Part shown: positions 1 through 64,000 of the stretch, piece after piece
Position numbering within the stretch: position 1 is the first letter of the stretch
How the letters are laid out: each line of letters starts with the position of its first letter
Notes under the pieces: model-generated
The model's input: only the letters and a program-made list of their open reading frames with translations
What the model was told of the DNA's origin: nothing
Database searches by the model: none
Translations under genes and position numbers: made by a program
Assembly (NCBI RefSeq): GCF_001625215.2
Contig: NC_030386.2
Coordinates: forward strand, 39,836,796-39,900,795
Origin: Daucus carota subsp. sativus
Lineage: Eukaryota > Streptophyta > Magnoliopsida > Apiales > Apiaceae
Length of the DNA stretch: 64,000 bases
Direction: 5' to 3'

Positions 1-906
1 ATGCTGCTCCGGGATCTGCTGAATCTGTGGCCAGGGCTGGTACAGATGCTGCTGGGCTTGTGGCCAGGGAATAATTGGCAGATGCTGCTCTGGGGTCTGC
101 TGAGTCTGTGGCCAGGGAATAATCGGGGTTTGCTGGTACAGATGCTGCTGAGCTTGTGGCCAGGGAATAATTGGCAGATGCTGCTCCGGGATCTGATGAC
201 CCTGTGGCCAGGGAATGAACGGCGTCTCCTGGTTTTGCTGGGACTGAGGCACAGAGAGAAACGACTGCGGGATCTGTGGTACTGGCCGAAACAAAGGGAC
301 AAACGGCGGGGGTTGCTGAACAACAGCTCTTGTCACACTCGATGCATTGTTGCCATGACTTCCACTATCAGTAGATGAACTTGCCCCTTGTCTCGCATTT
401 TTGGCTTTGAGAATTCTTTTCTTCACTTCATCTCTTGGAATTATGTTGTCAAGAAAATCAAACATATTTGTTTTAAGAACTGCTTCAACGATATCATTTT
501 TCTGGACAGTCCTTCTCTTGTCCTCTTCCGTGACAATCCAGGCTTGTGATGTCATATCAACTATGAACATCTCACAAGCTTTAGCAAATAATGGTAAAGC
601 TTCCTGCGCGATCATCCTAATGTCGTTATCAGCTTTCATTATGCGCTTAATTGGAGCAAGCGGGAGGCTGTGCTTCTTGAGGTCTGCACGTGTCAATTCT
701 TGCATCTGGTTAGCCCAAGATCGCCTCAGTTGTTCTCGCACGTTCTCCATATGCTGGGCTTGTGCTTGAATTTCTTGGTACACGGGCAGTACTGATACTA
801 GAACGCTGTTGGAAGCTACAACATCTGTTGTGTCAGGAAGGGGAGGGGGATTATTGCCTTCTTGATCTGCATCCTGATCAGCAATGTATTGTTGGTGACT
901 ATCCAT
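1..906 (-). CDS. NF-YC-like transcription factor, copy A (3' end outside window)
   Basis: Histone-fold subunit of the CCAAT-binding NF-Y complex, expected to pair with NF-YB in the nucleus. The minus frame is open from the ATG at 906 to the window edge (302 codons, no stop), so the C-terminus is missing here. The N-terminus holds the EIQAQAQHMENVREQLRR helix typical of the region before the fold; the histone fold follows from about residue 80 (SLPLAPIKRIMK to FDFLDNIIPRDE), then a Q/P-rich tail of PWPQ repeats. Canonical NF-YC has Arg where this protein has Pro in LPLAP. A probable leader intron runs 922-1065 (donor GTAAGT, acceptor CAG/TTGTAAAC). It is almost identical to copy D and less like B and C. 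The family is certain; DNA-binding competence is not. Confidence 0.85.
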   Translation of the reverse strand, partial: MDSHQQYIADQDADQEGNNPPPLPDTTDVVASNSVLVSVLPVYQEIQAQAQHMENVREQLRRSWANQMQELTRADLKKHSLPLAPIKRIMKADNDIRMIAQEALPLFAKACEMFIVDMTSQAWIVTEEDKRRTVQKNDIVEAVLKTNMFDFLDNIIPRDEVKKRILKAKNARQGASSSTDSGSHGNNASSVTRAVVQQPPPFVPLFRPVPQIPQSFLSVPQSQQNQETPFIPWPQGHQIPEQHLPIIPWPQAQQHLYQQTPIIPWPQTQQTPEQHLPIIPWPQAQQHLYQPWPQIQQIPEQH

Positions 907-3095
907 AATCAAAGTTTACAACTGCTGTGCCTCTGTCTGTGGTCTGTCATTCCATAAATCAATTAGGACTAATTCATTAAACCATCAATTAGTAAAGTAT
1001 CATGATCTAAAGAAAAATTATGCAAACTCATTACTATGCAAGTATTCTAAGATTGAAAAACTTACTCCACTACCAAGACTAACAAATACAACTGATCGAA
1101 GAGTTCAAAAACTTATGCCTGATTCAGAATGAAATGGGTCTCTTAAATTGAATTTTTTCCCCAGTACATGTTAAATTTACATGCAGAAGCGTACAATGAG
1201 TGTCGGTTATAATTCAAGTTAACAGAGACACCTGTATCATACATGCAGAAACGTACTATGAAAATGTCGTTACAAAATATGAAGAAGACACGTACTTCAT
1301 ACATGCAGAAGATGTACAAATAAACATGCCACCGCATCAAAGGCACAAATAAACATGCCACCGCATCAAAGGCACGTAGACACCTATTTTACATATGTAA
1401 AATACAAAAATTATAAGAAAAAAAAACTTACCGTGTGGCTAGAATAGAAAAAAGATAGTATAACTAATAGTGAAAATTAATTTATTTTTTTAAAATTTGA
1501 ATAACATGATAGCAATATTAGAATGAGAAATAAAACTCACACTGATGCATGCTTATGCAACTAAATTATGTATAAACTTAAAGAAATCACATTTTATATC
1601 ATATATATAGTATAATTTTATCACATATCATTATATTTTGTATTCTTAAATATATTGCAATATTTAAATTGTTTTCATAAATTTTTAATAAATAATTAAG
1701 ACAGACAAAGCTAAAAATAAAAAAAAATCTGAGTGATGGACTACATCTAAATATATAATTTTCTCAATAAATTGTTCATACTTCATAGTGAATATCTAAT
1801 TAAGACAATTGTGAAATATTATTAAATTTATTTTTGGTTTGTAAATTTCAAAGTCTAGAATAATATAAATTTGGATCTTCTTAAACTAATATAAATAAAT
1901 ATATTAAAAAATTCCAGAGAAGTTGCATATTTTAAATTGATTGCAATTATTTATTTTTGTTCATTATCATTATATTTTTAACATTCTTGTTTAACATTTT
2001 TTAGGTTTGGTTTAATTTGATTTAATTTTATTTTAATAAGAAATTAAATATTAAATATATTTTATTATTCCTGATAATAATTTTTGTTCTAACAAATCTG
2101 AATTGGTGGCATATAAGTTATGCATATATCTAAGAAAATAATAACCATATGTAAATAACTAGCATGTAATAAAAATATGATATATTTGATTTTGTACTCA
2201 AATTATTATCAATTAAATTTATTATGTAAATAAATTTGCACATAATGATTATTTACATATTTTCACATTATTAATAATCTAATGAATTTTAATAATAATA
2301 TCTTCCAATTAATTCTACTTAAATTTAATATAAAATAGTATAACTCGCATTGTGTTAGTATATACAAGGTTAAATCTAATTGTTATATAATTTATTAAAA
2401 AAATATAATACTAAATATTTATGTCAAGAGTTTATTTAAATATTAATTTGAAATTAGAAAATTTTGATATTGACAAAATAGATTATATATATCATTTTTT
2501 AAGAAAGAAAAATTAGTCTCAAATATCCTAAAAGTTAATATAATTCAACAGTTATATGATAAAAACTTTTATTCTTAACTTATTATTTATCTTATTTCTT
2601 TGTTAAAAATTATTATTTTCTTCTCTTGAAAAAAGAATTATTCATTTTGTAATTTTGAATAGAAAAAAATCATTACTCTAATATGATATATTGAGTGAAT
2701 TATCAAATATTAGTTTATAAATGATATAAATTAATTAGAAGTGTGATAACAGATATATATGTTTATTATCTTAAAAAAGTGGACTTATATATTTTTAAAT
2801 TAATACAATATTAACAGATTTATCTCATATAAAGAATAAACTTATGATCTAGTGACTAAGTGTTTGTTCTATTTTTTATTGTTAATTTATTAATAATATC
2901 TTTTTTCTTAAAATTATTAAGATCACTTTCGTTGTAAAAGAGGGTAAAATTTTATGAAAATAGTACGATAATATTAAAATACTATAAAATATTTTTTAAA
3001 TAATTATATACATAAAATTTTGAAAATGAAATATATAATTAAATTTTAAAATTTCAAACTTCACTTATTTAAAATTATAAACACAAACAACACAA
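907..3095. other. Promoter/leader of copy A and AT-rich spacer
   Basis: The first 250 bases hold the leader exon and intron of copy A. At about 1317-1374 a 29-bp unit (aaataaacatgccaccgcat...) is tandemly duplicated; copy D has it once. Beyond about 1,450 the sequence is very AT-rich and shows no coding potential. It aligns closely with 22,200-24,980 beside copy D, which shows that both belong to one duplicated block. Confidence 0.6.
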
Positions 3096-3111
3096 CTAGA
3101 GGGCCAACCAC

Positions 3112-3597
3112 CTTTTCTTTTTTACGAAAAGCTGGGAGTTTTATTCATGCAATAAATCCAACTCAATACAATGTTTAACAGAACAGGGATAGAGTCCCTG
3201 TCAAAACTACGACCTGGATAATTATAAGACTCTCTAGCAAGCTGATGAGCAGCCTTATTTGCAGATTGTTTAACATGATACAATTCAATATTGTTCAAAC
3301 ATCGGATATAGCTCCGACAAGCTTCAATAATGCTTCCAAACTGTATCTCATTGGTGTTGTGCTCCTGATCGCTTGAATAACAACTAGACAATCTGAGACC
3401 AAGATAACATGAGGCCACTCCATTGTATCTATCCAACTGAGCGCTTCCTTTACCGCCATAGCTTCTGCTAGAACTGGAGTTACTGGACCCTTGTGCACCA
3501 ACGCTTTTGCCTGAATCACCATACCAGTCACATCTCTAGCTACCAACCCAAAGTCTGCTGTATCGAGATCTTCAAAAACAGCCGCATCAACTGATAC
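3112..3597 (-). mobile_element. 5'-truncated LINE fragment carrying a broken RNase H domain
   Basis: A 486-bp insert flanked by a perfect 16-bp duplication, ctagagggccaaccac, at 3096-3111 and 3598-3613. The equivalent site at about 25,000 in the block next to copy D has this sequence once, so it is an empty site. The minus strand encodes an RNase H-like domain of plant non-LTR elements (VDAAVF...GMVIQAKAL, VSDCLVVIQAI, HVKQSANKAAHQLARES), split over two frames at about 3,300-3,430. The 3' end on the minus strand is A-rich. Long TSD, A-rich 3' end and missing 5' part are hallmarks of target-primed LINE integration. The fragment is dead as a gene. Confidence 0.85.
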
Positions 3598-3879
3598 CTA
3601 GAGGGCCAACCACTTAAAGTCAATAGTCAGAGGCTTAAAATTAGAAATAAGCTATTATAGTTGTTAAGTTTATTCTCGTGATCTTTTCTAACAAAAGTCA
3701 ATTCATTATTTAAATATATGACTTAAAATATTTAACTCTTTATTATATTTTTAATTCATCCGTAACATAAAAGTTTCCAAACATTCTATTTCAGTTATTA
3801 GTGTCGATCATAAGTCTTTATTTTAAACTTTCTAAATCGTCTAAAACATATTCATGTAATTTATGATACAGGGACTGCA
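3598..3879. other. Noncoding AT-rich spacer
   Basis: No gene is visible. The stretch matches 25,000-25,270 almost base for base, so it belongs to the A/D duplicated block. Confidence 0.5.
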
Positions 3880-4231
3880 CACACTAATGGACATGACCTC
3901 ACAGACCAAAATCTAGATATAGGAAGCTGCACCATGGTCAGGTCCAGCTGCTGGCCTGCTGCTGAGCCTGTGGCCAAGGTATAAACGGCTTGCTGGTTAT
4001 GCAGTGACTGGGGCTGCTTCTGGTTATGCAGTGACTGAGGCTGAGGCACAGGCATAAAGGACTCCCGGATTTGTGAGTTATGTTGGGATAGAGCCTGAGG
4101 CAACCGCATAAAAGATTGCAGGATCTGAGCTTGAGGTGCAGGCAAAAAAGATTGCTGGATCTGTTGCCCCCATAAATGACAGCTGTTGGTTCGGTTGGGA
4201 ATGAGCCTGAGGCCCAAAATCGCTAAAATCA
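3880..4231 (-). pseudogene. NF-YC-like Q-rich tail fragment, cluster 1
   Basis: The minus frame encodes a Q-rich stretch (QQSFLPAPQAQILQSFM, SQIRESFMPVPQPQSLHNQ) resembling the Q/P-rich C-terminus of the NF-YC genes but of a different subtype. It joins directly onto an NF-YC N-terminal piece to its right, with no histone fold between, so an internal deletion has removed the functional domain. The frame stays open to 3861. Counterparts lie at 10,275, 17,355 and 25,275. Confidence 0.6.
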
Positions 4232-4905
4232 GTTCTGGCACAATCTCCATGTGTTGAGCTTGAGCTTCTTGGTACGTGGGTTGCTGTTGTGATGTGGATT
4301 CCGGAAGAGAAGAATAGAGCGGAGTTGTGGATACTGGAGGAGGAGGCTACATTTCTAATTTAACATGTATTGGATTTTGTTTAAGAAACACATCCCATTT
4401 CTAGATCATTCACAAGTTTTGTTAACTCTTCAATCAAATATTTGTTGGTGTTGGTGATCTTTGCAGCGTAAGTTTTTCAATCTTAAAATACTTATATAGC
4501 AATGATAACACTTGACAAGTACTATATATTAACCACTAACCACCACGGTTACATAACATGTATAAAATTAACCACCACACCACAGTGATGTATAGTATTT
4601 GTCAAGTGCTGTCATTGCTATACTAAGTATTCTAAAATTGAAAAACTCACTCTGCAAAGAACTCCAAGACCAAAAAATACTTGATTAAAGAGTTAACAAA
4701 ACTTGTGAATAATCTAGAAATTAAATGAGATGGTGTTTCTTAAATCGAATATTTGTCCATTACATGTTAAATTAGAAATTCAGCCTCCTCTTCTGGAATC
4801 CAGAGCTCAGCCCTATTCTCCTCTTTCGGAATCCACATCACAGCACCAACCCCCCATACCAAGAAGCACAAGCTCAACCTCAATATCTGGAGATTGTGCG
4901 AGAAC
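4232..4905. repeat. Outer inverted repeat of cluster 1 (NF-YC leader and N-terminus, about 300-bp arms)
   Basis: Left arm 4232-4526 and right arm 4591-4905 are reverse complements with scattered mismatches, separated by a loop of about 64 nt. The outer third of each arm encodes an NF-YC N-terminus (EAQAQ...EIV(R/P)E) pointing away from the centre; the right copy needs a one-base frame correction. The inner part matches the leader and first splice donor of the intact genes (ctcttcaatcaaatatttgttgg, then gtaagtttttcaatctt), pointing toward the centre. Each arm is therefore itself a rearranged NF-YC piece. A transcript across it would fold into a long hairpin. Confidence 0.8.
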
Positions 4906-5039
4906 GACTTAGGCGATACAAGAATTATAAATGCCTGTCCCTGCAGCATAATCATATCAGCAGCACCTCCCGAGACCATGACTATTTCATATAGAATACA
5001 TAAGAATTGTAAAACTTACAAAGCCCCGTCATTTCTTGT
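4906..5039. other. Linker between cluster parts
   Basis: Short sequence continuing the N-terminal piece (RLRRYKNYKCLSLQHNHIS in the plus frame) before it decays. In cluster 4 the CACTA element is inserted at the position equivalent to the end of this linker. Confidence 0.4.
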
Positions 5040-5205
5040 GAAAATCTTCTCCTACAGTTCAAAAAGTAAAGATGGCGCCTCAAGCCCTACAAATCTTTTC
5101 TCCTCTTCCTCAGGGAAAGACAGTTTTGCAAGTCCACCTGAAAGTGCAATGGCTTTGTTATCATTACCAGTTTCAGCAAATTTAAATGCGTGACAAAGGG
5201 CTAAT
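5040..5205 (-). pseudogene. Unidentified conserved fragment, cluster 1
   Basis: The minus frame reads HAFKFAETGNDNKAIALSGG followed by LAKLSFPEEEEKRFVGLE. The composition looks like a real exon, but I do not recognise the family. It recurs in all four clusters; the cluster 2 copy has a stop inside the Glu run. It may be a piece of a captured host gene. The neighbouring poly-T run and TGATAATAAG stretch differ in length between copies. Confidence 0.45.
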
Positions 5206-5407
5206 TGAATAAAAAAAAGGTAATATAGGCAATTTTTAATTTTTTTTTTTGATAATAAGTAATATAGGCAATTAAACATAAAGGGTTTGCTGGATTTGTG
5301 GCCATGGCTGGTACCAAAGGCATAAATGGACGAGGTTGCTGATCACCAACACTTGCTATACTCAACACTCGTATTCCATGCTGTTGAGGAACATTGTAGC
5401 AATAAAT

Positions 5408-5765
5408 TTAGGACCAGCAGATGAGCTCGCCTGTTGTCCATTGTTCGTGGCCCCTAGAATTTGTCCGATCGATTGGAATCACGTGTCGGAGAATATCAAA
5501 TGTGTCTGTTCTAAAAATTTGCCGCAGCAATATCTTTTTCTGAACAGTCCGTCTTTCATCCTCTTCTGTCATGATCCAGGCTTGTAAAGTCATATAAAGT
5601 ATAAACATCTCGCAAGCTTTAGCAAATACAACTACAGTTTCCTGGACAATCATTCTGACATCATTTCCCCCTTTCATTATCCTCTTAATAGGAGCAAGTG
5701 GGAGGCTGTGCTTCTTCTGGTCTGTTGGCGTCATCTCATGCATCTGGTTAGGCCAAGATTGCCTC
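5408..5765 (-). pseudogene. NF-YC histone-fold fragment, minus arm, cluster 1
   Basis: The minus frame encodes HSLPLAPIKRIMKGGNDVRM, then FAKACEMFILYMTLQAWIMT and EEDERRTVQKK, ending in HVIPIDR. One residue (the Asp after QKK) is deleted in frame and the tail is lost. It shares the LPLAP Pro with the intact genes. The open frame also runs rightward across the loop into the antisense of the plus arm (to 5890), so any protein from it would start with meaningless antisense residues. Confidence 0.7.
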
Positions 5766-5794
5766 CACGTGCGATTTTGGCCTAACCAGATGCA
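5739..5794. repeat. Perfect hairpin core of the inner inverted repeat, cluster 1
   Basis: tgcatctggttaggccaa at 5739-5756 is the exact reverse complement of ttggcctaaccagatgca at 5777-5794. The loop is 20 nt and contains CACGTG. The imperfect arms continue outward through both histone folds for roughly 260 bp. Hand alignment of about 155 bp gave 25 mismatches, about 84% identity. Confidence 0.85.
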
Positions 5795-6052
5795 AGATTG
5801 ACTCCAGCACACCTCAAGAACCACAGACTCCTGCTTCCTCCTATTAAGAGGATTATGAAAGCAGATAATGGTATCAGGATGATTGTCCAAGAAACTAGAA
5901 CCGTATATGCTAAGACTTGCGAGATGTTTATCCTTGATATGACTTCACAAGCCTGGATCATCACAGAAGAGGACAAAAGAAGAACTGTTCAGAACAAAGA
6001 TATCGTTGAACCAATTTTTAAAACAAACTTTATTCTATGTTTGATCATCTGA
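5774..6052 (+). pseudogene. NF-YC histone-fold fragment, plus arm, cluster 1
   Basis: The plus frame encodes an 84-residue open frame from MTPAHLKNHR through LPPIKRIMKADNGIRMIV, FAKTCEMF-type helix (here YAKTCEMF), TEEDKRRTVQNKDIVEPIF and FILCLII, then a stop. It holds the first part of the histone fold but lacks the last helix and the DFLDNIIPRDE end. The same 84-codon frame is kept in clusters 2 and 4. It could be a relic or a small fold-only peptide. Confidence 0.65.
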
Positions 6053-7230
6053 TATATATCCTTCATTTCTGATTTCAACCTGTGGAAATAATGCTAAATA
6101 AATCAATATTTTGTTACTAGCTATGTCTCAAAATTATTTTAGTTTTGAAAATAAGTTATAGAACTATTTGAACCTTATAAAATTAAAAAAAAATTGAGGA
6201 ATGGATATAGGAACCTTGTAAAATGCTGGGATTGAGCTAAAGCATAGGCATAAAGAATTGCTTAAGAAAGAAATGATATTACCCAAATGCGAAAGCGGAT
6301 GAAGAGTGAACCAGCCACAATTTTCCTGGTATTCTAGCTTTCCGATTTCTGAGAGTTGAAGAATTGCAGTTGATAAGTCTTTTACGAGAGGAGAGCTGAA
6401 GAATTTAATATATAACAAGGTAAATTAGGCAATATAAAGGCTGGATGAAATGCATCAAACAACACATATAATAAAAGGAAAAGAAAAGAAGAGAACGATA
6501 GTATTACCTTATACAAGTGTTTGAATTCATGTAGAAAAACCCAATCTGCAACAATTGAACACAATCTATATAGAAAAAACTGTAACATACAGATGTTTTG
6601 ATTGAAAAGATAATAAGAACTGCCACAATTTGAAACAATCGAGGTAGAAAGGAATTATAACTAACAAATGTTTTGATTGAAGAGCTAATAGAAACTATGG
6701 ATGAAGTAGAGATGTTATGGATGAACGAGAGATGAGATGAGTTTCTTAAATAGAAGATATACCGAAAACGCGTTAGATTTGAGATGACACGTATTACATA
6801 TAAATAAAAACGTATGCAATATATGAATGACACGTATTCTTCGCATGCAAAAACTTACAAAGATATACGTCTACTAAATTTACTACATAATGACAATTTA
6901 GCTTAGCGTAACACGGTTCCACGAAATTTCCGAAATTATTAAAAATCAAAAAAATAAAAAATATGCATAATCTTGTATACATTGCTGCATTAGAAATGAC
7001 TAAATGGCAACACAAACTGAAGTTTTATTTACTTAACTTATTGATGCAAGTTACACCACTACACCACACCAGTACAGAGTAGTGATTATGACCATCATTT
7101 AACTATGACTCTAAGAAACAAATTAAAATTACATTAATAACTTGCAGACTGAGAAAAACCATTCTACAATAACACAGTTCCCATCAAGCTCTTTATTTCT
7201 GCGCCAAGTAGAATTATTAAATCCTTGCTG
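6053..7230 (-). promoter_or_regulatory. Conserved leader-like tail of cluster 1
   Basis: Noncoding and shared by all four clusters. On the minus strand it resembles the NF-YC leader: elements like ttaagaaactcatctc and ctcttcaatcaaaacatttg, the latter present twice, end in a candidate splice donor at about 6,510 (AAG/GTAATAC). If this is a promoter and first exon, a minus-strand transcript would run through both histone-fold arms and form the hairpin. Promoter activity is inference. The left part (6,160-6,420) has a long open minus frame that looks noncoding. Confidence 0.4.
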
Positions 7231-8370
7231 CTAATTCCGCTGGTCTTGTTGCTGCTCAGCTTGAAGCGATGACTGCTCTAAATTTTGCTGTCCCGGACTC
7301 TGCTCAGGTAGAATACAAGATACAGAAAAGTGCTGTGAGGTATTCTGGTCAGTAGTGTTCTCAGCTTGAGTACAAGATATAAGAGGCTGCTCCGGGGTCT
7401 GCTGGTCCAGAAGCTGCTGAGCTTGTGGCCAGGAATTAAATGACAGATGCTGCTCCGGGATCTGCTGAATCTGTGGCCAGGGAATAAACGGGGGCTGCTG
7501 GTACAGATGCTGCTGGGCTTGTGGCCAGGGAATAATTGGCAGTTGCTGCTCCGGGGTCTGCTGAGTCTGTGGCCAGGGAATAAACGAGGGCTGCTGGTAC
7601 AGATGCTGCTGAGCTTGCGGCCAGGGAATAACTGGCAGATGCTGCCCCGGGATCTGCTGAGCCTGTGGCCAGGGAATAAACGGCATCTCCTGGTTTTGCT
7701 GGGACTGAGGCTGAGGCATAGACATAAAGGATTGCGGGATCTGTGGTACTGGCTGAAACAAAGGGACAAACGGTGGGGGTTGCTGAACAACAGCTCTTGT
7801 CACACTCGATGCATTGTTGCCATGACTTCCACTATCAGTAGATGAACTTGCCCCTTGTCTCGCATTTTTGGCTTTGAGAATTCTTTTCTTCACTTCATCT
7901 CTTGGAATTATGTTGTCAAGAAAATCAAACATATTTGTTTTAAGAACTGCTTCAACGATATCCTTTTTCTGGACAGTCCTTCTCTTGTCCTCTTCCGTGA
8001 CAATCCAGGCTTGTGATGTCATATCAACTATGAACATCTCACATGCTTTAGCAAATAATGGTAAAGCTTCATGCGCGATCATCCTAATATCGTTATCAGC
8101 TTTCATGATTCTCTTAATAGGAGCAAGCGGGAGGCTGTGCTTCTTGAGGTCTGCACGCGTCAATTCTTGCATCTGGTTAGCCCAAGATCGCCTCAGTTGT
8201 TCTCGAACATTCTCCATATGCTGGGCTTGTGCTTGAATTTCTCGGTATGCGGACACTGGTACTGAAACGCTGTTGGAAGCTACAACATCTGGTGTGTCAG
8301 GAAGGGGAGGGGGATTATTGCCTGCTTGATCTGCATCCTGTTCAGCAATGAAGTGTTGGTGACTCTCCAT
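7231..8370 (-). CDS. NF-YC-like transcription factor, copy B
   Basis: Complete single-exon gene of 379 aa; I start at the ATG at 8370, not the upstream in-frame TTG. Order: N-terminus with QEL/MENVREQLRR helix (residues about 41-75), histone fold about 79-165 (LPLAPIKRIMK, FAKACEMFIVDMTSQAWIV, EEDKRRTVQKKD, FDFLDNIIPRDE), a Ser-rich linker, then five PWPQ and one SWPQ repeat (about 19 residues per period) and a Q-rich end. Expected to join NF-YB and possibly NF-YA at CCAAT boxes. A leader intron runs 8386-8535. The Arg after LPLA in canonical NF-YC is Pro. Codon frames and fold are intact, so it is likely functional as a dimer partner. Confidence 0.88.
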   Translation of the reverse strand: MESHQHFIAEQDADQAGNNPPPLPDTPDVVASNSVSVPVSAYREIQAQAQHMENVREQLRRSWANQMQELTRADLKKHSLPLAPIKRIMKADNDIRMIAHEALPLFAKACEMFIVDMTSQAWIVTEEDKRRTVQKKDIVEAVLKTNMFDFLDNIIPRDEVKKRILKAKNARQGASSSTDSGSHGNNASSVTRAVVQQPPPFVPLFQPVPQIPQSFMSMPQPQSQQNQEMPFIPWPQAQQIPGQHLPVIPWPQAQQHLYQQPSFIPWPQTQQTPEQQLPIIPWPQAQQHLYQQPPFIPWPQIQQIPEQHLSFNSWPQAQQLLDQQTPEQPLISCTQAENTTDQNTSQHFSVSCILPEQSPGQQNLEQSSLQAEQQQDQRN

Positions 8371-10274
8371 AATCAAAGTTTACAACTGCTGTGCCTCTGT
8401 CTGTTGTCTGTCATTACATTGATTCCATAAATCAGTTAGTAACTAATTCATCAAATCATCAATTAGTAAAGTATCATGATCTAAAGAAAAATTATGCAAA
8501 CTCATTACTATACAAGTATTCTAAAATAAACTTACTTTACAAAAACTACCAAGACCAACAAACAATACTAAATTGATGAATAGTTAACGAAACTTATGCA
8601 GGATTCAGAATGAAATGTGCCACTTATATTGAATTTTTTCTCCGGTACATGTTAAATTTACATGCAGAAACGTACAATACGTGTTCAATTATAATTCAAG
8701 GAGACTGTACACGGAAGACACCTGGATCATACATGCAGAAACGTACTATAAAAATGTCACAACAAAATATGAAGAAGACACGTACTTCATACATGCGAAA
8801 ATGTACAAATAGAAATGCCACCGCATAATACATACAAGGCACATATCTTATATATACAACAAAAAAAATAATATATGAATGATACATTTATTTATTTATG
8901 TAAAATAGTAAAATTATAAGAAAAAAGATACACAAAGTAAAAGTAATGTGTAAACGCAAAAACTTACTGTAGGGCTATAATAATAATAATAAAAAAGATA
9001 GTATAATCAATAGTGATAATTAAGTTCTTTCTTAGAATTTGAATAACATGGTAGGAATATTTGAATAGAAAATAAAACACTCACACTAATGCATGCTTAA
9101 TTGACCAACATTATAATTATTATTAAAATATTTAAATTGTTTTCATATATTTTTAATAGATAATTAAGACAAACTAAGTTAAAAATATACAAAATCTAGA
9201 GTGATGCACTACATATAAATAAATAATTTTCTCAATAAATTGTTCATAGTGAATGTTTAATCAAAATAACTGTGAACTATAATTAAATTTATTTTGGTTT
9301 GTAAATTTTAAAGTCTAGAATAATATAAATTTGGACCATCTTAAGATAATATAAATAAATATATTCAAAAAGCCAGAGAAGTTGCATATTTTAAATTGAT
9401 TGCAATTATTTATTTTTGTACATTTTCAGTATATTTTTTAATAAAAAATTGAAGCTAAACAGTATTTCTTGTTTAACAGTTTTTGGATTTGAATTAATTT
9501 TAGTTTAAATATAAAGTATATTTAATTATTTCTGATAATAATTTTGGTTCTAACAAATCTAAATTGGTGGCCTATAAGTTATGCATATATTTAAGAAAAA
9601 AAAAATCATATATAAATAACTAGCATGTAATAAAATATGATGTATTTGATTTAGTTCTCAAATTACAATCAATTAAATTTATTAGGCAAATAAGTTTTCT
9701 CATAATGATTACTTACATATTTTAACATTATTAATAATCTTTATGAATTTTGTTAATAATATATTCCAACTATTTCTATTTAAATTTAATATAAAATAGT
9801 ATAACTGGCTTTGTGTTAGTATATACAAGGTTAAATCTAATTGTTATATTATTTATAAATAAAAATATAATACTAATTAGTTATGTCAAAATTTTATTTA
9901 AATATTGATTAAATATTATTATACAATATAGTCAAATATTAATTTGAAAGTATAAAATTTTAAAATTCAAAAAATAGATTTATATATATTTTTTTTAAGA
10001 AAAAAACTAGTCTCAAATATCTTAAAAAGTTAATATATTGTAATAATTATATGATAAAAGTTTTTATTCTCAACTTGTTATTTATCACCTTTTTTTGTTA
10101 AAAATTAATTATTTTCTTCTCTTGAAAAAAGAATTAATCATTTCTTAATTTTGAATAGAAAAAAATCATTACTCTAGACACTCTATTTAAATCAGTGTAA
10201 ATCATAAGTCATTATTTTAAATTTTCTAAATAGTCTGTAACATAATTCATGTAACTTATGATACACCGTACAGG
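8371..10274. other. Leader of copy B and AT-rich spacer
   Basis: Holds the leader exon and intron of copy B up to about 8,700 and then AT-rich noncoding sequence, homologous to but more diverged from the spacers of copies A and D. No gene or transposon end is visible. Confidence 0.5.
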
Positions 10275-10640
10275 GGACTGCACACACTAATGGACGACCT
10301 CACATATATAGGAAACTGCACCAGGGTCAGCGTCCAGCTGCTGCTGAGCTGTGGCCAAGGTATAAACGGCTTGCTGGTTATGCAGTGACTGGGGCTGCTG
10401 CTGGTTATGTAGTGACTGAGGCTGAGGCACCGGCATAAAGGATTCCCGGATCTGTGGTCTTGGCATAAATGCCAGTTGTGAGCTATGTTGGGATAGAGCC
10501 TGAGACACCGGCATAGGAGATTGCAGGATCTGAGGTCATGACATAAATGGCAGCTGTTGGGAAATAGCTTGAGGTGCAGGCAAAAAAGATTGTTGGATCT
10601 GTGCCGGACATAAATGACAGCTGTTGGTTCCGCTGGGATC
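10275..10640 (-). pseudogene. NF-YC-like Q-rich tail fragment, cluster 2
   Basis: Same Q-rich subtype as in cluster 1 (RESFMPVPQPQSLHNQQQPQ) with several frame changes. One frame covers 10,287-10,514 and a second 10,536-10,640. Confidence 0.55.
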
Positions 10641-11305
10641 GTTCTGGTACAATCTCCATATGCTGAGCTTGAGCTTCTTGGTACGTGGGTTGCTGTTGTG
10701 ATGTGGATTCCGAAAGAGAAGAATAGAGCAGAGTTGTGGATATATACTGGAGGAGGAGGCTACATTTCTATTTAACATGTATTGGATTTTGTTTAAGAAA
10801 CACATCCTATTTCTAGATCATTCACAAGTTTTGTTTAACTCTTCAATCAAATATTTGTTGGTTTTGGTGATCTTTGCAGAGTAAGTTTTTCAATCTTAGA
10901 ATACTTGTATAGCAATGATAACACCTGACAAGTACTATATATTAACCACCACGGTGATATAACATGTATAAAATTAACCATCACAATGATATATAGTATT
11001 TGTCAAGTGCTATCATTGCTATACTAAGTATTCTAAAATTGAAAAATTTACTCTGCAAAGAACTCCAAGACCAAAAAATACTTGATTGAAGAGTTAACAA
11101 AACTTGTGAATGATCTCGAAATTAAATGAGATGTGTTTCTTAAATAGAAAATTTGTCCATGACATGTTAAATTAGAAATGCAGCCTCCTCTTCCGGTATC
11201 TAGAGCTCAGCCCTATTCTCCTCTTTCAGAATCCACATCACAGCACCAACCCCCCATACCAAGAAGCACAAGCTCAACCTCAATATTCGGAGATTGTGCG
11301 AGAAT
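10641..11305. repeat. Outer inverted repeat of cluster 2
   Basis: Left arm 10,641-10,938 and right arm 10,992-11,305 carry the same leader and N-terminal pieces as cluster 1, with a loop of about 53 nt. The splice-donor-like gtaagtttttcaatctt lies in the left arm at about 10,880. Confidence 0.75.
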
Positions 11306-11439
11306 GACTTAGGCGATACAAGAATTATAAATGCCTGTCATAATCATATCAGCAGCAACTGCTTGAGACCATGACTATTGCATATAAATACATAAGAATT
11401 GTAAAACATACAAAGCCCAGACATTTCTTGTGAAATCTT

Positions 11440-11590
11440 CTCCTACAGTTCTCAAAAGTAAAGACGGCACCTCGAGCCCTACAAATCCTTTCTCCTCTTA
11501 CTCAGGGATAGACAGTTTTGCAAGTCCACCTGAAAGTGCAATGGCTCTGTTATCATTACCAGTTTCAGCAAATTTAAATGCGTGACAAAG
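11440..11590 (-). pseudogene. Unidentified conserved fragment, cluster 2
   Basis: Counterpart of the cluster 1 fragment (TGNDNRAIALSGGLAKLS). A substitution makes a stop just after LSIPE, so this copy is plainly not coding. Confidence 0.45.
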
Positions 11591-11699
11591 GGCTAATTAA
11601 ATAAATAAATAAAAATTAATATAGGCACACATAAAGGGTTTGCTGGATTTGTGGCCATGGCTGATTCCATGCTGTTGAGGAACATTGTAGCAATAAATT

Positions 11700-12056
11700 T
11701 AGGACCAACAGATGAGCTCGCCTGTTGTCCATTGTTCGTGGCCCCTAGAATTTGTCCGATCGATTGGAATCATGTTTGGAGAATATCAAATGTATCTGTT
11801 CTAAAAATTTGCCGCAGCAATATCTTTTTCTGAACAGTCCGTCTTTCATCCTCTTCTGTGATGATCCAGGCTTGTGAAGTCATATCAAGTATAAACATCT
11901 CGCAATCTTTAGCAAATACAATTACAGTTTCTTGGACAATCATTCTAACATCATTTGCCCCTTTCATTATCCTCTTAATAGGAGCAAGTGGGAGGCTGTG
12001 CTTCTTCTGGTCTGTTGGCGTCATTTCATGCATCTGATTAGACCAAGATTGCCTCT
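11700..12056 (-). pseudogene. NF-YC histone-fold fragment, minus arm, cluster 2
   Basis: Encodes LPLAPIKRIMKGANDVRMIV, then FAKDCEMFILDMTSQAWIIT and the same in-frame loss of Asp after QKK. The frame ends early at FDILQT, so this copy is shorter than in clusters 1 and 4. Confidence 0.65.
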
Positions 12057-12084
12057 ACGTGCGATATTGGCCTAACCAGATGCA
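12029..12084. repeat. Hairpin core of the inner inverted repeat, cluster 2
   Basis: Same head-to-head centre as cluster 1, with two mismatches in the 18-bp core (tgattagacc against ggcctaacc) and a loop changed to ctacgtg. Confidence 0.75.
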
Positions 12085-12342
12085 AGATTGACTCCAGCAG
12101 ACCTCAAGAACCACAGACTCCTGCTTGCTCCTATTAAGAGGATTATGAAAGCAGATAATGGTATTAGGATGATTGTCCACGAAACTAGAACCGTATTTGC
12201 TAAGACTTGTGAGATGTTTATCCTTGATATGACTTCACAAGCCTGGATCATCACAGAAGAGGACAAAAGAAGAACTGTTCAGAACAAAGATATCATTGAA
12301 CCCATTTTTAAAACAAACTTTATTCTATGTTTGATAATCTGA
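12064..12342 (+). pseudogene. NF-YC histone-fold fragment, plus arm, cluster 2
   Basis: An 84-residue open frame as in cluster 1, with LLLAPIKRIMKADNGIRMIV and FAKTCEMFILDMTSQAWIIT, ending FILCLII. Most differences from the cluster 1 copy are single substitutions that keep the frame open. Confidence 0.65.
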
Positions 12343-13500
12343 TATATATCCTTCATTTCTGATTTCAACCTGTGGAAATAATGCTAAATAAATCAATATT
12401 TTGCTACTACCTATGTCTCAAAATTATTTTAGTTTTGAAAATAAGTTATAGAACTATTTGAACCTTATAAAATTCAAAAAAATGAGGAATGGATATAGGA
12501 ACCTTGTAAAATGCTGGGATTGAGCTAAAGCATAGGCATAAAGAATTGCTTAATAAAGAACTGATATTACCGAAATGCGAAAGCGGATGAAGAGTGAACC
12601 AGCCACAATTTTCCTGGTATTCTAGCTTTCTGATTTCTGAGAGTTGAAGAATTGCAGTTGATAAGTCTTTTACGAGAGGAGAGCTGAAGAATTTAATATA
12701 TAACAAGGTAAATTAGGCAATATAAAGGCTGGATGAAATGCATCAAACAACACATATAATAAAAGGAAAAGAAAAGAAGAGAACGATAGTATTACCTTAT
12801 ACAAGTGTTTGAATTCATGTAGAAAAACTCAATCTGCAACAATTGAACACAATCTATATAGAAAAAACTGTAACATACAGATGTTTTGATTGAAAAGATA
12901 ATAGGAACTGCCACAATTTGAAACAATTAAGGTAGAATGGAATTATAACTAACAAATGTTTTGATTGAAGAGTTAATAGAAACTATGGATGAAGTAGATA
13001 TGTTATGGGTGAACGAGAGATGAGATGAGTTTCTTAAATAGAAGATATACCGAAAACGCATTAAATTTAAGATGACATGTATTACATATAAATGAAAACG
13101 TATGCAATATATGAATGACACGTATTCTTCGCATGCAAAAACTTACAAAGATATACGTTTCCTAAATTTATTACATAATGACAATTTAGCTTAGCGTAAC
13201 ACGGTTCCACGAAATTTCCGAAACTATTAAAAATCAAAATATAAATAAATATGCATAATCTTGTATTGCTGCATTAGAAATGACTAAATGGCAACACAAA
13301 CTGAAGTTTCATTTAACTTATTGATGCAAGTTACACCACTACACCACACCAGTACAGAGTAACGATTATGACCTTCATTGAACTATGACTCTAAGAAACA
13401 AATTAAAATTACATTAATAACTTGCAGACTTAGAAAAACCATTCTACAAACACAGTTTCCATCAAGCTCTCTACTTCTGCGCCAAGTAGAATTATTAAAT
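12343..13500 (-). promoter_or_regulatory. Conserved leader-like tail of cluster 2
   Basis: Very similar to the tail of cluster 1, including the repeated tcaatcaaaacat element and the GTAATAC donor-like site near 12,790. No coding gene. Ends where the 3' flank of copy C begins. Confidence 0.4.
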
Positions 13501-13558
13501 CCTTGCTGCTGCTAATTCTGCTGGTCCTGTTGCTGCTCAGCTTGAAGCGATGACTGCT

Positions 13559-14596
13559 CTAAATTTTGCTGGTCAGTAGTGTTCTCAGCTTGAGTAAAAG
13601 ATATAAGAGGCTGCTCCGGGGTCTGTTGGCCCAGAAGCTGCTGAGCTTGTGGCCAGGCATTAAATGACAGATGTTGTTCCGGGATCTGCTGAATCTGTGG
13701 CCAGGGAATAAACGGGGGCTGCTGGTACAGATGCTGCTGGGCTTGTGGCCAGGGAATAATTGGCAGATGCTGCTCCTGGGCTGCTGAGTCTGTGGCCAGG
13801 GAATAAACGGGGGCTGCTGGTACAGATGCTGCTGAGCTTGTGGCCAGGGAATAACTGGCAGATGCTGCCCCGGGATCTGCTGAGCCTGTGGCCAGGGAAT
13901 AAACGGCATCTCCTGGTTTTGCTGGGACTGAGGCTGAGGCACAGACATAAAGGATTGCGGGATCTGTGGTACTGGCTGAAACATAGGGACAAACGGTGGG
14001 GGTTGCTGAACAACAGCTCTTGTCACACTCGATGCATTGTTGCCTTGAGTTCCACTATTAGTAGATGAACTTGCCCCTTGTCTCGCATTTTTGGCTTTGA
14101 GAATTCTTTCCTTCACTTCATCTCTTGGAATTATGTTGTCAAGAAAATCAAACATATTTGTTTTAAGAACTGCTTCAACGATATCACTTTTCTGGACAGT
14201 CCTTCTCTTGTCCTCTTCTGTGACAATCCAGGCCTGTGATGTCATATCAACTATGAACATCTCACATGCTTTAGCAAATAATGGTAAAGCTTCATGCGCG
14301 ATCATCCTAATATCGTTATCAGCTTTCATGATTCTCTTAACAGGAGCAAGCGGGAGGCTGTGCTTCTTGAGGTCTGCACGCGTCAATTCTTGCATCTGGT
14401 TAGCCCAAGATCGCCTCAGTTGTTCTCGAACATTCTCCATATGCTGGGCTTGTGCTTGAATTTCTCGGTATGCGGGCACTGGTACTGAAACGCTGTTGGA
14501 AGCTACAACATCTGGTGTGTCAGGAAGCGGAGGGGGATTATTGCCTGCTTGATCTGCATCCTGATCAGCAATGTAGTGTTGGTGACTCTCCATCAT
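13559..14596 (-). CDS. NF-YC-like transcription factor, copy C (frameshifted tail)
   Basis: Start at the double ATG at 14,596; 345 aa. The N-terminus and histone fold (LPLAPVKRIMK to FDFLDNIIPRDE) are intact and close to copy B. In the tail, after three PWPQ repeats, a one-base deletion near 13,770 (ctcctgggctgctg against ctccggggtctgctg in B) shifts the frame, so the last roughly 75 residues (PRSSICQLFPGHKPSS...) are out of register. A segment near the end that B has is also missing. The leader intron, 14,609-15,514, contains an hAT-type element. The fold could still dimerise; the tail function is probably lost. Confidence 0.8.
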   Translation of the reverse strand: MMESHQHYIADQDADQAGNNPPPLPDTPDVVASNSVSVPVPAYREIQAQAQHMENVREQLRRSWANQMQELTRADLKKHSLPLAPVKRIMKADNDIRMIAHEALPLFAKACEMFIVDMTSQAWIVTEEDKRRTVQKSDIVEAVLKTNMFDFLDNIIPRDEVKERILKAKNARQGASSSTNSGTQGNNASSVTRAVVQQPPPFVPMFQPVPQIPQSFMSVPQPQSQQNQEMPFIPWPQAQQIPGQHLPVIPWPQAQQHLYQQPPFIPWPQTQQPRSSICQLFPGHKPSSICTSSPRLFPGHRFSRSRNNICHLMPGHKLSSFWANRPRSSLLYLLLKLRTLLTSKI

Positions 14597-14726
14597 CAAA
14601 GTTTACAACTCTGTGCCTCTGTCTGTTGTGACGTTGTCTGTCATAGCATAAATCTATTAGTAACTATTTCATTAAACCATCAATTAGTAAAGTATCATAA
14701 TCTAAAGAAGATTATGCAAACTCATT

Positions 14727-15473
14727 TAGGGATGGCAACGGGTTGGATCGGTTCGGATATTTGAGATATCCAAATCCAAATCCAAATTATTTTTAAAATC
14801 CAAATCCAAATCCAAATCCAATCGGGTTTCAAATATCAAATCCAAATCCAAATCCACGGGTTTCGGATCGGGTTCGGGTTTGTTCGGGTTTATCCAAAAC
14901 TTAAATTCTGAAATTTATAAAGTATTGTAAAAATATTATTTTTGATTTTTTCGCTCTTAAATTTCATTATATTTAAAACTAAACTACTTTAATAATAAAG
15001 TATTACACATTAATAAAATCTTGAACCGTATTTAATAATTTTTGAACACAAATCTTCACTATATGGAGTATGAAATATTAAAGAAACTCATTAGTTAAAC
15101 AAAAAAAGCCACTATAACCCAAGAATATATACATTCACACTCTATATATAAACAAAATTTAGTAGATTTAAAATTGATAAAAAGTATATTAGTATACATA
15201 TACACATACATACATATACATACATATATATATATATATAAATATTTTGGAATTTTTTTCGGGTTTCGGGTTTGGATCGGGTTTGGATCGGATTCGGATT
15301 TCGGGTCGGGTTTCGATACGGAATACCTAGTATCCAAATCCAAATCCAAACTCGTTCGGGTCTAAAAATCAAATCCAAATCCAAATCCAAATCCAAAATA
15401 TCGGGTTCGGTAAGATCCATTCGGGTCGAAACGGTCGGGTATCCATTCGGATCGGTTTTTTCTGCCATCCCTA
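14727..15473. mobile_element. hAT-type nonautonomous element in the leader intron of copy C
   Basis: A 747-bp element with ends TAGGGATGGCA / TGCCATCCCTA and a perfect 8-bp duplication, aactcatt (14,719-14,726 and 15,474-15,481). Copies A, B and D have aactcatt once. The subterminal parts are rich in ccaaatccaaatcc and tcgggtttcgg motifs; the middle holds a TA/CATA microsatellite (about 15,190-15,240). No transposase. Eight-base TSDs are typical of hAT. Confidence 0.85.
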
Positions 15474-15514
15474 AACTCATTACTATACAAGTATTCTAAG
15501 ATTGAAAAACCTAC

Positions 15515-16628
15515 TTTGCAAAGTCTATCAAGATCAACAAATACTTGAGTGAAGACTTAACAAAACTAATGCATGATTCACAATGAAACGTGTCTCTTAA
15601 ATTGAAATTTCCCCCGCTACATGTTAAATTTACATGCAGAAACGTACAATAATACATGTTCCGTTACAGAAGACACCTGTATCATACATGCAGAAACATA
15701 CAATACCTGTCACTGCAACATATGAAAAAGACATGTACTTCATACATGCATAAAATGTACAAATAAACATGCCACCGCATAATACATAGAAGGCATGTAT
15801 TTCATATATACAACAACGTGCAAAATATATGAATGACACACCTATTTTATGTATGTGAGATAGTAAAATTATTTTTTAAAAAAAAAGCCACAAAGCAAAA
15901 TAACAGTAAATGCAAAAACTTATGGCACACTATAATTAAAAAAATAGTATAACTATTGTGATAATTAATTTTTTTAGAATTTGAATAACATATTCACTCT
16001 GCATGCTTATTATGCAACTAAATTACTTATGAACAAAATCATATTTTTATATTATATTTAGTATAATTTTATCACATATCATTATATTTTGTATTCTTAA
16101 AACTAGACCAGCAACATAATAATTATTGAAATACTTAAATCATATTCATATATTTTTAATAAATAATTAAGACAAATCAAGTTATAATCATACAAAAATC
16201 TGGAGTGATGCACGGCATATAAATACATAATTCTCTCAATAAATAGTTCATAATAAATTTTTAATTAAAATAATTGTGAACTATCAATTAGATTTATTTT
16301 GGTTTGTAACTTTCAAGCTCTAGAATAATATAAATATGTCTCGTCTTAAAATAATATAAATAAATATATTAAAAAATTCAGAGAATTTGCATATTTTCAA
16401 ATTGATTGCAATTATTTATTTTTGTTTATTAGCAATATATTATTGTTTTTCTTATGTCTTGTTTAACACTCTTTAGATTTGAATTAGTTTGATTTAATTT
16501 TATTTTGATATAAAATCAAATATTAAATATATTTTATTATTTTTGATAATAATTTTTGTTTAAACAGATCTAAACCGGTGGCCTATAATTTATGCATATA
16601 TCTAGGAAAAGAGAATAATCATATATAG
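15515..16628. other. Leader and AT-rich spacer of copy C
   Basis: Leader exon up to about 15,640, then AT-rich noncoding sequence homologous to the other spacers. No gene seen. Confidence 0.5.
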
Positions 16629-17270
16629 GGTAGCACTCCATAACATACCCTCTTTTATGGAGTTAAGTAGCACACCATTATAAATATATACATAATATAT
16701 ATTCTATTATATTTTTTATGAAATATAATTGCAAATTTTGATTATTAAACCGAAAATGAAGTTACACAATTTTTTTATTCCAAAGATCATCTAAAATTAT
16801 GCAATATCTCAACATAATTCTATAACAGAATAATAATCATCCAGAATTATTCTGTTGTAGAATCAGTTTCGAAAATATACTTTTTTAATCAAATTTTAAG
16901 TGTTAAATTACTTAAAATAGATTTATTTTATAGTATTATATAATAGAATCACGTTACGTGTATTTTATAACAAAATTTATAATAAAATTGATGATTTATA
17001 GTGGCGTCGAGTCTCTTTGGTGGAATGTTGGCCATCGTATATAAATGTCTGGGTTTAGTTGTTTACTTGCCATAAAGTTTCACTCTTTTATCCTTTCAAG
17101 TTTCTACTGCCTTCTCTTCGGATTGTTTTCACATCTCAAAATTTTATGTCATAAGTTGATCATTCTCAAGCTCACAAAATCTTTTGCATTGCTCCATGCT
17201 TACGGAGTCTTTTAAATCATACTTGGCATTTAGCACTTTTCTCCATTTTTTACCGCTAATTGACATGACC
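16629..17270. other. Unit-3-specific noncoding segment
   Basis: Homology with the other spacers stops at about 16,628 and resumes at about 17,270 (catgaccctcacag). In between lies about 640 bp found in no other unit. It has no open frame, no clear terminal repeats and no target duplication that I could find. It may be an old insertion with decayed ends, or a deletion junction. Confidence 0.35.
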
Positions 17271-17354
17271 CTCACAGTAGTATACAAAGATCCTACTTAC
17301 AGTAATGCAAAATAACATTAAATTTAAACAACATCACCCATATTAATACTAAGA

Positions 17355-17551
17355 ACACGGCCAAGGTATAAACTGCTTGCTGGTTATGCAGTGACTGAGG
17401 CTGCTGCTGGTTATGCAGTTACTAAGCTCGAGGCACAGGCATAAAGGATTCCCGGATCTGAGGCATTAAAGATTGTGGATTCTGTGCCGGACATAAATGA
17501 CAGATGTCGGTTCTGCTGGGAATGAGCCCGAGGCCCAAGATCGCTAAAGTT
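17355..17551 (-). pseudogene. NF-YC-like Q-rich tail fragment, cluster 3
   Basis: Shortest of the four Q-rich pieces; it keeps the QSLHNQ-type repeats but lacks the middle part seen in clusters 1 and 4, and is frameshifted. Confidence 0.5.
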
Positions 17552-18234
17552 GTTCTCGCACAATCTCCATATGCTGAGCTTGAGCTTGAGCTTCTTGGTA
17601 TGTCGGTTGCTGCTGTGATGTGGATTCTGAAAGAGGAGAATAGAGCGGAGTTGTGGATACTAAGGAGGACACTGCATCTCTAATTTAACATCTATTGGAT
17701 TTTGTTTCAGGAACACATCTCATTTCTAGATCATTCACAAGTTTTGTGAGCTCTTCAATCAAATATTTGTTGGTCTTGGTGATCTTTGCAGAGTAAGTTT
17801 TTCAATCTTAGAATACTTGTATAGCAATGATAGCACTTGAAAAGTACTATATATTAACCACCACGGTGATATATAGTACTTGACATGTATAAAATTAACC
17901 ACCACAGTAATATATAGTATTTGTCAAGTGCTATGGTTGCTATACAAGTATTCTAAGATTGAAAAATCTACTCTGCAAAGACCACCAAGACCAACAAGAC
18001 CAACAAATATTTGATTGAAGAGCTGATAAAACTTGTGAATGATCTTAGATATGAGATGTATTTCTTAATTAAGTAGAATATTTGTCCGATACATGTTAAA
18101 TTAGAAATGCAGCCTCCTTTTCCAGTATCCACAGCTCAGCTCTATTCTATTCTTTCGGAATCCACATCTCAGCACCAGCCCCCAATACCCAGAAGCACAA
18201 GCTCAACCTCAATATATGGAGATTGTGCGAGAAC
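17552..18234. repeat. Outer inverted repeat of cluster 3
   Basis: Left arm about 17,552-17,851, right arm about 17,913-18,234. Same leader and N-terminal composition as the other clusters. The left arm contains ctttgcagagtaagtttttcaatc, that is, the leader splice donor. Confidence 0.75.
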
Positions 18235-18384
18235 AACTTAGGCGATACAATAATTATAAATGTTTTTCCCTGCAACATAATCATATCAGCAGCAACTGCC
18301 TGAGACCATGACTATTGCATATAGAATACATAAGAATTGTAAAACCTACAAAGCCTTGTCATTTCTTGTGAAATCTTCTCCTAC

Positions 18385-18515
18385 AGTTCTAAAAAGTAAA
18401 GATGGCACCTCGAGCCCAACAAATCCTTTCTCCTCTTCCTCGGGGAAAGACAGTTTTGCAAGTCCACCTGAAAGTGCAATGGCTTTGTTATCAAAGGACA
18501 AACGACTAATTGAAT
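18385..18515 (-). pseudogene. Unidentified conserved fragment, cluster 3
   Basis: Counterpart of the fragment in cluster 1 (DNKAIALSGGLAKLSFPEEE), shortened by a deletion that removes the AETGN part. Confidence 0.4.
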
Positions 18516-18679
18516 TTAAAAAAAAAAAAAAAGTAATATAGGCAAACATAAAGGGTTTGCTGGATTTGTGGCCATGGCTGATTAATTCACCAACACTTGT
18601 TATACTCAACACTCGTATTCCATGCTGTTGAGGAACATTGTAGCAATAAATTGTTTGTGGCCCCTAGAATTTGTCCGAT

Positions 18680-18985
18680 CGATTCATCTCTCGGAATCGC
18701 GTGTTCGAGAATATCAAATGTACCTGTTCTAAAAATTTGTCATAGCAATATCTTTTTTCTGAACAGAGTTTCTTTTATCCTCCTCTGTGATGATCCAGGC
18801 TTGTGAAGTCATATCAAGTATAAACATCTCGCAAGCTTTAGCAAATACAACTACAGTTTTCTGGACAATCATTCTCACATCATTTTCCCCTTTCATTATC
18901 CTCTTAAGAGGAGCAAGTGGGAGGCTGTACTTCTTCTGGTCTGTTGGGGTCATTTCATGCATCTGGTTAGCCCAAGATTGCCTCC
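18680..18985 (-). pseudogene. NF-YC histone-fold fragment, minus arm, cluster 3
   Basis: Encodes KKYSLPLAPLKRIMKGENDV, FAKACEMFILDMTSQAWIIT and EEDKRNSVQKKDIA. It keeps the Asp after QKK that clusters 1, 2 and 4 lack, and then frameshifts. The open frame also runs across the loop, as in cluster 1. Confidence 0.65.
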
Positions 18986-19013
18986 ACGTGCGATTTTGGC
19001 CTAACCAGATGCA
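18959..19013. repeat. Hairpin core of the inner inverted repeat, cluster 3
   Basis: tgcatctggttagcccaa (18,959-18,976) pairs with ttggcctaaccagatgca (18,996-19,013) with one mismatch; the loop again contains CACGTG. Confidence 0.8.
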
Positions 19014-19229
19014 AGATTGACTCCAGCAGACCTCAAGAACTACAGACTCCCGCTTGCTCCTATTAAGAGGATTATGAAAGCAGATAATGGTATTAGGATG
19101 ATTGTCCAAGAAACTAGAACCGTATTTGCTAAGACTTGCGAGATGTTTATCCTTGATATGACTTCACAAGCCTGGATTATCACAGAAGAGGACAAAAGAA
19201 GAACTGTTCAGAAAAAAGATATCGTTTGA
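18990..19229 (+). pseudogene. NF-YC histone-fold fragment, plus arm, cluster 3
   Basis: Same fold fragment as the other clusters, but a deletion after KKDIV brings an early stop, giving 70 instead of 84 residues. Confidence 0.6.
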
Positions 19230-20343
19230 TAATCTGATATATTTCCTTCATTTCTGATTTCAACATGTGGAAATAATGCTAAATAAATAAATATTTTGCT
19301 ACTACCTATGTCTCAAAATTATTTCAGTTTTGAAAATAAGTTAATTATAGAACTATGTGAACCTTATAAAATTCAAAAAATTGAAGAATGGATATAGGAA
19401 CCTTGTAAAATGCTGGGACTGAGCCTGAAGCACGGACATAAAGAATTGCTTAAGAAAGAACTGATATTACCGAAATGCGAAAGCAGATAAACAGTGAACC
19501 AGCCACAAGTTTCCAGGTATTCTAACTCGCTGATTCCTGAGAGTTGAAGAATTGCAGTCCATAAGTCTTCTCCGAGAGGGGAGTCGAAGAATTTAATATA
19601 TAACAAGGTAAATTAGGCAATAAAAAGGCCGAATGAAATACATCAAAAAAAAAAAAGAAGAGAACGATAGTATTACCTTATACAAGTGTTTGAATTCATG
19701 TAGAAAAACTCAATTTCCAACAATTGAACACAATTTATATAGAAAAAACAGTAACATACAAATGTTTTGATTGAAAAGATAATAGGAACTGCCACTATTT
19801 GAAACAATCAAGGTGAAAAGGAATTATAACCAACAAATGTTTTGATTGAAGAGGGAATAGAAACTATGGATGAAGTAGAGATGTTATGGATGAACGAGAG
19901 ATGAGATGAGTTTCTTAAATAGAAGACATACCAAAAACGCGTTAGATTTGAGATGACACGTATTACATACAAATAAAAACGTATGCAATATATGAATGAC
20001 ACGTATTCTTCGCATGCAAAAACTTACAAAAACATACGTCTTTCAAATTTATTATATATTGACATTTTAGCTTAGCGTAACACGGTTTCCACGAAATTTC
20101 TGAAACTATTAAAAATCAAAAAAAAAAAAATACATAATCTTGTATTGCTGCATTAGAAACGACTAAATGGCAACACAAACTGAAGTTTCATTTACTTAAC
20201 TTATTGATGCACCACTACACCACACCAGTACAGAGTAACGATTATGACCCTCATTTAACTATGACCCTAAGAAACAAATTAAAATTACATTAATAACTTG
20301 TAGACTTAAAAAAACAAGTAGATTTAGTAAATCCTTGCTGCTG
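19230..20343 (-). promoter_or_regulatory. Conserved leader-like tail of cluster 3
   Basis: Homologous to the other tails, with small deletions. Candidate donor GTAATAC near 19,675 on the minus strand. No coding gene. Confidence 0.4.
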
Positions 20344-21576
20344 CTAATTCTGCTGATCCTGTTGCTGCTCAGCTTGAAGCGATGACTGCTCTAAATTTTG
20401 CTGTTCCGGACTCTGCTCAGGTAGAATACAAGATACAGGAAAGTGCTGCGAGGTATGCTGGTCAGTAGTCTGTTCAGCCTGAGTAGAAGATATAAGAGCC
20501 TGCTCCGGGGTCTGCTGGTCCAGAAGCTGCTGAGCTTGTAGCCAGGAATTAAATGACAGATGCTGTTCCGGGATCTGCTGAGTCTGTGGCCAGGGAAATA
20601 ACGACGGCTGCTGGTCCTGATGGTGCTGAGTTTGTGGCCAGGGAATAAATGAGAGATGCTGCTCCGGGATCTGCTGAATCTGTGGCCAGGGCTGGTACAG
20701 ATGCTGCTCGGCTTGTGGCCAGGGAATAATTGGCAGATGTTGCTCCGGGGTCTGCTGAGTCTGTGGCCAGGGAATAATCGGGGTTTGCTGGTACAGATGC
20801 TGCTGAGCTTGTGGCCAGGGAATAAGTGGCAGATGCTGCTCCGGGATCTGATGACCCTGTGGCCAGGGAATGAACGGCGTCTCCTGGTTTTGCTGGGACT
20901 GAGGCTGAGGCACAGACAGAAACGGTTGCGGGATCTGTGGTACTGGCCGAAACAAAGGGACAAACGGCGGGGGTTGCTGAACAACAGCTCTTGTCACACT
21001 CGATGCATTGTTGCCATGACTTCCACTATCAGTAGATGAACTTGCCCCTTGTCTCGCATTTTTGGCTTTGAGAATTCTTTCCTTCAATTCATCTCTTGGA
21101 ATTATGTTGTCAAGAAAATCAAACATATTTGTTTTAAGAACTGCTTCAACGATATCATTTTTCTGAACGGTCCTTCTCTTGTCCTCTTCCGTGACAATCC
21201 ATGCTTGTGCTGTGATATCAACTATGAACATCTCACAAGCTTTAGCAAATAATGGTAAAGCTTCCTGCGCGATCATCCTAATGTCGTTATCAGCTTTCAT
21301 TATGCGCTTAATTGGAGCAAGCGGGAGGCTGTGCTTCTTGAGGTCTGCACGCGTCAATTCTTGCATCTCGTTAGCCCAAGATCGCCTCAGTTGTTCTCGC
21401 ACGTTCTCCATATGCTGGGCTTGTGCTTGAATTTCTTGGTACACGGGCAGTACTGGTACTAGAACGCTGTTGGAAGCTACAACATCTGGTGTGTCAGGAA
21501 GGGGAGGGAGGGGAGGGGGATTATTGCCTGCTTGATCTGCATCCTGATCAGCAATGTATTGTTGGTGACTATCCAT
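20344..21576 (-). CDS. NF-YC-like transcription factor, copy D
   Basis: Longest intact copy, 410 aa, single coding exon from the ATG at 21,576. Histone fold from about residue 82 (SLPLAPIKRIMK, FAKACEMFIVDITAQAWIV, RTVQKNDIVEAVLKT, FDFLDNIIPRDE). The tail has seven PWPQ repeats plus a diverged SWLQ unit, against five and one in copy B. One extra PPLP unit lies near residue 25. A leader intron runs 21,592-21,735, and part of the leader is duplicated upstream. It is nearly identical to copy A wherever both can be compared. Predicted nuclear NF-Y subunit. Confidence 0.88.
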   Translation of the reverse strand: MDSHQQYIADQDADQAGNNPPPLPPLPDTPDVVASNSVLVPVLPVYQEIQAQAQHMENVREQLRRSWANEMQELTRADLKKHSLPLAPIKRIMKADNDIRMIAQEALPLFAKACEMFIVDITAQAWIVTEEDKRRTVQKNDIVEAVLKTNMFDFLDNIIPRDELKERILKAKNARQGASSSTDSGSHGNNASSVTRAVVQQPPPFVPLFRPVPQIPQPFLSVPQPQSQQNQETPFIPWPQGHQIPEQHLPLIPWPQAQQHLYQQTPIIPWPQTQQTPEQHLPIIPWPQAEQHLYQPWPQIQQIPEQHLSFIPWPQTQHHQDQQPSLFPWPQTQQIPEQHLSFNSWLQAQQLLDQQTPEQALISSTQAEQTTDQHTSQHFPVSCILPEQSPEQQNLEQSSLQAEQQQDQQN

Positions 21577-21685
21577 AATCAAAGTTTACAACTGCTGTGC
21601 CTCTGTCTGTGCTCTGTCATTCAACAAATCAATTAGAACTAATTCATTAAACCATCAATTAGTAAAGTATCATGATCTAAAGAAA

Positions 21686-21969
21686 AATTATGCAAACTCA
21701 TTACTATGCAAGTATCCTAAGATTGAAAAACTTACTATGCAAAGACTACCAAGACTAACAAATACAACTGATTGAAGAGTTCAAAAACTTATGCCTGATT
21801 CAGAATGAAATGGGTCTCTTAAATTAAAATTATGCAAACTCATTACTATGCAAGTATCCTAAGATTGAAAAACTTACTATGCAAAGACTACCAAGACTAA
21901 CAAATACAACTGATTGAAGAGTTCAAAAACTTATGCCTGATTCAGAATGAAATGGGTCTCTTAAATTGA
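21686..21969. repeat. 142-bp tandem duplication of the copy D leader
   Basis: Two copies (about 21,686-21,827 and 21,828-21,969) of the segment holding the leader exon and its GTAAGT donor (at 21,735 and 21,877, minus strand). Copy A has it once, so this arose after the A/D duplication. It offers two alternative first donors. Confidence 0.8.
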
Positions 21970-23126
21970 ATTTTTTCCCCGGTACATGTTAAATTTACAT
22001 GCAGAAGCATACAATGAGTGTCGGTTATAATTGAAGTTAACAGAGACACCTGTATCATACATGCAGAAACGTACTATAAAAATGTCGTTACAAAATATGG
22101 AGAAGACACGTACTTCATACATGCAGAAGATGTACAAACAAACATGCCACCGCATAAAAGGCACGTAGACACCTATTTTACCTATGTAAAATACAAAAAA
22201 TATAAGAAAAAAAACTTACCGTATGGCTAGAATAGAAAAAAGATAGTATAACTAATAGTGATAATTAATTTATTTTTTTAAAATTTGAATAACATGATAG
22301 CAATATTAGAATGAGAAATAAAACACTCACACTGATGCATGCTTATGCAACTAAATTTTGTATAAACTAAAAGAAATCACATTTTATATCATATATATAG
22401 TATAATTTTATCAAATATCATTATATTTTGTATTCTTAAATATATTGCAATACTTAAATTGTTTTCATAAATTTTTAATAAATAATTAAGACAGACAAAT
22501 CTAAAAATAAATAAAAATCTGAGTGATGGACTACATCTAAATATATAATTTTCTCAATAAATTGTTCATAGTGAATATCTAATTAAGATAATTGTGAAAT
22601 ATCACTAAATTTATTTTTGGTTTGTAAATTTCGAAGTCTAGAATAATATAAATTTGGATCTTCTTAAACTAATATAAATAAATATAATAAAAAATCCAGA
22701 GAAGTTGCATATTTTAAATTGATTGCAATTATTTATTTTTGTTCATTATCATTATATTTTTAACATTCTTTAGGTTTGGTTTAGTTTGATTTAATTTTAT
22801 TTTAATATGAAATTAAATATTAAACATATTTTATTATTTCTGATAATAATTTTTGTTCTAACAAATCTCTATTGGTGGCATAAAAGTTATGCATATATCT
22901 AAGAAAATAGGTGGCATATAAGTTATGCATATATTTAAGAAAATAATAACCATATATAAATAACTAGCATGTAATAAAAATATGATATATTTGATTTTGT
23001 GCTCAAATTATTATCAATTAAATTTATTATGTAAATAAATTTGCTCATAATGATTATTTACGTATTTTCACATTATTAATAATCTTATGAATTTTAATAA
23101 TAATATCTTCCAATTAATTCTACTTA
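21970..23126. other. AT-rich spacer of copy D, left part
   Basis: Noncoding and matching 1,160-2,330. A 36-bp tandem duplication (ggtggcata...ttatgcatatat...aagaaaat) lies at about 22,873-22,945. Confidence 0.5.
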
Positions 23127-23135
23127 AATTTAATA

Positions 23136-24199
23136 GGGAAAATAGATTTTTTTACCACTCAACTTATAGTGTTTTTAGAAACTTACCACCCAACTAATTT
23201 TTTTATTCTTTTAGTCACTTATGTTAGGTTTGGTTTTATTTTTAGCCACCAACTTAGGTTTGGATTTGATTACCAGCATTATGATAATTTTTTTGTCAGT
23301 AAACTTATTGCGTTTTTAGAAACTAACCACTGAACTATAATTTTTTTATTTTACTCACTAGTGTTAGATTTAGCTCTTTTTTTTGTCACTGAAGTTAGGT
23401 TCAGATTTGATTATTAGCATTACATTTTATGTGTATCATTATTAAAATAGAGTGGTAGTCGGTAATATTTTGATGTAGTTTCATATATAACTTTATTTTT
23501 TTTCTTCCGAATGAAAATTCAGCGTTTGAATTTTTACACACAAAAATAAGTTATGAAACTATGTTTTATAACAATCTTAAATACATGCTAAGCACTAGAG
23601 AAATTTTTTTTAACTAATGAGAGGGACGGAGGGAGTAATAATAATATAAAATGATGCATTATATATAGAGGACAATCATCGAAAATTAAGTTTTCCTCTC
23701 TATTTATTTATCTCGAAAATTGTAATAAGATAAAGTTATTAAAATTTTTGAAGATAAATGTAAGAAAGATCTTAGACTGAGCTAGTCCATTGAAAGTTTA
23801 ATAGCGAAAGATGATGCGTCATATCACTCAATTACACTTTATCTTATGAGAGAGGGTGAATTGTTTGAAGTCATTGATTTCATATTCATGATCTATTGAA
23901 TTTTTAGAATCTAATTACTATTATTCCTAATTTTAATTTTTCATCGGCTCATTTTATATTACTATTGCTATATATAAGGATATAAACATACTACACACCA
24001 TCAAAATATTAAATACTATCACTATGTATAAATGATGATACAAAAAATTATCATAATGCTAGTAATCAAATCCAAACCTAAGCTGGTGGCTAAAAACAAA
24101 ACCAAACCTAACATTAGTGACTAAAAGAATAAAAAAATTAGTTGGGTGGTAAGTTTCTAAAAACACTATAAGTTGAGTGGCAAAAAAATCTATTTTCCC
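23136..24199. mobile_element. Mutator-like nonautonomous element (long-TIR MITE)
   Basis: A 1,064-bp insert with a perfect 9-bp duplication, aatttaata (23,127-23,135 and 24,200-24,208); the matching site at about 2,320 beside copy A is empty. The inverted ends start GGGAAAATAGATTTTTTT and extend about 160 bp, with a second, weaker repeat of the same motif inside the left end (about 23,300-23,430). No transposase. Nine-base TSDs and long TIRs fit the Mutator superfamily. Confidence 0.8.
23490..23634. mobile_element. Truncated Stowaway end nested in the Mutator-like element
   Basis: The stretch ending gagggacggagggagta matches the right half of the Stowaway-type element at 62,286-62,534 (aataagttatagaactatg..., gagggacagagggagta). 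The left end is absent, so only half of the element was carried or kept. Confidence 0.55.
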
Positions 24200-24208
24200 A
24201 ATTTAATA

Positions 24209-24628
24209 TAAAATAGTATGACTCGCATTGTGTTAGTATATACAAGGTTAAATCTAATTGATATATAATTTATTAAAAATAAATATAATATTAAATATTT
24301 ATGTCAAGAGTTTATTTAAATATTAATTTGAAATTAGAAAATTTTGATATTGACAAAATAGATTATATATATCATTTTTTTAAGAAAGAAAAACTAGTCT
24401 CAAATATCCTAAAAGTTAATATAATTTAATAGTTATATGATAAAAACTTTTATTCTTAACTTATTATTTATCTTATTTCTTGGTTAAAAATTAATTATTT
24501 TCTTCTCTTGAAAAAAGAATTATTCATTTTGTAATTTTGAATAGAAAAAATCGTTACTCTAATATGATATATTGAGTGAATTATTAAATATTAGTTTATA
24601 AATAATATAAATTAATTAGAAGTGTGAT

Positions 24629-24662
<34 letters not shown>

Positions 24663-25274
24663 TATTATCTTAAAAAAATGGACTTATATATTTTTAAATT
24701 ATTACAATATTAATAGATTTATCTCATATAAAGAATAAACTTATGGTCTAGTGACTAAGTGTTGGCTCTATTTTTTATTGTTAATTTATTATTAATATTT
24801 TTTTCTTAAAATTATTAAGATCACTTTCGTTGTAAAGGAGGGTAAAATTTTATGAAAATAGTACGATAATATTAAAATACTATAAAATATTTTTTAAATA
24901 ATTATATACATAAAATTTTGAAAATGAAATATATAATTAAATTTTAAAATTTCGAACTTCACTTATTTAAAATTATAAACACAAATAATAGAAATAACTC
25001 TAGAGGGCCAACCACTTAAAGTCAATAGTCAGAGGCTTAAAATTAGAAATAAGCTATTATAGTTGTTAAGTTTATTCTCATGATCTTTTCTAACAAAAGT
25101 CAATTCATTATTTAAATATATGACTTAAAATATTTGACTCTTTATTATATTTTTAATTCATCCGTAACATAAAAGTTTCCAAACATTCTATTTCAGTTAT
25201 TAGTGTCGATGGTAAGTCTTTATTTTAAACTTTCTAAATCGTCTAAAACATATTCATGTAACTTATGATACAGG
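24209..25274. other. AT-rich spacer of copy D, right part
   Basis: Noncoding; contains a (TA)n microsatellite at about 24,630-24,660 that is short in the A block. The empty site of the LINE insertion lies at about 24,994-25,012. Confidence 0.6.
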
Positions 25275-25642
25275 GACTGCACACACTAATGGACATGACC
25301 TCATAGACCAAAATCTAGATATAGGAAGCTGCACCATGGTCCGCAGGTCCAGCTGCTGGCCTGCTGCTGAGCCTGTGGCCAAGGTATATATAAACGGGTT
25401 GCTGGTTATGGAGTGACTGGGGCTGCTGCTGGTTATGCAGTGACTGAGGCTGAGGCACAGGCATAAAGGACTCCCGGATTTGTGAGTTATGTTGGGATAG
25501 AGCCTGAGGCAACCGCATAAAAGATTGCAGGATCTGAGCTTGAGGTGCAGGCAAAAAAGATTGCTGGATCTGTTGCCCCGACATAAATGACAGCTGTTGG
25601 TTCGGTTGGGAATGAGCTTGAGGCCCAAAATCGCTAAAGTCA
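25275..25642 (-). pseudogene. NF-YC-like Q-rich tail fragment, cluster 4
   Basis: Nearly identical to cluster 1 (QQSFLPAPQAQILQSFMRLP, RESFMPVPQPQSLHNQQQPQ), with small frame differences. Confidence 0.6.
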
Positions 25643-26320
25643 GTTCTGGCACAATCTCCATGTGTTGATCTTGAGCTTCTTGGTACGTGGGTTGCTGTTG
25701 TGATGTGGATTCCGGAAGAGAAGAATAGAGCGGAGTTGTGGATACTGGAGGAGGAGGCTACATTTCTAATTTAACATGTATTGGATTTTGTTTAAGAAAC
25801 ACATCCCATTTCTAGATCATTCACAAGTTTTGTTAACTCTTCAATCAAATATATGTTGGTGTTGGTGATCTTTGCAGAGTAAGTTTTTCAATCTTAAAAT
25901 ACTTATATAGCAATGATAACACTTGACAAGTATTATATATTAACCACTAACCACCACGGTGACATAACATGTATAAAATTAACCACCACACCACAGTGAT
26001 GTATAGTATTTGTCAAGTGCTATCATTGCTATATATACTAAGTATTCTAAAATTGAAAAACTCACTCTGCAAAGAACTCCAAGACCAAAAAATACTTGAT
26101 TGAAGAGTTAACAAAACTTGTGAATGATCTAGAAATTAAATGAGATGGTGTTTCATAAATCGAATATATGTCCATTACATGTTAAATTAGAAATTCAGCC
26201 TCCTCTTCCGGTATCCAGAGCTCAGCCCTATTCTCCTCTTTCGGAATCCACATCACAGCACCAACCCCCCATACCAAGAAGCACAAGCTCAACCTCAATA
26301 TCCGGAGATTGTGCGAGAAC
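25643..26320. repeat. Outer inverted repeat of cluster 4
   Basis: Left arm 25,643-25,936, right arm 26,002-26,320. Nearly identical to cluster 1. Both arms are complete: the CACTA element lies just outside the right arm. Confidence 0.78.
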
Positions 26321-26784
26321 GACTTAGGCGATACAAGAATTATAAATGCCTGTCCCTGCAGCATAATCATATCAGCAGCACCTCCTGAGACCATGACTAT
26401 TGCATATAGAATACGTAAGAATTGTAAAACTTACAAAGCCCCGTCATTTCTTGTGAAAATCTTCTCCTACCACTACGCCATATATGGCCTTCAACAACAT
26501 CAAAAAAATGATGCAATAACCCCCAAATATGTTGCCATAGCCCGAAAATTGGCTATTGCAACATAAAATTTAAGTTGCTTTTTTCGATGTTGCCCTAGGC
26601 TTCTATTGCAACATAATGGTTACCTACTGCAACACGGGCTTTTCTGTCACAATAGACCGCTATTGCAACATCTGACTACCTTATAGCAACAAATATTTTA
26701 TGTTACGTTAGACCTCCTTATTTTAAAAAAAAACGGGACCCATTTGTGGGTCCCACATGTGGGCCCCACTTCTGGGTCCCCAGT

Positions 26785-26931
26785 GCCACGTGTCAGTCCA
26801 GTGGCTGACACGTGTCTCTATGGGACGCTGACACGTGTCTCTACCAGATGGTGACACGTGTCTCTACAGTCTGGTGACACGTGTCACTACCTGATGAAGA
26901 CACGTGTCTCTACCATATGGAGACACGTGTC
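26785..26931. repeat. Array of GACACGTGTC palindromes inside the CACTA 3' end
   Basis: Six copies of GACACGTGTC, at 26,807, 26,830, 26,853, 26,876, 26,899 and 26,922, spaced exactly 23 bp apart, plus a partial gccacgtgtc at 26,785. Each contains the G-box core CACGTG. They may be transposase-binding subterminal repeats; as G-boxes they could also attract bZIP or bHLH proteins. Either role is inference. Confidence 0.8.
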
Positions 26932-27400
26932 AGTCCCACATATGAACACCTGTTATTCTACTGCAACATATTAGTTATGCAATTGCAACATTTTCTTATA
27001 CAACTGCAACATAGATATGAGCTAGTGCAACATTAAAGAGAGCTTTTTAACATTTTATTACATCAAGCTGCAACATTTTATGAATCAATGGCAACATTTT
27101 TTCATGAAACAAATTGAAAATATACTGTTTAAAATATTAAAATTCCCAATAAATCCAACCAATTCAACATCTACAAACCAAAATAGCTACACAAGTTCAA
27201 CCAAATCCAAGCAGCTACCAACTCCAACCAAATCCACAATTCACCAACTCCAACCAAAAGCACAATTCACAATTCACCAAACTAAAACAAAAGAAATTAC
27301 CAAATCCTTAATTTACCAACTAGTTGATGACCAAAATATACCCAAAAGCAGGAAATAGGTTAATACTATTACTACTGGAGATGGAGACAACATGGAGAAC

Positions 27401-28618
27401 CTAGCAGCTAGCACCGCCAGTTATAGGCGTACCATTTTCATCATCACTCGAAGCTGTTGGACAAAAATCCTCCATATTAATTTTGATGCCTGGGTTTGCC
27501 TCCGCAATTTTTTTAAGCGCCAAGGTCAAGTTTTGTTGGACCTTCTTGTTTACTTGAGCATCCACTTCTTCTTGGACTTGCTTGCTCACTGATTCCTTGA
27601 CATCTTCGGCCAGACTTTCCTTGATCTTACATGCCAGGTCTTCCACGTAACTATTCCCTGAACTTGTACTGCGAGGGACTTTGGTTGCATTTGGACACCT
27701 CCCGTAAAGCCAAGTCTTCCCATGCTTCTTGCCACCAGAAAGTAGTAGCTCATCAGTGCCATCTCCTGATATTTTGATTTGTTTTTCGATATCGTCCTAC
27801 AAAACAGAAATGCACATGGAAAATATACTTTAAATGAATACACATGAAACTGCGATATATTAAACAAGTTGATGGGTCGTTTGGCTTAAATTAAAAAAAA
27901 GTGACTTAAAGTAAAAAAGATAAATATTTATAGCAATAAACTGTACAAATAATGTAGAAGATAATGAGCAATATTAGGCCTATTTATTTTTAACATAATG
28001 TTCAGACTCTTAATGCAATCTGATTTTCGTACATTTTCAATTAGATGAGGACTGAAAAATGGAGGAGTAACATGTATATTATGATTTTCGCTTTCATATA
28101 GCAAAACTACCAGTACTTACTAGTTAAGATGGATCATGGGGGTCGTTTGGCTAATATTGAAACAGTGACTTTTTAAACTAAAAAAGATACACATGGACAA
28201 TATACTTAAAATGAAAAGATAATTAAATTGACAAATGCACAAATGTACAAGACTCTGAAAATAAAATACTCACAACTTTCTCTTTGATTTTTTTGGTATC
28301 AGTCTTGTACTTGCGGCCAGGATTTCGCTTACGAGTTTTGACAAAAACTTCTGCATCCGATGGTGCAGTACCATCAGCCTCCTTCGTCTAGTAAGATTTA
28401 GGCAAACATGAGTACACAATTTTGTATGTTTAACTGACTTATAATTTTAAAATATATATCTATGCTTGGCAGGGCATAGCATATAAATTGAATGTATCCT
28501 GCGGCTAATCTTTAATATGACATACCATTTCATTTCGAATTTGTGCGAAACTCCTTGGACCTGCAGTGTGCGTCTCCGCATATTTGCTACGACTTCTTGC
28601 ATTTTTTCTTGCTTTATA
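27401..28618 (-). CDS. CACTA second gene, Transposase_24-like (5' part missing)
   Basis: Three exons join in frame: 28,526-28,618, 28,274-28,387, 27,401-27,796 (201 codons with the stop). The first encodes KARKNARSRSKYAETHTAGP-RSFAQIRNEM, like the conserved block of plant Transposase_24 proteins; the second has a Lys/Arg-rich segment (TRKRNPGRKYKTDTKK); the third has a Gln/Glu-rich helix ending in CPTASSDDENG. All three have GT-AG sites. The N-terminal part is lost at the deletion that ends the TNP2 frame. Confidence 0.65.
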
Positions 28619-29654
28619 CTACAAAAACAGGACATAAAATGATTGGCCAGGTAGTATGAGTAGTATTCATTGTGCGGAAAGGATTGAAACCATCCGCAGC
28701 GAGGCCTAACCTAATGTTTCTATGTTCTGACGAGAAGTGAGGATATTTAACATCCATCAGTTTCCAAGCCTCCGCATCGGCTGGATGGCGAAGTTTACCA
28801 TCTCTTTTCCGACCTTTAGCATGCCATAGAATTAGTTTTGAAAACTCTTTGGACATAAACATCCGCTGCAACCTAGGTTTAAGTGGAAAATACCGCATCA
28901 CATTAGCCGGGACCTTGTGAATCGACATCTTCGGATTATTGTCGACCCCGACACCTTTCTTTTCCACTACAGTCCACCTTGAAGCACCACAATTTTTGCA
29001 TGCTTCTTCCTTTTCATTTTCAGCCCAAAATAGCATGCAATTATTGGGACACGCATGTATCTTTTGATAATCGAGCCCTAAATCTTTAATTGTGTTCTTC
29101 GCGGCTTTAAAAGACAAAGGAATATTTGCTTCGGGAAAGGCATCTTTGATCAGTTCTAATATATCACTAAGTCCTGCCTCTGAAATTCCGTGTAAACACT
29201 TTAACGAATACATCTTAATAGTAAAACTTAATCGCGAAAAGTTTTTACATCCCGGATATAGAGGCTGCTTTCCCTCTTCTAGATGGCGATAAAAGTTTTT
29301 TGCATCGACATTTGGCTCGTTAGTACGACGCAACATCTCATCTAAATTATCCCCAAAGTCTGTGATATATGGATCATCCATATATTCAGTCCCCTCTTCA
29401 ATATTTTGTCTACGCTTTCCGGTTGAAACCTCAAGGATCCAGTTGAGGTATAATGGACAAGGACCATTGCAGATGAGATGATCATAGATAAGATCGTGAC
29501 TCTGCCACTTGATGTTCTTGCACTTTTTGCAAGGGCAGGTCATCTCATCACCAACAGCAAATTTGGGGAAGGCATTTAGCAGAAATGCCTTTACACCCGT
29601 AATGTACTGTTCACTATATTTGGGGAGATCGGTCCAAGTTTCCTCAGCATCCAT
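28614..29654 (-). pseudogene. CACTA TNP2-type transposase, C-terminally truncated
   Basis: Starts MDAEETWTDLPKYSEQYITG with the transposase-associated domain, including a Cys pair (CPCKKCKN). It continues through CPNNCMLFWAENEKEEACKNCGASRW to GLAADGFNPFRTM, the point where full-length TNP2 enters its catalytic region. It then breaks off at TTWPIIL; the following bases, tgtcctgtttttgtag, read as the acceptor of the next gene. The catalytic core is therefore deleted. About 346 residues remain of a protein usually several times longer. Confidence 0.8.
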
Positions 29655-30485
29655 CACTACAGGTTATTAACTTATAATATTAGCAGTTTATCCAATTATT
29701 GACTTTATTAATTAAAAGAATAATTAGTTAGTAATACATGTTCCTAATTTCTACTTAGATATAGTCTGAAATTAAGTTTAAATAGATTAACAATATATTA
29801 TTTTATGATGATTAAATGTACTTACGCACATCTCACCATTCCTAGATTCCAACAATATATAATGTCAATCCAGAGGTATACGGGTTATAGAGTACAAAAC
29901 TACCCAATGCATTGAACCATTAATAAATCGACGGCAGTGCACAATCGTTTCTAAGCTAGCTAACTTAATTCTCTTATACTGCTAACACATTCATATATGA
30001 ATCTCTCTTAGTCAGAGAGCATTTATCAAGTAAGCATATATTCATATCATTTAGGTTACACTCCACAAGATACATAACATAAGAAAATCAGGGAATCTAA
30101 GCACATAATTATAGTCTAACTAACACAGTTAACTACATGGCAAACATCAATTCTATATACACAGAAGAACATCCATGGATATAAAGCACAGAGCAAGACA
30201 AGCTTAAGAAAAAAAGAACATCCAAAGTCTAAATATTATTATATCAAGAATACTATCTTAATTTATTATATGCTATTCTTAATTTAACAGTAACTATACT
30301 TAATTACTTAATTCCATACAAATCTTAAATCGTTATAAGCAAACACACATTTACAGTAATTATATGATATCGCAAGTTGAACAGTTAAATCATTCAAATC
30401 TAAAAAAATACACAACATTACACAAGCATTTACATATAAAATTTAAAAAAAATACAAAACTTAAGTCAAATAGCTCAAATTAACA
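29655..30485. other. CACTA noncoding 5' region
   Basis: AT-rich, with no coding signal on either strand. It would be the upstream region of the TNP2 gene. Confidence 0.4.
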
Positions 30486-30489
30486 TAGA

Positions 30490-30632
30490 CTCTAAGAAGG
30501 GGGAGAGACAGAGGGGGAGAGGGGGAGAGAGAGGCAGAGAGAGTGTGAGAGGGAGTGGGGAGGGAGAGAGTGAGACAGAGAGAGAGATATGGGAGAGAGA
30601 CAGAGAGACAGACAGAGAGAGTGTGGGTGGGA

Positions 30633-30706
<74 letters not shown>
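30490..30706. repeat. Purine-rich (GA)n microsatellite in the CACTA element
   Basis: Irregular gggagaga/cagaga sequence ending in an uninterrupted (GA)n run from about 30,630 to 30,706. Long open frames across it in several frames are artefacts of the dinucleotide repeat. Confidence 0.9.
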
Positions 30707-30708
<2 letters not shown>

Positions 30709-31201
30709 CACAACACAAAATACACATACATTTACATATAAAATCAAAAACAAAGCATGTATTCAAGGTGAAAATCAAAGGATTATAGCGGATTTTACCT
30801 TAAATCCAAGCAAATCGAAGCTAGCCCTAGTTCCAGTAAAACCCCAATTTAATCGAAGCCCTAAGGAAAATAAAGACACAAAATAAGAACATAACAGTGA
30901 AAAGCAACGTAAAAACAAAATGAAGAAAAGAAAGCCCTAATTCCGTCGATCGAAGAAGCTCTGAATCGAAGCCCTGAATCGAAGCCATGATTGAAAACCT
31001 GAAACCCCGATTTTACCTAATTACAGGTGAGTGTGAGCGGCGGAGACGGTGTATCTGAGCGGAGAGGTGGATTTGAGCAGCGGAGAGGGGTGAGTTTGAG
31101 CGGAGGTGAGTGAGTTTTGTTTGTGTGAGCGGAGTGAGTGTGTATTGTGTCTGAAAGGCCCGATTAATTGTTTTGTTTGTTTTTGTCTCTCGAAATGAAA
31201 C

Positions 31202-31223
31202 GGGGGGGGGGGGGGGGGGGGGG
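31202..31223. repeat. Run of 22 G
   Basis: Uninterrupted homopolymer in the CACTA 5' end, after a stretch of gtgagcgg-type repeats (31,020-31,140). It can form G-quadruplex DNA and is a likely place for assembly length errors. Confidence 0.9.
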
Positions 31224-31705
31224 AAGTTTGCCGCTCGCTTTTTCAGCAGCGGGAACACCCAAATTTATTTATTTTTTATATTTTATATTAATATTTCAGT
31301 TTACTTTGAATTTATTAATTATTTAAAAATATAAATTTATTATGTATTTGATATTTTTAAAAATGTAATTCAGTTGCATTGTAATTGCTTAGAAATAATT
31401 AATTAGTTTCAAATTTTATTATTTTAAGTATAATCTGATTATTTGATATAATAATTATATTTTAATATTTCATGTTTAAAATATTATATTTAATAAATTA
31501 ATCATATTATATGCACATTTTATTATCATATTACAAAAATTATTTTACCAATACTCTATGCAACATATAGTGTTGGCTATTGCAACATCAAATGGACATG
31601 AATGGCTATCGTTGCGATAGGTATGGATTAGTGCCTCTAATGCAACATAATTTTGCAACACTCGTGTTTACACCATTGCGATAGGCCATATATGGCGTAG
31701 TGTAC

Positions 31706-31880
31706 AGTTCAAAAAGTAAAGATGGCGCCTCGAGCCCTACAAATCTTTTCTCCTCTTCCTCAGGGAAAGACAGTTTTGCAAGTCCACCTGAAAGTGCAAT
31801 GGCTTTGTTATCATTACCAGTTTCAGCAAATTTAAATGCGTGACAAAGGGCTAATTGAATAAAAAAAAGGTAATATAGGC
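31706..31880 (-). pseudogene. Unidentified conserved fragment, cluster 4
   Basis: Same as the cluster 1 copy (FAETGNDNKAIALSGGLAKL), directly next to the right CACTA end. Intact frame, but no start or splice context. Confidence 0.45.
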
Positions 31881-32051
31881 AATTTTTTTTTTTTGATAAT
31901 AAGTAATGTAGGCAATTAAACATAAAGGGTTTGCTGGATTTGTGGCCATGGCTGGTACCAAAGGCATAAATGGACGAGGTTGCTGATCACCAACACTTGC
32001 TATACTCAACACTCATATTCCATGCTGTTGAGGAACATCGTAGCAATAAAT

Positions 32052-32405
32052 TTAGGACCAGCAGATGAGCTCGCCTGTTGTCCATTGTTCGTGGCCCCTA
32101 GAATTTGTCCGATCGATCGGAATCACGTGTCGGAGAATATCAAATGTATCTGTTCTAAAAATTTGCCGCAGCAATATCTTTTTCAGAACAGTCCGTCTTT
32201 CATCCTCTTCTGTCATGATCCAGGCTTGTAAAGTCATATCAAGTATAAACATCTCGCAAGCTTTAGCAAATACAACTACAGTTTCCTGGACAATCATTCT
32301 GACATCATTTCCCCCTTTCATTATCCTCTTAATAGGAGCAAGTGGGAGGCTGTGCTTCTTCTGATTTACTAGCGTCATTTCATGCATCTGGTTAGCCCAA
32401 GATTG
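32052..32405 (-). pseudogene. NF-YC histone-fold fragment, minus arm, cluster 4
   Basis: Encodes HSLPLAPIKRIMKGGNDVRM, FAKACEMFILDMTLQAWIMT and RHVIPIDR, with the same in-frame Asp loss as clusters 1 and 2. Open for 111 residues from an ATG at 32,387. Confidence 0.7.
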
Positions 32406-32438
32406 CCTCCTTGTGCGATTTCGGCCTAATCAGATGCA
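32383..32438. repeat. Hairpin core of the inner inverted repeat, cluster 4
   Basis: Same centre as the other clusters, with a few mismatches (ggcctaatcagatgca) and cttgtg replacing the CACGTG loop. Confidence 0.75.
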
Positions 32439-32696
32439 AGATTGACTCCAGCAGACCTCAAGAACCACAGACTCCCTCTTGCTCCTATTAAGAGGACTAT
32501 GAAAGCAGATAATGGTATTAGGATGATTGTCCAAGAAACTAGAACCGTATTTGCTAAGACTTGCGAGATGTTTATCCTTGATATGACTTCACAAGCCTGG
32601 ATTATCACAGAAGAGGACAAAAGAAGAACTGTTCAGAAAAAAGATATCGTTGAACCAATTTTTAAAACAATCTTTATTCTATGTTTGATAATCTGA
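32425..32696 (+). pseudogene. NF-YC histone-fold fragment, plus arm, cluster 4
   Basis: The 84-residue frame is preserved (LPLAPIKRTMKADNGIRMIV, TEEDKRRTVQKKDIVEPIF, FILCLII). Confidence 0.65.
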
Positions 32697-33785
32697 TATA
32701 TATCCTTCATTTCTGATTTCAACCTGTGGAAATAATGCTAAATAAATCAATATTTTGCTACTACCTATGTCTCAAAATTATTTTAGTTTTGAAAATAAGT
32801 TATAGAACTATTTGAACCTAATAAAATTCAAAAAATTGAAGAATGGATTTAGGAACCTTGTAAAATGCTGGGACTGGGACTGAAGCACGGGCATAAAGGA
32901 TTGCTTAAGAAAAAACTAATATTACCGAAATTTGAAAACGGATAAACAGTGAACCAGCCACAAGTTTCCTGGTATTCTAGCTTTCCGATTCCTGAGAGTT
33001 GAAGAATTGCAGTTGATAAGTCTTCTCCGAGAGGAGAGTCCGAATATAAGGTAAATTAGGCAAATACAAAGGCCAAATGAAATGCATCAAACAACACATG
33101 CAATAAAAGGGGAAAAAAAGAAGAGAAAGATAGTATTACCTTATACAAGTGTTTGAATTCATGTAGAAAAACTCAATCTGCAACAATTAAACACGATTTA
33201 TATAAAAAAAATTGTAACGGACAGATGTTTTGGTTGAAAAGATAATAGGAACTGCCACAATTTGAAACAATTGAGATTGAAAGGAATTATAATCAACAAA
33301 TGTTTTGATTGAAGAGCTAATAGAAACTATGGATGAAGCAGAGGTGTTATGGATGAACCAGAGATGAGATGAGTTTCTTAGAGATGAGATGAGTTTCTTA
33401 AATAAAAGATATACCGAATACGTGTTACATTTGAGATGACACGTGTTACATACAAATAAAAATGTATGCAATATATGAATGACACGTATTCTCCGCATGC
33501 AAAAACTTACAAAGATATGCGTCTCCTAAATTTATTACATAATGACATTTTAGCTTAGCGTAACACGGTTCCACGAAACTTCCGAAACTATTAAAAATCA
33601 AAAATAAATAAATATGCATAATCTTGTATTGCTGCATTAGAAATGACTAAATGGCAACACAAACTGAAGTTCATTTACTTAACTTATTGATGCAAGTTAC
33701 ACCAGTACACAGAAACGACCATGACCCTCATTTAACTATGTGCTTTATTCTTATTGCAGGACTCTAAAAAACAAATTTAAATTAA
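32697..33785 (-). promoter_or_regulatory. Conserved leader-like tail of cluster 4
   Basis: Homologous to the other tails; carries a 20-bp tandem duplication, gagatgagatgagtttctta, at about 33,361-33,400. Noncoding. Confidence 0.4.
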
Positions 33786-33962
33786 AATAATTTCACAAGC
33801 TTGAGCAAATAATGGTACAGTCTCATGGGCGATCATACTAAATCGTTATCAGCTTTCATTATGCGCTTAATTGGAACAAGTGGGAGGCTGTGCTTCCTGA
33901 GGTCTGCAGGCGTCAATTTTTGCATTTGGTTAGCCCAAGATCGCCTAACCCTAAAAAGGATC
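33786..33962 (-). pseudogene. NF-YC remnant that closes the array (copy E)
   Basis: The minus strand encodes only the first part of the histone fold (RRSWANQMQKLTPADLRKHS, LPLVPIKRIMKADND, then a frameshift and FAQAC). It sits exactly where a fifth gene would be expected after the cluster 4 tail. Homology stops abruptly on both sides, so this is a breakpoint of the array. Confidence 0.75.
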
Positions 33963-36900
33963 AAGCCAATTTCACCGAATACAGATCACCAATTTGCTTT
34001 GTCAAACTTAAGCACTTGGATAAGCTCTTAATAACACTGGGTAACATAGGGTAACATGCAATAACTTAAACAACAAATATATAAATAATCAAAATTAGGA
34101 CCATATATATTCTTTAACTACTCCATTATTAATCCCATCTAGCCATGTGCCTCAATTGCATTTTGATTGTGATACTACATGATCACACGAGCGGGAGCAT
34201 GTGGTTCCCTTTTGGGTATGCAGGTACTAAGAAGTAAGAGCCCTCATTCTTTTATATCATGCCAGTCCGGGACTAGGGGATGCTAGAGGCCCGAACTCGC
34301 CATGCTAGAGGCCCGAACTCGTCTCCGCTGAATTATTGATGTCAGATTGTTAATTGAGGGTTCCGGATTTTTAGAATTAGAGTTTGAACTTTGAATCTAT
34401 ATGATTTGATGAACCATTTATTAAATAACTTTAGAATTCATTTTCTTGATTAACTTACTTCTCTATTTTCAGATAAAATAGATATTTTAGTTAAGAAAAT
34501 TATAAGTAGACTACTAAAAACGGATCAAGATATCGAACCATGAACCGGATTTGTGGGTCATCTTACCCGATTTATAAAAACTAGCGTTTTGTAAAACGTA
34601 CCCGTCACGTACCTCGTACCCGAACGATTGGCGAACAACACTAGCACGTGATCTTCCCAGAACGACTCGAGCTGCAGATGCTGTAGCTCCAGACGCTGCG
34701 CTTCTGCGAGCTGGTGCTGAGGTGGCATAGCTGCGAAAGGGCCGTTGGAGGTTTGAGCGGCGTCGTTTGCATGGTGGTGTGGTTGAGATTAATGTTCTTT
34801 ACAGGAAGTGGTGGACACGAATTTTAAGTTTTTCATATAATAAAGTGTGATTAAATAAATTATTTATATTTTTTATTAAAATACATTAGATTTTATAAAA
34901 AATGAATAATTTTAAAAATAAATTATAAAATATATTTTGTATACTTCTAAAAATGTATATTTTTTCCACAAAAATATATATTTTAGGTTGTACATGATAT
35001 ATATTTTAAAATTATCTGTTTTCTATAAAATTTAAATATCAATTTTTATTAAAAAATTTAACATAATTTATTAAAACTATATTAAATAATTGGAAATTAT
35101 ATTAAAAAAATAAGAGTAGCGGAGAGTATACATCACGTTAAAAATTCGGAAAACCAGAGTTTGAAAGTAAAAAATTGGATGAATACTATTGAGATGAAAA
35201 TGTAAAATAGAAAAGCTGAGATCGAACGGAGTCAATTTGCTTTTTATTTTAACTGAACCGAATATATTGTTTAGTAATTTATATATGTATTATATTTTTA
35301 TAATATATTTTCAAAAGTTATTGTAAATCAGATTCTATTTGATATTAATTTCGAAGTAATTTTGAGAACCATTCCGAAATCAAGCGATCAGTTCAGATCC
35401 GCTACGTTCCACTCTAAACTCTTGAACAGTTCTTACAAATCAACAAACACAAGAGGTTTGCATCTACTTTTCTGACTTAGTTTTTTTTCTGATTGGTAAG
35501 AATTGGTAAAATTAAAAGCTTCACATAAAACTCCTTAGATTGCCTCCAAATTCTGTTCAACCAACTCACATCTGGCACACCCACCACATGGTTTCTTAAC
35601 TATTCGTCACAAAAGAACAGTTCTTGTGCTTCAATTCTAACGTTGCGGATATTCCTAAAATCATTTTATATAAATATCATAAAATTAGTATTAAGAATTT
35701 GCAGTACAATATATGTGGAATTTAGTTTATGTCACCCATTGGATTCGAATTCCCTGAAAAACATATCCGTATAAGTGGAGGAAAATGTTATATCCAGAGC
35801 AAAATTTTATATCCATAGCTAAAAAAAAGCATAAAAAGATGAAATTACACATCACATTATTTTTTTTTCATTTGTTGTTATTGTGTATGCACGGATCAAA
35901 TTTGCTCTGGAAATTAAAAGTTTGCTCTCGATATAACATTTTCCACAAGGGGATGATCATGATGGTGAGATACTGAACTAATTAATCACTTTTCAACATC
36001 ATTAACACTATACTCACGTAATCAAAAATATAATAATTAATGTTCCAAAAAGATTATGTGTAAGAATCATGTAAAAGATGAGAAATGAAAATATTATAAT
36101 AGTGATATAAGGAGCATAGGCCAACTTGAAATGTCTCATTGCTTGTTGGCCGACCGAAGGAAATAGAGTCACATATTTTGGTGACAAACAAACAAATGAC
36201 ACCATGAAATTGTTGGACTTTGGTTGTGCTAATCAATGATGCTTTGCAATTAATCAACCAATTAATCCCTGCATTTAAATTCCCTCATGGCCGGCTTAGC
36301 TTATTAATCCGATTCTAATAATCTTTAATTGGAACAGGTTTTTGATTTGCAGCTTTATTTTGATGTCTGGTATGTTTTTGGACAAACAACAGTTGTACCA
36401 AATGATGTTTTAGTTGCTTATTCTTACGTCCCAACAGATTATTTATATTCATATAACTCTTATAAAATATGATTTCATAATATTTTTTTAATTTATTTTT
36501 CTAATAAAAGTTTTAACATCAAATTTTCATTCAAGAAGAAAAATATTTTTTAATAGAAAATTTTAACATCAAACACTTACTCAAGAAAAAAAATTAAAAA
36601 TATTTGAACTATATTTTATAGGAGTCTCAAAATACGTCACAAAAATAATATAAACAACCTGATGGGACTCGACGAATAGTTTGTTTGGTGAATTATGGTC
36701 AGGTTTGGTAACATTTATTGTTTTGTTTCGGGTAATATTGAGTATAGTTTAAATTCACATGTGTACGCGGTATTTTAAATTTAAACATATTTGACAATAT
36801 TCTAAATTTTTTGATTTGTTTAAAATTTCTTGATTAATTTTTAAAAAATATTTTACTAGTTTTATTTATTAAACTCCCATTTGACTAAAATTGTAGATTT

Positions 36901-37345
36901 ATTGAAAATATCTTCGATAAATTTACAATAAATTTATAATAAGCAGATTAATCGATTAATTTCGATTTACGAAATTTGAATAATATATGATCCCAAGAAT
37001 ATAAGTTGAATTTTTAATATGGTATCAAAACTCGAAATCAAGAAGATATTTCGTATATCTAATTCAATCGAGAAGAAGTGTCCAATAATATCTAGCTAAT
37101 TCTCCAGAAAAAAAATTGTACATTATGGTGCATGACATAAGCATGAAATTGCCAGGTCCAAATATGGCACTCCTTTTCCTATCACTTTTATGATGATGGT
37201 GAAAGGTTAAATGCTTTGGTTATAAATCCAAAGGGCTGCTGATAGGCAAACAACTGGAAAGTTTTCATATTCTATTCATGCCAAGAAAAGGTCATGTATA
37301 AGAGGAGGTTGCTGACCAAGATCACATAACCTGTCAATTAACTTG
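33963..37345. other. Intergenic DNA between the NF-YC array and the GRAS gene
   Basis: No gene seen. A 22-bp unit containing atgctagaggcccgaactcg is tandemly repeated at about 34,280-34,322. The stretch 34,480-34,640 resembles 60,040-60,230 in the chromomethylase gene (aaccggatttgtgggtc.., cacgtacc..cgtaccc), suggesting an unnamed dispersed repeat. The last 200 bp should contain the GRAS promoter. Confidence 0.5.
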
Positions 37346-38944
37346 ATGTCATCATATATAGCTGGCTATCAAATGTTAGAAGAAGAAATGGAAGCCATGA
37401 ACACTTGGCTCTCCTTTCCTTCTCAGAGAAGTCTGGACCAAGATCTCGCGATTCGTCAGTTCTGTCCTGCCCGGATTGAGCAAGAACAAGAAGAGTGGCA
37501 GGAGGAAACATATGTGATTAATGAGGCTGAACTATGGCTTCCTTCTGATGATGTGAGTTCTGGAATTCAGGCTTATGAGGAGGAACTGTTTGTGGACAGC
37601 TTCTTCAACAATGAATATTACAATGAGTGCTTGAATGGTGAACAAGAGGTGTTTGAGCAGTTTGATGATGATCATGAAGGTATGACAATGGCTATTGATT
37701 ATGAGTACCTTCCTGTGATGGTTGAAGATGAGTTGGTGATGACTAATTTCTGTGAAGATGGCGGATTAGTAGCAGAGGACGCGTGTAATGATGGGGTGGA
37801 TCAGGGGCTTCATCTGGTGCATTTGTTGTTAGCTTGTGCAGAGGCTGTAGGCTGCAGAGACACTCTTCATGCACGCGCAATGCTGAGCCAAATCTGGACT
37901 TGTGTAAGCCCCTGGGGGGACTCGTTGCAGAGAGTCGCGTATTGTTTTGCTATGGGACTGGATGCCAGATTGTCGCTTCTGAATCATGTCAAGGCAAATG
38001 GGATACTGGAAAATGGTTCAGGAGATCAGTCGTTGATCACGAAAGAAGAGAGACTGGAAGCTTTTTATTTACTACACCAGACAACTCCCTACATCAGTTT
38101 CGGGTTCATGGCTGCAAATGATGCTATCTGCGAAGCTGCAGAGGGGAAGGATTTTCTTCATATAGTAGATCTTGGAATGGAACATACGCTTCAATGGCCT
38201 CATTTGGTGAGAAAATTGGCTGCTCGGTTAGGAGGGCCTCCGAAGCTAATCAGAATTACTGGCATCAATGATCTCTGTGTGAAAGAATATCAGATGCAAG
38301 ATACCATTGTGGAAGCTGAATCTCTGGGAATTTCTGTTAAATTCTGCAGGATAGATGAGGCCGTAACAGAATCATTACTAACTAAAGAAAACCTCGACAT
38401 CAGAGAAGGGGAAGCTTTGTTTGTAAATAGTCTAATGCAATTGCACAAATACGTCAAAGAAAGTAGAGGCTCCCTCAAGATAATTCTTCAAGCAATCAAG
38501 AAACTAGAACCGACACTTCTTACAGTTGTGGAACAAGACGCAAACCTGAACGGACCTTTCTTTTTAGGAAGATTCCTCGAATCCCTGCACTACTATTCAG
38601 CTGTATTCGATTCACTTGAGTCCAGTCTTCCTCGAAACAGCATAGAGAGGATGAAAATTGAGAAGCTGTACTTTGCAGAGGAAATAAGGAACATCGTGGC
38701 ATATGAAGGTGCAGATAGAATCCAGAGGTATGATCGGGCAGATCAGTGGCGGAGGCAGCTCAGTCGAGCTGGTTTCCAGAGTGTCGGATTCAGAAATCCC
38801 AACCTGACAAACTTGTCGGTATCTCTCTGTCAGAGCGATGGATATACTCTAGCTACTGACAAAAATTGTTTGCTACTTGGATGGAGAGGGAGGCCTATAA
38901 TGCTTGCATCTGCATGGCGAATTCACAGTGTTTCATCGTCTTAA
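37346..38944 (+). CDS. GRAS-family transcriptional regulator (RAD1-like or DELLA-like)
   Basis: Single exon, 532 aa from the ATG at 37,346. The first 150 residues are acidic and variable. The GRAS domain follows: first leucine heptad region near residue 155 (LHLVHLLLACAEAV), VHIID motif near 270 as LHIVDLGMEHTLQWP, second leucine region, a PFYRE region around FDSLESSLPR and FAEEIRNIVAYEG, and the SAW motif near 510 (LLLGWRGRPIMLASAWR). No DELLA or TVHYNP motif is visible, so it is not a true gibberellin-regulated DELLA. The GMEHTLQWP form recalls the RAD1/SCLB clade linked to arbuscular mycorrhiza; I hold that subfamily call loosely. Confidence 0.9.
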   Translation: MSSYIAGYQMLEEEMEAMNTWLSFPSQRSLDQDLAIRQFCPARIEQEQEEWQEETYVINEAELWLPSDDVSSGIQAYEEELFVDSFFNNEYYNECLNGEQEVFEQFDDDHEGMTMAIDYEYLPVMVEDELVMTNFCEDGGLVAEDACNDGVDQGLHLVHLLLACAEAVGCRDTLHARAMLSQIWTCVSPWGDSLQRVAYCFAMGLDARLSLLNHVKANGILENGSGDQSLITKEERLEAFYLLHQTTPYISFGFMAANDAICEAAEGKDFLHIVDLGMEHTLQWPHLVRKLAARLGGPPKLIRITGINDLCVKEYQMQDTIVEAESLGISVKFCRIDEAVTESLLTKENLDIREGEALFVNSLMQLHKYVKESRGSLKIILQAIKKLEPTLLTVVEQDANLNGPFFLGRFLESLHYYSAVFDSLESSLPRNSIERMKIEKLYFAEEIRNIVAYEGADRIQRYDRADQWRRQLSRAGFQSVGFRNPNLTNLSVSLCQSDGYTLATDKNCLLLGWRGRPIMLASAWRIHSVSSS

Positions 38945-39988
38945 CATATCACGAAAGGGATATAATAAAATCGATCACTGGATCATTGAAGAACTCATTA
39001 GAAAATGTTACAGAAGTGAACTTTCTCATTTGATTTCTACATTTTGCATACTTTCACATTCTTTTCTCTGTTAGTTTGCTTCCACGTTGATCATCTGGGG
39101 TAATATTATTTCTCTGTGAGTCAAGGATTTAAAAAAATTTCTCGCTCAAGCCATTTTCAGTACTGAACCGAAAGAGAGCTCTTTAAAAGTTCACACTGCA
39201 CACAAGGACGGAGTTCTGGAGGTGATGCGTATGTACACCTAGGTTGGATGCCCAAGTATTGGGTGGGGTTGAGATTTGGTCAACAGACCATGGTCAGAAA
39301 TTTGATCTGACCTGAAATATTGACGGATTAGAATACCCAATTCGAACTCGGCTAGCACTATTCAAGAATAATCCAAACCCAACCCGAGCCATAATAATTT
39401 ATTAATAAATATATTTTTAATTAATAAATAAATAATACCCTTTTAATCAAAAAATAATAATTTTTATTAAATCAAAATAAAATATTTATTCAATTTAAAT
39501 AATACAAAATTAATATAAATATATGTATTTTTCATGGATATGTAAAATTTTATATTATATAAGCGTAATTTCGGGTAACCACTAGTTCCACCACCCATTT
39601 TGCTGGGATTGATTTTGGGTATATTATTGTCTTCTCTAATAACCAAGATAACCCGAGAATTTTATTTTTTTTTGGTCAAAAAGATAACCCGAGAATTTTG
39701 TGACACTCACTATGTGTAATATTAGGTGTCGACATTATCACATTCCTCTTCAACCTAGTGGCTACCGTATCAGATAAACTGAAACATATGCGTGTAGTTA
39801 ACAATTTCAAAATCAAAATTTAAAACTTCGGAGGCAAAAGAAAGTTCATCAAAACAGAGTTTAGTTTCAAAGGAAATCTTGAAACCCCCTGATCGGAATA
39901 TAGTTCGCATTCATTGCATTAGTACCTTGAATTAATAAAATATCGCAATAATTTTCGTTAAAAAACATGAATAAAATAAATCAGTTCA
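38945..39988. other. Intergenic, convergent 3' ends of GRAS and kinase genes
   Basis: Both genes end here. A degenerate stretch with aacccaacccgag and gggttgaga motifs (39,235-39,395) looks like an old hAT-like relic, but without clear ends. Confidence 0.35.
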
Positions 39989-45604
<5,616 letters not shown>

Positions 45605-47600
45605 ACCACACACACACCTCACCACCTCAATGGGGACAAATGTCAATACCGCAATACCATGAGTGTGGCATGAAAGCCATTATGGAAAAAACACATATCT
45701 TAAGATATTGCTATTGCCAGAGATAACTATAAAATAACCACAGTAACCGACTAGAAACCAAAAGAAAACAGAGAGTGGGAGAAACAGTTGAGATTGTGAC
45801 TTATTTTTACTATTTGGAGTATAGTTTTGACGTCAGCAACTAGGCACAATCAGGTCATCATCCAACAAGAAGATCAAAGAATCAGCAAACCTAGAGGATT
45901 GCTATGATTTCACAATCTTTATGCAACACGGGACTGAAGGTCTTCAGAACATGAGTAACTAGAAGGACACAGAAAAAACAATGTCAGTGATCAGTAACAT
46001 TACAAAATTCAAGATCAAAGATTAAAAAATTACGGCAGTCTGCTACATGATTTGCTAATTAACGAACATCTAAGTTTTGTACTTATATCATTCTAGGATC
46101 TACTTTAGAATCATGCCTAACAGGTCCCTTCCTTTTGAAATTTTTCACCACAGCTTCCTTCCTTTTAATTTTCTACTTCAGCCTTTTGCTTAATTTATTT
46201 GGTTATCAACCACTTCAGGAATGCGCTTATTTGTGTTTAAGAAGGTATATAAGTCAATAGAAGTTTTCGAACCTGAGCCCTGAATCAAGTACCCAAATTT
46301 TTACTAAACAGTTTCATGTCAAGATGATTAAAGTGATATCATATTTGGAAGTCTTGATAGAAGCATACATGATCGCAGAGAAGTTGAACAAAGAGCGAGA
46401 GGAACGCTGACTTTTTTGCGAGAAAAAGTATATGCTACAAAGCCGAACCCTTAAATTTGGTAAAAGTGTAAAACACCAAGGCAAAATTATATATATAAAC
46501 AAAAAAGGAGAGGTCAGAGCCATAGTTAAATCCCTACTTTTTCCTAGTTATCTTGAAAAAATTACTCCCTCCGTCTCAATTTATAGGTCCATTTTGGAAT
46601 AAACACACATATTAAGAAAAGAGTTGGTTACATAGAATCTTATCTCATGAATCATTAATTAGTGCATTGATAAGTGAGAATATAGTTGAGTTTCAAAAAA
46701 ATCACAATAAATATAGGGATTTAATGCATTGAGAAGTGAGAATAATGTTGAGTTTCAAAAAAATCACAATTAATATGTAGATAAATTTGTATTGAAAGAA
46801 GAGAGAGACAAGTATTTTGGGACAAATTTTTTTTCTAAAATGGACCTATAAATTGAGACGGAGGGAGTACAAAAAACAGTCATTCGATTTCCAAAAAATG
46901 CTCGATATTCTCTGTACCTTAAAAGTGCTTCCAGAATCCAGATGCAACAGTCGATAACCGAAAACTACTGCACATTCCAAAACTCTATCTCTATCCCTAA
47001 CTTTTTACTACCTACTGCATTTCCCAAACTCCAATAACCTCATAATCACACTGCCTAGAGCTATATTACACAGAAATGAACAAAATCGCCTTGAATCTAG
47101 AGCACTGAGTTCAAGTGCCAACACCTTTTACACTATATCATATCGCAATACGAGCAAAACACACGCACACAATGCATCACTGAGCAAAACAAAACAAAAC
47201 ACTTCTCAGCTTATAAGCCAAAAACAACATTCATTTTTCCAATCATAAGCTGCTTATAAGCTCAGCCAAACCGGATAATAATCTCAGCAGCAAATCAAAA
47301 TAATAACAGATCTATAACAATAACAGCAATGATCAATTAAATTTGACAAGCAGATTATCAAATAAACACATCAAAAAAATAACAAATTAAAAATTAAAAA
47401 AATGTAGAAAGAGTAAAACTTACTGCAGGTCCAGTTCCCAATGACAAATCTGATAATTATTACAGACTACTAGGTTGTATGTAATAACAAGACATGTATC
47501 TGAGTTTGTATGTATAGATGGAGATAGACACAGACAAGCGGAGGTTCGTTTGTTAGACTTTGTGTTCGGTTTTCAGTTAGAGAGTTGGGATTGAAGAGTT
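45605..47600 (-). promoter_or_regulatory. Kinase 5' leader with long intron
   Basis: On the minus strand a first noncoding exon of roughly 47,424-47,590 ends in CTGCA/GTAAGTTTTA. The intron then runs toward the coding exon at 45,604; the exact acceptor is unclear. A Stowaway element lies inside. Nothing else coding was found. Confidence 0.5.
46565..46867. mobile_element. Stowaway MITE in the kinase leader intron
   Basis: A 303-bp element, ends CTCCCTCCGTCTC / GAGACGGAGGGAG, flanked by TA on both sides, as expected for Tc1/mariner-type Stowaway. Subterminal homology extends (aatttataggtccattttgg against ctaaaatggacctataaatt). Confidence 0.9.
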
Positions 47601-48397
47601 TGGAAGTGTCTGGTGATGTCTGCCGGTTTCTTTTTCGATTTGAATTAGTTTCCTAGGTTTGCTTAAAGTCAAAGTTTGGCCTTTCTTCAATATCCCATTT
47701 TGCCCCTGATCCACTTGACTTTGATTTTTATTTTTTTTTAAATAGATTGGTAAAAAAAATCAAATATTAGTTACTCCGAAATAGAAATAAAAATTCATTT
47801 TGATGTTAATTGTCAAAAAAAAAATAAAAATTTATCTTTGTATTCTTCTCGAGGGTTATTATTAAACTTGAAGCATCAAGCATGATCAAGGGAGTAACTG
47901 ATTTAAATTCTAAAAAATTTTAGCTTTCAAATTTGGGATTATTTTAAAATCTTGTTTACTCGATGAATCTTTTAATTTAAATATTGATATTTTGGATTTA
48001 GATTTCTCCACAAGAAAGGAAAATCTTTAATCTGAAACTTTATAAAAAAAATTATATTGTTTTAATTAATTAAGTTTAATCACGAGTTCTTACCATCAAA
48101 GATACAAGGATACAATCATCAAAATATACGAGGCATCAAAATTAAATTAAGTGAACTTAATTAATAATCTTTATGAGAGTACACAGAGAGTACATAGATA
48201 TCCATAGATATCAATCACATCTTACAAACATTTAAAAATAATATAAAACACTCAGCCCCGTCCCTCCTTTGAATTCTAGAAACTATCGGAAGGAAGCGGA
48301 TGAAAAACTATAGTCATTTCTTATACATGGTGAATAAATAATAAATATACTCATGTTTTATCAATTATATCTTGATGATCATTGATGCTGGCTCAGT
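47601..48397. other. Intergenic, kinase promoter side
   Basis: Upstream of the kinase leader and downstream of the first B12D-like gene. AT-rich; no gene or repeat recognised. Confidence 0.4.
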
Positions 48398-49078
48398 TCA
48401 GTGTCGGCTGCTATCCTGGATGTGACCAACTTTGCGAAGAAACGAAGTATTCACAAATTTACCACCCGAGTAAATCTGTTCATCAGGATTATCAGCTTCA
48501 GAAATAGAACCCCTGTTGGTTTTGGTGAGTTTTACAGATGGTGCATGAACTAGATTCTTGTATGCTGTGTGGATACCTATTGCAACCGCAATTCCCATCA
48601 TTCCAACCAGTGGCACCATCTCTGGGGTGACCCATTTGTTCCTGCATGCAACAAGTCAAACGTCAATTATTTGAAAACCGAATTTTACTGATCTTTGTTT
48701 GAAATTTCGAGAAATTTCACAAATTCTTAAAATCCAGAGAGAACTCTTTCAAAATTTAATTAAATTTTGGTCTCATATATCCTACTTCTGCTTGTGCTGT
48801 TCATTGTTCACGGCAGTGGAGGCGGAGCTGGAGTTTTTCGGGGCGGTCGAGACGAATGAGCGGCGCATAATTGCTCGGTTAGCATTCTCGCATTCCACCA
48901 TTGATCTCCAGCACCTCTGCACAATGACATGCAATATTAAAAACTAGGCATGTGTTGACGAAGATAAAAAAGGGTGCATGTGTCCAAAACTATGCATTCG
49001 AGTCCCGACTGATCTCGAAAAATATAATAAAAAGGATGCATGGGTCCAAAGAAAACTTACCACTGCCCTGAAAGCCAT
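48398..49078 (-). CDS. B12D/MLRQ-like small mitochondrial protein, copy 1
   Basis: Three exons, 49,061-49,078, 48,786-48,916 and 48,398-48,641, join in frame to 130 aa. The N-terminus is Arg/Ser/Ala-rich with few acids (MAFRAV, RRSFVSTAP), like a mitochondrial presequence. The core WVTPEMVPLVGMMGIAVAIG is a single membrane segment, followed by HAPSVKLTKTNRGS and a C-terminal FLRKVGHIQ. This order (PE-PL, membrane helix, NP/HAPxVxxxKxNR, LRK) matches the B12D family, related to the MLRQ subunit found with respiratory complexes I/IV. The family is inferred by motif, not by alignment search. It heads a tandem group of three. Confidence 0.75.
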
Positions 49079-51735
49079 TTTTTTTTGTTGTTTTTGAGTA
49101 TATTCAGAAGCAGTTTATTTAAGAAGAAATTTATTATATATGAAGGGAAGAGGCGAATTGATATGAAAACTAGCTAACAAATTTATAGATTTGGATAGGA
49201 AGAAGATAACTATAATTTGTGTGGGCGTAGATCTAGGAAAGATTATGATACGCAAGTATAAAGGGAAACCAAAATGGCCGATTCAGAGTCATACAAATTA
49301 GTGAGGCTCCATACTTGTAGGAACTGCCATTGTCTCCTGCGTAGATATTTAAGCATTCATCAAAATGTGAAAATAATTGTAGTATGCAACTTAAAATTTA
49401 AAACATAAATGTCATTTTCACCTTTGTAATTCTATACTGTACAGAAGATATTAAATTAATAGAAGATTATAGTTTTCAAAATAATAATCTTATTTGTTAT
49501 TAAGATAACAATTTTCTAGTATTTTTAGTGTACGTCATTAGTTCACAATAAAATTCAATTTATATAATTTTCACCGATATATATGTGTGTAAAAAATATT
49601 TGTAACTGAGAGTTCATGGGAGAGACCTTACTATATAATATATATATATATTGAATAGTTTAAACCCTGTATCAAAATTGGTTTCAAGTAAAAGATTATA
49701 GTAATGTACATTCTGCGCCTGAAATCTGTGGACAATGCTAAAAAGGCTCTACACTGTAGGACACCAAACTCACTTAACTTCCCATATCAAGTAAGTTGCA
49801 AGAGATTGTAATATGAAACAAATATGCACTCATCGAATGGGGAAGAAAAAAGAAAGACCCTTAAAACCAACTTAATGAACAAGATATTACACGAAATCGT
49901 CCTATGTTGCAAATTTGGGTCTCTGCCGACCACTGCAGAATCTGGAAGAAAGCTTAAATGGTGATATCAACAAGAATCTGCTTGCCTTTTCCAATGGCTA
50001 CTAATATGTTAATGACCTTGACACAGAAAATAGGACGAAGTGGATTGTACAAGCTGATATTCTTTGCGCAAATGCGTAAAAACTTTGAGAGTATGGTACT
50101 GATAACAATCTCATTTCTAGAGAATTTGCTGATTTCCATAATCCTGTACACTATGTCCCGGCTGGCCAACATGAATACGAAGAATAATATCATTGCAGCT
50201 TCATACTCGATATATTTTCTTCTAGCCAGCGCAGTCCATATTTCTTGAAACAAAATGATAATTCAAAAATTGGTGCAAAAGAAAATTACTCATGCTGATG
50301 GATATAGCCATAATAGAGCTCTGACATTGATCCATTGCAGGGCACAAACTGCTATCAGATGTCCAAACAAAACCTCTATAGCCCATCACTAAATGAATCA
50401 ACCGCTCCCCATCACAATACGATTCACAGACGTAGTTGCTTCTTCACAGTGCTTCATCTTACTGACTGCTCATCATGAGAATTGAGAACATAGCAGTGAG
50501 ATCTACATCATAAAATTCCATTTAACACCCTCTGATAGTAATCATATATATAAACACACAATCTTTTTGGTCGGGATGTACGGGTAAAACGGCCTCATTG
50601 GTTTTTTGGTTTACATATGAACATACATTTCATTGCATTTATAACAAGGTTTATGATTTTTAGGCATTGTAAATGAGAATATATCAAGAGTGAAAGTCAT
50701 AAAATTTGTTAATTAAGAGTGCATGTTTAGCTCACCTTAATTCTTTATTATTATTGTTTTCTAAAAAATTGAATGATTTGTTTCTGAAAAATAACATAAT
50801 TCACATAGAGATGTCTAATTCCAATTTTATTTGTTTGGATGCAAAACTATGTATAGAACTAGTTAATACATTTTTAAGTGTCGAAATATTTGGTAAATGT
50901 TTTATTTTTGTTTTCAATTATTAAATAATATAGATCTGGTAATTATATTAGAATATTAAAAGTATTCAAATTTTGATATTTTGTTTATAACAAATTTATT
51001 AAATAAATAAAATTTTGGAAAAAATTAATTTACTTAATTACAAATAAAAGAATTTCCAGATAATTAATTATAAAATTAAAGAATTAATTAAAATTCTTTT
51101 ATCCCTACTAATTTTATAAATTCGTAAATTTTGAATTTAATTTTTGAAATATTTTCAAACTCCTAAATTTATTATTTGATTAAAATATGTATATTCGAAA
51201 CTGGAATTAAAATTAGGATCGCCTAGGATACGGCCAAGAGAGGTGGCTGTCAGTTGGCCGGAACTGCCGGGACGGTGGTTAACCAAGTCGTATCATACGT
51301 GACTCTAAATCTATATTAAAATGAGTATATAATATATAATATATAATATAATAACAATATAACGGAATCAAATCAAATCAAATCACGTCCGAAGCTGAGT
51401 AGCAGATGATCGCAACATCTGAAAACATGAATCATTATAAATAAAGAAAATGCTACACTTATATATGTACAATGAAATGGCAACTGATCGGCCGGCTGCT
51501 TCCTTTTATTTAATTACATAAAACAAAATTTAATAAACTAAAAATCATAAATACAATATATTAATAAATTTATGTGGCAGCCGCAGCAACTGATCGGCCT
51601 GGCCTTCTCAACTTGAAGCTTTCCTCTTCTCTAGATCTTTTCAAACATGCAACATGTAAGATTATAATCAGCCAGCTTAATATATAATTACACTTTCAAA
51701 TACATATCTCTCTGTGGAAAAAATAATACGTAACA
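49079..51735. other. Intergenic between B12D-like copies 1 and 2
   Basis: Mostly AT-rich. A 99-residue minus frame at 49,954-50,253 is described separately. At 51,320-51,375 short atataatat and aatcaaatcaaatc repeats occur. No transposon ends seen. Confidence 0.4.
49954..50253 (-). pseudogene. Possible gene relic, 99-residue frame
   Basis: Encodes FQEIWTALARRKYIEYEAAM through ISKFSRNEIVISTILSKFLR to KGKQILVDITI. The helix-like composition looks more coding than chance, and GC is higher than around it, but I do not recognise the family, and the overlapping plus frame is nearly as long. It may be an exon of a decayed gene. Confidence 0.25.
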
Positions 51736-52482
51736 TTACTCAGTTATATTTATTACCTGGTATGGGCTGGGCGAAGAGGCATTGGAATGTTCTCCAATGG
51801 AGTAATTGAATCGGCCAAGCTTCCGGCACACACCGTATTTTTTCCCAGAAAGCATGTCGTCGCCGGAAAGCTCAAGCTCCGGGAAGGTCTGTCTTTTCTT
51901 CTTGGAGACGTTAATCCCAGGGCAATGCACAAGATGGTGAGACGCCGTGTGGATTCCCACCCCCATCACCATCATTATCAATCCCCGTACCATGTATATG
52001 TTCGTCCACGATTTCGATCCTTTATACCCATTTTTGCTGCAACCATGTTGCACTTATTGTTATATTCATATACACATGCATGCCAGCTCGGATTCTAGGA
52101 TGCTGATTACTCAAATTTTCAGAAAATTATCTATATATTATTAAATTTTATAGTAATATTTATATAATTTTGTAAAATTTAAAAATGTCAAAAAAAATTA
52201 GAGAGCACGTGTCTATCATGTCTCTTTATATATCTATCATACTTACCTGAGTCGTCCCCCATCAGCAGCAGTCATCCCACTTTTCATTCCAAAAAATGAT
52301 CTCGAATACCTCTGCATATACAATCGCACTCATTAACCTGATTAATTAACATAATGCTACATAAATATCTTGATCCTATTTCCTAATGCGCTAATAAAGC
52401 TACGACTACAAAAAAACAGGATCAAAACCGACCACCAAAACATCCAGGATTGCGAACCTACCGCGGCCCAAGTGGAAGTCAT
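51736..52482 (-). CDS. B12D/MLRQ-like small protein, copy 2
   Basis: Exons 52,462-52,482, 52,247-52,311 and 51,736-52,036 join in frame to 128 aa with the same intron phases as copy 1. The N-terminus is MTSTWAARYSRSFFGMKSG, and the membrane segment YMVRGLIMMVMGVGIHTAS. Then follow HCPGINVSKKKRQTFPELEL and VCRKLGRFNYSIGEHS. More diverged than copy 1: the PE before the helix is lost and the tail is longer. A possible extra donor (CCAG/GTAATAAAT) near 51,757 could change the last residues. Confidence 0.65.
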
Positions 52483-53628
52483 ATTTGCGACTTGTGATAT
52501 ATAATAGCTAGCGAAGAAATGATGTATTATAAGATCAGGAGAGCTGGCTAGGAACTACTAGTTTTATATATCCATATCTATAAACAGAAAAGAGGAACTA
52601 TTCTAAAGGCACATGCAAAGGCGAGGGAAAGTGATAAGATGACATGTGTTATATATATACTGTCGAAAATTATGTGCTTCGTTGCTACTTCATTGGTATA
52701 CCGAGAGATCGGGATAGCAAAATGTGTTTGAATTTGTATGCATAGCCCTACAACAAATCAAGCTTTTTCGACGATAAATTAATCTCTGACGGAGCTCAAT
52801 TTGATGTGTACGAATTAGACTCGGGAACTTGGTATTCGGCCTCACTTTCTCTCCTCCATTAAATCCCTTGGCAGCTCTAATGATCATTAGTTATTTGTTT
52901 ACTCGTGATCCTGATTTTCTTAGAGAATAGAAAATTTATATTTACATGAATTTATCGTTATTATCATGATCTAAAAAGAGAATTTTTATTATAGATGTTA
53001 GTCACATATTTTCTTTTTAGATATTTTAGGGAGAAAAGCAAAAATTTACAATGTTTGAGAACCATTTTAAGTTTATAAGTATTTGTCCACATTATAATTA
53101 TTTCGCTAAATTCACAAGAATAAGATACATGTGATTTCGTATTTTAAAATTTTATATTATGCTTTCATTAATATATAATCAGAAAAGAAGTTGATGAGAC
53201 ATGAATATTTCAAATTGTTACAATAAATTGTTGAATATTAAAAAGAAGGGATCAGTATTTTAAACACGTTGGTGTTTTAGGGTATAAGAATATTACAAAT
53301 ATTTTTAATTTACTTCTATTCATATTTATTGTATTAATTTTAATTTAATTTATTAAGTAGTTTGCGAGAAAAAGAAGATAATTTTAAACACGTACACATT
53401 AAAACAAGATAATTTCAAACACATACGCATTAAACAAGATAATTACAAACACGTACTAATTTAATATAAAAATTATCAGAATGTTCGTCTAAATTGAGAG
53501 GCAAGTTCTCACCAAAATTTTGGAATGTCAAAATATACAACAAAAACTGACGACGATTAGAACTGATAAAACGAAATAACTGGTAAATCAAACCAAATCA
53601 AGCTTACAAGTAACTCTAAAAGTAAAAA
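52483..53628. other. Intergenic between B12D-like copies 2 and 3
   Basis: AT-rich; acacgtacacattaaaacaagat-type units repeat three times at about 53,388-53,460. No gene seen. Confidence 0.4.
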
Positions 53629-54324
53629 TTAATGATTAACTAATTTATCCGTGGTGGTCGCAGTAGCAGTAATGTAACTATTAGTTGTATAAATAGGTTT
53701 TATGTGCGAGCTAGAGCTACCGGAAGAGTACGACTCTCGTTGTTGAATATGGCCGAATTTTCGGAATAAAGATCTGTTAACGAATTCCTTGCCAGAATGT
53801 ATGAGTTGATCGGGACGGTCCAGTTCCCACAAGGAAGATCGGTTGAGTTTGGAGATCTTGATGGCTGGAGAATGAACGAGTTGATGGTATGCTGTGTGAA
53901 TTCCCATTCCCACGGCTCCCAACACTATTCCGACAAATGGGAGTAGCTCAACTAGCTTCTTCCCTCTTCTGGTTCCGCCTTCTCTGCAATGACATGCAAG
54001 TATTTTGTTGGGAATGATGATTTACATACCAGATTGAAATGACGACTGTGTATAGGTTAATTCCGTTTAAGAGATCTTTTAATTTGGAGGAGAATGCGTG
54101 CAATATGAGTAGATTTCATCCGTGTGTAATAAGTTATATATATTAATAATGCATACGCCATGGTTTACCGAAAACGATGGATAGTCTTATGCATGCAATG
54201 ATGAAATTGGAATATGGGTGATTTGTAGTTGCAATTACATACGCAATGTGATGTGTGAGTGATCGAAACAGGGGAGGGAGGGAGGGAGAGAGAGAGAGAG
54301 AGAGATGTGATGTGTGTTTGTGTG

Positions 54325-54359
<35 letters not shown>

Positions 54360-54678
54360 TGATGTGTGATTGTGTGATCGAGAGAGAGAGAGAGAGATTT
54401 ACATTGTTCCTCTTACACGCAGAAAATGATCAGCAGCTGCATGATCGGGAACATGAGTGACCACTTTGGGAGTTGAAGAAAGTGGTGAATGAAATAGCCC
54501 CATTACATTCACATTTTCTGACATATATCTCCCGTACTTCTGCACAAATTTACTTATACCATATCAAACAACAGATTAAATCTCTAAACTCCGAAGCATA
54601 TCACATAACAAAAAAGCTACATACTATAAGATTTAGTGCTTGGATCTGATATTGCTTTGCCACCATCTTGAAAGCCAT
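53629..54678 (-). CDS. B12D/MLRQ-like small protein, copy 3 (splice junction uncertain)
   Basis: Exon 1 starts MAFKMVAKQYQ at 54,678 (donor GTATGT after 54,625, or a GC donor after ATGGTG as in copy 1). Exon 2 spans about 54,417-54,539 (KYGRYMSENVNVMGLFHSPL). The last exon begins near 53,985 and encodes LVELLPFVGIVLGAVGMGIH, HSPAIKISKLNRSSLWELDR and LFRKFGHIQ. The simplest donor/acceptor pair shifts the frame; using CTGC/GTGTAAG with an acceptor two bases downstream restores it. Either this pair is used or the gene is damaged. The tail is longer, with a Ser/Thr-rich end. Confidence 0.55.
54268..54400. repeat. GA microsatellites in intron 2 of B12D-like copy 3
   Basis: Three (GA)n tracts separated by copies of a tgtgatgtgtg(t/a)ttgtgtgatc unit, about 60 bp per period. 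Likely variable in length. Confidence 0.8.
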
Positions 54679-55367
54679 ATTCGAAAATTGCTCCCAGAAA
54701 GAAAAAATATCTAACAAAACGTAGAAGTATGCAAGATTTTATGTGTGCATTTGCACCTATATATATGAAGCCATAGAGAAGATGACAAGTGTGACGAGCA
54801 GAGAACAGTTAAGAATGCTTGCTTATAGGGGAGGCTTCGAAGCTTATGCAGTGAGTTTGTTGGGACTTATCAGAAACGAGAGAGGGAGAGGGATTGTGGG
54901 AATGTGTCAGCAAGAAATGAGTGATAATAGCTTGAAATTAGTAGCTCTGGCGAATTTAATTTACAAATTTTATTATCCACTTAAAAGTAGGGTTGAATTG
55001 TATGGTGATGTTGTGATAACAACAATACAATGTTTTCTTTAAAAGAAAATATCATATATTTTCTAAAAAATTGTACTTGTTTTTCCTTTGATGATCTAAC
55101 ATTTGAATTTCACAAAATATATTATTCATTGTTCGAAACCATGAACAACCTCCGAAAACCTTGTACGGCACAGCATAAAGCTTGCATTCCATGACAAACA
55201 AGTTGGATATCTTTGGAAATTCCTGAAGGATGTAGTTCTTTTCATACTTTCTCTTCCACCCAGAGTCCATAAATTAAGATCAAATTTTATTGTGTTCAAG
55301 GAGGTCTCCAACAGTAACTAATACAAATACAAAATGATGAATGAATAACAAAGAATGAGATTGTATT
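54679..55367. other. Intergenic, promoter of copy 3 and 3' flank of the chromomethylase
   Basis: A 99-residue plus frame (54,743-55,042) has no recognisable domain and overlaps the expected promoter; I do not call it a gene. Confidence 0.4.
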
Positions 55368-58300
55368 TCAAACTTCATCAGAAGCATGAGACTGACAAAT
55401 AGGAAATCCTGCTGGCAAAGTGAATAAAGGTTGCAAAGGAGACCAGCCACTGCCTCTAACTGATAGTCCCAATGAGTATCCGAGGGCTCTTGCCACGGGA
55501 ACAGCAACAGCATTGCCCACTTGAATGTACCTGTACAACAATAAAAACAGAATTTTATTTGGGTTGAGTTCTGTAAGATGGAAATTATTGGCAGTATATG
55601 ATGATATAAAAGTAGCAAAATCTTTTGAACTAATTACCTTTCCTTAATAGGACCAAAGAGCTTGTAATAATCAGGAAAGCCCTGCAGTCTAGCATTCTCA
55701 CGGATAGTGAGGACTCTATTTTGTTCAGGATGAATAATTATCTAGCAAATATAAATAGTCAGTCACAACAGTTATCACACTAAACATAAGTATCCATATA
55801 TCATAGACCAGACTCATCGTATCAAATATAGATACAAAGATTACCTGATTATGTGGTTCAGCTCTGGTAACTACAGTAGGTACTGTCTCATCCCCCCATA
55901 ATCTCCCAAATGGCCTAAGATATAAAATGAAACCATTATACAACTTTCTCTCAAAATTAAACAAGAAAATAAAAGATATCTCCCAAATGGCCATAGATGT
56001 AAAATGAAACTATTACATAACTTTCTCCAATCAAAGAAGGAAAGATGTATAATTAAATATTCCTTACTTGGAAGAGGTTCCACGCACAAATGTCATAGCA
56101 TAGTCAGGGACCTGCAAAGTTACACCAAGTTCTTGTCAAATTTCAAGGCTTTTGTTCCAAATAAACTGGCAAGCAGTAATTAACGAAACATACCAAAGGC
56201 TTTCCTGAGGACAAATAAACACGTTCAACATCAGGGTCCCATTCCACTTTATTATCAGGTCCGACTCTCACCCCTTTAAGATCCCTAAAATTGGCCCCCT
56301 GTGTTTCACATGTGTTAATTAGTAGCTAGCATGCATATTGAATGATAACAGTTGTAAACTTTTTATGAAATGTTAATGGTTATAACTTATAGGGCAAGAG
56401 TTTTTCAAACCTTTTTAAATGGTATATGACAAACTCGCTCATAATCATCATTGTTCAATTTAAGAGGACGATGATCATAAAGAAGGCAGTCTGACTGTGG
56501 TAGCAGTGGTGGTGCTGAACCTAGCATCTCTGCATGTAATTAATCAATTTGAATAGATGATAAAAAAAAGCTTAAAATCCAAACCAACGCAGATGCAAAC
56601 CATTTGGGCTTGGGATAAGATATTAGCCTTGTTCATGCTTATTATTACTTGCATTACCTTCTTTCCCTTTCCTGATGAATTTCTGAAATTCAGTTTTAGG
56701 AGAAGGGCCATATGGCATTTCATCACGGGGTTCATTATTGTCCACCTACAGAATACAGGGAAATGGAATGAATACACACACACACACACACATACACACA
56801 CACATATAAACAATAACTGGATCAGTCATTTTTTAAATGCAAGCTCTAAACACACAGAATATACATACAGCTGGAAGATCAGAAATTGCATCCCCCAAGT
56901 ACAATTTGTCATGTAATTTTGGAGCACAACCGTCATCATAGGTGACCACATTTGACTGCAATCAATAAAAATAACTGAGTTATCATTAAAAAACAATAAT
57001 GTTGGAATAATTTGCGGATGGAATGAGAGGGATTAATAATTCAAGTTTTGATCCTATGACAAGAGCTGGAATTAAACAAGTGGACATAGAAGTTAATAGA
57101 ACTACACAAGAAAACATGAATAGAGAAACTTGACTGTGATGAACATACGCGTATTTGATCTGAACTGATAACGTACATGTATTTGGTCTAAACTGATCAT
57201 ACACAGTTAATCGTGGAGGACAAACCAGGAGAACGTCCACAAAATATGACCCAACTGGGACAAATCTATAAAGAATTTAGACAAACAATTATGTTTTTAG
57301 ACTATCATTTCATCAAACAATGCTCAATTCTTTATCCACTTCAATAAACTTTGGGATATATTTAGATGTGTTGCAAAGGATCAATTTAATCATGGCTAGA
57401 AGCCACATCATGGAGCTCATAACTATGTTTCTGTATACTGAACTAAATGATTGTGAGAATTTATGGTGGTGGAATATGGTTGTTAATTGTCTTGTGAGTG
57501 ATTCCTTTATGTTTATAATAATCAAGTGTACTATAACGTTAGATATTTGTACCATTTTTTTAAAATTAATTTTTCTACAAAAAGGTGTGAAGTATGCTCT
57601 TGTATTAGTGTTCTTCTCCAGAATCAACCCTTGAACTCTGAGTGCAGAGTTGATGACAACATCTTTAACAACAGTGGAAATGCCCACAATATTATAAGAC
57701 AAACAGAATTGACATGTTGTTTCATAATGAAATTTCCTGAGTTGCTTTGTCATTTGACAAGATTCAATAAAAACAACCAAAGGCAGCCTTAAATTTTACA
57801 GTAGTATACAAAAATAGAAACATACCTCGAATTCCACTGGGGAATGTCCTCTCACAACAACATTGTGAGTGGGTAATGGGAACTGAGGCAGCTTCTGCAT
57901 AAAAGAGATGTCACACTGTAAATAAGTCTACACTGTACAGTATAATTACAGAGGGAACATTAAACTATGTCATGAACAACATATTACCATTGTATGATGA
58001 GCACCCCACAAGAAAACACGCATGCGAAATTGAGGGAGGCCATAAGCCCCTGCAACCATCATACCCAAGCGAGCCTGGTAATTCATACCAACAAGGCGGC
58101 CTAACGCATATCTTCCAAGGAAACCTTTAGCAAATTTGACTATGTCAACAACATTTTCCATCAAAACAAACTTTGGCTTCAAGTACTCCACAATACTCAT
58201 ATAAACCAGAAGTTGCTCATTTTTTGAGTCTTCTAAAGGATTTTTGTAGTTCCTGAAGCGGTTGAAACCACTAATTCCCTGGCATGGAGGACCTCCACAT

Positions 58301-61300
58301 ATGATATCAGCATCACCCTGTTAAATTGTCAAAATGTAAATTAATATGACATCAAGATGATTGATCCTTTTAACAATGCAATTACAATGAAAGAAAACAG
58401 ATTTTGTCAATGCATTTATAGTGACAGATAATTAATTTATATACACATGGAGGAAAACACGCTGTTACAGAAGCTGCTTGAATACAGGAAGGGACTGTAA
58501 ACTGTTGCAGGGACTACTTGAAAACATGAGTACATATTCCTGTCAATTATATCCAATACCAACCATAATATTTAACCAGTAAGATGAAGACTACAGTAAA
58601 ATACATATTACATGAAAGTTGTTGCAAGATCGTACTTAGTAACTCTGTCAGTAACTTCACTAAATAAAAGACAAAGAATCAAAGAAATCCACCAGCTTAG
58701 GCACTTTGTCAACATAAGATTCTAAAAAAAATTAAAGTATGTCAAACATCCTTCAAATTAATTGTCATTTATCAGTATATATAATTAACAGGAAGTTGGT
58801 CTTGAACATGTATCAAATTGCTTTAGGTTTGTAAAGAAATCCATTTCACAACTTTAAACTTACGGGCAAAGGTAGAATCTTTGAATTGAAGCCATTTGTA
58901 ACAAACTCCTTAAGCTTATCCAGAGCCCCACTGGTGGATGAAGAAATACAACAGTTAAAAAGAAAATACAAAGAAATAGGTAAAACTAGAGTAGGAATTG
59001 CAATAATAATATTATACCTTAAGCCATCTTCAGGCTCCCATGTGTCTTCATCTTCTCCGTATCCCTTCCAGCGAATCTGAACAAGACTTTGGTCCATGTT
59101 AAAAGGGGAGCAGCTATAATCTTATACATAGTATTTGCACGACTAAGCATGGTAAACTGAAGTTATTAGACGACAGGTAATGCGTGACAGAATTAACATA
59201 TTTCACCAACTGCGTATATTAGATCTCCAAAGAATAACAGACCAGTAGAAAAAAATAGTAAAAAATGCATGTTGAACTCTGGTACATATCTATTCTGATT
59301 TAGAGTTTTAGGAACCTACCGGCATACAATGTCTTGATATTAGTTGTTACACACACCATTCCTTATCATAGCACTCCCTCCGTCCCAGCCAATTCTTTAC
59401 GTTTGGTTTGGGCACGGAGGTTAAGAAATATGTATAAAGTAGTGAAAAAGAGAGAGAAAAGTGGGTGAAGTGGTGGGACGCACTAATTTTTAATGTATAA
59501 AAAAGATATAGTGGAGTAAAAGTAGTGTGAAAAGGGAGGAAAAGTTGGGAAGTGGTGGGACCCATTGACTATTTTTGGTAAGTTTTGGAGTGTAAGGAAT
59601 TGGATGGGACATCCCAAAAAGGAAACTGTAAAGAATCTGTTGGGACAGAGGGAGTAGTTCTCTAATATCATCCTCAAACTCATCCCCATAAAATTATACA
59701 CAATTTGTATTTCAAGTTGAGGGGAACCAAGTTTTTAGTTATCGAACTCAAGGCAAAAAAATTTCTCAGTGTTGCATGGTTCATGGGTCAGCCTATGGAT
59801 TATGGAGTTGCGATCCAGTTCACTTGTTCCGGAACACAATTCCTCTTCGACCCGGAACGCACTCAATAAAAAATACAAGAAAAGGAAGTTGTTGGGATGA
59901 TGATGCAAATGAAAGAAAAGACAAAGGAGAAATGCCTTGATTACAAAACAGATTTAGATCCCCTTGTAAAATATATATTTAAGGTCCCTGACTCCTTGCC
60001 ATTTTATAAGTAACCTTAAAATTTTAATTTCTGATCAACTTACTTCTATATACCCCGATAAAATAAATATATATAATAAGAACCATAACTAGACTACATA
60101 TTATTTATTAAAAAATCACTAAAAAGGGATCCTTATATCAAGCCATGAATTCAATTCACGGCTTATCATACCCAATTCATAAAAACTAAAATTTCACGTA
60201 CCACGTACCCAACGACCCATGATCCATGCACCACACTTTTTCTTATAAAGTCACGCTCTTTTCAATTAGGTTGCACATCTAACTCATTTTAGATTGGGTC
60301 GTATATTAAAACAAACCTATAATGTATTGAGCACCAGTCACTTTCCGAAGCTCTAGACGCAACCCAGAATTGTGAAATACAATTCCTGTTCATTAATGAG
60401 TTTGAGCTCAGAGTAACTAAAGATCAAAATCTCAATACAGCTCAAATTGTTTATGCAGCAAGAATGCGTGTTCAAGTTTAATAATAAGTAAGGGTCAGTG
60501 AATTCGTCGAGCTAGAGAGCAGTTCCAATTATAGCCAGAGTTTCAACTCACAATGCAGGACGCTAGTAAGATACTAAAAGTGACTCTTTGAGTGGGTTTT
60601 CAGTTCAGTAGATTAACAGATAAATAAATAATAAAATTGGGATAAAAGAAACTGGCAGAATTTTGGTCCACATGAATAACCTACATTTTTACATGTGTCA
60701 GCGATTATAGTACCTTGAAATATAATCCAGGTTTCTTCTGCCCAGCAGGAAGGCCATGGCATATGGATAAAATCTTCTCTACCTCAAAAATTTCCTCATC
60801 GTCTACTTCTACTTCCTCGTCATTTTCATCATTATTTGTAATCTCGGGAGATACATATTTTTTTTGAAAGCCTTTGTCTTCAATTAAGGAAAAGTAGGCA
60901 CACAGTCTTTGCCACTCTTTTAGAAGAGCTAAAAATTCTTCAGCTTTCTCATTTCTAACCTGGTTAAGATCCAGTATAATTAGCTCAACATGAATATTTT
61001 TTTAAATAAAAAGAGGAACACAAAGAACAATTAAATGACATGTTTATAAATTATACCTCAGTCTCTGGATGGTTGTATTTTAGGCTCTGGCATGCGTATT
61101 GGTTCAGGTCTACTGCCCATTTCTATAATAAAATGATATAAAATAATTAGTAATCAAATACAAAACACCCTTTTAATTTCTACACTACTGGCTGGGGATG
61201 GCAAAACAATCCGATCCGACGGATACCCAATCCAAAACCCGAAAATTTTGATATACCGAACCCGAATTTTCAGATTTGGATTTGATTTTCAGGCCCAAAA

Positions 61301-63753
61301 GTTTTTGGATTTGGATTTAGTGTTTATCGATCTGATATCCGACCCGACCCCCGATCCATACTCAAAAATATCCGATATATATCAACACAAATCAGAAAAT
61401 TTTATCAAGAAGTAACACCTTAGTCCAGCATTGCTTGCTATTCTAATTAAATTCCAATGGAACATCAAGATCAATGAGTACAAGCGTTGTTGTAAGTGTG
61501 CAAGGATACATGCTGTTGAAGACTGGAGCACTGTGAAATTAATGTTGTTCTTGGTCTTATTGTACCTCTTTTTAAATCATAAAATATCAGATGTTGAATG
61601 ATTATTAATTGTGTTTTAAGGTATTTCGGATGTCCGGTCTAAAATATTCGAATTTCGGGTATACCCGAACTGATCCGAAATTCACCGGATCGGGTTCAGG
61701 TATTAATTTTCGGGTATTTTTCAGGTTCGGAATCTTCGGATCGTTTTCAAGTATAGATAAAAAAATCCAGGTTTGGATATAGATTATGCCATACCCGACA
61801 CGATCCGGCCCGATTGCCATCCCTACTACTGGCAGCTTACTAGCCTTATTTATGACTCACCGTAACAAGTTTAACACCTGACAAATTGGCACCGAGACAA
61901 AGTCCAGTGGACATTGCACCGCATCCTGAAAACAGGTCCAACAAGTTCATTTCCTTCTGGTTCTTGTTCCCTTCATCTTGATTGGCATCATTCTCGCTTG
62001 AGATCGCAGAAGCAGAATCATTTTCGTCTTTAGTGTCATCTATAAAACACAAAACTGGAGTCAGACAAAGCCCATAAAATATAACCTAAGAAGCATGCTT
62101 CAAAGCAATACTAATAAGAAAGGGGTTATTACCATGCTTGGCATTTAGGAATGTTGAAAACGGGACATGGTACAACATGTCATAATAGTAGTCACATTTT
62201 GCAACAGTCTTCATCTTAGTATCTAAATCAGCCTGATACAATAATCACAAAACTAAAGTTTATATTATAATACATATAGATATTACTCCCTCCGTCCCCC
62301 TCATTTGTTTACATTGGAGGATGGGGGCTCGGCACGCATTTTAATGCTCTCGTAAAACGTAGTTCGATAAATTATTTTGAACCTTTTTCTTCTGAATAAA
62401 AATTTGATGTTTAAATTTTTATACAAAAAAGAAAGATTTTAAAAATAAGTTATAGAACTATGTTTTATATGCGCTTTAAAATGCGTGTCTAGCAGTGTGC
62501 AAAAACTGTAAAGAAATGAGAGGGACAGAGGGAGTACTCACTAACTAGTCATAAAAAATAAACAGGACTTACATTTAGCGAAAGTTGAACAATTTTAATC
62601 TTTTCAAGTAAACAATCCAAATGGTTGTCATCTTTGATATTGGACAAAAAAACCCGTTTTTTGTCAATCAGGTTTGAGCAATCTTTTATTACCTGGGATG
62701 AAGGAAAGAAACAATAAATTCATCAAGCATTAACATAACAAAAATAAAATAAAACATAACTACTTTGCTAAATAGCTGCTTACTGTATCTTTGGCCCTGT
62801 AAAACCATTGGGCAGTTATATAGGGTTCACCATCAACCCCTTCAAACATTTCAATTATCCTACATATGTAATTATCTGCTCCATCACCGGCCTGAGACAT
62901 ATTTCGCAAAAATAAACAAGAGATAAATTAGCTCTAATTACACAGCACTTGAATAATACTCTTCATTAAAAGATGACATTAACGGTATTAACCAATATGC
63001 ATCAAACTAAACTACTCACAAGTTCATCACATATAAAATAAGGGTCATGTTCCACATAGAACCATTAGTCATAGAACCCTTAGAACCATTAGCTTATTTC
63101 TAGTATTAGTTAGGGTTCTGCAGCAGAAATGCACATGGAAAAAAAAGTCTTATTTATGTATTATATTTTGAAATTACTTTTAAACACACACAACAATGAA
63201 AAAACATATATTTAGATTTAGATCCTGAAAATCTATGTAAAAAATAGAGTTCTGCATCAAAATCTTAGTGGTTCCATGATTCCATTTTAAGCATTGGTTC
63301 TCTTGAGCGCGACCCATAAAATAAAATAGTGGTTCTATGATTCCATTTTAAGCATTGGTTCTCTTGAGCGCGACCCATAAAATAAAATGGCCTTCTTTCA
63401 TAACTCAATTTTTTACAAACCAAATTGCCTAGCAACTTATGCTACAGTTTTTACATATTTAAATATGATTCATTGACATCCTTTTATTTATGATGCTTTT
63501 GACACTAATCACAATTTATCTTCAAACAGGTAATAGTTTGCATACTCTAACAAGTTTAGTGACTACTCGGCAATTATAATAGAACTATTATTCAAAGAGT
63601 GTAAGAGTTTGAATGCAACATGATGTATATGAAAAGATAAATACATATAGACTTCTTACCATGACATGAGCGTCATCACCAAGAGCAAAAGATACATGCC
63701 CGTCAACCCTTGCTTCTTTATAATGCCTACGAGCTTGACATTTCTCAGGATTA
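55368..63753 (-). CDS. CMT3: CMT3-type chromomethylase, DNA cytosine-5 methyltransferase (N-terminus outside window)
   Basis: Nineteen coding exons join in frame to 738 residues: 63,660-63,753; 62,784-62,891; 62,573-62,692; 62,133-62,232; 61,861-62,039; 61,057-61,122; 60,714-60,959; 59,018-59,076; 58,864-58,930; 57,988-58,317; 57,826-57,894; 56,869-56,955; 56,658-56,745; 56,411-56,529; 56,194-56,298; 56,068-56,111; 55,845-55,914; 55,638-55,741; 55,368-55,530. Order: BAH domain ([20 protein letters not shown]), SAM motif [20 protein letters not shown], chromodomain ([18 protein letters not shown]), catalytic [31 protein letters not shown] and [16 protein letters not shown] chromodomain between motifs I and IV is diagnostic of plant chromomethylases, which read H3K9me2 and maintain CHG methylation. 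The CMT3 rather than CMT2 call rests on the SGCGAMSTG form and motif spacing. Confidence 0.93.
55901..56055. repeat. 77-bp tandem duplication across a chromomethylase splice acceptor
   Basis: The exon start and its acceptor (minus: ttag/gccatttgggagat) plus upstream intron are repeated: 55,901-55,976 and about 55,977-56,055. In the upstream copy the acceptor AG has become TG (catctatggccatttggg), so only the downstream copy can be used. Confidence 0.7.
56774..56806. repeat. (CA)n microsatellite in chromomethylase intron
   Basis: Runs of ACAC broken once by a T. Confidence 0.85.
59374..59654. mobile_element. Stowaway-type MITE in chromomethylase intron
   Basis: About 281 bp with ends CTCCCTCCGTCCCA / TGGGACAGAGGGAG (imperfect). 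Inner homology: ccaattctttac against gtaaagaatctg. The right flank is TA; the left has CA, a decayed TA. Confidence 0.75.
61193..61825. mobile_element. hAT-type nonautonomous element in chromomethylase intron
   Basis: A 633-bp element, ends TGGGGATGGCA / TGCCATCCCTA, with a perfect 8-bp duplication, ctactggc (61,185-61,192 and 61,826-61,833). Interior rich in ccgatccgac, acccgaa and tcgggta motifs, like the element in NF-YC copy C. No transposase. Confidence 0.85.
62286..62534. mobile_element. Stowaway-type MITE in chromomethylase intron
   Basis: A 249-bp element, ends CTCCCTCCGTCCCCCTCATT / AATGAGAGGGACAGAGGGAG, with TA on both flanks. Same subfamily as the truncated end at 23,490-23,634. 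Confidence 0.88.
63267..63388. repeat. 61-bp tandem duplication in chromomethylase intron
   Basis: Two copies, 63,267-63,327 and 63,328-63,388, differing at one base (ttccatg against ttctatg). A recent event. Confidence 0.85.
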
Positions 63754-64000
63754 CTGTTTTCAGAAAATTAATTCTACACATTTAGTCTCCAGTCAAGTGA
63801 AAATATGTTCAAGAGAAGAAAATTTTGTTGAATACTAAACAAAACCCTATAGTATTAAGTCCATTTGGCACTCAAATAATACCAAATACACATAGCCTTT
63901 AAATTTATGTCACTTTAAAGATACACTAATATCAGCTATAATTTTAGGTAATACAAGTTCATTCTTCTATATTTGATGATCGCAAACTCATCTAAATACA

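Follow-up and report, generated by a model that had tools for sequence, protein, structure and literature searches.

Inverted NF-YC histone-fold repeats in the carrot genome: probably a decayed head-to-head pseudogene pair carried along by tandem duplication

In carrot (Daucus carota subsp. sativus), NF-YC genes arrayed on C6 are accompanied by inverted repeats, each made of two NF-YC histone-fold sequences that lie head to head. We consider it probable that these repeats are a decayed head-to-head pair of NF-YC pseudogenes that has been carried passively. Two old NF-YC paralogues would have come to lie head to head; both would have decayed, with mainly their histone-fold parts left as an inverted pair; and the pair would then have multiplied passively as part of the tandem unit by which NF-YC genes were amplified on C6 and partly on C8. 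The analysis concerned a window of 64,000 nucleotides (C6:39836796-39900795, contig NC_030386.2) and searches of a genome of 441,086,747 bases in 11 contigs. The hairpins are called h6a to h6f on C6 and h8a and h8b on C8, and each has an S arm and an A arm. Feature positions are collected in Table 1.

Table 1. NF-YC hairpins, genes and related features, in window coordinates
Feature	Position	Strand	Description
Core of h6c	5739-5756 / 5777-5794		exact 18 bp around a 20-nt loop (5757-5776)
A arm of h6c	5771..6028	+	NF-YC codons ~64-150; tblastn/blastn, palindrome
S arm of h6c	5473..5765	-	NF-YC codons ~60-160; same strand as the C6 NF-YC genes
Hairpin copy h6d	11795..12318		96% to h6c; palindrome 11820-12293, 82.8%
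Hairpin copy h6e	18724..19226		94% to h6c; palindrome 18748-19222, 82.5%
Hairpin copy h6f	32149..32670		96% to h6c; palindrome 32151-32669, 78.2%
Second inverted repeat	4219..4917		palindrome 77.4%; NF-YC 5' region
Second inverted repeat, copy	10639..11317		palindrome and genome search
Second inverted repeat, copy	17540..18246		palindrome and genome search
Second inverted repeat, copy	25630..26332		palindrome and genome search
NF-YC gene gA	1..912	-	runs off the window start; genome shows the frame open to a stop
NF-YC gene gB, intact	7234..8376	-	ORF, 381 aa from the listed TTG; first in-frame ATG at 8370
NF-YC gene gC	13562..14599	-	open; past codon ~273 the frame differs from that of gB
NF-YC gene gD, intact	20347..21582	-	ORF, 412 aa from the listed TTG; 82% to gB
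NF-YC histone-fold fragment	33780..33946	-	no inverted partner in the palindrome lists
Segment between gB and h6c	6050..6980		C8 homologues precede truncated NF-YC copies; mostly 86-87% identity

The hairpin that was originally predicted, h6c, is present. Alignment of the sequence with its own reverse complement gives an inverted repeat of NF-YC histone-fold sequence at 5504-6028, with 80.1% identity over 532 alignment columns (E 2.2e-129), in which ungapped arms of 199 nt (5535-5733 and 5799-5997) are 82% identical; the exact core and short loop that had been described were found at its centre. NF-YC similarity runs on the plus strand in 5771-6027 and on the minus strand in 5765-5473, so the N-terminal ends face the loop. 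The A arm is sense on the plus strand and hence antisense within a minus-strand transcript. A frame through the S arm (5411-5890, minus) matches Pfam CBFD_NFYB_HMF (PF00808) with an E value of 5.5e-13, and weak NF-YC similarity extends from this arm to about position 5276. The RNA of 5430-6052, minus strand, has a minimum free energy of -341.5 kcal/mol, far below the mean of -159 for 20 shuffled sequences, none of which was as low (z -20). The predicted duplex is about 262 bp at 80%, which corrects the originally given identity of about 84% over 155 bp of arm and bears out the estimate of about 260 bp for a read-through transcript, and h6c thus has the long, self-complementary stretch, predicted to form duplex RNA, that is expected of a hairpin-siRNA locus.

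The three further copies of the pair in the window are also real. Their longest exact cores, sought in about 250 bases round each centre, are 8 bp with a 40-nt spacer in h6d and h6f and 13 bp with a 30-nt spacer in h6e. The original prediction placed the arrangement in all four clusters; this holds for the window, but the genome search located the hairpin at no fewer than eight places (C6, six; C8, two), all of them in two NF-YC arrays, and the four window copies are only part of these. Folding energies of the eight copies lie between -279 and -355 kcal/mol, whichever strand is folded. As h8a and h8b lie inside a 99.2% repeat on C8, the number of independent copies is at most seven. Because h8b is a near-copy of h8a, it was excluded from the arm counts (pairing identity, 21-mers, two-sided changes, C-to-T changes, G.U pairs and conversion); it was included in the individual folds, the tree, the consensus fold and the codon-position and frame-damage comparisons.

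The genes next to the hairpins are under protein constraint in their histone fold, as the dN/dS between gB and gD, computed over the histone-fold segment, is 0.17. The Pfam domain PF00808 is found in gB with an E value of 1.2e-17. Beyond the arrays, the closest NF-YC match is C6:29160860-29161609, at 54%. The array on C8 has eleven NF-YC copies with a truncation near codon 74; in 6 of the 10 spacings, the start-to-start distance is about 2.6 kb. Each of these truncated copies (C8:2935001-2985000) has an ATG at the junction; ten have open frames of 214-246 aa and one has a frame of 132 aa, and the glutamine-rich end lies largely in another frame. A second open frame runs through the C-terminal repeat of the NF-YC genes (13562-14599, 7278-7790 and 20391-20984, minus strand), and gC and C8 copies end in that alternative frame. 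Two other elements were seen in the window. One, between window hairpins three and four, is an open frame at 28617-29657 (minus) that carries tnp2-family transposase and transposase-associated domains; the other is a 170-bp inverted repeat of 95% (23124-23293 and 24042-24211) whose arms are about 750 bp apart and which may be a young element bounded by terminal inverted repeats.

To examine the origin of the arms, we used a tree that combined 16 arms with the four C6 genes, eleven C8 copies and one fragment. In it, all eight S arms cluster together (support 0.989), as do all eight A arms (0.940), and both clades split identically into h6c-h6f and h6a/h6b/h8. These matching splits indicate that one inverted arrangement is older than its copies. 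The hairpins are carried by the tandem homology of long blocks, as well as by the 99.2% repeat on C8, and by sequence comparison the pair arose once and was then duplicated along with the tandem unit. The S and A arms group together (support 0.994), apart from the C6 genes, to which they are 73-84% identical, and dS to gB ranges from 0.63 to 1.59 in the six arms compared. Judged from these distances, the arms are old NF-YC paralogues and not fresh copies of the adjacent genes, and the proposed origin by inverted duplication of the neighbouring genes is not supported. A close match to the target would be expected of a new MIR gene. The NF-YC arms differ from such a gene in their distance from the intact C6 genes: they are neither derived from nor closest to the putative target, as the arms of a MIR gene born by inverted duplication would be. 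They also differ in that a search of window positions 1-34000 gave no match to an Rfam family at gathering score.

Differences from gB fall mainly at third codon positions (13, 8 and 26 at positions 1, 2 and 3 in the S arm of h6c, and 11, 8 and 25 in its A arm), in a test confined to the first 76 alignment codons because the S arms are frameshifted beyond. Such coding-like divergence indicates that the partners were NF-YC paralogues evolving as genes before they decayed. One could therefore suppose that the arms continue to serve as exons of divergent NF-YC genes that encode protein, the more so since the S arms of h6c, h6e and h6f are each crossed by an open frame (160, 126 and 111 aa, respectively). 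However, the bias is gone between the recent copies h6c and h6e (8, 3 and 6 in the S arms; 3, 2 and 3 in the A arms), no N-terminal part adjoins in the same orientation, and compared with gB the frame is damaged by an indel or a stop in 15 of the 16 arms, the exception being the S arm of h6a; for some arms, part of the bases counted as damage are alignment ends. We regard continued coding as very unlikely. Between the two hairpin clades, the A arms do retain a third-position bias, with 8, 9 and 20 differences for h6c and h8a (p 0.004) and 7, 7 and 22 for h6e and h8a, whereas the S arms show none (10, 12 and 11, and 11, 11 and 13, respectively). This suggests that after the clades split, the plus-strand A sequence either remained coding for longer than S or was replaced from a coding copy. 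The asymmetry makes the order of events less simple than the passive-decay explanation states it.

An alternative for the spread of the inverted repeat is a transposable element or MITE that had captured NF-YC sequence. The array is indeed rich in palindromes: 15 were listed at E 1e-20 in a 94-kb stretch of C6, and 14 of these lie within 39825640-39869464, the array and its edge; in 48.7 kb of non-array background, made up of 18.7 kb to the left of the C6 array plus window positions 34001-64000, we found one palindrome at E 1e-10, of 263 bp and 73%. There is also a true MITE nearby, at C6:39825640-39826198 (L010:8840-9398), which is 90% palindromic and has relatives of about 75% behind C8 NF-YC copies. 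Searched in the same way as the hairpin, this element gave 1240 first-look candidates, of which 40 were scored, and at least 80 matches on many contigs. The hairpin, by contrast, lacks such dispersal, since the places found (at least eight) are all in the two NF-YC arrays, and we reject a MITE origin for it as exceedingly unlikely. Each unit carries a second inverted repeat of about 0.7 kb, which the original prediction left unmentioned and which was also considered as a MITE. That assignment was wrong: its outer arms correspond to about codons 45-68 and its inner arms to about -420 to -120 upstream of the genes, and all 36 of the 36 genome matches listed fall in the two arrays. The fact that the true MITE shows as dispersed in the same search means that the method can tell a MITE from this second repeat. 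In the unit of h6a, the promoter halves of the second repeat point outward to their own coding halves, and in the window copies they are swapped.

The original prediction took recurrence to mean that the hairpin had been kept. As the copies are homologous by tandem duplication, the relevant comparison is between the pairing of an arm with its own partner and its pairing with the partners in other copies. Among h6c-h6f, own-arm identity is 0.8066 and cross-copy identity 0.8051, with 8 of 24 pairings as good, so the persistence of the arrangement needs no selection, and none on pairing was seen by this comparison among the four window copies. For h6a, h6b and h8a the values are 0.8080 and 0.8095 (4 of 6 pairings as good). 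Only when all seven hairpins are taken together does own pairing (0.807) exceed cross pairing (0.7925), with 84 of 5040 pairings as good, and this excess is due to the split between the two clades. Between the clades, two-sided changes occur at 9 of 240 sites against an expectation of 3.2, and 4 of the 9 keep the pair. At 20 diagnostic sites, the S arm of h6a has the A-arm base at 6 of the 17 covered, in comparison with 0-2 in the other S arms, which points to arm-to-arm conversion within h6a. We prefer such conversion as the reason for the clade-level excess; compensation could also explain it. In the consensus fold, 13 of 201 pairs show a two-sided change that keeps the pair, and the covariation term contributes -0.42 of -256.6 kcal/mol.

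The rate difference between hairpin and flank is small. Variable sites among the window copies number 49 of 502 in the hairpins and 119 of 882 in a 0.9-kb flank (Fisher p 0.049); in six pairwise tests, h6c/h6f is clear (p 0.0017) and h6e/h6f borderline (0.049), while h6c/h6d shows a non-significant difference in the other direction, with more change in the hairpin than in the flank. In h6a (L011:1563-2155), ten successive mismatches are all of the G.U-pairing type in the gene-sense transcript, which gives an unbroken predicted helix of 105 bp; the G.U totals of h6a are even (13 and 13), and the run of ten was spotted after the fact. The G.U polarity in the other hairpins is 22:14, 19:11, 18:11, 12:13, 24:11 and 17:19, counts that are not independent.

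Whether such hairpins could act on NF-YC mRNAs depends in part on how closely their 21-mers, scored on mismatch count alone, resemble the genes. An exact 21-mer of an intact C6 gene occurs in 3 of 14 arms (one each in the S arms of h6e and h6f and three in the A arm of h6e), and none of the 14 arms has one of gD. Exact 21-mers of the two C8 copies tested also occur in 3 of the 14 arms, namely 5 in the A arm of h6c, 10 in that of h6d and 15 in that of h6e. Within 3 mismatches of gB are 113 of 244 21-mers in the A arm of h6c, 125 of 244 in h6d, 129 of 217 in h6e and 134 of 238 in h6f. Matches to NF-YC loci elsewhere have no fewer than 2 mismatches for C6:29160860 and no fewer than 5 for a locus on C4 and another on C5. 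If siRNAs are made, they would therefore fit the hairpins best, some C8 copies next and the C6 genes in part. Any read-through transcript would fold into the imperfect duplex described above, which may be diced into mixed siRNAs; these would act mostly on the hairpin copies themselves, through local methylation, and at most weakly on intact NF-YC mRNAs. The hairpin copies are thus candidates for small-RNA production, and a role as regulators is putative.

A stronger version is that the arms form a working hairpin-siRNA locus, transcribed, diced and lowering intact NF-YC mRNAs, comparable to the inverted CHS cluster of soybean that acts on CHS7/8. A fold far beyond chance in h6c, with low energies for all eight copies on both strands, would fit this, as would the near matches to gB in about half of the window A-arm 21-mers, the NF-YC-derived second inverted repeat over the 5' region in the units, the slightly lower variability of the hairpins than of one flank, and the excess of two-sided changes between clades. 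Against it are the scarcity of exact matches, with only 1-3 21-mers of an intact C6 gene in each of the three arms that have any and none of gD, and the lack of own-partner pairing being maintained among the window copies. We judge a working silencer unlikely, and we are more doubtful of an extended form in which the two NF-YC hairpins of the tandem units, one derived from the histone fold and the other from the promoter and first codons, would yield mixed siRNAs that damp the amplified NF-YC copies at both mRNA and promoter, so that co-amplification of target and silencer would balance dose. A promoter in front of h6c, suggested by the C8 homologues of the segment between gB and h6c, is not claimed, because the C8 copies may be unexpressed and the segment is just as much 3' flank to the preceding gene.

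We also asked what CG loss says about methylation of the arms. C-to-T changes affect 39 of 97 CG and 11 of 102 CHG sites in the S arms, and 23 of 98 and 7 of 97 in the A arms, with sites counted once per copy and thus non-independent. For CpG observed/expected, the four window hairpins have values of 0.36-0.48, compared with 0.94 for one flank and 0.65-0.96 for the histone folds of the genes. However, the N- and C-terminal parts of gB are equally low (0.40 and 0.35), the flank shows a comparable CG-to-CHH ratio of change (for example, 6 of 43 and 12 of 184), and the arms are older. We therefore conclude nothing on a methylation signature from the CG loss.

The nearest described case that we found is an inverted pseudogene pair in rice, with a 185-nt duplex at 83% to which small RNAs were mapped and no small RNAs detected from the parent gene (PMC2708354). 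Both pairs consist of two adjacent decayed paralogues in inverted orientation, and the carrot pair may, by analogy, make local siRNAs as the rice pair does; the rice loop is 1,283 nt long, whereas that of carrot is 20 nt and the arrangement occurs in eight copies. At the soybean I locus, the inverted CHS1-3-4 cluster is described as silencing its paralogues CHS7/8 in trans (PMC3804491, PMC6710647). It shares with carrot the inverted, repeated family copies beside intact paralogues and a copy number altered by recombination between copies; its cluster spans 27 kb, with siRNAs and silencing measured, in contrast to a decayed carrot unit of 0.5 kb. The small-RNA precursors of an S locus, long hairpins with proto-miRNA features and mixed products, are reported to be capable of repressing genes, and the same source describes little evidence of substantial effects of proto-miRNA populations generally, at least by the canonical route (PMC13128112). 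Like these, the carrot hairpin is long and imperfect and could in principle yield mixed small RNAs against several paralogues. Unlike these three systems, in which small RNAs, silencing or expression with repression of targets have been reported, the carrot hairpin is known from its sequence. It also resembles plant MIR genes that arose by inverted duplication in having an inverted duplication of gene or pseudogene sequence (PMC3237417). The original prediction knew of no report of such a hairpin for NF-YC and, in agreement with it, no report of an NF-YC inverted-repeat hairpin with siRNA was found among the papers covered by our literature search.

Further analogues are OGI in persimmon and the PAI inverted repeat in Arabidopsis. 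Inverted pseudogene pairs are thought to be raw material for hairpin siRNAs and some plant miRNAs. In carrot, a single event is represented by eight copies of graded age, which occupy two arrays and are linked to intact paralogues. Should this set be transcribed, it could show when dicing starts and whether silencing co-amplifies with its targets; otherwise, it would be an example of tandem duplication producing a recurrence that can be mistaken for conservation.
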